Shown one piece after another: positions 1 through 64,000 of a DNA stretch of 64,000 nucleotides. The notes under the pieces were generated by a model. It was not told the DNA's origin and did no database searches. It was given only the letters and a program-made list of their open reading frames with translations. The stretch is from Ptychodera flava (Eukaryota; Hemichordata; Enteropneusta; Ptychoderidae). The position numbers and the translations under genes are program-made. Position 1 is the first letter of the stretch. The number at the start of each line of letters is the position of its first letter. The stretch lies in NCBI RefSeq assembly GCF_041260155.1, contig NW_027248399.1:461001-525000 (forward strand). The letters are read 5' to 3'.

Positions 1-1286
1 GACGAACAAGAACAAATTTGCTAATGAAACTTTTTAAGCAAAGTGTTAAAGCTACTGAGTAAGAGCGACGCTTTTTTCAGTATTATTTCCATGCTGGTTT
101 TATGTTATCCTCCCATAAGGCTTTCACCGCTTTGATTTGAATCAAACTCTCATGTTTTCTACGATGAAGTTTTGACCGATACTGTGCTCATTTAATTCTT
201 CCTTTCCATGTAAGCTTAGCTATAGGCCTACTAAGAAAGTGGTCAAAAGTGTAAGTATACAGCTGCTACCTGTACGGACTTAAGGCTACTTTGCCAGATA
301 TTAGAGAAAAAGATGCACATTGCCAAAGGAATAGTGGTGATTCCGCCAAACTATTTATTTATTTATCTATTTATTTATTTATTTATTGCAGCCTATTTTA
401 CACTTCAGGCGCAAATGCATTTGTGAACAATGGCAAATCATTCACTGAACACTGTCAGCACTGAAGGATCCAATTTTTAAAATCAAATAACGTTCGCAGT
501 ATTACTGCTTATGCTTCTACATTGATCGCATATAGGCCTACATGTAAAATATGTACAGGTGAATTGGAAAATGCCGAAGTTGTGGCTGCGGTTGACTAGC
601 CCAGTGGAAGGGCGCCCTCTTTTGGAATGTAGTGAGCTGTTGCAATTTCTCGTTTAAAAGTGTTTTTATACAGAAGTAGGCACAAAAGTAATTGCACTAA
701 GATATAAAAGAAAACAATAGCGATAAATTCAGAAAGAGTTCCGAGAAATATTCTTTCACGCTGCTTTTAAAAGGACAAAAAATAACGACCAAAAAATCCA
801 AACCATTATAATACTGAGCTTAGTTTCAACGACGCCGTCCGTCGTCTGGTCGCGAACTATAATTTGTCTGTCTGCGGAGATTTGCATCTTCTGCCGTTGA
901 GGAAGGACCTGTTTGATGATGGGTGAAATCCTCAATTATCTGAAGTTTCGGAGGCTGGCAGCAAAATTGATGAAGCAATGCAGCATTTGTAAGATCACAG
1001 TACCTGACACTTCGCTAGATAGACGACCAGTGATGTTATGAAGCCATGGCCCGGCTTGATGGTTCCATTCGATGTTCCGATGGTGACGACAACAACTTTG
1101 CGTCCAAGTTTCGTTCCATCCATTGCTGACGACACGATTTGTTTGCGACGTTGCGACGCGACGCGGAGAACATATTCATTCTTCTCTCAGCACTGTTCAG
1201 AGACGAAGGTCCTCTCTTATGCTCTTTCTGATGGAACCAAAACTTCCTGAAATCCGCGGCATGCTGTGTTACTTTGTCGAAATCGC
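1..1286. other. Upstream flank and probable promoter of the TMEM145-like gene
   Basis: I see no convincing coding exon here. An ATTT-rich low-complexity stretch lies at 351-388. From about 820 to 1286 the sequence is richer in CpG than its surroundings, which fits a promoter or 5' UTR immediately upstream of the first coding exon of the TMEM145-like gene. Short open frames on both strands in this stretch have no recognisable similarity and no splice logic. Confidence 0.45.
351..388. repeat. ATTT-rich simple repeat
   Basis: Tandem ATTT units with one ATCT interruption are visible directly. The repeat lies upstream of the first gene and has no evident function. Confidence 0.8.
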
Positions 1287-4200
1287 ATGATGAAATCGAC
1301 AAGTTTGACGTTTGGTAGCATTTGGATGCTAGGTTGTATCCTAGTAATTCAGATGTGTCTCATCGCCCCGGTGATGCAAAAATCATCCAAGGGCATATGA
1401 AAACGGCTTCGGTAAGTTTCAGTATTTTTAGTCAATGGTGTCAGTATTTCTAATCACATGTCCCCATCAGCTGTAAACTGGCTGGTCGAGTAAATGGTGC
1501 ACTGTAAACCGCGATTCACATGGAGGATGCAATTTTATCACTGTACTAACTTTCTTTGCCAGAACTAGCGTCATTAATTTCTCGCCGCACGTACTGCACC
1601 TGTGCGGGACACAAATTGCAAGTTATCAATGAAAAGTCAGTTGTTATACTACTGCAATAAATAACATAGAGGTAGCATACTGTACTTCCGGCATCCAAAC
1701 CTGCAATCATCATTGTTCATTCAACACGGTGTGAACTTTGAAAAGGTCACGACTCCAAATTTCCCTAAACCACAAACGGGACTGTGATATTATTGACTTA
1801 TGTATTTCAACTCGTTGCTGACTTTGAATATAAATCCTCTGTTTTCTTCCTTTTCAGAACTTCAATTTCATTGATAGGTTTTGTTTCCAGCCGAATGAAA
1901 AGGAACGCTCCACTATGAAATTAAGTACAAAGCTGTAAGTATCATCATACTGATAATGTAATTCTCGTGTTCTGTGTGTTTAGCTATCTATAATTCACAC
2001 CTTGAAAACGTTTACAGTAATTTCTAAATGAAATAATAAAATCGATTAAAATAATATTGCTTACTGTGAAATATCGCATTGGAAATATGCCTCTCTTATA
2101 ATAAAACAATTACAGAATACCGCTTTAATTTTAATATCTGTTAACGTTACTATTGGTATGTTTGTTGTCACAAAGCTTTTGGAGTCTGTGTGAGCCAACT
2201 TCAAAATGTGAAACATATTCCATAAACTTATCAGTTGACATCCATCTGCAGATTTTGTCAATCTACTTCCAAGGTTCAAAGGTCATGGGGATACCATACC
2301 AAATTTCCTCAAGTTTTGCTTACTAAGAACTAAATGGTTCCCTGAGCTGTTATCAGTAAACTGACAGTCCTAGTGATAATGTAATGCAGTGGTGTGTTGA
2401 GGTGATATTGTTTACATCCACCACATCTTAGTCTGAGGGGTCAACTTCTTGATATTTTGATAAAGGGATGGGGCAAGAAGTTGTCTGTAGGACATGGTCC
2501 AAGAAAGTAATTTTTTTAGTTTGACCATCGGGAAATACCAAAATGGTCCACCATAACCACTAATCTACTGTACTTTACCTTCTCATTGCTGCAGGAAACT
2601 GTTGTTACAAGTTACTGATGTTTAAACCCTTTCACCACCATGGTTTGTTCCAATCCATTGTTTTCTATGGTAAAGTTGGACCTGTATACAGGGAACTGGG
2701 GGTGAAAGGGTTAATGATGAACCTGACCAATGGCCGTATATCCGACAACATGAAGATACCTTGTAGGTGTTTTTGCTGGCTTTTAGTGCATTAAATGATA
2801 TTTAGGTAGCTTCCTTTTCAAATGTTAAGCAGTTCCAATTCAAATTTCTTTACGCATATCTAGCATTCATAAATTTTAGAAAATTTGTGGAAATAACTTA
2901 AAGTTTTGAGGTCACTTAAAGGGACATATAAAGCTGTAACTTGTGGCAAGTTTTTCAGTATTCTGCTTCTGTATATTAACTATCGTGTCGACCCTAATCC
3001 ATTTGTCATGCTGAAATTTCAAGTATTGTTTTTGTCAACGCAGCTTGTATGTTTGTAGTGATCATTGTTTATTGTTCACAAATGAATTCTAGTCCAGACT
3101 TTAATACAATGTTCAACAATAACAATGTAGATTATACTCATATAGGTCGTGATGATATGCAAATTAATTGGCATTAAATTACAGTGTAGAGATTCAATGC
3201 AGAAAGTGTATGGAACCACAAACAAAAGTTCTGAAAAAATAGCCAACAGATACAGCTTGTGGAGCTTAATATGTATCGGTATGCTTATGAGCTAATGAGC
3301 CTCCAGGGTAATGCTTTGTTTAGTGTACTACACAGCTTTGTGAGCCTTTATTCATTTATTAGATTTGTCACTTCTCTTCAGACTTGTGGTGAGAAGAAGG
3401 AAGCAATTCAGGACTCACAATTCCAAGCTGACATTGACTGATGGATATAATGGATGCAAGAAAGTGACTGACTCTGATGGCATTGAGGTAAATGAGTTTT
3501 AGGTCATCAGTTCGGCTGACTTGCAGCGTGTTTGCAAGGTTATATCTGATTGGTCGATTGTCATTATTCACAGCAACTTAGGGAGTTTATTTTCATTATT
3601 CAATTATAATGGTGAGATTCTGCCAACCAATTGGATAAAAGCTTTCAAATCGCTGCAAGTCCCCCCATCAGTTAGCTTCTCCAGTGTGGCTCAATAAAGT
3701 TCTCTTTGATACAGGCAAATTTCACGTATTACGTGTACATTGTACTGGTATATTGTATTGATTGTGCAAGAACTTTCCAAACCTTCCTATGCTAACAGAA
3801 ATATCATTGAATGGGTCAGAGGAGAGACTCTTTGTCCACTGCTTTTTCCTCATCACAAACATTTCAAGCTTTGCATTCATGAAATGTGTGAAAATGAGAC
3901 TATGGAGAAAGGAAAGACTATTTTCCAGAAATACATATGTTATAGACTGAAACACAGTGCTTTGATATCTAATGGAATAGCTAGAGTAACTTGTCATATG
4001 TCAGTGCAAGATGGTGGTAACTGACATTTTGGCAAAAGTATTTATTATGCTAAAGTTTTTGCATTCAGATTTTGGAATCTAGTATTAACTCTTTGAGTGC
4101 TGTAATTTTTCCCACCAAAATTTTAGTGCAACATTTTACCATTTTTATATATTTATCGGTGAGTCTTTTATTAATTTAGGACAAATGGACATCATATTTT

Positions 4201-7200
4201 ATTGGCTACAGTTTTTTATCAAAATTTCGGTAAAAATCTGACAAAAATTGACTAGGGCATATTTTATAAGGTGACAAAAATTGATTTTGGCACTCAAAGG
4301 TTAAAAAACTGATTTTTTCTAGCGTCCCTGTCAATTTCCTCAAATTTTCTAGTTATGACCTTACGACACAGTTGTGGTATATTCCATTCCTAAGGTTGTT
4401 TTGTACAGTCAACCATCAGCAATGTCTGAAGTCTTGTGGACTGTACTCACCATTATAGTATGAATTTTTTTTTCAGTGGATGCACTGTGTTGGAGGTCGC
4501 TCCTTTCAAACATCTCGTGCACGTTGGTGGTACTTGGTGATGAGTAACTGTTACTCTGATGTGGCTATGGACTTTGATTATAACATTACTATGACCAATG
4601 GTGTCAAGTTGTGGGATAAACACTTCTCAGCTGATGAAAGATGTAAGTATTGGGAAAGTATTGCAATACTGTGATGAAAACCTACACATTAGTGCTGAAG
4701 TTAACTGAAACTTGATGATATACTGCTTTGATTCATTTTATGATATTGATGTCTCAATGACATCTCAGTAAATTGAAAAAAGTTATACTCGTTAACCTTT
4801 GAGTGCTGTAATTTTTACCCACCAAAATTTGAGTGTAACATTTTACTAATTTTTATGAAGTTTTCTGTAATTTATTTGATAATTTTGGACCAATGGCCAT
4901 AAAATTTCATTGGCTTCAGTTTTTTCAGTTTTTTATTGAAAAATTGGCAAAAATCTGAAAACATTTACTGGGTACATTTTATAAAGGTGACAAAAATTGA
5001 CTTTGGCGCTCAAAGGGTTAAATAATGAATGGTTAACAAGCATTTTTATTTTCATTGTTTTTGTATCTGCTTCGTTCTTGCTATGGTTTTGGAGGATAGG
5101 TTAATTGTATTGGAATCCCTGGAAGCATTCGTGTTGTCCTGTAATACAGTTGTATTGATATTCTCAGGGGAACCTGGTAACATGATTTGAGAACTCTTTA
5201 CGGGGACAAAGTTGGCCATTTTTCATGAATTTTGTTTAATACAAGATACTATATTGTTTGCATGTTGAAAGATACTGAATAAATGGATGACCATACCGGT
5301 ATATTTGACCTGGTTTTAGACAAGATAAATGAAAGCATTGCGAGAATGAATAAATGATCATGACCATTTTTCTTTCTTGCGATGGTTTCATATATCGAGT
5401 CTAAAACCGGGGTCAAATATATGCATGGTCACGCATTCATTATTATCTTTCAACATGTCAACAATATATGTAGTATCTTGTATCAAACAAAATTCATGAA
5501 AAATGGCTGACGTTGTCCTTTTAAAGTAAAATGGAAATCACACATATTGTAAAGTCTGCATCGACGGAATAAAGATGTGGTACTTTAACATTAATTAGGA
5601 GTAGAACAAGAGACTACCTATTACTGGTCCTAATTTTTTTCTGATTTTCAATCTTTCAGATATTCTGGAAACCAATCTGGTGTTTATGATTTTATATTTC
5701 TTCTTGTCAGTGATCACCATGCGATTTTCCAGTAAGTGATCTGTCAAAATATGTACTTTTCCAGTTGGTATTTGATGAACAGTGTCTTTTCACTAAGCAT
5801 TTGTCCAAATGTTTTCTTATCTAGGAATATTTGCTTGTCCTATAAGTACTGGTCTTGGCAAGTTATAAATAAGATTTTTGTACTCTTACTGATGTTATAG
5901 AAAGCATTACTGCACTGAGTGTTTTTCAGGAAAAGGGTGAAAATTTGCCCGAATAAAAATTTTAGTTGTTGAATACTTTGTGATTGCTGAATAGCATTGA
6001 GAGCGCAGCATCAATGTGGCTTTTAATGAAGCTCACAAATACCGGTACAACCATATCATATGAAATAGAGAAATATTCATACAGTAAATGCACACTATGC
6101 ATGTATTCACACAATATTGATTATAAAGGTGATTTAATTTGATTTCATATACCCTGTGTTGTACTTACAGAGATTCTGTCAGAACGGAGATTTCTACACT
6201 CTACATACAAGTTGTTTGCCTTCTCAGTATTGGCGGAATTTTCCAGTTTGTTTCTGATGACAATTGCATACGGGATGTACGGAAAGACTGGTTTACCGTA
6301 TCCTGGATTGGAAATGTTAGGTAAGTGAATCACAAGTTAGTAGGGAGGTCAGTTGAAATGACAGATGTGCCATGCACTGCTTTGTAACTTTTGTATCCAT
6401 GCCTCAGTCAATATATTTTATATTACATGAGATTACCCATAAATAAAATTGATGTGCAGGGTAGCAACTCCTGGTGCAGGAATCCAGTACAATAGTATGT
6501 AAGGATTTACTTATCAATTGGAACGTTACTTCAACTATAGTTCTTTGCTTCCCAAATATTACAGTCACATGATGACAAGGGGATCATCCAAGCCTTGACA
6601 ATATTTTGTGATTTTTGCAGTTTTTGTAGTTCATTTTATTCTATTGACAGAAACAAAATGATATTGCTTGAAATGAGTAAATATATGACCAATGGATTTT
6701 ATTTAATTAATTAATTAATTAATTAATTATAATTAATTTATTTATTTCTTTATTTATTTATTAACTTATTTATCTGCTTTTTCTTTGTCTATTTTCTTAT
6801 GTATGCCCAGCAAACTTGATTGAATCAGCAGGAATTCTGGTCTTCATCTTGACGATCATTTTGCTTGGCAAAGGATTTACGATCACAAGGTAGATAAGTT
6901 TTTCTCAAAGTCCATTGAAAACCACAATTGACTGTTAAGATCATGACAATAAACTGTTCAGATCATTGATAATAAACTACCCAGTCTGTTATTATGGGTT
7001 GCCCTTATCTTCATACCGTGTATTCAAACCATATTTGATTTTCTTCAATAAAGAATACTGCTGTGATATTTCACTTTTTACTGAGTGTCCTCAAAATTCA
7101 AGTTTATATCTGTTGTTGCAAGCAAAGCGTCATGATAATACAATTACTGTTCAACGTTTAATGTATTACAAAATGAAATTTATAGAAGAATTCCCGTACT

Positions 7201-10200
7201 TGCCAGTCTAACATATACACGGTATTTGAAAAGCGAGCATAAGTTACTCAGTCAAGTTGATATACAGTGCCTTTTACTTGCTCTGTGTCTTTCTTTTACT
7301 TTTATTTTTTCACTTTATTGCTCTGCATTGAACTCTTAATTCTTTTACATTTATTTCAGCCCAATAAGCTTGTTGTGATTTAAAAAATACCATCAATGTA
7401 TTTACTCTTTATTTTCACTTGTTGATTTATAAACAAATCAAAGAAAGACTAAAAATCACATGTGTTTTCATTTCAACAGAGGTAAACTGAGTGAAGTGAG
7501 TTTGACAAAGCTGGCAGTCTTCATGACGGTGTACACCATTGTGTACTGTGCTCTGTACTTCTGTGAGGAAACAATGTTTGACCCAAGAGATGTTCTCTAC
7601 AAATATGAATCTTATGCCGGCTATGGACTGATTGGACTGTATTTCATTGGTAAGTGATTTTTCCTGGAATTGGTATGCGGAATAAATACCAACTAACAGT
7701 TTAGCGGTTTGTGGAAAGAAATAGCACAGACTACTACAACAATCATCTCATAGGATACAAACTGATAATAATAGCATACACATTAAATGCACTGAAGTGT
7801 ATTTCTTTCAAATTCAATGCTCGAGCCTTCCTGAGGAAATTCTTTCACAGTGACTGTCCATTCTCACAGTTCTGCATGACTAGTGAATCTCACTTGACTT
7901 CATGATCTTGACATTGATCTAGTATGACAGCGCCATACCATTTTCTTACATTCATCATCATTGCATGGTCATTGTCATGATCTCTACATGATCTAACATT
8001 CTTGTAGTTTGGGTGGTACCGGTATATGATAAGCTTCAAAGTATACCACTTTTACTGGTACCGGTAGTGTTAGTGTTTGTTTGTGGCATTTCAGGAGGGA
8101 AATCTTTGCATAAGATTGCTTATTGTACTTTGTTCAGTAAATTTGTGGATTTGATTACACCAATAAAACATCACAATGTAAGTAAGATCATTCAGTGTTT
8201 ATGAACATAGCCAATTCACAGCATTATATCATTTCACTGTTCAGGATTTGTATGGACTCACTATGCCATCTACTTCTCCATCAAACATCACCCTGACATG
8301 GTAGAATTCTACGTTCAATTTGGTGTGGTATTCTCTTTCTGGTGGCTGGCTACTCCTGTGACTATCCTTGTCTGCAACTATGCTATCGATGCCTGGGTCA
8401 GGTAGGTGCATACCGGTACATTTTCTGTTAGCATTGACATGCTGTCAATTAGAATGCTTCTCAGTTACTGTATGTATTGTAGAATAATTGTGTTGTTCTA
8501 CTCTGAATGGAGAAACTATAGTCTGACACTGACAATGAACCCATCTTCATTTATCTGATCCCATCATTAAGCTAATCACATCCTCATTGAATCCCATCCT
8601 CATAATCTAATTGCATTCTTATCAATCTAATCCCATCTTTATGCTAATCCCATTCTTATTGAGCTACCCTTTCACCCTTGAGTATGATCTCAGCAACTTC
8701 TCAGACTGCTTCCCTTCAAAGACGGCCAAATTTGTCTGAGGAGCAGTTGTACGTATTGTAAAGTTTAATGGTTGAGTTGTATGACATAAATCCTTCCCTG
8801 TAGCCCTGATCAGGCACAGACCACTAATTTCCCATAGGCCACCACAATAGCGTTGAGCTCAATTTTCCTATTTTAAAACATTCAGCGACAGGAATCCTCT
8901 TGAGGGTGTTAGATCAATGTCAGCGTGACTACTGTTGAATTTTTTGTATGTGCATGTCCACGGAAATTTTTTGATAGCGATGAAAATAGCGCCCTCAGTG
9001 GTGTTTTTGACAAAATTCAGGCTTATTGTTATGATTTCTATGGGCCTTAGAACTCTCCATATTACCGCAGAATGCTTCAGCCATTATTCTTAACAGTCTG
9101 CATTTTGATTCAGGCAGAAAAATATCTTTACAAAAATTCTTGACATTAAAGTTCAAACTAAACAAGCATCCATGCAGGTATCAAAATTTCGTGTCTGCAC
9201 TATTTTTCTTCCAAACTATCTTCGTGGGTAACGAACCTGGAAGTGAATTAGTGGTCTTGTGCCATCAAGAGATAATTTCATAAATGACAATGCTAGATTC
9301 TGCAACTTGGGTCTCAATGGATATTTGTAAAGTTAAATTTATTTTGTTTAGTGGAAGATTGTTATGCTCAATCTGATGAGTAAACTTGAAAGAAATGTCT
9401 GCAAACTACATGCACTTCAAGACCTTAGCTAATGTTATTGAATGCTGATTGCTTAAACCTGAAAATTTCTATGATTTAAACATACCCTACCACTGGGGAG
9501 CCATTTACTCTACACACTGTCTTAATATTAGCTGTTCACACAATTCCAAATTTTTAGTGAGAACTCAATCTGAATCTGGTTTAAGTATGATAATCAGTTT
9601 TCTTGCTACTGTCAAAAATTCCTGACCAGTATTTACCGGTATATGCATCACATCAGCTCTGCCATGAACAGTAGCATTCAAAGATACCCAGTCATGGCAG
9701 CGTCCATGCGCTGTACATTCTTGTTATTATTTGATCAGCAAATAAAACAGTAGCTGTATGTAATATTATCTATTCCAGAGCTAAGGTTGTGAATGCAATT
9801 GAGAGAGTTGTCATCTGTATTGGACATATCTTCTTCCTGACACTGACCAGACCAAATGCTGCAAACAGGAACTTTCCATTCAACATCAAGACAACACAGG
9901 TCAGTGGATTTCAAAAAAATATTCCCTCTAGTCTTTTTTCCCTTGGATACAAGCAAAGATGAAAAAAATGAATGCATTGATTTGAATCCAAGTGTTTCAG
10001 AGATGTATTTTGAAAAGTCAATATATGTCATCAAAAATGCAGTATATGTCCAAAGCCAATCTCTCCTGTCATCAATGAGAAATCAATTGTCAATGATCAT
10101 CTACCTTAGGATAAATTACAATAATTGTATCTTACAGATTGATAGCCAGAAAGGATATTTTCCAGAAGCGTACAGTGGTACCCCATCTGTATTGAAGGCT

Positions 10201-11082
10201 GAAGCTGGGCAGATCACCAATCTGAAGTTTACTGATCTCTTTGTTACAGACAAAACTCCTAAAGTCAAGCAGGCAGAACAAAGTCAGGTATTTATAGAAT
10301 CTAACTGATATTCTTATTCCTAATTTCACCCCTTTGCCTAAAAACATCATTACACCATGATCCTTATTGTTTGTATTTAATCTGTTAGTGAAATGACTGA
10401 ATTTGCAACAGTTTTAATCTTTTTGTGAAGTGTTTTTAAGAAAAATATGGATGAATTCCTTCAGCTTAATTACTGTGTTATTGTTCAACTGATAGTTTAC
10501 AATTAAATGTTTGCTTTGGCATGTGTAAAGTAAGATATTGCTATCACTGACACATTGCAACCACACTGCATTGTACCGGTATTTTAGACACCACTGTATT
10601 GTCGAAATCTAAGCTAAGAATCAAGCTTTGAATGAAACTTGGCTTTGTTGGCTTTTTGTTACCATGACATTGATATACTCAAGTAAATGAGGGTGCTTCC
10701 CCCCTGCATGACACATAAAATGTTGATAAGATCTCAGAAGTGACACATTAGAACAAAGATGTTTTTTCACCTCTAACATATGCTGTACTTTTGTAGGAAT
10801 ATTCTCTGTATCTTTTTTCTGAAATTCACACATTTTTTTCAATTTTAAGCCATGTTCATAGATTTATGCAATTGAAAACTGTTCAGTCTGATTTTTCTCC
10901 TTTCATTTTTAGAAAATGTCACTTCAACAATAACTGATGGCACATTCCCTCTCATTTAATTCCTGCATGTTTTTTTTTTCTGACAGGGAGATTCCGCTGT
11001 GTCATCAGGCATCACCTTGGATGCATGGATTGAACGGGAAGGTCTGTGGGCACTCAGGAACGTCGTCATTAAGGAATATTAA
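1287..11082 (+). CDS. TMEM145: TMEM145-like seven-transmembrane protein of the GPR180/TMEM145 (GOST) family, 12 exons
   Basis: Exons: 1287-1411, 1858-1934, 3382-3487, 4477-4642, 5660-5731, 6171-6320, 6811-6889, 7480-7649, 8245-8401, 9779-9899, 10138-10287, 10987-11082, all with GT-AG borders and compatible phases. The model gives 489 residues if one missing base in exon 1 is allowed for; human TMEM145 is about 493. Exon 1 encodes a hydrophobic signal peptide. Exons 2-4 form the luminal GOLD-like domain, with the family motifs GRSFQTSRARWWY and HFSADE. Exons 5-10 carry seven hydrophobic helices, with LLGKGFTITR after the third and LTLTRPNAANRNFP after the seventh. The cytoplasmic tail ends in ALRNVVIKEY. 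The start is the first in-frame ATG downstream of a stop (a second ATG follows directly). Family members are Golgi or secretory-pathway membrane proteins; a function here is not shown by sequence. Exon 3 is the least conserved part and the least certain. A run of five A at 1378-1382 breaks the frame between the signal peptide and the mature protein; a sixth A would restore the exon 1-2 phase. Confidence 0.9.
2622..2714. mobile_element. Small TTAA-flanked MITE (CCCTTTCACC ends)
   Basis: An element of about 85 bp has inverted ends CCCTTTCACC/GGTGAAAGGG and sits directly between TTAA at 2622-2625 and TTAA at 2711-2714. It lies in intron 2 of the TMEM145-like gene. TTAA target duplication is typical of piggyBac and Kolobok families; which one mobilised this element cannot be told. 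Confidence 0.6.
4085..4304. mobile_element. TTAA-flanked MITE, copy A
   Basis: A 212-bp element (4089-4300) has inverted ends built on CTTTGAGTGC and is flanked by TTAA at 4085-4088 and 4301-4304. The interior is AT-rich and non-coding. It shares its ends and much of its interior with the copy at 4792-5021, so the two are members of one family inserted about 0.5 kb apart, on either side of exon 4 of the TMEM145-like gene. Confidence 0.75.
4792..5021. mobile_element. TTAA-flanked MITE, copy B
   Basis: A second member of the family seen at 4085-4304. The element is 4796-5017 with ends CCTTTGAGTGC and GCGCTCAAAGGG, between TTAA copies. Shared internal blocks include the stretches around ATTGGCT and GGTGACAAAAATTGA. 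It lies in intron 4 of the TMEM145-like gene. Confidence 0.75.
5198..5523. mobile_element. Foldback element of about 326 bp
   Basis: Two arms of roughly 130 bp are inverted copies of each other. Matching blocks are CATTTTTCATGAATTTTGTTT (left) and its complement (right), the ACAAGATACTA block, the GAAAGAT block and the TTTTAGAC/GTCTAAAA block near the centre. No coding capacity. It lies in intron 4 of the TMEM145-like gene. The arms differ at many positions, so it is not a very recent insertion. Confidence 0.65.
6693..6770. repeat. AATT/ATTT simple repeat
   Basis: Tandem AATT units run into ATTT units. The repeat is intronic, just upstream of exon 7 of the TMEM145-like gene. Confidence 0.8.
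8537..8665. repeat. Degenerate short tandem repeat
   Basis: Diverged units of the form TAATCCCATCYTYAT recur about seven to eight times in intron 9 of the TMEM145-like gene. No function is evident. Confidence 0.5.
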
Positions 11083-11305
11083 GGCCATCATTTTCACCTG
11101 GGTCATCTTAGCAACTGTCAAGAGTTTTATACCATCTAGATCATTTCTTTGGAACACTCGCTGCTCAATTGATAGGCAGAAAACATCTCATTCAATGTTC
11201 CATTTTGTAAAGGACATTGCAACCATTAATTAATCTCATTTGACCCGGGCCATCAAACAAAACTGACGAAAGCTCTGCCTCTGTAAATATTTATTGTTAA
11301 CTTTT

Positions 11306-11311
11306 AATAAA
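11306..11311 (+). terminator. Poly(A) signal of the TMEM145-like gene
   Basis: AATAAA lies 224 bp after the stop codon at 11080-11082, the first canonical hexamer downstream on this strand. Confidence 0.6.
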
Positions 11312-12272
11312 TGTACAAAACCAAACATTGCTTGTGTGCTTACACTTCATTTAGTAGTTTTCTGTAAACACCATCTTTTACCAAGACTTTTCTAATGGAT
11401 GATACTGGCATGTTGTATTTGGTCAATTGTTAGACCTGCGAGCAAAACATGAGTTATAAAAAAATTACATAAAAATAGTGTGAGGAGAAAATAGAAATGT
11501 GTTAAAGAGATTTCTTGGTGGGCTGGCATTTCACGTTTTTTGATTTTATAAGTGAGTGGTGCTTTTTTATATTTGCTTATTTGATCAGAAGGGGAATAGA
11601 ATTTGTTACCAATGGTGAGAGTAAAGTTGTTAAAGGGGAGAGTGCATGGTGGTTGCCGATGGATATAGGTTAGGGAAGAGAAAATTTGACCTAAAATCGC
11701 AGTGGGTCAGCCCAGATGAATACAGCTTTCTTTCTTTCCCTTCTCCAATTTTTTATTTAATTCTAAATGCCAATAAGCATGGTATAGTTACAGTGAAAAC
11801 ATTACCTCGAAATGACTTGGTTTGTGGTGCATGGTATTATAACATATTTGCCATTTGTTTTGTGGCATTGTAATACTGAAAATACTATTGTACAGTACAT
11901 AATAATTTGTTTTGTGTTGGACAAGGCTCACCCAGTTTACGCCTTGCAGAACGTGGAAAACTGAAGTGGAATATTAACTTAAAGCTTTAATATGCTTTAT
12001 AAAATATGGATCAATTGTTTGTCTGGGAACTTAGAAGTTAAAGAAACAGAAGAAAAGGAAAACAAAGCTGCGGCCCCCTTTAGTCGTTTTCTTGAACCAC
12101 AGTGTTTGCCTTCTAATTGTATACGGACCACAAACTGTGTGAGAAGTCAGTGCGCAGAAGTGCGGTAAAAGAAGCCCTACCGACCACACACTGCTGTACA
12201 GGCTTTTTCAAGATGCGTTGCTGGTCAAGTCTAGCGCCCTCTATAGGCCAGACGTCAAACTTGACAAACAAA
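11312..12272. promoter_or_regulatory. Intergenic region with the USF3 promoter at its right end
   Basis: The left part holds nothing I can assign. The right end, from about 12110, becomes CpG-bearing. It contains a CTCF-like motif at 12231-12247 (reverse complement of CTAGCGCCCTCTATAGG), a TGACGTC-like element (GACGTC, 12251-12256) and, at 12271-12280, AAATGGCGGC. That last motif matches the YY1-type element often found at transcription starts of housekeeping genes. Confidence 0.5.
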
Positions 12273-12364
12273 ATGGCGGCTGTGCAATGAGCGTTGAAGA
12301 AAAGAAACACTTGTGAACTTATCAGTTTTTGCACTAAGTTATGGACGGAACTGATCGACAGTGA
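12273..12364 (+). promoter_or_regulatory. Three short upstream open reading frames before USF3
   Basis: uORF1 is 12273-12290 (5 codons). uORF2 is 12287-12316 and overlaps uORF1 by the ATGA tetranucleotide. uORF3 is 12341-12364. All lie upstream of the presumed USF3 start at 12390. They count only if transcription starts before 12273; the first ATG sits in a YY1-like motif that could itself mark the start site. Confidence 0.4.
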
Positions 12365-12389
12365 GCTCCAGTACCTTTTCAAGATCACA

Positions 12390-15300
12390 ATGGATCATGG
12401 AAAATCTGTTCACCAATCTCCGGGTATGAATGTCGAGGGAGAAACGTCCAGAGATGTCACCGGACAAAACGGAAGCAATAAACCGACAAGGATTGCCGAT
12501 TGCAACCAGACAAGGCATCAGCACAAAGACGGTAAGTTAGGAGTATAATAGGCAGGCTATACGGGTTAAGAGAATGCCAGACGTGACAGTTCGCCACACT
12601 TTGATCATTATGAAACCATAACTTGAGGTCTTGTTACTAAAATCCGATAAAGAGTGTTTCGAAAAGGGAAATCCGAAAATGACAGCTGAGTTTGGACGGT
12701 CTATCGTGATTTTAACTTGGACGAACATGCATGGCATGTCCAGTGCACAGCACGGTTGACGTGTCTGATCGTACAGTAGTGATGTTGTATTTGTTTCACG
12801 GAAGATGGTAAGCAACATAAAACAAGAATTGCTCCCTTCCGCTCTCAGCTTTCTGTGTCGCGTCTTGCCAGAGAACATATACTGCCCGGTGTTCTCAAGA
12901 GTCCGTCAAATCTTTATCAGTCTGTAGCCTGTAGGTCAAGGTCAGTTATAAATCCAGGAACTTGAGAGGGGCAAGAGAGTTGACAGTGGAAATGTAAAAT
13001 GCACGAGTTACCAATGAATCGTTATTGAGCAAAGTCTCCAACAGGATCATTTGCAACGACCCAAACCCTATAGTTCACTGAAGTAGCAATTCAAACAATG
13101 GAGACGCTATTGCTAAAATTATCTGGACAGTCATGACGAACAGGGATGCAGTTTTTATAACGCAAATTGCAGATAAGGTCATTTTTATGTTGAATTTACC
13201 GCAATCGGTAGATGTCTACCATCTGCAATCCAGTAGGGCTTCCTGTCCTGAAACCACCAAAAATCAGAGTGATAATGACATGTATGATGTATATCGAATG
13301 GAATAGTTTGATAAAACTTGAAGTTTGATGAATCAGAAATACTGCTTCTAGTATTTACCTGTTGTCTATGGCAACTGCACCAGTGCATAGGCTCCAAATC
13401 TGTGTAGCGCTGGAGGGAGCATTGCAACAGGCCGTCAGAACCACTTTCCCAATCAAGTTAGAGACCGGAGAAGTTTTACCAACCCTTGTAACATTTACCA
13501 AGTTGATTTTCTCCATCACTCGTTTTGTACAGAGTAATCGATTCACCTGCTAGTTTCATTTACAGGTAATGCATCTTCATCGATATGAGTAATTAATTCT
13601 AAACGATTTCAAAGTTGCATGTGATTTTGAAACTTGTCAGAGAAGAAAAGCCGCTCAATATTGCCTGTACTTTGTCTCCAAAGATAATTTAGCATCAGAA
13701 ATCCCTCAGGATCAGAGTAGAACCAGGTCCCTCCACTTTAACCTGTAATATCCTCTATCATTTGCCTAATTAGAAAACAGCAGTATTGAGCCAAACTTAA
13801 TTATCTACATGTACTTGGCATATTTGCATTGCAGTTTTAGTCAGTTATTATGTTTACAATTATGTTTTCAGGGGCTTTCACATGTTCAAGTTTTTGTTAA
13901 AATGCAACATATATGTTAAATGCATCGATTGTGACGTCTCCAATTGAAGGAAATGATTTCTGTTTGAACAAGGCGTAACCTTTGAAACAAACACAAAACA
14001 AGGTGTGCTTTTTACTGAAAGTTTTGCATCAGCTAGTGGGACATAATTTGCCTGAGTTGAGCAAGGTAATTCTTTGCATCTATTCCTGAAACTGTTGCGA
14101 TGCAGGATATCAGGATCATTATTAACACAGATGATTGATGAAACAAACCCAGCCTCAGTGAGTAAACCCACAACACAGTTTGACCTCATTGAAACTTTTG
14201 AGCTTAAAAGTGATCAATCTGATAACATACATTTAAATAATGTTACCTATTGTCTCACCAGTACAATAAGTGAGATGGACCCTAAATAATATTAGGGCTT
14301 CTTTGTAACTAAAATACTACAGGTGATTAAAAGAATCGAAGATCTAAAAACATGAAAATGGAAACAGTACCGGTATATTTTCACTTCCAGAATAAATATT
14401 TCTATGCTGGACTTCTTTTCTCGGCAAGTACATGTAGGTATTTGCATTGCTAATCGTGTATTTAAGAGTAATATTATTGAGTACACAAATGCTCATCATC
14501 AGCGCGTCAAGGTATTGTAAAGGATGAAGGCAGGAAATTAACAGCCGTCTGAAAGTCAATGCAGATAAGATGCTGGTAAGTCAAGAGCAGTTCAAATAAA
14601 GACACATTGATAAGTTGGTAAAGACTGTCAGTCATCCGTTGATTTGTGTTATTATTTTGTCAGGATCAGACAACGGCAGCAATACAGAGAATGCTGAGAG
14701 TTCTGTAATGAATGCTGTCAGACTGGCAAACTATCTCTATCCGCCGGAAGAAGTTGTCGAGTAAGTCTCATCTTTTACTATTCAGGGTTACTTTTTGCCA
14801 CAATAACTGTTGCAAATTTTGTAATTTTCATGTGTAGGCCCTACTGTATTTCAGAAACTTGTTTCTTATTATGTTCTTTTCTCATTACTATGTCGGTTGT
14901 GACCAGTTCCAGGGTCAGTGGATGTAACTGTTGATGATATGTTCTTACTGTCAACTACGGTAACTTGTTCCACTCCCAGAAACATGTCGAGATACACAGT
15001 ATTCATCTTGTCAGCTATAAGTCTGTATATGTTTAAACTGCAGTGTTGTTGATAATGTAAATTCTCGTCTGGACTAGAATTTAAATTTGAACAATAAGAG
15101 TGCATTTTTTGCATGCATAGACACAGTGTCTACAAAGCTAGATAGTTGGGTTTTCAACTTGAGTAAACGAGAAACTGTAAATACTATTGACGCAAATAGT
15201 GAAAAAAATCAGCTACTGGCCCATTATGTATAGCTTGTATCATTACTTGACTGTTCCATGTTCATTTTTATGTAGTATATTTGACTGACCATCGTTTGGT

Positions 15301-18300
15301 CTGCATGGCTTGGTTAGGTCGGGGTAGCATAGTCTTGCTACAGAGCAAATCCTGCATGAACGCTCAAGGTAACGTGACAATGTCTTAAGGTTCTCTCGAA
15401 CCAAGCTGTGAACTGTGCAGACCAATCACAGCCACTGTTATAATTATAAAATATGTGAACGGAAATGTAAGCAACACACAATATCTAATGTTGTATATAT
15501 CTTTGTTAGTAGTACAACACACATGTTGCTTGTTAATCGTCATGGTTACATGATCTTTGATCTACAGGGTTATGCACTGCTGCATCAAATTATGCTTTCA
15601 CCTTCGCCACAAAATGTTTCAAATCAGATTCAGGTGTGATTCTAGTGAGCAATTTCCATAGACATTATTTTCATTGACTTACTTGTACCTTGCCAATATG
15701 TACATGACATGAATATGTTGGATTTTAAAATTATGACCAAATAATGTGTGTGACAAGCAAGTTTGCAAATACCTTGATTTTGTGTTGATTTTAACCCTCT
15801 CAGACCTGAACCCAGATATATGAAATGCAGGTATGTTATGTACAGGAAAGTCTGGCCTGAGAGTATTAAACAACTTCACATGAAGTGGTTTAGTTTTAAA
15901 TCACATCTATCAAAGTGTGTGCTTAGAGCATAACTTATAACTTATACTGGTATTCTGTATTTCAATTTGTACAGTGAAAACAGGGAAAGGCAACGGAGTG
16001 TTCACAATGCGGTGGAAAGACGGCGGAAGAACAAGATAAATACTGGAATAATGCGGATTGGCTCATTAATCCCAACTTTGGATACCAATAAAGTGCAGGT
16101 CAGTGAAACAAACACTACAGTGAAGACTATTGGCTACAGGGCATCAAATCAGCCAATAGCAAGCACTGTAGCAGATTGTATAGCCAATCAAGAGAGGTGT
16201 GGTCAGTGATGTCAGCTTGCAATGATTTACATGCATTCTAATCTGGTACAATGTTGAATGACGGCTTATGAGTGAAATTTTATTACCTGTATATATATTT
16301 TTTGCACACATGAAATTTTCAAGAACTGAGTGATCATTTTTCTAAATTTAATATTTTTTGTTCAAAATACGAATATTGATCATTTTATATTTTCTCATTT
16401 ATTTGCAAATAAATGACTGAAAGATGAAAATTCCTAAATGCATATACCTGTAGAATGATTACCGGTATACACGAATCCACATTTTTGTAAATATTGTATA
16501 AGCCATGACGGGCCCTTGCGACAATGTCCCCAAACCAGAACCCATTGCCCTGCATTCTGGTGTACTGGGTCACCTTGTGCGCAACTTTGAGTCGACTGTG
16601 TTCAGTGTGTGTAGTCTGCAAGTAATATCTATTGCTGATGATGACCTTTGTTTTGCATGATTATTTTGAGGCTTATATTTACATACTTTGGAACAGTGAT
16701 TAAAAGTAATTAAAACACTGCACTAGATTATATAAATATCAACTTGTTTGTAGTCCGACTGAGCTCTGATTGGAGGCAGACACAGTATACTGCTACAATA
16801 CATTCAGACAAAGCGACATGGTCCTGGTAGCTGGAATTTTGTTTTGTGAAGCTAATTTGTTATAAAAACATGCAGAATTTGATTGATGAATAATGCAGGT
16901 TCTCCCCAAAATGTGCAAAATGTCCCAAAAAATAAACGGTAGAGGGACACAGTGTCTCCGGGTTTAAAATTCCTGTCTGCAACACTGGTATATTGTACAT
17001 GTAAGGCATTGCTGACTGATGTCATTGACCTCATCTCATTTAACACAAATATTCATGTATGAGTCACCGTATGGCTTGGTATTCTACTGATTACATACGT
17101 ATGGAATTTCCAAGGGCTTTCATTGAAACAGCCGTACATCATTATTGTCATTGTCATATCACTCTCATTCTTTAACAATATTGTGTAATTTTTCAGCTGC
17201 CTTGACATTTACCAACACCAATTACAAAATTAAGTTTGTAAATGTGGGACTGGTCCTGATGCCTAGGCTATTTGCACATGGCAGATCACTTGCACTTGTT
17301 GTAGGAGCCAGCAACAATACAAAAGAATTTCACATGCATGTCTACTGAACCACAAATGCTGTCATCTTATTGTGCAATTCAGTTGGCTTCAGCCCCTACC
17401 AGGATAGAAGGCATCGTGAAACTGTATGATGTCACTAACATTCTTTCTACAATTCTTGTGGAAGCTTCTTGAAATATGTGATCTTCTATGTGGCCATTCA
17501 CATGTAAGGTACTGGTATTCTAATTACCCATGATGCACTGCAGCATTTAGTTGCCCCATAGCGGATTAAGCTTTGTTGGTTTGGCGCTGTTATTATGAGA
17601 CCATTGCATCCATTGTTTGGACTGTTTTGAAGTTTGCAACCGTGCTGCACTTTGATGTAAATCACGATAGTCAATGAGAGTGACTGATAACATAGCAATC
17701 AAATTAAAGGGTGACATTTTGGAGTATTTTGCCTTTTTCACATTATTCGACTTTGAAAGTTCGACATGATTTTGGTGTGAGTTGTCTGATATGTGTAAGG
17801 ATTGGGTCAGAGTTCATACTCAGAAACAAAAAGACAAGTGTTCCCACAAAGTGTATAACAGAAGCAGTGATCTCCCCAGGATTTTCTGATAGAGTGGCGA
17901 CTAATTTGCATAACAATAAATGCAACTGTTATGGTAATGACTTTCTATTGTTTACCAAAAATTATAGAGTGGCGGCCACCACTGTATAATAGCTCTGGGG
18001 AGAACACTGGAATGGTTTATTGTATTTCAAGACCATACAAAATATCATGCGTATTCCAAATTTCAGTCAAACAAGATTCTTTTGACAAATGTATGAGAAT
18101 GTAAACAATCATCTTTGCTTTCCTTTGCATAATGCAATTGAACAACGTGTGCAACTGTTCATGGAAATCTATGATGGAGTTACTATTACAATTTACAGCA
18201 TATATATAACAAGCTGGCCAGACATTCCTGTCTGGTCTCCCAGTGAGAAATTAGTCTCTGTTTGTAGGAATGATATTCAAGCAATTTAGTGTATTTCAGT

Positions 18301-21300
18301 GACGTTTGGTGACATAATCACATCTTACCTGTCAGAGATATTGTTGCATCTACCGGTACATGAAGTGGTCAACCTTCATTGATTACTCTTCCCTGAAATA
18401 CTGCTGTAGCTTTTATCATAATATTTACTAAATTGAGTTTAACTGAGATGTGGTTCAACATATCTTGTTTATAACTCATCTTTCCCACTCTGTGTTTTTT
18501 TTTCAGGGGAAGAATCAGATTCTAGAGCATGCTGCAGACTACATAGTGGAACTTCAACAAAAATATGATAATTTATTGCTTGAAGGTGCAACCGATGGAC
18601 AAGGTAATTAATAAAGAAATAATGAAATGATTAAACGTCATCACAGAATATGGCTAATATTGCAAGCCATTTGATCAGTAAAAAAACTTGCTGGATATTC
18701 AGTGTGCTACAGGGAGACCATAGTGTAAAACTACATTTTAGTCACATCGTTTTAATTCCTCAAAGCAATTTCAATTTGCAGTTGTAAAGTTAAACACATG
18801 ATAATGATTACTCGGTCATAACCTAGATGTTAGATTTACGTTGTGTATTGTCATGTATTGTATTGCATTGAAATGTTATCAATACAAAAAATGGATTTGC
18901 TGTAATAGCCAATCACATCACATACCATGGTATTTGACAAAGTTCATAACACCCATGGTACCATGATGTACATGTAACAGAAATGCCACTAGTGAATCTT
19001 TTAATGCAGGAACATTGTCTGTGTATGTGTTCGGAGGTGCAGTGACACAAAACATTTTCTTAAAATTCATACATTACAGTCTAATGTGTCTTAGTAGACG
19101 CACATCATCATCAAGGTCTTGTGGATATGAATAATATGAACACAGCTGGCAAACAGAGGGAAACAACATTTGATATTTGCAATTTCTCATGTTCAAGTGT
19201 ATGTTATTTCAACCTTACAATGCTAGAAGACATACAGTGTGTTTACTAGAATATTTTCTCTATGTGTTTGTCCACAGCCAAAGAGATCAATTCACTGAAA
19301 GCAGAGAATGAGAGACTTCGGAAAGAGAACCAGCATTTCAGCAAAGTGTTACGCAATGTCAAAGTCAGCGCAGAGGGAGTGCCACAGCTGTTCACTGACC
19401 CCTTGGATGAGAGCAGAGCGACAGCCAATGAGAGCATGGATGAAGGCACACAGGAAGTGACGTCATCGAACCAAGGACCAGGCAGTGCTGAAGCTGCCAA
19501 TCAGGAGGCGGCTCAGTCACCAGCGTCCAATGACAGCACTGAGAGTGAGCAAGGTGACAACCCATTGGAGAATGGCGATAAGGTGTTCACCAGTCAAGAA
19601 AGCGCAGACATGGCTGTAGCGCAGACTCAAGGTGTTGTCTCTGTGATGTCATCACAGGCAGTGACTGGACTGCAGACAGTGCAAACAGTAAATCAAAATA
19701 TGGTTGTTGGAGCCAGCGCGACTCAGCCTGTGCCAGCAGCAACCCTGACGAGAAAACCAGGGGAAGTAGTGCAGAACCCAGTGCAGGTTGCTGTGTCCAA
19801 TCAGAATCAAGTTTGTAATTACATTGCTCCTGTACAGATGCTTGGTGGGACACCTGGATTACAAGTTGCTGCATCTAATCCACTGTCAAATGTTGTCAGT
19901 TACAACCCATCACTGATGTCCGCACCTGGACAAAACGTGATTCTTCCCAGGGTGGTGGTGGACAGGTCATCTTACAGCAGCATCCAGGTCAGAATCAAGT
20001 CGCCACGTATGTCATGCCCATGGTACAACAAGCCAATCAGAGTGTTGCCGTTGCCACCAGCCAATCAGGGCATTGCATTGATCCAGCAAAATAACCAGGG
20101 CATGACTGTCATGCAACCGGCCAATCAAGTTGCTGTCACTACTGTCACTCAGAGTATAAATCTGACAACACCAATCATGTCAACATCGAATCAAACATCA
20201 GGCGTGGTCACTTCAGCAATACCAAATCAACGGGATGTCAGGAGGAGTTCCACAGACTGTGTGAAATTGCTGAACAGTGGACAGAAAAACCAGAATCCAA
20301 GTACCAAGAAAAGTTCAAAACCAAAGTCAAAATCTTCAAAGAAGTCTGGTGACAGTAACAGTAGACATATTGCGTCAACTCCACAGCCGACAGCCAGTGT
20401 ACATGTCCCTGCTGGGGCGTCATCAGTGACTGTGCCAAGCCAACCGACCTGTCTCACAACTCAAGCTGTCAGTCAAATGCAGACCAAGGTGGCCCAAGCC
20501 ACCAATCAGAGCCTGGTTGTGTTACAGCAACCCAACCAGGGAACCCAGCTGATGGTGCAAAACCCGTTTGCTCAGAGCGCTGTCCAGGTCATGACCCCGC
20601 ACGGTCCTGTCACGGTTCCTCTGGTCAATAACTCTATTCCCATGCAGGTTGCTAATCACGGAATCCAACCGGGACACACACAGATCATTCAGACAGTGCT
20701 GCCGGGGCAAGTGTCACCAGCCGTGGCCTCGCAGGCACCCAACCCAGGCCAGGTACTTCAATCTGGAAACCAAACCCCTCAGTACATTGTCACTCAGAAT
20801 AGAGTACTGCAAGTAGTCAACCCTCCAACAGCGGTCCCTCAGCAACCCAAACAAGTTCTCATCAACTCCAACGGGCAGCTCATTCTGGCAAACAGTCCGC
20901 AGACATTCAGTAATCACATCCAAGTCTCTCAGCCTCACACCCTGGTAGCAGCGCCCTTAAGTCAAGCGCCAACCAGCCAAGCTATCCCAGCAGTCCAGGC
21001 ATCACAAGCTCAGAGCCTGATACCAGCAGTGTCTAGCCAAACATCAAATGGCCAGATCATCTCAACGATTCATATGTCAACAGCTGCAAGCACAGTCGCT
21101 AGCAAAGTGCAGCAACTCAACTCACAGGCTGTCAACACTCAACAACTGCATGTCTCCACCACAGTATGTTCCTCCGCTGCTGCAGCACCGTCCATCACGG
21201 CAACGATAGCTGCTGCCGCTCAACATACCAGCTCACCCAAAGACATCCTAGCCAGGGCAGCAGAGTCCATCTTTGCATCTAGTGTGGTTCCGGACTGTTC

Positions 21301-24300
21301 CCCACCACTGAATGTGTCACCTCTAAAAGTCAACAGCAGTGGAGCCCAGGCATCTGTAGCGACAAGAGTTCTTCCAGCCCCGGCAGTGTCCTGCTCCGCA
21401 CCGAAATCAACTCTGCCACTCATATACCCTTCAACAGCAATAGCTCAAGTAACGGCGCCGGCTAAACCAAAGAGGAGGCGGTCAAGACCTCAAAAGAAGA
21501 AAACAGTGACAGCGTCAACAGCACAACAGATTATAATGACACCGAGTGTCACTGCCACATCAGTGGCATCGACAGGTGGCGCTGTGTTGACAGGGCAGAC
21601 AGTGCCAGCTACCACGGCAGCACTGACAACCCAGACGTCAGTCACGTACTCGTCTCAAAGCCTCAACCAGTCTTCCAAAACCAAGCCAGCAGCTGATCAG
21701 GGAACAGCTATTTCAGATCCTGACAATGTCCAAGCTACAGACAATGCAACAAAAACACAAACATCGACAGAAAGCGAGAAAACTGATCTCGGGTCTTCAG
21801 CGGATGGCGGAGGTCAAAGTTCATCTTCGGGTATAAGTGTCAGTGGGAGTTCAATATTGGCCAACAGCCTCCTTGCTGCTGGTATTCTACCAGAAGATGA
21901 CCTTGAGGACGATGCTCCATTGACCATTGACACTGGAGATACTGAGAGCTCTTTGAAAGCTTTGGCGGATATGAGAGACTCTATTGTACATATGCCAGAT
22001 GAGACAAATGCTACCAAGTCATCAGATAGTATTGCAAATAACAGCCTGTCTTCAAGTGCCTCCGATACAATAAACGAGGTACCACCAACGACTCAGATTG
22101 CAAGCATTTCATCGCAGTCTGTGCAAATGAGTACTAGCACACTGACCAGTGTTGGTCCCCTGTCAAATGTTGCTGCAGTGCGTTCCACTGAAGATACTGG
22201 TTCCATGTCCACGGCGTCTGTCAGGGATGGATCTTCAGTGCAGAAGCAAGGTGCAGTATCTGACGTGACCCTTTACACACATCAAGGTACTTCCGTTGCA
22301 GCGTCTGCCTCGTTACAATCATCTTCTCCAATGCAGTCCAATTACTTAGCCAGCAATCAGAGTGCTGTATCATCGGCGTCCAATATCCAGACTTCCGTGT
22401 ACAGTCAGCCTCAAACCAGGCACTCATCCCCAGCCGCAACATTCGCCGTGCCGTCAGTATCCAACCCAAGTCCTTCCAGTAACACAACTGTGCCGTCGAA
22501 CAGTCCAAGTTTTGAGTCAAGTGCTGTTTCAAGTCAAGTTCACACACATCAGACAAGTCACCAGCTCCCAGGTGTTGGGATCCCCTCCCCTACTTCTAAC
22601 AATACCAATGTTCCCCCGAGAAATCAACAAAGCCTTGCTCATTTAAATGTCTATGCAACACATTCCAGAGCAGGGGACACCAGAACCACGCATTCAATGT
22701 ATACAACAGAAAGTGCAGTCACTCCGATATACACAGCTAGTCAGTCGCAGCAAAATGCTATGGTATCAAAATCAGCAGCACAGACCCCTGTATTGCCGTT
22801 TCCACAGATATTCCATCGTCCAGGCAGTGATGCTGCCAACCAGCTCCATAGGACATCATCACTGTCATCTTCATCATCATTATCAACAGCAACTATAACT
22901 TCTGGAAGCTTGACACCAAATGCAGTGGTTTCAGCTGGTCAGCTGTCCCCAGTGCTGGTCAGCAGACAGCCAGCGTGTGCTCCTACCCAGTACGTGCCAT
23001 CTAATCCTTTGAACCAGTCATCTCAAGCATTAATGAGGCAACCATCACCAAAGAGTACCACTATACCGTCACCGGGCACTGTTTCCCAGAGGCATGCAGT
23101 CTCCCAACCCTCCCATTTGAATGTAGCACCACCTCTGTTCTCAGTGACCGAATCTACCTCGGTTGCTCTATCTCGCTCATTGCCTGTAATGACCAACCAA
23201 CCCATGGCAGCAGCTGCCAGCCAGCGAGGCCAGCCAGTGTCACATCAACTGCCACGTGTTGCTGCAACCACTGCCACTGTGTCCACTCGTGCTTCGCAGG
23301 GTGCTGTAACACACAGTCGACAAGCTAGCGGAACAACAGCACAACACCACACAGGAACAAAGCCACAAGCAACACAACCTGCAACGTCGCAAGGTGTGTC
23401 CAGTCAGTTTTCAGCTGCATCCACTGTGCCCTCAACGCAAAGAAATACATCAGAGCCTCAGACCACACACTCACAGGAAACTGCTAAAGGACAGCGATCA
23501 CGAAAGAAGAACAGCAACACCTCGTACAGCGTCCAGAGTTTGAGTCAGAGTACCGTTGCAAGCAGACCTCCAACCACTGCCTTGACAGAGTCGTCACCTA
23601 GTCAGTTCTCTGCTGCAAGTGCTGCTGTAACACCAACAGCATCAAGTTCAACATCAAAGGAACCCACAGTGACTTCCCCGCCGTCACATGTGCCACACTC
23701 CTCACCCCATTGGAGCCATAAACCACCAGTACAATCCTACTCTTCAAGCACAAACTTCAACTTTGCTGTTCCATCCTCTGTCCCGGCGGCCTCAGCTCCC
23801 CACAGCATGGCAAGTAACTCCAACCAAGAGACCACTGCTTCTCCGTTTTACCTGTCAACTTCAGCCGGTCAACACAGTCTATGGAAGCCGCCCCCACAGC
23901 ACATGCATGGACGATCACAGGTGCAACTGCAGACTCCATTTTCTACTGACGATCCCTCCACAATGAGAACGCCAGACGCTTCGCAGATTGACACATTGCC
24001 GGGTCAAATTCATGGCGGTCAGAGTAATACGGGATCTGTGCCATTTACAAACTATATCAATCAACCAGGCATGATTCGCGGCAAAGAACAACAGCAACAC
24101 ATACAGCAACACCATCAACACCAGCAACAACACCAGCAACATCAGCAGCAGCAACAACACCAGCAACAAAGACAGGTTCGTCCACAGCAGTTTGAAAATT
24201 CTCCACTGCCATGTGTTTCTGAAGTTCATACAAGTGTCAGCGGGGGTCAAAGTTCAAGGCCTGTTGCTGCGCAGAGGCCGTCACCCCAACAACAAAGAGA

Positions 24301-26047
24301 TCAACACAGTAACAAGCAGCAGAAACAACCGCAACCATCGCAGCAACAACAATCCGTTCAGCACCAACAGCAGCATCCTCCAGCACAGCGACAACATCAA
24401 CAACAACAACAACAACAACAACAGCAAAGACAACAGCAACATCATCAACAACAACAAAGACAACACCAGCAACAAAGACAACAGCAACAACAACAGACAC
24501 AGCAACAGACAGCACAACAACAGCGGCAGCATCTCACTCACCAAAGACCACAGCAGCAACACATACCACAGCAACAGACAGCGCACACAGTGGCAACTCA
24601 CCAACCACCACAACAACCCCAGACCATGCAATCAATGCAGAGCCAGGTGAGTCAGGCTGACAAACAAAGAGAAAGCACCAACCAGAGACAGCAAAGAAAC
24701 AACAGTAACCGGGAACCTATGGCTAGAAACCAAGACAAGGTACCTCACAGTCAGTATCAGAGAACTCCACAGCAGGGACAGTACTCACCAAGTTCTTCTC
24801 AGAGTTCCATGTCTATGTCACAGTTCAACCCAAACCTTCACTTCAGCCAGAGAAGTCCTCTAGATGGCAGTGGTGCCAGTCTACAGCAGAGTGGCAGCAA
24901 TACCAGTGTGTCCAACCAAAACCAGCAACCTAGCGGCAGACAGAGTAAATCACAGGCCCAGAAGAGACAGCATCCTAGTGATAGCCAGCAGAACAAAGGG
25001 TCCAAAAGAATGACCACGGCATCAAATAGATCTCAAGGAAGCCAACAAAGTGTCAGACAGGAATATAGAAGTCATTCCTCAGATATGTCCAGGAATTCAT
25101 CAAATGCACCCAGAACTTCACCGGCGTCTCAGCCACAGAGCATTGGTCGGCAGCTTAGAGGTAATCATATTGACTCAGAAAGCCGGACTACACAGCCGGT
25201 TGGGTTAGATACCGCTGTATGGCCAGCGTTTCCTCAGAGAAACACAAACCCCAATATCGGACCTGATTTGAACAATGCACCGTTCCTAGGGTTTGGAAAT
25301 ACTCCCCAACATAGCAGCTATAACATAAGCGGCAGTCAGCCAACTACGAGTGCTACTTCAATGGACAATACCGGAAACTTCTTGCCAAGTTTTTCACCTC
25401 CAAGGCATCTCAGTGGACCGGATATGCCTACGTATTTCCCACCACCTTTACCAAATCATATCTTGACTAGTCCACCCCAACCACCAAAGCCAAACATTGG
25501 TAGAGATGCTGAAATCAGCGCTCCTTTCAATCCAATGTTTACACCATCCAGACCGTCTGGCATAGGGATGAATTTCCAGCCAAATTTTCCGGTATTCCAG
25601 GAGCACCAGCCTGGATTCAACATTGGAAAGACATCATCCGGAATAGCGCCCCCTATCACTTCAAATGTCACTGTAACACCTCATGTTTCGAATTTTAATG
25701 TTAGCAATATCTTTCCTGAGATTACCGGTGCCGGAACGAGTTCTCAGACTGAAAACATCGGCATGAACATTTCATCATTACGCCTTCCTGTACACGGCAA
25801 TCCGACCATCAACCTTGACCCCGGAGTGACCTCCTTGCACAACATGGGCAACAAACCACCGCCGCCGCCGCCACCTCCAGCTGGCCAACCATTCTCCAAC
25901 AGTGCCATGAGTATCAACAATCTACTGGGACCAAGCCACGGCGCTGAAGACAGACCCAGTATGAGACTTGGTCTCAACAGCACTCTAAGTACACCCTTCC
26001 ATTCATCAACATTTAACAGTGGCATACCACCCCTTAATCTGCCCTAA
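12390..26047 (+). CDS. USF3: USF3 (KIAA2018) orthologue: giant bHLH-leucine-zipper transcription factor, 5 exons
   Basis: Exons: 12390-12531, 14664-14760, 15975-16098, 18507-18603, 19278-26047. Together they give an intact frame of 2409 residues; human USF3 is about 2245. The bHLH spans about residues 84-146. The basic region is RQRSVHNAVERRRKNKIN, with the H, E and R residues that read an E-box; helix 2 is GKNQILEHAADYIVELQ. A leucine zipper follows at about 156-178 (EINSLKAENERLRKENQ). The remainder is low-complexity (S, T, Q, P, N), with recurring ANQ/SNQ motifs, a basic patch KPKRRRSRPQKKK, and a glutamine/histidine-rich tract. The C-terminal tail keeps the motifs SNFNVSNIFPEI and FNPMFTPSRP seen in vertebrate USF3, so both ends support orthology rather than a USF1/2 identity. 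The start is the first ATG in frame with exon 2; TTG codons upstream in the same frame are not used. Expected role: nuclear E-box regulator. Confidence 0.93.
15791..15869. mobile_element. Very short TTAA-flanked palindromic element
   Basis: A 71-bp stretch with imperfect inverted ends CCCTCTCAGACC/GGCCTGAGAGT sits between TTAA at 15791-15794 and 15866-15869, in USF3 intron 2. It resembles in plan the TTAA elements in the TMEM145-like gene but belongs to another family. Confidence 0.45.
16490..16987. repeat. Dispersed hAT-like repeat, copy 1 (left end eroded)
   Basis: This stretch shares long blocks with 49724-50960: CCCTTGC..AATGTCCCCAAAC near the start, GACCTTTGTTTTGCAT, GTGATTAAAAGTAA, CTAAAACACTGCACT-like blocks, and the end GGGACACAGTGTC...TGCAACACTG. 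The right terminus matches a CAGTGTTGCAG inverted end, but the left terminus is degraded. It lies in USF3 intron 3. Confidence 0.6.
17865..18009. mobile_element. hAT-type MITE, 145 bp
   Basis: The ends are CAGTGATCTCCCCAG and, inverted, CAGTGTTCTCCCCAG. CAGTG termini are characteristic of hAT elements. Inner halves share a GAGTGGCG block. I could not find a clean 8-bp target duplication. It lies in USF3 intron 3. Confidence 0.6.
24085..24640 (+). repeat. CAA/CAG-rich tract encoding glutamine/histidine runs in USF3
   Basis: Mixed CAA, CAG and CAC codons encode long Q/H-rich runs within the last USF3 exon. The mixed codons argue against pure triplet slippage and for selection on the glutamine-rich character; vertebrate USF3 also has a polyglutamine tract. 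Long reverse-strand open frames here are shadows of this composition. Confidence 0.85.
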
Positions 26048-29000
26048 TTCGCACATCTGCGTATTTACTTGGCATCGTTGCATTGAAAAATTCTGAAAAT
26101 TTTGTCAGAAGCCAGGTTGAATTTCAAATAACTATAAATGTGTGTATGAATTAAACGACTTCAGTTCTATAATCCAGAAATTTCTAGAAAGTAACGTGAC
26201 ATTCATGAGCATGGTTGAAAATGTTTTAGGCTGAGAATGATCAAAATTAATACTATCCTTTGTACAAGACTGTGATGTTCAGGGTTTTAAGGCTTTTTAT
26301 AAAACCAGGTTTTCATGGGCAACAAGAAGCAAAGTCAAGGACGAAGTAAAATAGAGTAAAAGTCTTCATGTACATATTTTAATTTATGTGAGCCGCATTA
26401 CTTGACAGTTGATACAGCTCTGAATATTTTCGAACTTTTATTGTAAACACTAAATTTTGAGATGTAGATAGATTTAAAAAAAAGACTTCTTTTGGAAATC
26501 CTAAGCAAATAATACTATTGAAAATTTTTATGACTCACTTCATTGGTTTTGAAGTGTACACAAATATTTATTGGTCAAGCAAAAGACTAAACTGAGGGTA
26601 TTTTTTTGATGAGTATTGAATGGCAAATATTACAGACTTACAAAAAACATGGTTTTAGCAGGATAGGAAGACTTTTTGATGTATGTTATACTCGGTCATT
26701 GGGAATCAGCAGTACAAGCTGGCTTACAACCGTTTGTTCTGGAAAGCCTGAATTCTTCCAAAGTAGCCATTGTACTGTATATTTGAGTGTGCAGTGCCAC
26801 TGTATTTCAGTGTCACTGGCAAGCAGTGGAGGGTAGGTGTGGACTCACATGGTAGCTAAAAGCATGCAAATTGTACAGCCAGAATTTTGTGTCAGGTCTT
26901 TGCAATGTCAATTCACCAGCCATTGCCGTTTGTATTGTGAAATATTTGATAATGCACCACCAGAAATAGAAATTGGATTTTCCCTGTACTGTGAGTGGTG
27001 GTATTAGGATATTTATTTTCCGTGACTTGCAAGAAATCGGATATATACATTTTAGAACAAATTTTTCTATTTTGATGTATTTATTCAAGTCTGTGACAGT
27101 CTATGATAGATGTAGATTGTCCAGACTGTTTGATATGCTTTAGGATCTCTGCATCAAGTCCTTCACCCTTGACCCCGTCAACTTGTAACGTTGTGTCTGG
27201 AATTAACCTCACATTGAGTTCAAAGAGTTTAGCAGTATCTGTTCAGTTGTTGTGTATCACACAGGGAGATACTGTATATGGTTGTCTGAAGGTATGGGGT
27301 TATTGGCAGCAGAGCAGGCAGCTGTTTGTCTGAAATCAAAAGTAGATTGTACAAGTGTGATCAGCAGTGCCCGTGAACCATGGATTCAGGCAATGTTTAT
27401 GAGATGCCTTATTATGAAGAGATTCATGTTTTATATTCAGTTGAAAACACTATCTGAATATTCTCTCACATTGATCAATATAGATTATGACTTACACTGC
27501 AGTATATTGCAACATAGACAGTAGAAGCTTCTACGGTACTGTCTATGATTGCACTGAGCACATTGGTAAGTGCTTTTTGTAATGTCAAGACACCTGGAAA
27601 ACATTTCAAGACCAACTTTGACATCAATGAAAGTGATGATTTCACACAAGCTGACCAGAATGCCACTACTATGAATTCTGCAGAACACGAGAGTCCGAGG
27701 ATGCTTTGACTGTTTGACTTGTGTTTGGGACAGAACAGGTCCTCTTGAAAGTGTAATGTAGCACGGCCACTTTGATTGAACTGTAGATTAATAGCTCGAT
27801 CAAGAAAAAATTATGGCACTGAATGTGAATCTGTTACACTAGCTAACATGAAATGCACACTAGAATAACTTATGTACAGTAGATGCCGCAAGGATGCTGC
27901 AAGTTCAAATGATACAGCATTCATGAGTCTGTACACCCCCACTTCCTTGTAAATTGGTCCAACCACCATAATGAGATCAATGGGGACATACCACAGTTTT
28001 CAGTGAAAGGGTTGAACTGAATGTGCTGTGTATTTTCTCATATAGTACTTAGACCATGGATTTGCTTTATACTGGCGGTATAAAAAACCGGATGTGTGTA
28101 TTCCCAAATAAGTGAGACTGTTGGTTGACTCAATTGCAACAAAACAAATAGATGGATGGATCATAAGACCGAAAAATTCATTGATTTCCCCGGTTCACTT
28201 TTGTGCATTGAGGCACACAGTTATTTGACAGGCTCATCTGCTTAACTTGTACAGTGCTCTAGTATTTCTGTATTATTTTGCTTCATTTCAGTGAAAAGTT
28301 GTGCAATTTTTGAACATGTCAAGTCCTAGTTTTCTGAGACCTGTATGCCTATTTTTCATGTGAGTTGTTTCATTATTTCATAAGGTAGTTTTTAGAATGA
28401 ACCACTACCATTGTCATTAAAGGGACTTGGTTTCAATAGACTCCCTGACACTGAGGGCGCTATTCATTTTGATTTTTTAATACCAACATCATAACGCCAT
28501 GTCTCAACTGCTCCAACGATTATTAAGTAACATGTACTTAGCATTTATTTCTGATTTGTAACACTAGATCTGACAACTTCAGGACATCATTTCTGTGGCA
28601 TTATTCTAGCATTGTTGTCTTGTTGTATGGCTGAAAGATTTCAGGACAAAACCACTGGCCACCATGACCAGTGAAGTTATATGACTTTGCATTATCTATC
28701 TAGACTTGAATTTGAAATCAGAGCTGAAGCAATACATTCTAGAAATGTTAATAATATTTTGTATATGAAGCCAGTAGTTCACTGACTCCTGGTTTGGTGA
28801 ACCTGAGACAGTAGGAGCTGTACTTAAAACAGTCTGTGGCCATTTCTTTGTTTTTAATTCATCTTTATTGTATTTCAAACTCCTAGCTTTCATATTACTA
28901 TGATTTCAAGGGCTTTTAACTTCAAAGTATAAAAATACTTAACCATGGTCTTCAAAGAGACGTATATTCAGTAACACACTAACTTTCAAAGCAAAGCTTT

Positions 29001-30025
29001 CACTTGAAGATACAGCGATGTAAATGCTTAATGCAGGGATACGTATCGTGCTACAATCTCTGTCGGGCAGAGCACTGAAGTCATGATGTGTACATTCAGA
29101 GAAGTGTATGCAAGCAAATTTAAAGTGAAAAGGATTTTCGACTAAATGCCTGACAATGGTATAGTCCTACTGTATTTAGTGATGGGATTGTACCAATATA
29201 CTGGAAATAGGTGGGATAGAGTCAAATCGATGTGTTTTTCAGAATTCAAGGCAATATATTTCTACTCAGCATTCAGACGTCTTCACCTTTATCAGCTATT
29301 GCACTGCTCTTCAAAGATACAAACGGATAAAACTTGTCCGATATTTGCATATTTTGGAAGGAGATGAAATTTCAGAAGGATATTTGTACAGTCAGTGTTT
29401 TGTCAAAAGGTATACATGAGTATACTATCGGTATTTATGGATAATGAAGGAGGGAATTTAAAATTTTGAAAAAAAAATATTGGGATGTATTGTGAGAGAT
29501 GTATTTTGTGTTTCGGCCAGATTACTTATTAAACACTTGTAAGTACAAATAAGGATCTATCTTTGATTGAAACACTCAGAAAACCTTGGAATAGTAGCAG
29601 TTTTAAAAGATGACAATAATGAAATAATGTTTCTGATCTGTACAACCTACAGTTTGGCTTTGAAGTGATGAATAAATACATTTGTAACGTTGATATCAAC
29701 TGCACTGAGAAAGTACCATATTTTATAGTGTGGCTTTTAGCTTTTCAAAAAGCTTTCTGTAAAAATGGCAACATATAATGTATATTGAGCTTGTATTTTT
29801 GCATCTATGTGCTTTCTAAACTTTTTTATCGGAAAAATTATGAAACGTCTCAACTCACAAAGCTGTTTAATTTATACTCCATTCAATAATAAATTTGTAA
29901 AGACGATGGAGTTTGATCTCCATATGATACGATTCAAATGTTGATAATGTTATTTATTTATCAATATGCATGTACTTCTTGTATAAATCCAAAAATTGTA
30001 ACAATAAATAGCATTGCAATTATCT
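26048..30025 (+). other. Probable long 3' UTR of USF3
   Basis: About 4 kb follows the stop with no supported gene. It is AT-rich and holds a Pumilio-type TGTACATA near 26369. The AATAAA at 30003-30008 is a plausible end; earlier candidates occur around 29667 and 29887. The extent is inferred: no transcript evidence is available, and a shorter 3' UTR is possible. Confidence 0.4.
30003..30008 (+). terminator. Candidate distal poly(A) signal for USF3
   Basis: An AATAAA hexamer is followed by a T/G-rich stretch (GGCTGTGTTGTGTC) about 20 bp downstream, the usual arrangement of a cleavage site. Which of the several hexamers is used is unknown. Confidence 0.35.
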
Positions 30026-30437
30026 AAGAATGGCTGTGTTGTGTCATATCAGTAGTTTGAAGATCCTCTGGGTTTATTTACTCTATGCAAGACGTCCCGA
30101 TACTCTGATTACCAAATCACTTGCAAAGATGCTTGGACAAAGTTGCCCTCTGTTTATAGATTTGTGATGTTGAGAAAAAAGATTGTCCGTATCTTCTTAA
30201 GGTTGAGTCCTTCCTTCTCTTGTATTTGATGGCTAAATTTGCTGACAAGCAGTTGTCAGTCTGCTGAGAAACTGATGACAATGATGATGATGATGTTGAT
30301 CAGTGCAATAGCTCATTTCCTAAGTTGATTTGTGTCACTTACGAACAAGGATATGTCAATTGTGTGCATTCATGTGGAAATGTCAATCCTCCGCATGAAT
30401 TCAGTGTTTATCAGGTATGGACATGATTTGCAAGTAC

Positions 30438-30640
30438 ATGAGTGTCAGTGTGATGTTGATAAATGTCCAGATGAGAACGTCTGCAAATGAGTCATTATTT
30501 AATGTTTAGAAATGCTTGGACAAACACACGACCGAACAAAGTCTGCAAATGTATGTGTCCCTGTTACAATGTTGGATAAATGTTCGAATGGACATTGTCT
30601 GCAAATAGGATCTTTGGTTTGATGTTAGATAATGCTTCAT
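30438..30640. repeat. Degenerate tandem repeat, unit about 55-65 bp
   Basis: Three diverged units each contain a GTTNGATAAATG-like block and end in GTCTGCAAAT. The repeat lies in the gap between the convergent USF3 and SRPRA genes. Confidence 0.45.
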
Positions 30641-33209
30641 TTTGACAAAAATTAGGATACACACTGTTACATTGCAAATATCAGTACTGTCATTCATGGT
30701 TGGGAATTCCTTGTGTCTGACGTTCATAAAATACCTATTAATTTTCTTTACATCCATTACTGAAAGAGTTTTAACATTTTTTGCATTGTTGCTTGATATG
30801 AACTTCAAGTAAGAACAAAATCCAAATTGTTGGAAGATTACTGATAAACAGACTGATTGCATTTCTGCTCTGTGTGGGCAGTGCATTGTATAGAAGGTGA
30901 ATCCTATACTAAAGACGATTACCAAACCATTCTATCTTCATGCTATTTCAGAGTTCAGTTCTTTCAAGCTAATGCTGCAATATACTCTCACATCTTTCAC
31001 ATTTCACTGAATGGTGTGTACTTCATAATCTACATTGTTCCACTCGCCTTTTGCTTTGCTTCCTCACTGCCTTGACATTTGCACTTTTCATGTTTCAGCA
31101 AATTCATTTCAAAACTCATGCTCCAGGGACCAATACCCAATCCAGTGATTCTGCGGCTTTGTCTGCTGGTCTTGCTTTTCTACTCAAAGTATCACTATGT
31201 TTGCTCTGTTATACACTGATCTGTTCAACGACCAAAAACAAGAACAAGAGTGAAGTCCAGGGCAAAAAACCCTCATTTTCCTTATTATTGACTGCTGGGT
31301 TTGCTCACTCCAGGACCTGTAATTTGGTCTTGTCAATCGGCTAATTGCTCAAATGGGAATAAAGTGGTATTCATTGTCTTGTATCCTACATTTGTCCAAG
31401 AGATTTGATATAGTTCCAAACAGCTAAACTTGTCTGTTCTTCGGTAAACACAGCGCCCTCACAGGAGTATTCTACATGTGTACTATGCCCAGACCTGCTG
31501 GCCCATCCGTAAAGCTCAACAACAAGACTTTGTTTAATCTGGTTGCTATGCAATTTGTTATATTGTAAGCATTCAATGTATTGACATGTACAATAATTCT
31601 GAAAGGTCTGATAATACCTATCATGACCTGCAGGCCAATCATGTATGGACAATGGAGGAAACTTCCTCTGTGCTTGGAAATTTTTGAACTATATGCTATT
31701 GCAAATACTGTTAGTCTAGTTCCTGGCCAGGGTATGTTTTGCCTTCGTTGATTTTTGGCCTTCGCCTATATGGGCAAAGGCCAAAAATATCTGAAGGCAA
31801 AAATACTCTGGCAAGGGACAAGACAAAAATACCATATGCTCCGGATGCACTGAGCCAAATGTATCAGATTCTCCGCAGTATGAGCTTTATCTGACAGGAA
31901 AGGATTTCATTAACAAAGACTGTACAAAGTCACAAACATCGCACAGCAGGGTTAAATTATTATTTTATTTCTTTATTTATCAGCGAATTAAAAGGTCAGT
32001 TTTGCATTCTCAATGGTTTTTCACAGATTTGACAGATGATAGATTAGCAGATATTTTGTAAAATCAACACAGACACTGCCACAGTATCCCAATCACTGGC
32101 AATATCCTGCACAGGCTAGCCCAAATGAAAATTCTACATCATCTTCAAATGCATTTAATTCCAATTTTTCCCAGTGTCATAACTCCTGATACAGCTCACT
32201 TACATTAGTAGGTATACCTTTCGAACAGCAGCTATACATTGGATGTCAACACTTTCGATGTCTATTCATGAAAGATAAGCATTCAGTTTTTGACTGAGTA
32301 GGGTGAGATTTTTTTTTGAAATGAGACTCCACAGGTATACTTCCTCAAACATGTATTCACTCTGATATACCATGATGCACTTCTGTCAAAATTTGATAAT
32401 GCTGTGACACACAGTATGACGTCAGGCAATTATCAATTCTACTGTACAGTCTGAAATGACTAGCTCAAAATCGTTGCTAAAATCAGGTGTACACCATTTC
32501 CTGACTGCCTGTGCGAGTTCATGTACTGCTGGTAGTGAATGTAAGACATGAAATGAATGTGAAGTGTTTGCTTTATGTGCCCATAACCTGGTTGTAACTT
32601 TTCTGCCAGGAACTATCAATAATTCATATACCAGTACCTTTAGACTAAAATAAGTAACAAATAAAATATACAGAAACTGAGATCCAAGGTCAGTGTGAAC
32701 AAATATGCATTTGATAATGTCCATGGAAGGGTTACAAGTAACAATTCTTTAAAAGTCAAAGAAGAACATACTTCAGAAATACTTGGTTTAGTTTTCAGTG
32801 TAAATGGGACACATTCACCAGTTTTTTGACAATTTTTGTTGTTTATGTGTGAATTTATTTGTTATTTGGTGATTAAAATATGCTCCGCCATTCATATGGT
32901 GTAACTGTTGTAGTGTAATACATTTCCGTCATCTCATTCCTGATACATATTAAAAACAATGTTATGAGCATTTATCACAATCGTAACGCCTGCCAAATAG
33001 CAAGCTAACCTCTCAGTCAGCTGACACTGATAAATATTTCAACGGAGTCAATAACAAATAATTTCTCACATGAATCAAACAGTCATTAAAATATCAAAAC
33101 TGTGTCCCTTTGAAGTTGCTAAGCAATTCTACAGATCTCAAATGCTGTTTGTTAGAAATTTTCATAAACTTTGATGATGTCACTGATCTGCATTGTGCGT
33201 TTCAAACAC
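30641..33209. other. Intergenic gap and probable 3' UTR of SRPRA
   Basis: No gene is supported. The right part is probably the 3' UTR of SRPRA on the minus strand: the complement of AATAAA occurs at 32854-32859, about 350 bp beyond the stop, and others lie near 31970. Open frames of up to 139 codons here show no recognisable motifs. Confidence 0.4.
31725..31815. repeat. Imperfect hairpin of about 90 bp
   Basis: Arms TTTTGCCTTC..TTTTTGGCCTT and AAGGCCAAAAATA..GAAGGCAAAA are inverted around TCGCCTATATGGGC, with CTGGCCAGGGTAT/ATACTCTGGCAAGG further out. Possibly a foldback relic. Confidence 0.5.
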
Positions 33210-36200
33210 CTAAGCTTTCAACAGGGCATTGACCACTGCTTTGACGTTCAGGTTTTTCAGATCACGGTAGGTCTGACCGGTGCCGACAAAGACGATGGGC
33301 TGTCCAGTGGTATAAGTCATGGATATGGCAGCACCAACCTAAAGAGATAACAAAAATATGTTAAATGTGCCGACTGCTACCCCAGATGTACATTTGAAAT
33401 CATCATGGCACAGGAAACAACGTTGTACAAAAATGTAAATGATACTTATATTTTTTGCTTTAGATTGAAAAGTATGTACGAAGTCAGAGTTTCAACAAAA
33501 TTGCTTCAGTAAGTGCGGTGTCTCTCAGTAATAAATATGTTGTCAATTACCAAATGCTAAATTTTCTACGGCTGTATCTCCCTGTGACTAAAAATTTCTC
33601 TATGACTACCATATGCTGCAAGATGCAAGGTGGATTAGTATGTATTTATGCAAATTGTATTAATGAACATTGTTTTGGTATAAAAATTGTATGGTAGTGA
33701 TGCCTTATCAATGTGGAATATTCATATATCTCACATCTTCCATGGTATACCGGCAGTGTATAATGGGCCATGTACTGTACCTTGTCATCAATGGTGTCAA
33801 ACTTGGTGAGTAATATTCCATCAATGAGTCGTGGATTATCCATGTTGGAATGATCAGCTAAGGCTTGGTTGAATTTCACTAACTGATCCACGGCTTCATT
33901 GCCAACCAGTGCCTCACCTACAAACATCACCAAGTCTGGCTGGTTGATTTTTATCAGCTGTGAAAGAAACAAACACCATAAATACAATATCACTGAGTGA
34001 ATCTCGCTTGAAAGACTGTCAACAATCCTATTTGATCCAACTCTTTTGTAAAGTTGCAGCTCTACTGAGGATGGGTAGGAATGGTTTGAATATATTGCAA
34101 ATGCATGGTAAAAACAACCTGCAGTATTGAGTGCTATTTTGATATTTCAAGCAATTACCAACAGCATTCTGGGTACTTGAATGGATTAAACATCAAATCA
34201 CAACTTGTACGAATCTAAACTCATTGTACATGTACACTGTAACCCCTAAGAAGGAAAAGCATTATGGATTTCAGAGATCCAAATGCTGGCATGTGATTTG
34301 AAACACTGGTAAGTGGCATTGGAATTTATTCAAGTTGAGGCACACATTGCCTTAGTATTTAAGTTTTCACTGTCATTGCACTCATAATAATATGTACATC
34401 TAATGAAATCCTGCAAAGACACCAAGGATAGCATGGTAACGGCAACAACTAGGGTATTGCCACCACTTGGTTGGTGTTCTATCAAGACCTTGATTTCTTA
34501 CCTTGGATAATGATCTCATGAGTGGTTCATTGTCCTGCATACGTCCAGCTGTATCCACCAACACAACATCAATACGACAGTCACGAGCTGTGTAACAAAG
34601 GTTTCAAATAATGAAAATGAAAAGTTAGTGTAATCTACTCATTGGCAATGAACATAAACTTTCAGAAATAATTTTCCAAAAGTTTGTGCATACCTCAGTT
34701 TTTGTTATGTGGCTGAACCAAAAATCAGAATATTGAGAATATGCTGTCAAGTGTTCATGGAAACTACCAGTAGAGTACTGTATTTCAAATCCTTGTTAGT
34801 AAGACATTACAAAACTTTAAAATTTACAATTATTACAATGATCCTTACCGTAATTAATGGCTTCCATAGCAATGCCAGCGGCATCTTTACCATAGCCTTT
34901 CTCATACAGCTGTACCATCTGAATGCCGCCATGGGCATCTGGTGGATGTAATGCATTCAGCTTGCGAGTGTGGGTTCTCAGCTGTTCCACTGCACCAGCT
35001 CTGAATGTATCGCAGGCAGCCACCAGAACACGGAAACCATTCTCAACCAACCAGAAACAAATCTGCAGGACACAATGATTTGCAAGTATTAAATGTCACT
35101 AGAGGGCGCTGTTGTCAAGTCATAATTCTGTCAATGGGCCTGAGAAAAACTTATTGCCTTGTTTCTGAGCCCAGATGCACTGGTTCACAGCTTATGAAAC
35201 TTATTTTGACATTCATTAAGAACAACTTTTACTGTCTTGTTTAATGAAAATTAAACATTCACTGTTTTACCAGTATGAAAAATTCATATAGCTCTCTAAG
35301 TTTGAGGTAATTTGCTTTTGTATCCAAAATATTTGCAGGTCAACCCCTGACATTTAATTGTGAATAGAATACATCCTACTCTACCAACATTTAACCTGCT
35401 AATCTCCGATTACTTGTAACAAGGTCCAAAATCACCATTGAAAACAATCAATTTGGACAAAACCATGGTGGATCGAGGGTATAAGAGTTTTACCTTTGCA
35501 AGATTAGTAGATTTGCCAACACCATTGACACCACAGAAAGTGATGACGTACGGCCTGTGTTGATTCTTGGTGTCCAGAACATCACGAAGGATATCAATAC
35601 GTCTGCGTGGAGAAAGGATTTGAACCAATGACTCATTGAGACTGTTCTTCACAGTGGATGTAATACCTGGTGAAATAAAACATGACACTCTGTCACAATG
35701 GTATGCTGGAAATGACAGACATTTGTAGCAAAATGTTGCAATGCTGATTTAGATTCAGAGATTTACATCAATTTGAGACAGGTGTACTGCATGATTTAAT
35801 ACAATTCGGGAATGACAAAGGATGTAATAGTATAACTGATTTCTTTTTTACTCCTTTATCATAATAGTTTGGCCCAAATCCATTGTTATGAATAATAATT
35901 ATGGGTCTGTTGATAGGGCATTGGACGGGGATGAACAGGTTCCACCTATCATGCAAATTATACCACAAGTTATGTTGATGATTATACAAGCAAAACCACA
36001 CATCCATGACTTTCGATGGGTACTGATGAGTATATTATGAAAGCCAGGTATTTCTTTGTAATTTTGACACAGGTTTGCAGACATCTACTCACGGTCAAAT
36101 GTTCCCAAGACTTTGCCTTGCAGTTTAGTGGCAACCGACTCACACAGTTTATCAGCAATATCAGCTGCTACATTCTTTGCTGCAGAAAAGTTAAGAAAGA

Positions 36201-39200
36201 AACAACCAATGAGTGTGTCAGAATTGTTAATTGTCTTTATACATCCATTTCTGGATATCGCAAGGAAATAAATTATTGTAAATTACTTCTCGCAATGAAA
36301 TGAATTATTGTAAATTACTTGTAATGAGAACATCAACAATCCAAGTTCTGTATGGAATCTTCATTTATCTGAGAGGGAAAACTAGTATTCATTCAATTTA
36401 GATGTGCTAAAGAAACACTGTCAAAAGAAATACAGTGCATGACTTTGAGGATATCAGTGCAACAGGCTCCTGATGTCACTACAGTTGATATGGTGTGCGA
36501 GTGGACTCTTACCGATCAGATGATCTTTCATCTTGTCAAGGGCAGGAGCTACGTCTTCCTTGGTCAGCGTCTTGGATCCAACCAGACCTTTGAACATGCT
36601 GAACACACCAAATCCAGACCTGGATGTACTGCAGTGACAACATTCAACGGTAAAATATCAGTGAATCATAATCTGAAAGCAAGGCATGACTGGTGATTAT
36701 TGGTATATGTATGTACAATTATCAATGCAGATCAGAAAAATAATAAAAACACTGCTGCTACTAAAAACTAATGTAAAAAAATTTGAGTTGTGTATTTTGA
36801 AAGTGTGTGCATACGTATGCCTGCACAACATCACCCCTTTTGGATGCATCTCTCCATTACACATACATACACATAGCCACATACTAACACACACCAGCAC
36901 ATATACCGTACATGCATTGTAAATTTAGATCAGGACATATATGTACATTCATAAACAGAGTTTATCAGCATGAAACAAATCAGTAAAGGAAGCACAGACT
37001 TACTTCTTCTTAGTAGTTGTTTCCTCTTCCTCAACTTCTTCATCTTCATCTTCATCTTCAGATGATTCAGTATCAATGTTGTCAAGCTCTCCTTTCATGG
37101 TACCGACAAACTCCATCTAGTCACATCACAAGAAACATGTGTTAAAGCCATGATTCTCAATACACATTTTTTAATGGGAAAAGCCCTAATTTGAAATCCC
37201 TGGGTCTCCAGGGTTAAAGCCCTAATTAATGCCATGACCTTTTATTTGTAGACTGTTCACAATGGATAGACGCTGTGTATATTATTTCTTTAATTTAGGC
37301 TTAATACCAAACATAATTCATTCTTTGCTTTACAGTAATCATGGCAAGAAGTGAGCACAGTGGTTGTACACCTTTACAGTAACAAACTTATCAGAGCAAG
37401 GCTACTTACAAACACAGCGTGTACATGTACACATGATATGTTTGTAATTGGAAACTAAAAGAGGTTCTGTACTGATATACAAACACTGATGCCAACAAGT
37501 GCTGATACCAAGCCAAAAATCTTGAATTTCTGCAAGACTTCACAGCTGTGTCAGCATTGCAATCCGACACCAGGGAAATACTCTGTCAACAAAATGTTGT
37601 TTTAGCTGTTGTATGATCTCTACTGACAGTGGACACTGTCTATGGGGACTGCCTACTTGCCACTTTGTCAGTTCACACTGGGAAAATACATTTGTCATTG
37701 TTGATAGAACATTCATAATTATTTGTACAATGCCTCAAAAACACGGAAAGGGTTACTTTGTTATTGTTTGTACATTTTATCCTTCAAATGCACCTGATAA
37801 ATGCATCTCATCAAAATTTTTTGACAAATAGCAATTTCATCTGTAACTTACAGCATCCTGTATGTCAGCATCGTTGACTCCATTGGTTGCTATGGTAGCA
37901 GCATCCTGATCTTTGCTATCACTGAAATCCAAGTCTTGGCATCCTTAGATGTGCCACCGTGAGACCAACACGAGCTTGTTTCTCTCTCTTCTTTGGTTCT
38001 TTTGTGTTCTTGGATTCTGGGGCACTCTTACTGAAAATTGAAAATTAAGAAAGGTCAAACATACATGGGACGTCCAGCGTTTTTAGAGGTTAAAAACGGC
38101 AAGCGAGGGTATTTGGTTGCGGATATAAGACCTCTGGAGTGAAAACTAGCATATTTGGCGGGAAATAATCACCGAGCGAAGCGAGGTGATTATTTCACCC
38201 AAATATGCTAATTTTCACCCCAGAGGTCTTATATCCGCAACCAAATACCCGAGCGCACCGTTTATAACCTCATTATAATATGCTAAAGTTAAAAACAAGT
38301 GGGCAATTTCGTTATTTAGGGCCGAAGTTGGAACGAGAGTTCAGGAGCGCGCAGCCTCATACAAACTCTAAAAAGAATGTTTCAGAATGCGCGCGCGTGC
38401 ACAGTTGAATTCATAAAATACGGTTACGCAACGCATCGATATCGCGATTAGACATCGAACTTGAAGAATTTTACTTAAAAAAACGCTCAAAAAACTTTAA
38501 AAAATCATGTTGTTGTTACATAGCCTCCGCTCCTTACAGAAACTCTTCATTTGTTGGTTCGTCAAGCTGCACTAGACTAAAATTTAACAAACAAAATCAA
38601 TCTGAAGCCATAGACTTGTTCGACATTATGGCGCGTTGAGCTCTCAAGTTGGCGTTCAAAATTTGCGCGAGCTCAAAAATGTTACGCGGCGCGCAGGTCT
38701 TCTTGTTGAGAATATAAACCCCGGCTCCAGCCAATCAGATTGCCGGATTCCAGCTAAGCATATTATAATCAATGATAAGTGGGAGGCGAAGCTGACTTTA
38801 TCATGGTTGTAATTTGTGATGAGAAATGTGACGGTAAGGGTAATGGTCTCTATAATCAATAAATACAGTCATTTAAATGACATCTTCCTTTCCAAGGATA
38901 ACTGCGAAAAGGTCATACCATCCGAGTAGAACAATGACTGTCCATGAACGCTATTGTAATCAGTAACACTGTACTACTGTTAAAGGGATGGTCCACCCAA
39001 ATATTAACCTGCCTTTAAAAGTTGAAGAAGATTATATTTGTAACATTCATGTTGAAAAAATGAAAAAATTATTGTTTATTGTCCGAGAAATTAAGTTTTT
39101 ATTTATGTTGTGTATGACGCCATTTTCGCTGTAAGGAAGCGCCACCTATCGGAATGCCTCCGCGAGGCTTCAACTTTGATGACGTAAAGTTTTCGTGTTG

Positions 39201-42200
39201 GGCTGAGGAAGTTAGGGGGTATCGCTAGGGGGTCTTATGTGCCGTTGGTTTACACTGAGATACAAGCACTACACTATGGAAACACCCGGCCTTCAACCCT
39301 ACAATTTCGAACCTGAATTCAGCGATTGCGAATTCCATGACTTCGAACCAGATTTGTCCGACGAATACATTGACACATCTACAGAGTCGGAAGGTGACGA
39401 CAGCATACACTCTTTCGATTCGGAAGAGAACCACGCTGAACTTGAAGGTAGCGACAACTGGTGTTCGTGTGGCAAATGCAGTGCAATGGCTTCGCAAGTG
39501 GAATGCATTTGCTGTCAAAAGTGTGACTTTCTACAAAGTAGACCAGAACTTGAACCAAACTCATGCATTACAGAACACGTCGATTTCAAAGTAGTGTGTC
39601 TTCACCCTGCTGTCCTTGGAACTGCGTTTATTCGACAAGAACTTAACCGGAAGCGTCGACATACCGACACTGTTGAAAGTGAAACCCTGTCAAACAAGTA
39701 AGTTGCGCGTTCTCTCTAGCCGTGTAGACCGTGTTTAGCCACATTGTTTCATCTTAGTTTCATCGGACGGGACCCGTGTAAGTTGTAAAGCCAGTGTATA
39801 AACCTTCGGATTAATTGATTCAAGTGTTCGTTGTTGTCAATAAATACAGTAAGTCGGCCGATGCAGATCAGTGGACGCTGACATTGGTCAGTGCGACTCT
39901 ATACTTGATCAAAACATGATTGACATGGCGTGATGACGCGACGTCCACGGTCCATGATCAAAGTAAACCAAATGCTTGCACGACCTTGTTCAAAACATTT
40001 TGAATGAGATAAGTCAAAGTCTTTGACTCGAACAATTTATGCCGACAACTAGTGCCTGGCTTTCGTCGGTCGACTACATGCCATGAGGTACAAGCGCAAT
40101 CATGACAATGTATACAATGTAGGGTTAGGTGTTTCCAGCTGCACGTTAATAATGTGAAGCATGATTACCAAATGTGGTTCTACCATGTCTCTATTGGAAC
40201 CCACACAGCATTTCCCTACTCAAAGTCAAACCACGGTCCCTCTCAAACCATGGACCTCTGTGCCGAGTCCATACTCAAAGAACTCGATCGTTCTTCATGG
40301 ATGTTAATGTAGTGGGATTGCCAATGGTTTATCATTCATATTATTCATAAACGATTGCTTTGAATTGATTGTTGGGGTGCAGGGCAACCGCCGACTTACT
40401 TGTTGAAGTGGGTCAGAGGGCTCCTCCCATGTCAGCAGCTCTAATTGTAGAGAAGTGGGTTTGTTGGCACATTGTACGAGGCGAAATTGTCTCTTCCTAC
40501 CTCCATGCTTGAACTATGACTGGGCTCAAATTACATAATTTTAAGAGAGAGAGAAAGAGAGTAGGACGATGGATATATTTCTGTTAATATTTTTACTCTG
40601 TCTTGTGAAACCGAAATCTGAAACATGTCCTCTATGTCGGCATTTACAGTCATAGTCTAGTGGTTAAACATAGTAGGATTTTGTTGGTAAAAATTATGAG
40701 CTGTTTCATTTGAATTACATTTTTATGGTAATAAATGTCCGTATTAAATGTCCATTTAGCAATACAGCAATTTTTGATGTCACTTATCCATGTAGTACCT
40801 ACCCTGCACTTGTGATTTTTAATTTAGACCAGGGTTTGACTAGAGAGTTATTTGTCACAGTTTAAATCAATGTGATATTCATTAATATTTCCTATCTTTG
40901 TTTTTTTAACAGGCAGTATCGTTTGGCTGCATACAGACAGTTTATTGCATGGGGACACTCCTGGCAACGTCTTGGTCAAGGTGTGAGAAAGGTTGTCCCA
41001 TCTTGTGTTGTCACTGCCATAAGAAACAAGTACCCAAAAGGAGACGGTGAAGATTGCATTGGGTTCAAGGAAAAGTAAGCACAACTACAACAGCATACAT
41101 TTGTCACTGCCGTTTGCCAAGGACACTCATACAAATCATAGACTTGAACATTTGTCACTGTCATCTTTTTTTATTGCACACAACACATTCATTTCTACAA
41201 AACTGTTAATATTGCTATTTACGATATATCCTTGATTCTGTCATAGCAATGACATTTGAGTCTTCTTTCAAAAACAGTGACATAGAAATTGTGGAAAGAT
41301 ATGCAAAGAAAGCATTTGTAAGAAGAAACATTTAAAAACACTTAAATCACATTGTTGTGGTATGATAAATACTGAAAGTTGAACACCAAGAAATGTTGCA
41401 ATATCACTATGCTTATCACTGCGAACTGTGACCTTTTTCACAGTCGATTTATGGAGTTGTTTTCAGCGAGAATCATTACTTCAGGCATATCTGAATAGCA
41501 ATAAAACACTGGATGGGCAAAACAGTTACATTTTTCAAGTTTCCTGTACTCAGTCTGAAATGAATAACTACAAGAGACTAGGTACACTTTAACGACAAAA
41601 TTTGTTCAGTGGAATCACTGCTACTGTTTTTTTTTCTACCTTGCTTTTTCGAATTGCTGCATTATTTGCACATTTCTGATTTGTCAGATTTATCTCACAT
41701 GGTGTTTACATGCGACACATAAAGTGACACTTTATTCATTCTGTAATTACAGTACAGCTGTACTGGGGAATGGGATGTCTAGATAAATAATTCTATATAC
41801 ATTTACATGCTAGCTTGTATTTTAAATACAATGTTTACAATAAAACAAATGACCAAGTAAATGTCTTGTGTAAATATGTTGTTTACAGGTACTGGTAGAA
41901 GACTGATAATGATAAGTACAGGAAAATAATAGCATTCAGGTCAGCAGAAGAAAGTACCATTTTCAGATATTGATAGCTGTGCTGATGACTTTTATGTTCA
42001 TAACAAGTTACATGTTTTCATTTATTTGCATTTCTTTTCTTTTGCATTGCGGTGCTATTGTCAGTTTTTTCATCGCTGAAACCGGCTTTGATACCTTTGT
42101 AGCAGATCTTCTTTTGGTGGTGCTGGCACAGGTGCTATATTCTTTGGGAGACTATTCACATGGTGTGTTCTTGTACTGGCCACTGGTACACTTTTGTCTT

Positions 42201-45200
42201 GTGCTATCTTTTGCAGCAGGGTGGATACTATCAGCTGCTTGGCCCACTCGTAGGACTTTTCTTCATACACTTTCTTCACTATCCATGTGTTGGTAGCTTT
42301 TGGACATACAGGTCTCCACTGCAAGTCACCATTCTTGTTTCTTCGATGGGCCCGGCCCACATTTGCATTGTGGTCGGTCGGTGCAGCAAGTTGGGTTCGG
42401 GCCAACATCTGCTCATAGTCAAACTCTTGACGTTTTGGTACGTATTTGGTCATCATACTATGGTAAACTTCAAGACTACCAGTATGACAGAATTCGCTGA
42501 GGTGTTTGATGTCCTTCAGGATTCTCTTATCAGTGACAATAGACATCAAGGCTTTGTGTGGTGCACTTCCCATCTTCATCCACTTCTTCTTTCTCTCAGC
42601 TTCTCTGCTGATGGGACCATGTACACACGCTTTCACTTTGCTAAACTCCCTGGGAAATTTGTGCTTATTGGCCACATGGTACCCAATTGATGACCACATT
42701 TCCACCAGTAGCTGTTCATCACCTTCACACTGAGCAGCACACCACCAGAGGTGATTGCAAATGGACTTGATCCAGGGGTTGAGATCTTCACACCCTTTCT
42801 TCTTTGCAGCTTGGGTCAGTCGCTTCTTGATTGAATTGGAGAAGTGCCATACGTCGAATTGGTGCTTTATACCTGGGTATTCTTTCAGCAACATGCTTCT
42901 GATTTGAACATGCCGGTCTGTAGCAAGGATGTTGATATTTATATTTGCACTGGTCAAATAATCCACAACTCTCTTGCATCCTTCTTTTTCCATCCTACTT
43001 GAGCTGCCAACTTCACTGCTTTGAACTAAACTGAAGTTTAGAATTTTGCTGGATTCCTCATCTATAACGGTGTATGTGCAGTATTTGGCACTGTACCCAG
43101 GTGAATCACACCGACCATCTCCGCAAATGTTGACTGTTGTTCTTGAATTATCTTGGATAATTGTTCTCTGCTCTTCTTCCCAAGCTGCATTGATGGATGG
43201 TGACACATAGTTCTTCTGGTTGAGAAAATATGTGGATTTGCCAATAAACTCTAAGTTGAGAAGCATGGCAAAATGACTGATGCGTTGATAGGATAGACCA
43301 CTGATCAGTATGGCAGCAGACACCAGTAGATTACCAGCAGGCATCTTGCCAAAACATGGTTGAGAGTCCCACTGTAAAATGCGATGTCCATTGAAACAGA
43401 ATGTTGTGACTGAAAGTAGTGTGCCATCTGTAGTTTTCTTCTTAGTGTCGTCAGGGGATGTGCTGCTATTACACTGGGGACAGGTTAAACAGTTTAGCAG
43501 AATATCTAACTGTTGCTCAAAAACTATGAATTTTCTGTCTTCAGCTAATGACTTGGCAATATCGCATGGTTCATCGCCTTCTGTGTCGGTGAGGCTGTCT
43601 TCAACTGAGTCTGGGTTAAATGACAGGTCTTCTACGTCATCGTAGTCGTCTTCTATTGATGACTGTGATGTGTCCATGTCTTGACTTGTGATGTCAGACA
43701 GTGTTGTTTCATGGGTATCTGATCGTTTTTTGCATGTTGGTGTGGATGTTGCATTGAAGGGGGATGTCATCATGATTCTTGGTTCTGGAGTATGGGATCT
43801 TTCGATATTTTCAACACTTCTAGATTTCTGGGAATAGGTGTGATCATGCTGGGTGGTTGTCACTCTTCTGGTGACATCTATGTTGCAATTTGGACACGGA
43901 GAGTATGACAGCTGTGTATCCAGGTCAGTCTGTACTGAAGCATCTTGTTGATTTGGGATAGTTTGGGTGCCAACATCATTACTTGCATTTTCCATGGTTT
44001 GAATACCAATTTCTGCAGTGTTGTGTTTTGAAATGCACTGTAACATAAAAAGATAAAATGCATCAGTCAGATTATTTTTTTTATAAATGCTAAATGATTC
44101 TTCTTGACAAGAAACAGTCTTCCTATCATATTTCTGAATATAAGTAATACAAAAAGTACAGAAATACCCACAATTCTTGAGTATACTTGTCCTCAGTCAA
44201 ATGACTTTATGATTTAACAAATCTCTTCATTACACATGGAAACTTGGTCAACAAGGTCAAAGCAAACTCTTTTGCCCATGGAAAGATATTTTTGTTATAT
44301 TATAGAGGAAATTCACATATTCCACATGCATTGAAACCATTTCAGCTGCTTATAACTTCAATGCAACTTACACAGTGAAACAGTATTTAGTGAATATTTA
44401 TAAAATTGTAATGTTTAATGTTATTCAGAAATTCAGAAAAAAAACAGTTTATACATATAAAACAATACACACCTGATCTTGACTTGTGAGTAATGTTGGA
44501 TGACATATGGTCCCATTCTGTCCAGATTCAACTACTATGGTGGTGTTATTGTCATCATGTCGCTTGACTTTTTTAACTGTTGGATTAATGAGAACATTGT
44601 TATGCTAAAGACGCACATCAAATGTATTTTGTACAATGCCATACCGGTATAGTTGTAAGATGAAAATTGTTCTAAGCTCATGCATGCATACAATACATCC
44701 AATTACAATTATCATCAAAAGTCACAGCTATGAAAATGATACAAGTTCGTTGATACCAAAAGCAGTGTTGTTTGACGTTATGTAACAAAAAATGATTGGT
44801 GATCATGGGTTCTAAATTTTACAATGAAATTTGAAATGCACTTACCAATGCGTTGGATCAGTTGATTTCCATTTTCTTCAACCAGTGCTTGCGTCTCTGA
44901 TTCCAGAATCAATTTGTCCACAAACTATAAAATTAAGCACAGAAAATTTTGATTTAGAATACATTGTGCTCATATATTCAATTAGTATACTTCAATATAA
45001 CTACTTAATCACCTTTCTATATATACCGGTAAAGTGTCTACGGACAGTGGGAGGATGGGGGGGGGGGGGTCAATTTTTCTTTTCACTATAATGGTCATTG
45101 AAGTGTAAACATTCAAGCGTCTCTCTTCTCAGTAATCAGACCAGTGTCCTGTCACGCTACAATTGATTAGAACTCTCTAAATTTATACTACAAACTGCTA

Positions 45201-48200
45201 AAATCAAATCCCTCATTGGGAAAAGAAAGTGACCAGTACGTAGGGAGGCCGCTACCACATGGCACCTGAACGAACTTTTAGTTCGTTCACCGTTCATGCC
45301 CGACATGCCCGTGAAAGTGAAAGCAAACTAAAGCACACGTTCAATAGAGTTCGACAAGAGCTCTATGCATGTAAACTAAACTAGTAACAAAAACACATGA
45401 AGCAATATCGCTTAGTTATCGACTGCCGAAATATTCCGGGTCCCGCAGCCAAAACAGCTTGCAGTGGGGTTGGGAAATTCAGTGCTGGAAACGACTTCGG
45501 CCGTAACTGTTGGGTACGGAAACGACCAGTTACCATAGGAAGCCATACTAGTTTATAATGCATGGAGTTGAACGGATCTTCGATCGCCTGGTGACGAAGC
45601 CAACTTAGCGACCAAATTGATATGTTTTCGGGCAAAACACTTCGATAAGCACTGCAAGCTATTATCGATTTGTCGTTAGATTTCAAACGCTCGAATAGAA
45701 TTGAATGTCGAATTTGCTCCACCTATTTAGCCATTGAAACGCTGGTTTCAAAATATGGACACTTCTTTTTAATAACAACGTACTTTTATCGAAAAATGGG
45801 AACTCAAAGTGCTAGTTGTCCAGCTGATATAAATTTATAGCAAGGAAAAGGAGTGACAGATTTCCGAGACAATTTCAAGGGAGGGAGGGAGACAAAGCGG
45901 ACGACCGGAAACGGCTCAGTTGTCAACTTGAAATGGAGTGTCCGTCGTCAAGCGAAACAATAGATGTTGTACACACTTTCTCGTGGCACAAAATTAAACT
46001 TCAAACACACTAAATGTCCTCGCGACAGAAAATTATACTACGATTTATCCTTTCAACAAGCAGACGTAAAACAATATTAAAATTTTCCTGTGTAATAACA
46101 AATCAGCTGGTCGTGAGCTAATCGGAAACCGCGGTTCTGAGTCGCCGTTTGTCTGCTGTCAACTTGTTGCAATGTCGATACCGACCACGGTACCAAAAAG
46201 AACCGTGAACAGACCTACTCGCTTCAAGGCACACAAATCATAAAACAAGCATAAAACAAGTAACAATCAAAAACTTAGCGAGAATTCCTTATAGATCGTT
46301 TCAGGAAAATCCGTCGTAATTCCGCATTAGAAAGTATACTTCACTTAAAAATGCGACAATTTATTTGTGTATTTTACAATGTAGGCCTAGTGGCGGAATC
46401 TCTAAGTATTTTTCGACTCTAACTTGCTTTTGCGGTACTTATAAAATTCGAGAAAATAAATGAACTAACAACACAAAAGCCGAATTATAAAGTTTAGTCT
46501 GACGTGTCAATATTTTGTCTACATGTAAGACAAAACTTCATATTTGCTCATGTCGGACATTTGCCTGCGATCCATAATGATGAACGTTATCATCTACGCA
46601 AAGCTTCTAATTCAGAACTAGCAGAGTATAAATGACTACTGACAAAATGTCTTCCCATGCACAAGAAATTATGCGATATATCTAGCATGATGTGATTTTT
46701 AGTTGTGAGAAAGTCGATCAATCCCTTTCCTGAATTCTTTGACACCCTTGTCAGACTAGGCATTTTACCGTATGGATCGTTTCCGGTGTTGTGACGCGGA
46801 CGCTAGTTGCGTTGTTGTGATGAAATATGACCGCGCAAAAACAAACCTTTGATTTCAATTGATAACACGATATTTATGTTTTTAAATACCTATGCGATGT
46901 CGTCCGAATAACAAGTATAACAAGTAAACTTTTTGGTGAGAAAGGTGATCAAAACACAACTCTCCGGCGGCTCAGAAAAATCATAAATATTGCCAACTAA
47001 CCTCTTTTCTGTTACGGAGAGAGTTTCTCTCAATCGTCTTTGATGTCCTCGAGCTCCTTTTCACCAACGTTTTCCAGTAGTTTTGCGGTACGGCACCATC
47101 TCGAAGTCGTTTCCTTATTCCGATTTGGTTGTGAATCGTCGAACTGCCGACAAAGTCATCGTCTTGAAAGTGGTCTTCGCATACGCAAAAACTTGAACTG
47201 TACTTATAGTTTTGAAAACTAATGTCAGTGCCGATGTTTAACAGCCACAATTTGCAGAGGCGGGGTTTTTTCATCGGGTTGGGAATGATATAGAATGCTT
47301 TATCCAAATCTCGCTCACGATCATTGTCACATCCGTAATATTTACAGGCAGGCATGTTTCCGTTGTTCCCGTGCACACAAGTTGTAGGTAGACGAGACTC
47401 CCTAGATCAGACCCCCTAGCCGATGCATCAAAACCCGAAAACTTTACGTCATCATCCGGGTATTTCTCCCGGCATGCTTTACGGATGAGTAGCAAATATG
47501 GCTACCCACAGTCGAATAGAAAAGGCTCCATATTGGCCGATTTTAATTTTTATTTTCGTGTATAACTTCAACAAACCGCACTTTCTGTGCAAAAAGTTAT
47601 GATAAATGCATTTCTGGCATAAATATACACCTGTATACAACAGATTATATTTTGGGTGGACCATCCCTTTAATACATGAAATCTGCTGGTAGAAGCACAC
47701 TCATCTAATACAAGACACTTTGTTTAATCAATAATACATTAATTTTGTATCTTTAAGGCTGATGTTGGAGTGTACATTTCACTGTATGTCCAAGCACAGC
47801 CCTGACAGTAAACATTGGTTTTCCTTTGACACAAATTCTCCTCTCTGCTTGTATTACACCAAGCTGCATTTTCGTGCAATGATATTAAAGCTGTAAATAT
47901 TAACCTTGTAACTCACCTGCTTTTCTTGCCTTTCATTTTATTGAATAACTTCTCCCGGTTCCTCAAGATCTCTTCTTCATTCAGGGAACCATCACTGTTC
48001 TTGTTGCCATTGGCAACTGGAGCTGACATCTTAGTGTCGATTTTTGCAGCTATGTAAAAGAAACAAAAAATTTTATTAACAGAGTTACAATATCCACCTA
48101 TACAAAAACTACTAATTCTGATATAGAAACCTTACACAATTTAGAGATAAAAATATTGATTCATATTTGAAAAGGGCCGGTAGCTGTGATTTTTGATGAT

Positions 48201-49280
48201 TTTTTTGCTGTTTTTTAATACGTCCATTGTAAGTTCTTGCTTTACTCCCAAAATTATGATAAACCACCTACTGTTCAACTTGCAACCACAGTTTATGTAT
48301 GTGTAGAATGTACATTTGAATTCTAGTCCAGAGTCGAGACCTGAATTCACATGTGAACAGTAACAATGCAGTTCACACATGTACAGGCTGAATTGACAAG
48401 CTGAGTACTGTGTATTTCAACATGCTTTGGAGAGTAGAGCAAGAAACCGTATTCGACACTACAAACAAAAACAGTGAAAAATTCATCAAAAGTAAGAAGA
48501 GTTACACACCCTTTACCTGCAAAAATCAACTGATGTCAAATATTTTTACACTAGATAACTGAACCATTTGATAATGGAAAAAATAGTCTGACATTTCCTA
48601 CTCATAATTGTATGGGCAAGCAAAACTGTATTTCACTGTACAAAAAGATGCCATACGTACAACAGGACTTTTGTTATTGACAGAAAGCTGATAAACATTG
48701 CCAGAATGACATATGATGAGTTTGACCTTGATAAATGAATGCAATCCTATTTAAGGACAAAAGAACTATTTCTCTTACTAGTATTATTGAATTAAAGCAG
48801 TGGTAAATTACTGTACCAGATGGTTAGTGTGGGTGCTTTAAAATTGCATAATACTGTACCTACTGTTTGTAAAAGCATTTTTTGTATTTTACTGATACAC
48901 AGAGTTCAAGGTATACAGGACTGTGATTTCACAAATAATACGTTTGAATTTATGTATATTCAATTTAATAATTCACTCCAAATTTATCCATTGTTGTGAA
49001 GACAAATTCTGATATCCTAACTCATAGATGAAAATGTGAGCAAAACAGACAATATTCTGCTACTCGTGTGAAAAAGAATTCCCTAAAGAAAACAGTCCTC
49101 TGATTTCGGTCTGTTACTATGGTTACTATCATAATATACAATAAAATCTTCAAATTCATGTATATTTCGTCCAACTATTCACTCCTGAATTCTCTCCATA
49201 GGGACCTGGGTATATGTTGTAAAGACAATTCATACAGTGATTCAACAAAAATGCTCAGCTGAAAATGTGTGCAATGCAAT

Positions 49281-49314
<34 letters not shown>

Positions 49315-52300
49315 GCTTCAAGAATCATCTGGTTGTTGGTCACTATTTCTATGGTTACTATTTCTATGGTTACTGTCATGTCTCACACACTTGATCAATC
49401 ATGAATGATTCCATGCCGCTTACCATTTTTCTTATTTTTATTTTCCTTTTCTTTCACCTTCTCATCTTTCTTGGGATCAATGATCATCGAAGACACTTTC
49501 TTTTTGGACTTCTCAGATTCCTGAAAAGTTCTCATCTGAAAGATAATGTCAGGTACATGTTAGCAATGAACACAGAAGTCACACTTATTATTCTCCCAAA
49601 GTCACAAGAACAAGCAGTTACTTATTGCTGCATAGGCTATGCTACAGAGCAGTATAACAGTTTATTGTTTGTATATTTGATATACCGTATAAATTGTGTT
49701 CTTGTTATCTTTGCAGTGAGTATCAGTGTTGCAGCCAGGATGCGCCCTTGCAATAATGTCCCCAAACAAAACCCTTTATCCCACATCCTCGCCCATCTTG
49801 GGTCACTTCGGGTGCACGCACTTATGTGTTGACTGTGCTCAATGGGTGTAGTCTGCCAGTAATATGTGTGTACTGACGATGGCCTTTGTTTTGCATTATT
49901 TTGAGGATTCTATTTACGTATTTTTGAAGCTGTGATTAAAAGTAACTAAAACACTGCACTTGGTTGTAGTCCAACTTAACTATGATTGAAGGCAGATATC
50001 GTACTGTTACAATTGCCTGAAATTAAAAGCATAACGACGGACCCCCCCCCCCTTGAATTTTGTTTTATTTTGTGAAATGAATTTTATAATAAAAAATACC
50101 GCAATTATACGGTGTCGCTCAAATTTGATCAGAATTGGTACATACCAAAGATCAACAATAAGTGTTATTTCTATCTGTTCAGTGCAGGAAAATTATGCAT
50201 TGATTTTATGACAATTTCTGCACAGTACAACCAGAAAAACAACAAGAAATACAACCAGAAAAACAACAAGAAATATTTAAACAAGAAAATTAAGAATGAC
50301 AAAAGTAATTAAGGTCTGAAACTTTAGGTACTGAAGGTCAACTTTAGCAACATGCGTAGCACGAGAATCTTTCTACCATGGATGTACAAAAATAGACATC
50401 CATATGGTTTCAGCAGATCTGTTAATATGTCACAGTTCATAAACAATGACAGGAAATGACAAATTAGCTGTTTCAGTTACTGCTATCACTCCCAAACATA
50501 ATAGGTACCCTGCATACAAATACGTTAAAGGTCAAAATCCTCTTATTCAGATGTGTGGGCTGATTCAGTTCACTGCCACCACTCCTGCACACTTGCAGTA
50601 TTTCCTTTTTTCTTACCTCATTTGCACATTTTCACACTGATGTGTTAATTTGAACAATTCACATCTCAACCCCTACATCTACCTGTACACCAAATACTGA
50701 GATGGTAGCTTTGGCGGTATGGGAGCCTTTGTGTGTGACGGACATACATCCGCACATACCCACAAATATACAGACACAGACGCCACTCAGACTCATCATA
50801 TAAGCTCTTTTTTGTATTTATATATAAAACAAAATATGAGCTAAAAAAACATTTAATTGACAACTGACAATGTTGTCTCCAAAATGTGTAAAATGTCCCC
50901 CAAAATAAACAGCAGTGGGACACAGTGTCCTGTGGTTTAAAATATCCTGGCTGCAACACCGGAGTATATCTGTGATCAAAATATACAGCACTGATTACAT
51001 GACACGCTTATATGAACTGGGTCAGTCTATCTAGACTACAGGGGAGTTTTGAAAATGTACATGTAAACAATTGAATCAAATAACATGAACTATAAACTAG
51101 TAAGTCTGTAGAATGTCAACAGCCTCTGTGCCATTTTGTCCTACTGACTTTGTGAAGTACCGTAGTTGTGCGATATACAAGTGCAAACAACATGTATCTT
51201 GTTTTTTTAACAATCAGTCATATGAGAAACCTCTGTGTATAGTCATTTCTTACATTATTCCAAACACAGTTGGTTACATTGATAGAAATGAAGTCAACTT
51301 GAAGGACTGTAAACTGTCTACCAGATTTTCAAAACGAAAATAATATGAAAATTGCGTTTACATTGTATGCTCAGTACGAAGTGAGAATAACCATATTAAC
51401 AAACCTGTTTTGGTTTTTTTGCTTCTACTTTTCTAGATTCTTCAGCTGCTTTCAACATCTTCTGAAAAATCTCCGTAAAACAGTCATAGGATCGACTGAC
51501 ATTCCTTTCTTTCAAGTCATCCTTGTATTTATCCCGGAATTCTTGATGGACATCGTCGATGAACTTGTCAACATATGACAACGTCAAAATCTTTTGATAC
51601 GCAACCTGCAGAAAAATCAAAGGATCAATGCTTTGGTATTGGATAAATCTTGGGACCGAAAGCAATGCACTGTGGGTAAAGATGAACAAATGGAAGGGGT
51701 AGATGAGGTGATACTAGAATGGTGATAGGATGGGAACTGTACAGACCTGAGTTTGCTATCTGCTATTACTACATTCAATGGACAAAAAGTACCCTCTCAC
51801 CGATCTCATCAACATCACCTATCCATGTTAATTTTGTGTTTGAACAGAAATTGCAATCGTGATGCAGGAAACTGTTTCTGGTTGGTTTGTTTAATACATT
51901 GGAAATAAAAATTTAGTTTTATAATACGGTATAGTACACTGCAGGTATAAGGATTGACAGTTTCACTTCTTTTCCCATTTTGTAACATCGCAAACAGGAC
52001 TTGCATAAGATGATTTTAATTTCAATTCATGTTGACTATCATTGAACACAGTCAAAAACTGAGACGATGATGTGATCACGTTCCAACTTACCACAAAAAC
52101 CAATTCAAATTCATTGTCTAATTTATATTTTAGAGTCAAGGCTTGGTGGTTGATGTGTTGCTTCCGCCCCTCTCCTGTAAGAAGAAAAGTATGATATGTA
52201 TAAGGTGTATCTTTATAGCCAATCAGTGGCATGTATAAGACATGTTGAGGACAAGGTGGCCTAGGCTATCAATAATAATTGTAACACACCTCATCCGCAG

Positions 52301-55300
52301 TCTGTATTCTAATTCGCCAGTTGATAGTCACGTGGGATGCATTTTTTTGTGCTGATCCACGTAAACGACGTCATCAGGATCATTTGTTGGAACTGTTGCC
52401 TGCCATGCATCAGTTCTGAAAAATGATGCCCGCTGACGTCAAAAACGACACTGACGCGTGGCGCGGGACAGAATGTAAACAAAGATGTCGTCTGCACCCG
52501 ATCGAAACGATAGTCGAGAATTTTTTGGTTATCCTACTTTCTGAAGAAGAATTGAATGCTTTGCTTTCAGACAAGGACTCGAAAACGGACGAAAACTATA
52601 ATCAAAGGTGCATTGTACGTTTTGCAGAAGTATTGCGATCCTGTTAGGAAAAACGTTTTCTTATTGAACCAACATATTACATCATAGGCCTGTACATGAG
52701 ACAAGTTTTGTGTATAGTACGTTCTTATGCATGGCTACGGATGAGATGTGTTACAAAACACATATTGACTGGCCATGAGGGCAACAGCATAGTCTTTAAC
52801 CCTTCGGGCCTGTGAGTCCACCCCAAAAACAGACTGTTTCCCTCGGCCTACGGCCTCGGGAAACAGTCTGTTTTTGGGGGGTGACTCACAGTCCCTCGGG
52901 GTACAGACGTATGCTGTTGCCCTCATGGCCAGTCAATATGTGTATACTGCATGTTTGTCGTGACAATGGCTTTGTGCAACATGTCTTTCATCAACACGGG
53001 ACATTCTCATCTATTTCATATGACAGGCCGATCTATAATACCAGTACTAGTGGAAAACAGGACTGACACACTTGAAGGCATGTGATGTGTTCAGTAGACT
53101 CATATAAAATGCTGCTGTAGTTTTTGTACTTTGTCCCATCCCTTTGTACAGATGTATACATTCAAACTATATACTACACAGGTGTCATTGCACCCACACC
53201 AACTCCAGTAACAGCAGATTTTGTGTGTGTGTGTGGAGTCAGACTGCTCAAACACCTCACCATTTTGGTTCTCAGTCACTGTGAACAACTCTACATTCTC
53301 TAAGGTGTTTGGTTAATCTATCGTTCAGTTTACTGTAATGTTGCCCTGCAGACATATGGCTTGCATTGACTGCTTATAATTTTCAACTTTGAAACTGCCA
53401 GAGAAAATATCCATGAAATGAGCTTCAAAAGTCCTAAGACAAAATGAATCCTGAATTTGTAATATTAATATGATTATTACGGGTAATAAAGATTATTATT
53501 ATGTAGGGTGCTCTATCTTTTTTGGTGTATTAACATGTACAATTGGAAATATTTCAAGGTACATGTATAGGAAAAAAAAATATGCCTTTATGAATGGGAT
53601 TTGTGACTTGGGAGATATTCCAAAAGTACAGGTACACAAGGTCGAATTCAAGTGTGGTCATGAAAGAGATTATGCTCTGGGTAACCAATCTGTACATGTA
53701 ATATTGATCTGTTCTACCATAGGCAGTCTTGTTTCTACTGTTACAGTTTAGACTAAGGCTCGATTATGGATACACTGTAGTAACCTGCTTGACAGTCTGT
53801 GGTGAAATTACAGGATCTGATTGACCCGACACACAAATTGTGATTGTGACCCCTGGTTTTACTGTCGTATTTAGAAAGTGTTCATTATGGGTGGGTAATT
53901 CTCGTCTTTTCTTGTGGTATGGCACCTAGTTACTTGATGATGTTGATCATTAATCAATAGTGATAAGAAAGAATGATTTTTTAAAGCAGACAACATAAGT
54001 AAGGCCAAAAAAAATAAATAGTTTGTTTCTCATCCCCGCGCGCGTCAATGTAGACCCGCCGCGCCAACCTTTTTTTTTTGCATCTCAAGAGGGAACGAAA
54101 AAAAAATGAAAAAAAAACAAACAAAACTAAGAACAAATTAAACCGTTCAGATCATACCAAAGCAACACAAATATTTTATGATATACAAAACTGAACTAGA
54201 CAGAACATTGAACATCACACAGTGCTGTAACATTCCATCAGAACTGTACACTATGCCATTGAAAGCTATCAAAACTGCATTCTGCACTAATAATCAAAAG
54301 CAGCACTGTTGATATGCTAAAAATTTGCTGTGCATTTATCTCTACATGCATTCCTATGTCTCATGTTGTAACGCGCTTGTTGTTGATGGTTGAATAAAAA
54401 AAAGTACCAGCAAAAAAAAAAAAACCCGCGTCACCGCATCATTTTTGCAAGATGCCTAGGATGAGAAACAAACTATTTTTTTTTTTTTGCCTAATGGAAA
54501 GCAACAATTATCCAAGCTGTGGGTCCATAGCCGTGGTGTTTTTCAGATGGATTCCTACGTTTTATGAGCTGGTTTTCACTTTACGACTTTTAACCTGTGG
54601 TGGGTTAAAAGTCATAAAAGTCACAACCAGCCTGTAAAAGGTAGGAATTCTGTCTGTAACCACCACAGCTATGGACCCACAGCTACAATTATCCAAGATA
54701 TCGTATTGTAGAAAATTTACCCCAAGGCCTCGAAGTAAAGCTGTTTTTACCTTGTATCAGAAAATTTGCATCCACTTGTCTGGAATCTTGACAAGGGTCG
54801 GCAAAATATTGCATGAAACCATCAAGCAAATGTTGATACTACAAGATCAGTGAGATTTCATAGGGCTTTATGACACCATTGATGATAAAAAGTTATTGCT
54901 GTCAGCCTGCTTGTACCTATGTGTGTGTTGTTTGTCAAGTCATTGGTATTATGTAGAACCTACAAAATAGTTGGCGATATTTTTCAAAAACATTTAAGGT
55001 CAATGACATTCTTTGCTATTCTTCATGCCACGCAAGTTACATTTTACTTTCATGGTTATAAAGTGGTTGCCATTCCACATCATGACCATTCAGATCCAAA
55101 ATGTGGGCATGGGTTTAATGTGTTTTTAAACTATGGGTGAACCATTCAGAAAGCCTAACCATGGAGGTAGTCTCTACTACCTCCATGGCCTAACTGAACA
55201 CATTGCACATCTGATCATATATACATGGCATAAATCACACAAAGTCATCTACTGAACTTCCACCCTGTTGTCAGTGTTGATAAAGTCTGTACATTACTCA

Positions 55301-55833
55301 AGCATGATGGGTCTGTTTTACCATGGATGTACAAATCTATTGTTGTACATCCTTGATTTCACCATCTCTGAGTTTCTACAGGAGAACACGCTGTCAGCTG
55401 CGACCATTTCATCAAACCATGGAGGTAGTTCTCTTCTTCTAACTCCATGATCAAACAGAAACGCTACCTACAAGTTCATGGTTTACTTGAATACACTTTC
55501 TGTCCACTGATAACTTTAACAGCTTTTATAAATTACAAACAACATTCCTACATCCCATAAAACGTCGGGGACATCAGAAATTAGCGGTTTCCGTGAAGAC
55601 CGGAAGCTGGTCCGCTTATCAACATTGGCATTGCACAACACCGTAGGTAACATATGGTTCTGAACCGAACAGACTAGAAGTCTTTATACTTACATGTAAA
55701 TTCATTCGAAACTCACCTGTAAAATGACACTTTTGATAAGTGCATTGACAGGGGGGCCTAAAGCCTCACATGTACCCTGAAAGTACCATAACACGATCCC
55801 TCCCTTGCTAAAAATTGTAAATAAATCCAACAT
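33210..55833 (-). CDS. SRPRA: Signal recognition particle receptor subunit alpha, 14 exons
   Basis: Exons in transcript order: 55717-55833, 52092-52174, 51405-51605, 49424-49520, 47917-48049, 37852-38030, 37004-37116, 36513-36628, 36093-36179, 35494-35666, 34849-35062, 34502-34587, 33781-33957, 33210-33338. All have GT-AG borders; the product is 635 residues after allowing for three single-base deletions (human about 638). Residues 1 to about 130 form the SRX domain (starts [20 protein letters not shown]) that binds the beta subunit. A charged linker with KKK and acidic runs follows. The NG GTPase domain has GVNGVGKS (422-429), DTFRAGA (452), DTAGRMQ (517), TKFD (585) and a C-terminal [12 protein letters not shown]. 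Role: docks SRP-ribosome complexes at the endoplasmic reticulum and hydrolyses GTP with SRP54. Odd: frame breaks at about 52153, 37967 and 37935. The intron between 38031 and 47916 has been expanded by an 8.7 kb transposon. Confidence 0.95.
38090..38271. mobile_element. Foldback palindrome of about 182 bp
   Basis: Nearly perfect arms 38107-38172 and 38185-38250 are inverted around GAGCGAAGCGAG. The pairing extends outward to GAGGTTAAAAACGG/CCGTTTATAACCTC. It lies in the same SRPRA intron as the large transposon but outside it. No coding capacity; probably a non-autonomous foldback repeat. Confidence 0.7.
38272..38770. mobile_element. Possible MITE with ATTATAATATGCT ends
   Basis: ATTATAATATGCTAA at 38272-38286 and its inverted form GCTAAGCATATTATAAT at about 38754-38770 frame a 0.5 kb stretch containing GC-rich alternating CG/GC runs. 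A target duplication is not clear, and the left edge abuts the foldback palindrome, so the two may be parts of one composite element. Confidence 0.35.
38984..39001 (+). repeat. Left terminal inverted repeat of the Kolobok element
   Basis: AGGGATGGTCCACCCAAA directly follows TTAA at 38980-38983. It is the exact inverted partner of 47651-47668. Confidence 0.9.
39178..39235 (+). promoter_or_regulatory. Left subterminal promoter-like block of the transposon
   Basis: GATGACGTAAAGTTTTCG followed about 28 bp later by GCTAGGGGGTCT lies just upstream of the ballast gene start. The same two blocks, in the same order relative to the tip, occur inverted at the other end. TGACGTAA resembles a CREB/ATF site. 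Confidence 0.6.
39276..41078 (+). CDS. Free-standing P2X7-ballast-domain protein inside the transposon, 2 exons
   Basis: Exons 39276-39697 and 40913-41078 (GT-AG, phase compatible) give 195 residues with no stop. An acidic N-terminal part (about residues 1-60, rich in E, D and S) is followed by the domain. [10 protein letters not shown] and ECICCQKC supply the zinc-type cysteines, CITEHVDF follows, and exon 2 has [32 protein letters not shown] and DGEDCIGF. These match in order the cytoplasmic C-terminal domain of the P2X7 receptor (human WCQCGSC, CCR, CIT, YRCYATW, LPSCCRWRIRKEFPK and EGQYSGF). No transmembrane or ATP-binding P2X part is present, so it is not a receptor. The ATG at 39276 begins the acidic region; an in-frame ATG at 39237 would add 13 residues. 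Poly(A) candidates are at 41500 and 41839. Its role in the element is unknown; DNA or RNA binding, or a transposition cofactor, are guesses. Confidence 0.85.
42070..47376 (-). CDS. Kolobok-type THAP-domain DDE transposase, 4 exons
   Basis: Exons in transcript order: 47002-47376, 44846-44924, 44473-44576, 42070-44037. They give an uninterrupted 841 residues with consistent phases. The N-terminal THAP zinc finger has MPACKYYGC, then FCVCEDHF (C2-H spacing) and the closing DGAVPQNY (AVP-type motif). A short charged or coiled linker and a cysteine pair region ([12 protein letters not shown]) follow. The catalytic RNase-H-like region has [10 protein letters not shown] (candidate first D), [13 protein letters not shown] and [16 protein letters not shown] (candidate second D and the DVWH signature). 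The last catalytic acid is not pinned down. The C-terminus is basic ([18 protein letters not shown]). An AATAAA on this strand lies at 42021-42026, 44 bp past the stop. An intact frame suggests recent activity or selection. The start ATG at 47376 precedes the THAP by seven residues. Confidence 0.88.
47409..47453 (-). promoter_or_regulatory. Right subterminal promoter-like block of the transposon
   Basis: Read on the minus strand, GATGACGTAAAGTTTTCGG and then GCTAGGGGGTCT lie immediately upstream of the transposase start at 47376, mirroring 39178-39235. Sequence between these blocks and the tips is much less similar, so these positions are selectively shared. Confidence 0.6.
47651..47668 (-). 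repeat. Right terminal inverted repeat of the Kolobok element
   Basis: The complement reads AGGGATGGTCCACCCAAA, identical to the left end. TTAA follows at 47669-47672. Confidence 0.9.
49281..49312 (+). repeat. Run of 32 G
   Basis: An uninterrupted poly-G lies in an SRPRA intron, close to the exon at 49424-49520. Runs this long can form G-quadruplexes and are also poorly resolved by sequencing, so the exact length is doubtful. Confidence 0.9.
49724..50960. mobile_element. hAT-like element, copy 2, with CAGTGTTGCAGCC ends
   Basis: The left end is CAGTGTTGCAGCCAGGAT; the right end inverted is CGGTGTTGCAGCCAGGAT. The 6-bp GAGTAT occurs on both outer sides. It shares long blocks with 16490-16987, but about 0.8 kb between roughly 50095 and 50870 has no partner there: either a nested insertion here or a deletion in the other copy. 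No transposase frame is visible. It lies in an SRPRA intron. Confidence 0.6.
50227..50274 (+). repeat. Two tandem copies of a 24-bp A-rich unit
   Basis: The unit TACAACCAGAAAAACAACAAG plus AAA occurs twice in a row, inside the interval of the hAT-like copy 2 that is absent from copy 1. Confidence 0.65.
52320..52460 (+). promoter_or_regulatory. CpG-bearing promoter-like stretch inside SRPRA intron 1
   Basis: The stretch contains CACGTG (about 52330), GACGTCA (about 52369) and TGACGTCA (about 52433), with GC-rich GCGTGGCGCGGG after it. It directly precedes a short coding-like segment on the plus strand, so it may be the promoter of a nested or captured gene start. Confidence 0.35.
52485..52647 (+). 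pseudogene. Fragment resembling the N-terminus of KIAA1958/ZMYM-like proteins (Crypton-derived family)
   Basis: The frame contains [20 protein letters not shown], which resembles the N-terminal 'sEEEL..LL..KDS..T' motif of the widespread KIAA1958/ZMYM2-like proteins with a Crypton-derived recombinase domain. An ATG at 52485 begins [14 protein letters not shown] in a different frame from the motif, so a one-base slip near 52520-52527 (a run of six T) separates them. No downstream domain is visible before stops. Probably a decayed or partial gene start within SRPRA intron 1; the assignment rests on one motif. Confidence 0.35.
52758..52943. mobile_element. Near-perfect foldback palindrome of 186 bp
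   Basis: ACACATATTGACTGGCCATG at the left and its complement at the right are joined by long inner arms (CCCCAAAAACAGACTGTTTCC and complement) around GGCCTACGGCC. No coding capacity. It lies in SRPRA intron 1. Confidence 0.75.
54002..54492. mobile_element. MITE of about 490 bp with AATAGTTTGTTTCTCATCC inverted ends
   Basis: The left end AGGCCAAAAAAAATAAATAG plus TTTGTTTCTCATCC is matched in inverse by GGATGAGAAACAAACTATT plus a T-run and GCCT at the right. The interior is non-coding and carries short GC-rich stretches next to both ends. It lies in SRPRA intron 1. Confidence 0.65.
54504..54695. mobile_element. Palindromic MITE (170 bp) with 11-bp target duplication
   Basis: Element 54515-54684 begins AGCTGTGGGTCCATAGC and ends with its complement. 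Inner arms continue imperfectly through CGACTTTTAACC/GGGTTAAAAGTC. ACAATTATCCA is present directly on both sides (54504-54514 and 54685-54695). Duplications of 9-11 bp point to a Mutator-like family. Confidence 0.7.
55153..55194. mobile_element. Micro-palindrome, copy 1, with 7-bp flanking repeat GCCTAAC
   Basis: A 28-bp perfect hairpin at 55160-55187 has arms CATGGAGGTAGT and ACTACCTCCATG around CTCT. It lies between GCCTAAC at 55153-55159 and 55188-55194. Confidence 0.6.
55411..55456. mobile_element. Micro-palindrome, copy 2, with 7-bp flanking repeat ATCAAAC
   Basis: The 32-bp element 55418-55449 starts CATGGAGGTAG and ends AACTCCATG. It lies between ATCAAAC at 55411-55417 and 55450-55456. 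The arms are less perfect than in copy 1. Confidence 0.55.
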
Positions 55834-56584
55834 TTCGGAACGCTGGTTCAGTGATTTCCCCTATCTCAGTATCTATGATCTCTTCCGCTTAAAATTACAT
55901 GCGCATGCGCGCGTCCTTGTTTCTTTATACTCGCAAAGGTACAGGATGCCAAGATTCACGTCAATTTTGATTACGAAAATCAATATTTTTGTGTGTAGAA
56001 AACATCACAATAAGATTATCGTTATATGGAAATAACAATAATTGAAGCATTTCCATTTTCTTTCGGTGGGGGTTGAAGGTGAGACCTTTGAACTGTTTAT
56101 CGGTCTATCACATAATTATACATGTTCACGTGATAGGAGGGCTTTTCCAATCATGTGATTGGTTAAAACCACCTGATAAATGTAGAATAGGGTCATCATC
56201 ACGTGATATTCACTAAACCTGGAACCGTATCACAAGGAGAAGCCGTTAGCTGAATATACTGTCGCCCGATGTCGAAGCTGCAAAATATAGTTCCAAAATC
56301 AAGTACGATTTCGTCGATTTCATGGCATTATATGAAATATTTTTTCATAAATTATATTTTAAATTATTTTTGTAATTACAATGGTGGAATTTAGCTGTTT
56401 TATAGCGAAAAAAACATACTGCGGACGTAGAATTCCCGCGCAGAAGGCTATGTGATTCGTTCGCTGAAATTTTGCTGGGTTTTTTGTCACATGTTCATTT
56501 CTCCTCTCACATGACCATCTTGTTTGGCCCCGTGATCAAACTTGTCTTCGCTTCCTGAAACTTTTGAAGAACTTCTCTGACCAC
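55834..56584. promoter_or_regulatory. Bidirectional promoter between SRPRA and the next gene
   Basis: The start codons of the two divergent genes are about 750 bp apart. Between them are two full TCACGTGA palindromes (56126-56133 and 56199-56206; E-box class read by USF/TFE/MITF factors). There is also a convergent CCAAT/ATTGG pair (56147-56162, NF-Y type). No TATA box is obvious. Confidence 0.55.
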
Positions 56585-59500
56585 ATGGATATGTTAGATC
56601 AGGCACTCGACCCGAGGTAGGTGTTCGTAATTTTTGCTCAAACGTTTAGTTTTAGGCGGAAAATAGCCCAGAAGGAATGGATACCCTGTCGCCACCAGGG
56701 TGCTTGCTGGCGTCGCTTCAGATTTTAGGGTCAGTTAATTTCCGCGAGGATTCCCTCGCATTTAAAAGGTTGCCCGGGCTTGGATATTGTAATATACCTG
56801 GCAGAGAACATCTTTACAATGGTACAGACACTATGCAGCAGTATATTTGATAGTAGTTTTGCTTCGCTTGCTGTAATGTGAAATGGAACAGGAGACATCT
56901 TTGGTCAGAATTTGCGTTGCTTCTCTTTCGCTAAATAGTGCGGGAAGAGATTTCAAATGTATGAACACCAGACAACTTCGTGTGCACGTAACCATATATA
57001 GGGTTTCACGCTTTGACCTTCGAAATATCAATCAGAGAATGTACTTCAACCATTTACTTTAAAAATAATGTATCACTCGCTTTGAATTACAATTTAATTT
57101 ATTTTTGTTAATACCTTCTTATAATATGTGTGCGCGACGTTTGGAAGAAATAGGGGCGGGACGGTTTCTCTCGCTCGGCTAGTATTACATGTGAAATATT
57201 CATGGTTCCTATTAAAAGTAAACATAAAATTCGAACTGTTTTGATTTCGATTGCATTTTACCCTGCCATGACTAGCAATCTACTCTTGATATTCAATGTA
57301 GTCGATTGAGACAAGTTTTGAAACCAGTTATGTACACGGAAAGGATCATGTAGTACAAGTTGTTGATAATTCAATAATTTATTTGCATTTTATTGACATT
57401 TTCTCAATGACATTGCATTCCTAATTATACGTATTTGTGTTCAGTGACAATAGATGCAACGGATATACTGAGACCCTCTCATTATTTTTTGCTCAATTTC
57501 AAATATCAAGATCGTTGATTTCACAATTCACATCAGTATTAACATGCAGTGGGAGACAAAACGGAGAAAAGTTTGCTTTGGCAAATAGCTTTCACAAGGA
57601 AAGTTTCAATGGTCCCGTTTTTTGGAGTAAATCTTATTTCACTCATTTATTTTGAAATTGATGACTGGAATTTCATGTGAATTATCTGTGAATTTCAATA
57701 AAATGCAATTTATTTTTAAATCAAGAGTTTGCCGTGTACTACAAGCGTTGTCAATTACAATCAGTACCACTGCAGTGACTATAACAGCAAGGCACTAAAA
57801 TAGAGACCAAAAGGGGATTTCCGATGGGAGACCTACAAATATTAGTGTTTTGATAGAACTATCACAGTTACAGTCATCTTCTTATATGATGAATTTCCCA
57901 AATAGGAGAATGTGACCAGATGTGTAACAGTTAAAATTGTTAATGATTGAATCCCGGAACATGACTTTGACGTTAAAAAGTACAAATGGAGTTGATCCAC
58001 ATAGTCAAAATACATATTTCATGTAAGTGACAATTTGCTACATGCTTACAGAATATCACTATTATTGAATGAATGTGAACATATGCAAAAAATCAATGGT
58101 GAACATTACCAGAACAGCAGTAAACCCACTTTCAAATTTGATAATGAACACACTGGTACACTTTTTTAATGTTGATTAAAAATTCAAAAAGTCCAGGGCT
58201 GGAACTTAACAGTTGCCCGCCCCGGGACAAGTAAAACCTGACACTGGGCAAGTAAAAATAAACTGGACTTTCCGGTTTGGGCAAGTGACAGCTCTTAATC
58301 AAATTTTCATATTCAAGAAATTTGTTAATATGCTCTCATTTACTAAGTTTCAAGTCACTGAAGCAGGACACCAACAAGCTGAAATTAATATGCAAGATGT
58401 CAACATTCAGCCATGACAGTGATATTCGGCTGTTGTCTTTCTTCCCTCGGGAAATCTAATATCTCATTATGTAAAACTTTCACTTGTTGCAACTGACTCC
58501 AAAGACACTAGATAATTATGCTAATGGGATATCTATTGATGGGCCTCCCCTTCACCTCTATGACTCCAACCCTGCACTGAATATTGGTGGATAGTTGGTA
58601 GAGATCACTGAGTCCAATGCTTATGGATTGTGACAATTGACATGGACTCAATACAAATAAACAAAAAATGTAAACAGACAAAAAAACTTGGGGCAAGCAG
58701 GTTTATTCATTTAGCAAGTAAAATTTCTGGACATTTGCCTGCAGGGCAAGTAAGTGAAAAAGTTAAGTTTGGGCCCTGAAGTCTCACCTCAAAAAAGTCC
58801 CATGTAGGGAGAAATTCTCCTGATTTTTTTTTGGGGGGGGGGGGGGGGGGGTTCGGTCTTTCTCCCAGTCTGGAGAAAATCCCCCTTTTTGTGTTATTTG
58901 CCTTGCTGCATATCTAACTGTCTTTTGAAAATCAAGAAATGATTTACAGGAACTTTGCTTTTGTAGTCTTATTTAATAGATTTGTGTCAGACTACACTGT
59001 AATGCCATACAAGGGCATTTAATACTGTCCTTGGTGCTTCCTTGTTTTCTGATCAGAGGGAAGGTTCTTGGTGAATCATTGTTATCTGAATAGAAAAATA
59101 GGGTACCAGCAGCAGTGTATACTTCTCATGCCTACCACAGTTTGCTAGATGTGTCCTGATTGGTCAGCTATAATTGCCATACACAGGCTATTCTCAGAGG
59201 GGATTTCCTAGGAGTAGGTAACCCCTCTTGTTTGTCAGGCAATGTATTAATCGGTCAATGACCACACAAATGTATATTTTTTATTTAAAAATATACAAAC
59301 TCTGTATTGTCATGTGAATTGTTGCTCCTCTGATTTCCAAACCTGTTGAGAACACTGGATTCCCTGTAGCTGCTAATCCAATGTAAAAATAAAGTGAATC
59401 TGTGAGGGCAGTAGACAAAATGTAAGCTGATTTACAACCACTGTGTATTACATGGGCATCTCTACAGGAATCTATGTTGATCAGACCGCGGAGGTACTCT

Positions 59501-62500
59501 TCTGGTACCTCCATGATCAGATACATGTAGAAGGGTTAGTTTGACGTCTGGAATATTTTTTTCAAAATATTCATAATTGCAAATTTTGTTTTGTGTCACG
59601 CAAACTAGATTTGTGGTTTACAGTTTCATTAATATAATACACAGAAATTTGCTTATTTTCACTAATATCTAAAAAGGCTGAAAGCATTTTTTTCAGTGAA
59701 AGAAGTTGTTGAATCACTAAGTCTTTCATTGCAATTTGCATTTTAAAAATTGCATAAAAATTACATCACAGTTTTCAAATATTTTAGCATAGTGTCACAC
59801 TGTACAGATTGCTCAGCCAATAAGGATATACTTAATTTCATTCTGTTTTGGACCTAAGTAACCTTTCAAGGGAATGGTTTAGTCCAAAACCTATCATTTC
59901 CTGCTGCGTTACTCTCAAGTATATACCATATACTGAGCTTACATATTACACTATAGGGATCGATGGGGTAGAGGCGAATACATTGTAGTTTATAATGGTA
60001 TTGGTATAACATCGGTAATCTTTATAGCTTCCCTGTATACGTGCATGAAATCTATAAATTTGATGTGTACAATGGACATGAGGAGTGACCTCATGTCAGT
60101 CATTTCAAATATTGGAATTTCAAAGTAACCAGGTTCGGAATCACAAATTTTCTGCAATTTTGATGTTCAGTTTTGTTCAGCTATTTCAAACCTCAAATCT
60201 CCTTCAGTAAAACTTAAAACTGACATGCTAAATATTTCATTATTACGTGTACCTTTAATTACTCAAAGACATACACAAAATGTATCTATATCCATATAAT
60301 AAATTTACATAAAAAACAGTGTATTAGTTGTTAAAATGTTGTTAATGACTTTTATAAAAATCAGAGGTACATGTAGGCAGCTAGAAGATTTAGCTTTTTG
60401 GCTTTTTCTGTCACAGCCTTGATAAGAGTATCCCATATTTGCCATGTTTCACTTCAATTTTGACATCAGTTTATGAAATATGTGGATGTATATAAACAGC
60501 TGTATGCATAGGTATTTACACACGGTACAGATTGTGATAAGAAATAATTCTGACATACATGTAGACCTGTGTGTTTGTTCGTAGTCTTCACTCAGCCGAA
60601 TTTAATGGGCCACTTATGCCACAATTTATACAATTGATTTCTATTTAGGCTTGCTAATATTTTTGTATGATCGATTTCCAAACCTATTAATCACTGGGAT
60701 CACAGATGAACACCAGATATTATAAGTATATATGGATTGTGATAAGCAAATGTGTCTACATTTCTATGTGGAATTTTTTGTAGGAGAACAGAACCATTAA
60801 TGAATTAATGGTTGCAAATCGTTTCTCATCACCTTTTGTGTTTTATTGCAGGCCAAAAGAAAAAAAAATTGTTACTCATTTCTGCAATTTATGTGGACTA
60901 GTGACATCATCATTCTTTCCATGCTTATGTGTGAAAAAATAGAATAAATGACACATGTTTTGAATTGCAGAAATTATTTGTATTTTGAAGATCACATATA
61001 TGTACTGTATAGTGATGAACAATGAATACGCCATTGTCATTTCTGCATGTCAGCATTATTGCGGCAAATTAATAGCTTGTTTTTTAACAAATTTATGACG
61101 GCACTAAATGTATCATAGAAATCTACAGTAAAGATCAGAGAGGCAGAGGACATGCATACAACTAATTCTCAATCTACCTTGGTAGCAGTATCTGTGAAAA
61201 TAGATGTATGTATGTGATTGTGATACAAATGACATTTCTCAGACAAGCTGGAAACAATTATGCAAGGTGCTTTAAATAAAAATCTTTGTTTGCTGTCCAT
61301 GTGCTGATAGGTTTTAAGAGAAAATTAAGAAAACAAAGACAATAATAACACTATTACAAATAAAAATGTTATTTTTTTGAAAGAAACTACACATTAAAAT
61401 TGAGCTTTATGTTAATTAACACTTGTGTTTCTTGTCTGTGTTTGTTTTTTTCTCTGGCTGGCTGGTAGGTTTTTCAAAAATCAAAGGATGGCAAACAAAG
61501 AATTATTTGAAATTTTCTTCAATCATATTTTAATATCATTATAGAAGGATTGTTCCCGTAACATGTTGCCCAGGTTTATTCAGAGCTGAAGGGTGTTTTC
61601 AAAACACAAGAATAATATGCAAGTTTTATTGATTGTGAAAAATGACTAGATGTAGGATAAGGACATGTTCATTATTCAATGTGTAATAATAATGACTTAA
61701 TAGTAGGCTTCACTAGTACATCATGCACTCAGACTCTGTACCGCTGACTACTAGACATATTATTCGGAGTTGTAAAAAGACAAACTTAAAAACTAATTGT
61801 GACAGTTGGTATTTTTGGGTCAGAGGGGTTAATCAGAATTTATCACATACACATGTACTATATAAATTGGATCTGTACACTACATGTATAGGTTTAATTT
61901 AGAAATATCAAGAATTGTCTTTCAGTCAGCTCTACGTGTATACCGGTGCGTGTTATTTGTGAAATTATCTTGAATGAATTTGACTTGGAGGGTCCACTCA
62001 ATGATGCCCTTAATTAACTGTAATTATTAATATCAATGGGAACCTAATTAGCAATAATTTCACTGAGTATCTGCAGTCTGTGTGTCGATGACGATAGCAA
62101 AATCACAATATAATCTATTGTGACTGAGTAAAATACCATCCCGTAACCAAACCTGAATAAATGTTAAGTCCATATTCAGAAGTAAGACATCCCTATTATG
62201 AATCTTCATGTGAATTATACATACAATGTGAAATCTAAGAAAGGGGGAAAAATACCAGTAAGAGGGAAAATTATATTAAATAATCTCAGAAATATCTGAT
62301 GCACAGCCCTTTGGATGCAATCACTTCTCAAGATTGTACCTCAAGATAAATTCATTTTACAAGTGTAATCTTAACTTGGAGTATTTGTGTTTGTCATCCA
62401 GTATTTATGAATGCTCTGTTTACCAGTAGAATTAGAATTTAAACAGCCAATGTGTGTTCCCTGGGGGATGATAATTTCACAGCCTTCTATAAACATAATA

Positions 62501-63065
62501 GTTGGTGACGAGTGATATTATTCAAAGCTATGCTCCTGTGATGTGCAGCATTTTGATATTCAATCAAATTCAGTTTTAATACAACTTATGACTGGGAAGA
62601 AAAAATGCACATGTACACTGCAGCAAACGCCAGACTATGTTTTACTGTAAAAGTTCCCACTTTTTTGTTATACCGGTATATTAGTACTGACCTCTTCATG
62701 TCGTTGGAGCAATAGCATTATCACTTCACATTGTAAATCATCCAATTTTTGTTCATATATCTTGTAACAAATACTTATTAATGTGGAAATCTTCACAATT
62801 CTGCTCCACCACCATGGCATCACTCTCTAACTGGAAATAATATTACATGCACAGCATATATCACATCCTGTTGAGAACCAAAACCATACCAATAATGTCT
62901 TTCCTAATCCAACCCATCTTATCTTATAATTTAATACTTTATTGGAGCCTTTGGTATCTTTTTTTTACCCAACATGCCAATTTAATTGTTGTATTTTTGT
63001 TTTGTTTCAGTCAAGACAAAGGTGGACAAGAAACAGAAGAACAGTTCAAATACAGACAGACGGTG
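56585..63065 (+). CDS. 5' part of an unrecognised gene continuing past the window
   Basis: Two coding exons are supported. Exon 1 is 56585-56616, starting MDMLDQALDP, with a good GTAGGT donor. Exon 2 is 63011-63065, following a TTTTGTTTCAG acceptor, and encodes QDKGGQETEEQFKYRQTV. Phases match (2+1). The donor of exon 2, GTTAGT, is weak; reading through would add about 35 residues before a stop, so the exon 2 end is uncertain. The short acidic N-terminus shows no domain I recognise. The head-to-head position with SRPRA supports a real gene start. The intron of about 6.4 kb holds a hAT-like MITE and a micro-palindrome. Confidence 0.5.
58194..58778. mobile_element. hAT-type non-autonomous element, 585 bp
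   Basis: The ends are CAGGGCTGGAACTTAAC and, inverted, CAGGGCCCAAACTTAAC. CAGGG termini are typical of hAT. Flanks AAAAAGTC and AAGTCTCA share AAGTC but are not a clean 8-bp duplication. The interior repeats a GGGCAAGT motif near both ends. No transposase. Confidence 0.65.
58833..58851 (+). repeat. Run of 19 G
   Basis: Uninterrupted poly-G after a T run; the length is probably unreliable. Confidence 0.85.
59480..59522. mobile_element. Micro-palindrome, copy 3, with flanking ATCAGAC/ATCAGAT
   Basis: The 29-bp element 59487-59515 has arms CGCGGAGGTAC and GTACCTCCATG. It lies between ATCAGAC (59480-59486) and ATCAGAT (59516-59522), six of seven bases shared. Confidence 0.5.
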
Positions 63066-64000
63066 GTTAGTATGTTTTTCAGACTTCAAAAAATGCGTTC
63101 AAATGATGATATGCTATATGATGCAATAAGTACATGTATTTTGAGTTTCTTAGGCAACTCTTTCCCTTGACAGTACAAAGTACATATAGTAACAAATCAA
63201 TTGTCTGTTTTGTAACATTTAAAATGAATTTATAATTCATCAAAATGATATCTTCCACATGTTTGTTTGTTGTTTCTTGGTTCCAACCATAATCACATTG
63301 AGAAGGTCACACTCAAATAGAGATGTACCAGGTTATGTTCACTACATGTATCTTGTTCTCATAGCTGTTTGGTTTGTGACCAGAACACTGCCCTCATACT
63401 GCTGTTTTGCAATATTCTGAGGGTGTTTAGTTTCAGTTTGGAGCATGACTCAGCATTGCATTCATGTCAGTAAAATTCACTAAGTCAATAAGCTTATTTG
63501 TAAGGCTCACTTTGCATAGATCTGTCTCAGTGACCGAAAGCAAATAGTTCTTTTTCGAACTTGGTGATTTCAGGAATGCATATATGTACATCATTACATG
63601 TATATGTACAACGTAGGTGTATATGTATGATCTAGCCCACATTTAAAACTAAAAAAATCTAACAGCCGTTGGTTAAAATCTACAAACTGTATGGAAGGAA
63701 ATTTGACATAAGGTATTTTTCACATATGTAAGAATTTGTTTGTGGTTAAACTGGGTTAACTCGGGTCAAAGGTCACACAAGGGCAGTTGACACATGCAAT
63801 TGTGTAGTCTGATTTATTGGTTGTTCCAAGGTACAAGGAACATTTGTATTGAGTAGACTGTCATGAGTGCAATTTATTTGTGCTTCAAAGAGCTGAAAAT
63901 ATTGTTATAAATACAACAGTAGTTACTATACTTGTAAATTAGATCTCTGCAGTTTGAAAGATTTTTTCCTCATTTCATGATGTATTTGTTTTGGAAAAGT
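63066..64000. other. Right end of window, probably intron
   Basis: No exon is supported with confidence. A T/C-rich acceptor-like tract is not followed by a coding frame before the window ends. Confidence 0.3.

Follow-up and report, generated by a model that had tools for sequence, protein, structure and literature searches.

A 64,000-nucleotide stretch of DNA from the hemichordate Ptychodera flava (the window) very probably carries a Kolobok DNA transposon that looks complete, has two genes and is of the Kol0 kind, which bears KolX. This confidence covers the identity of the element and not the role of KolX. Kojima and Bao, who credit Kolobok itself to Kapitonov and Jurka, described KolX in 2022 as a second protein encoded by the Kol0 lineage (PMC9587614). 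The assignment to Kol0 is based on the encoded KolX with its ballast fold.

The link between Kolobok and the receptor P2X7 was already made in that 2022 report (PMC9587614), so the element described here is a further example and the main inference is not new; what is new is the hemichordate member. One literature search for a Kolobok transposon in P. flava found no paper, and the family may be in Repbase. The element seems to be an intact hemichordate representative of the type thought to have given the inflammation receptor P2X7 its tail, and with both of its frames open it could be used to ask what the original job of the ballast fold was.

Structure of the element and its insertion site

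The first-pass annotation had proposed a Kolobok-type element with exact 18-bp inverted ends flanked by TTAA, an intact spliced THAP-DDE transposase gene and, on the opposite strand, an intact two-exon ballast gene of its own. These proposals hold: the ends, the TTAA sites, the transposase frame (with predicted splice sites) and the P2RX7_C match of the ballast protein all support them. The features are listed in Table 1.

Table 1. Positions of the transposon and its parts within the window
Feature	Positions	Strand	Basis
Whole element (8,685 bp)	38984-47668		Exact inverted ends and TTAA flanks
TTAA target site duplication, left	38980..38983	.	Sequence
Left terminal inverted repeat, begins AG	38984..39001	+	18 bp, exact
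Left subterminal block	39177..39235	+	Alignment of the two inner end regions
KolX / ballast exon 1	39276..39697	+	Pfam, splice-site reading, identical database gene model
KolX / ballast exon 2, including stop codon	40913..41078	+	Splice-site reading, identical gene model
Transposase exon 4, DDE core with DxxH, and stop codon	42070..44037	-	Frame and alignment of relatives
Transposase exon 3	44473..44576	-	Splice-site prediction; first base 44576 or 44567, frame kept either way
Transposase exon 2	44846..44924	-	Splice-site prediction
Transposase exon 1, with start codon and THAP domain	47002..47355	-	Pfam, frame reading
Right subterminal block	47395..47454	-	Alignment of the two inner end regions
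Right terminal inverted repeat, plus strand ends CT	47651..47668	-	18 bp, exact
TTAA target site duplication, right	47669..47672	.	Sequence

Both terminal inverted repeats read AGGGATGGTCCACCCAAA and are identical over all 18 bp. When a 20-base end pattern, composed of the 18-bp repeat and two flanking bases, was searched with up to three mismatches, the only matches in the window were the two element ends, compared with a mean of 0.01 matches in 100 shuffled controls. The TTAA target duplication and the 5′-RR ... YY-3′ termini, present here as AG...CT, are both traits of Kolobok. Long terminal direct repeats, a trait of KolobokP, were not found, although diverged repeats can be missed; the window holds two families of direct repeats of at least 60 nt, both outside the element.

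Elsewhere in the window, two copies of a 70-nt repeat (4243-4312 and 4959-5028) are 76% alike and lie 716 bp apart. A foldback at 38086-38271, 0.7 kb from the element, has 73-nt arms that are 89% complementary with a spacing of 40 nt and is possibly a small non-autonomous transposon. Rfam gave no match anywhere in the window at gathering scores.

Exons encoding SRP receptor alpha are present on both sides of the element, all on the minus strand, indicating that the insertion lies within an intron of this gene. Specifically, an N-terminal exon within 51399-51713 matches both PDB (E 2.8e-12) and Pfam (E 5.2e-18), and the C-terminal part within 33646-34146 has a clear PDB match (E 5.7e-27), with no Pfam match for the frame 33649-34146. 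The transposase gene is on the same strand as this host gene, which spans 33646-51713. Intermediate exons are presumed, from reading by eye, near 47916-48050 and 37857-38040; the frame of the latter seems to shift, perhaps through a sequencing error, and a PDB search with the joined peptide of the two found no SRP receptor. Elsewhere, the window contains a Q/S-rich open frame of 2,265 aa (19250-26047, plus strand) that matches no Pfam family at E 0.01, and a run of 32 G (49281-49312).

The KolX and transposase genes converge, both pointing inward. A 19-bp sequence, TGATGACGTAAAGTTTTCG, is present twice in inverted orientation, 193 bp inside the left end of the element and 214 bp inside the right end. 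Its left copy (39177-39195, the first 19 bp of the left block) and the identical right copy (47436-47454) each stop 81 bp short of a start codon, that of KolX and that of the transposase, respectively. When the two inner end regions were aligned, the score was 21.0, and 500 dinucleotide shuffles gave at most 13.0; masking the 19 bp lowered the score to 12.5, a value reached by 4 of the 500 shuffles, and the remaining likeness is thus weak. The 19-bp sequence is taken as a putative common promoter or protein-binding site for both genes, and the two genes, each behind the same 19 bp, are probably expressed together.

The four predicted transposase exons form an open frame of 834 aa, or 831 aa with the alternative acceptor. 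The THAP domain encoded by the first exon (Pfam E 4.3e-12) is usual in the Kolobok superfamily (PMC6004289). The acidic residues of the core are D486 or D490, D553 and E702, and the C/DxxH motif that in Kolobok lies between the second D and the E of the DDE transposase is present as D574-H577 (DxxH, residues 574-577). Among 14 aligned relatives, GDGRCD, the DRH of TDRH, the D and H of DxWH and the E of HTGxLE are invariant. The zinc-finger-like C and H residues expected between DxxH and E of a Kolobok transposase are likewise found: in the 14 rows, the positions of C336, H353, H358, C370 and H372 of P0122 are at least 90% conserved, and they form a putative zinc-binding site. The core alone gave only a sub-threshold Pfam match (MULE, E 0.013), and 7 of the 14 relatives match the Mutator family PF20700.

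P0122 is a P. flava protein of 553 aa without the THAP part, and it differs from the window transposase at 6 of 552 aligned residues and by one codon. Its gene is either a second copy or an allele, and the additional genes known from P. flava may likewise represent alleles or alternative haplotypes and not separate copies. The structure model of P0122 matches ISCth4 and Hermes and, weakly, the P element transposase. In NCBIfam this protein had a match to IS256 that fell far below the cut-off (E 0.0053; 15.8 bits against 150). A more distant Kolobok-like protein of the same species, P0196, is 41% identical.

KolX and its proposed role

The predicted KolX product is 195 aa long. Its intron has the donor GTAAGT and the acceptor CAG, and the predicted splice sites are those of an identical gene model in the databases, a named P. 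flava protein; a second in-frame ATG lies 13 codons upstream of the exon 1 start. The protein carries both hallmarks of a P2X7 ballast domain, a match to Pfam P2RX7_C above the cut-off (E 3.9e-15; 56.7 bits against 23.5) and a modelled structure that matches the fold. P2RX7_C is the only Pfam family to pass its cut-off, a P2X channel domain is absent from the 195 aa, and an NCBIfam search with KolX gave no match. The gene model of a second P. flava ballast protein, P0002, is cut short (129 aa).

If the element is active, the THAP domain of the transposase would bind the element ends and the RNase H-fold DDE core would cut and join at TTAA, thereby moving the element. KolX, as a ballast-fold and putatively zinc-binding protein, may be a non-catalytic partner that helps to assemble or localize the transposase-DNA complex. 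We favor such a helper role, in complex assembly or nuclear localization, because of the analogy with the second protein of PIF/Harbinger (PMC9710019), and give it roughly an even chance.

The GDP-contacting residues of P2X7 were named by Rump et al. in 2020 (PMC7016195), and in one abstract the word “unknown” is applied to the GTP/GDP and zinc sites in the ballast of P2X7 (PMC9859053). The equivalents of rat P2X7 R546 and Y550 are kept in all 61 ballast proteins compared and that of R578 in 60, which leaves room for a nucleotide or nucleic-acid role of KolX. At the R574 position 59 of the 61 have V, and at the K583 position 53 have S, but the window protein has K. KolX might provide guanine nucleotide in trans for a reaction like that of the P element, taking the place of the GTP domain built into the related P element transposase; the GDP site of P2X7 would then be what is left of a cofactor site used in transposition. 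Such a scheme would suit the kept R546, Y550 and R578 equivalents, the K of the window protein and the fact that the P element transposase, which also combines THAP and RNase H, needs GTP (PMC7776569). However, the prevailing V and S at the other two contacts argue against it, Rump et al. report that only R546 and R578 are kept in invertebrates (PMC7016195), and the conserved arginines could have a part in the fold or in binding nucleic acid. We consider this scheme improbable, and a helper role for KolX is the reading we retain.

Origin of the ballast gene and of the P2X7 tail

The ballast gene might instead be a host gene, present as a passenger or as a later insertion into a one-gene Kolobok element. 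It has its own intron, as host genes do, but the predicted transposase gene is likewise split. A second complete copy of the element was not seen at the DNA level, and no confirmed relative emerged from scans of virus contigs (with KolX, the class-ii ballast alignment, P0088 and the transposase alignment), prokaryote contigs (with A2 and A3) or phage records (with P0001); little was expected of these collections, since they are viral and prokaryotic. The first-pass annotation had pointed out that inner inverted repeats would mark the ballast gene as a separate insertion. No exact inverted 11-mer arms surround the gene, although shorter or diverged arms could escape such a search. A host origin is also at odds with the 19-bp promoter-side sequence that the gene has in common with the transposase gene at the same 81-bp spacing, and with the report that the Kol0 group has KolX as its second protein (PMC9587614), making it highly improbable.

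KolX is the standard second gene of the Kol0 lineage and not picked-up cargo, a word that fits poorly because KolX is reported as a regular protein of that group; for its pairing with a transposase in other elements we rely on that report rather than on our own data (PMC9587614). The earlier suggestion that ballast domains travel in transposons and so gave rise to the P2X7 tail was right in kind, and had been published in 2022. According to Kojima and Bao, KolX of Kol0 has the ballast fold and resembles residues 476-595 of human P2X7, and P2X7 arose when a P2X4-like gene fused with a KolX (PMC9587614). Stand-alone ballast domains had been described by Rump et al., whose main text contains neither “transpos” nor “THAP” and mentions “TAHP” as a domain of a protein from Ixodes (PMC7016195). 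That the transposon took the domain from a P2X7 receptor, with which KolX has fold and cysteines in common, is scarcely credible given the channel-less ballast proteins of sponges, cnidarians and molluscs (PMC7016195), the sponge and mussel ballast proteins P0004, P0005 and P0006, and the occurrence of typical P2X7 from bony fish onward but not in jawless or cartilaginous fish (PMC7016195).

The P2X7 tail is kin of the KolX protein class. A tree of ballast proteins (64 rows, 114 of 184 columns), in which P2X7 is represented by three mammalian rows only, unites six KolX-like rows in one group (100/99) and places in one separate branch (99/97) the 52 rows that are outside the KolX group and are not P0085, P0088 or P0089. 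The P2X7 branch has a length of 3.88, the bootstrap of the tree did not settle and there were warnings of long branches coming together; the tree leaves the source of P2X7 undecided. The pairwise score of human P2X7 is best with P0088, a member of the other ballast class (188.0), and is 110.0 with P0001; by this measure the window copy is not the nearest relative of P2X7. With best scores elsewhere and so long a branch, the lineage of this copy is unsupported as the donor of the tail, though the tree does not speak against it. The second ballast class may likewise belong to transposons, and either it or KolX may have given P2X7 its tail.

Classes of ballast proteins can also be distinguished by their N-termini. 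Among 121 ids, 102 are RSLRRGIGSMDYI-like, constituting the second class (RSLRRGxGSMDYI-like; for example P0034 and P0088), three are RLLSQGRGS-like or start with MEFAKNML, five are of the PYxFEP type and 11 match none of these, two of which (P0031 and P0100) look by eye like the “first class”. A cysteine-rich N-terminal extension is seen in P0017 and P0108. The N-terminal pattern L/I-x-P-Y-x-F/L-E-P is found in the hemichordate, sponge and mussel KolX-like proteins P0001, P0002, P0004, P0005 and P0006 and is absent from the other 116 ids, of which P0117 has the similar VPYAFHP. L-x-P-Y-x-F/L-E-P was considered as a conserved transposase-contact motif and set aside, as the pattern occurs in only 5 of 121 ids, one being the short P0002.

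Comparison with known systems

The cytoplasmic ballast of P2X7 is 24-31% identical to the window protein over the aligned part. The window protein has no channel domain, and the ballast family has lost R574 and, in most members, K583, both of which contact GDP in P2X7. Nanor of fish is likewise a stand-alone ballast protein and likely a domesticated KolX, but it is described as a zebrafish protein and not as a transposon gene (PMC9587614). The P element and THAP9 resemble the present element in joining THAP to an RNase H transposase; the P element differs in its GTP-binding insertion domain and 8-bp target duplications, where the element in P. flava has TTAA and a separate ballast protein (PMC7776569). 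Kol0 Kolobok elements bearing KolX correspond closely to it: they too target TTAA, have RR/YY ends and encode both a DDE transposase with D/CxxH and a second protein of ballast fold (PMC9587614). Relative to the Kol0 elements described, the present one is distinguished by its hemichordate host, its 18-bp ends and its paired 19-bp subterminal sequences.
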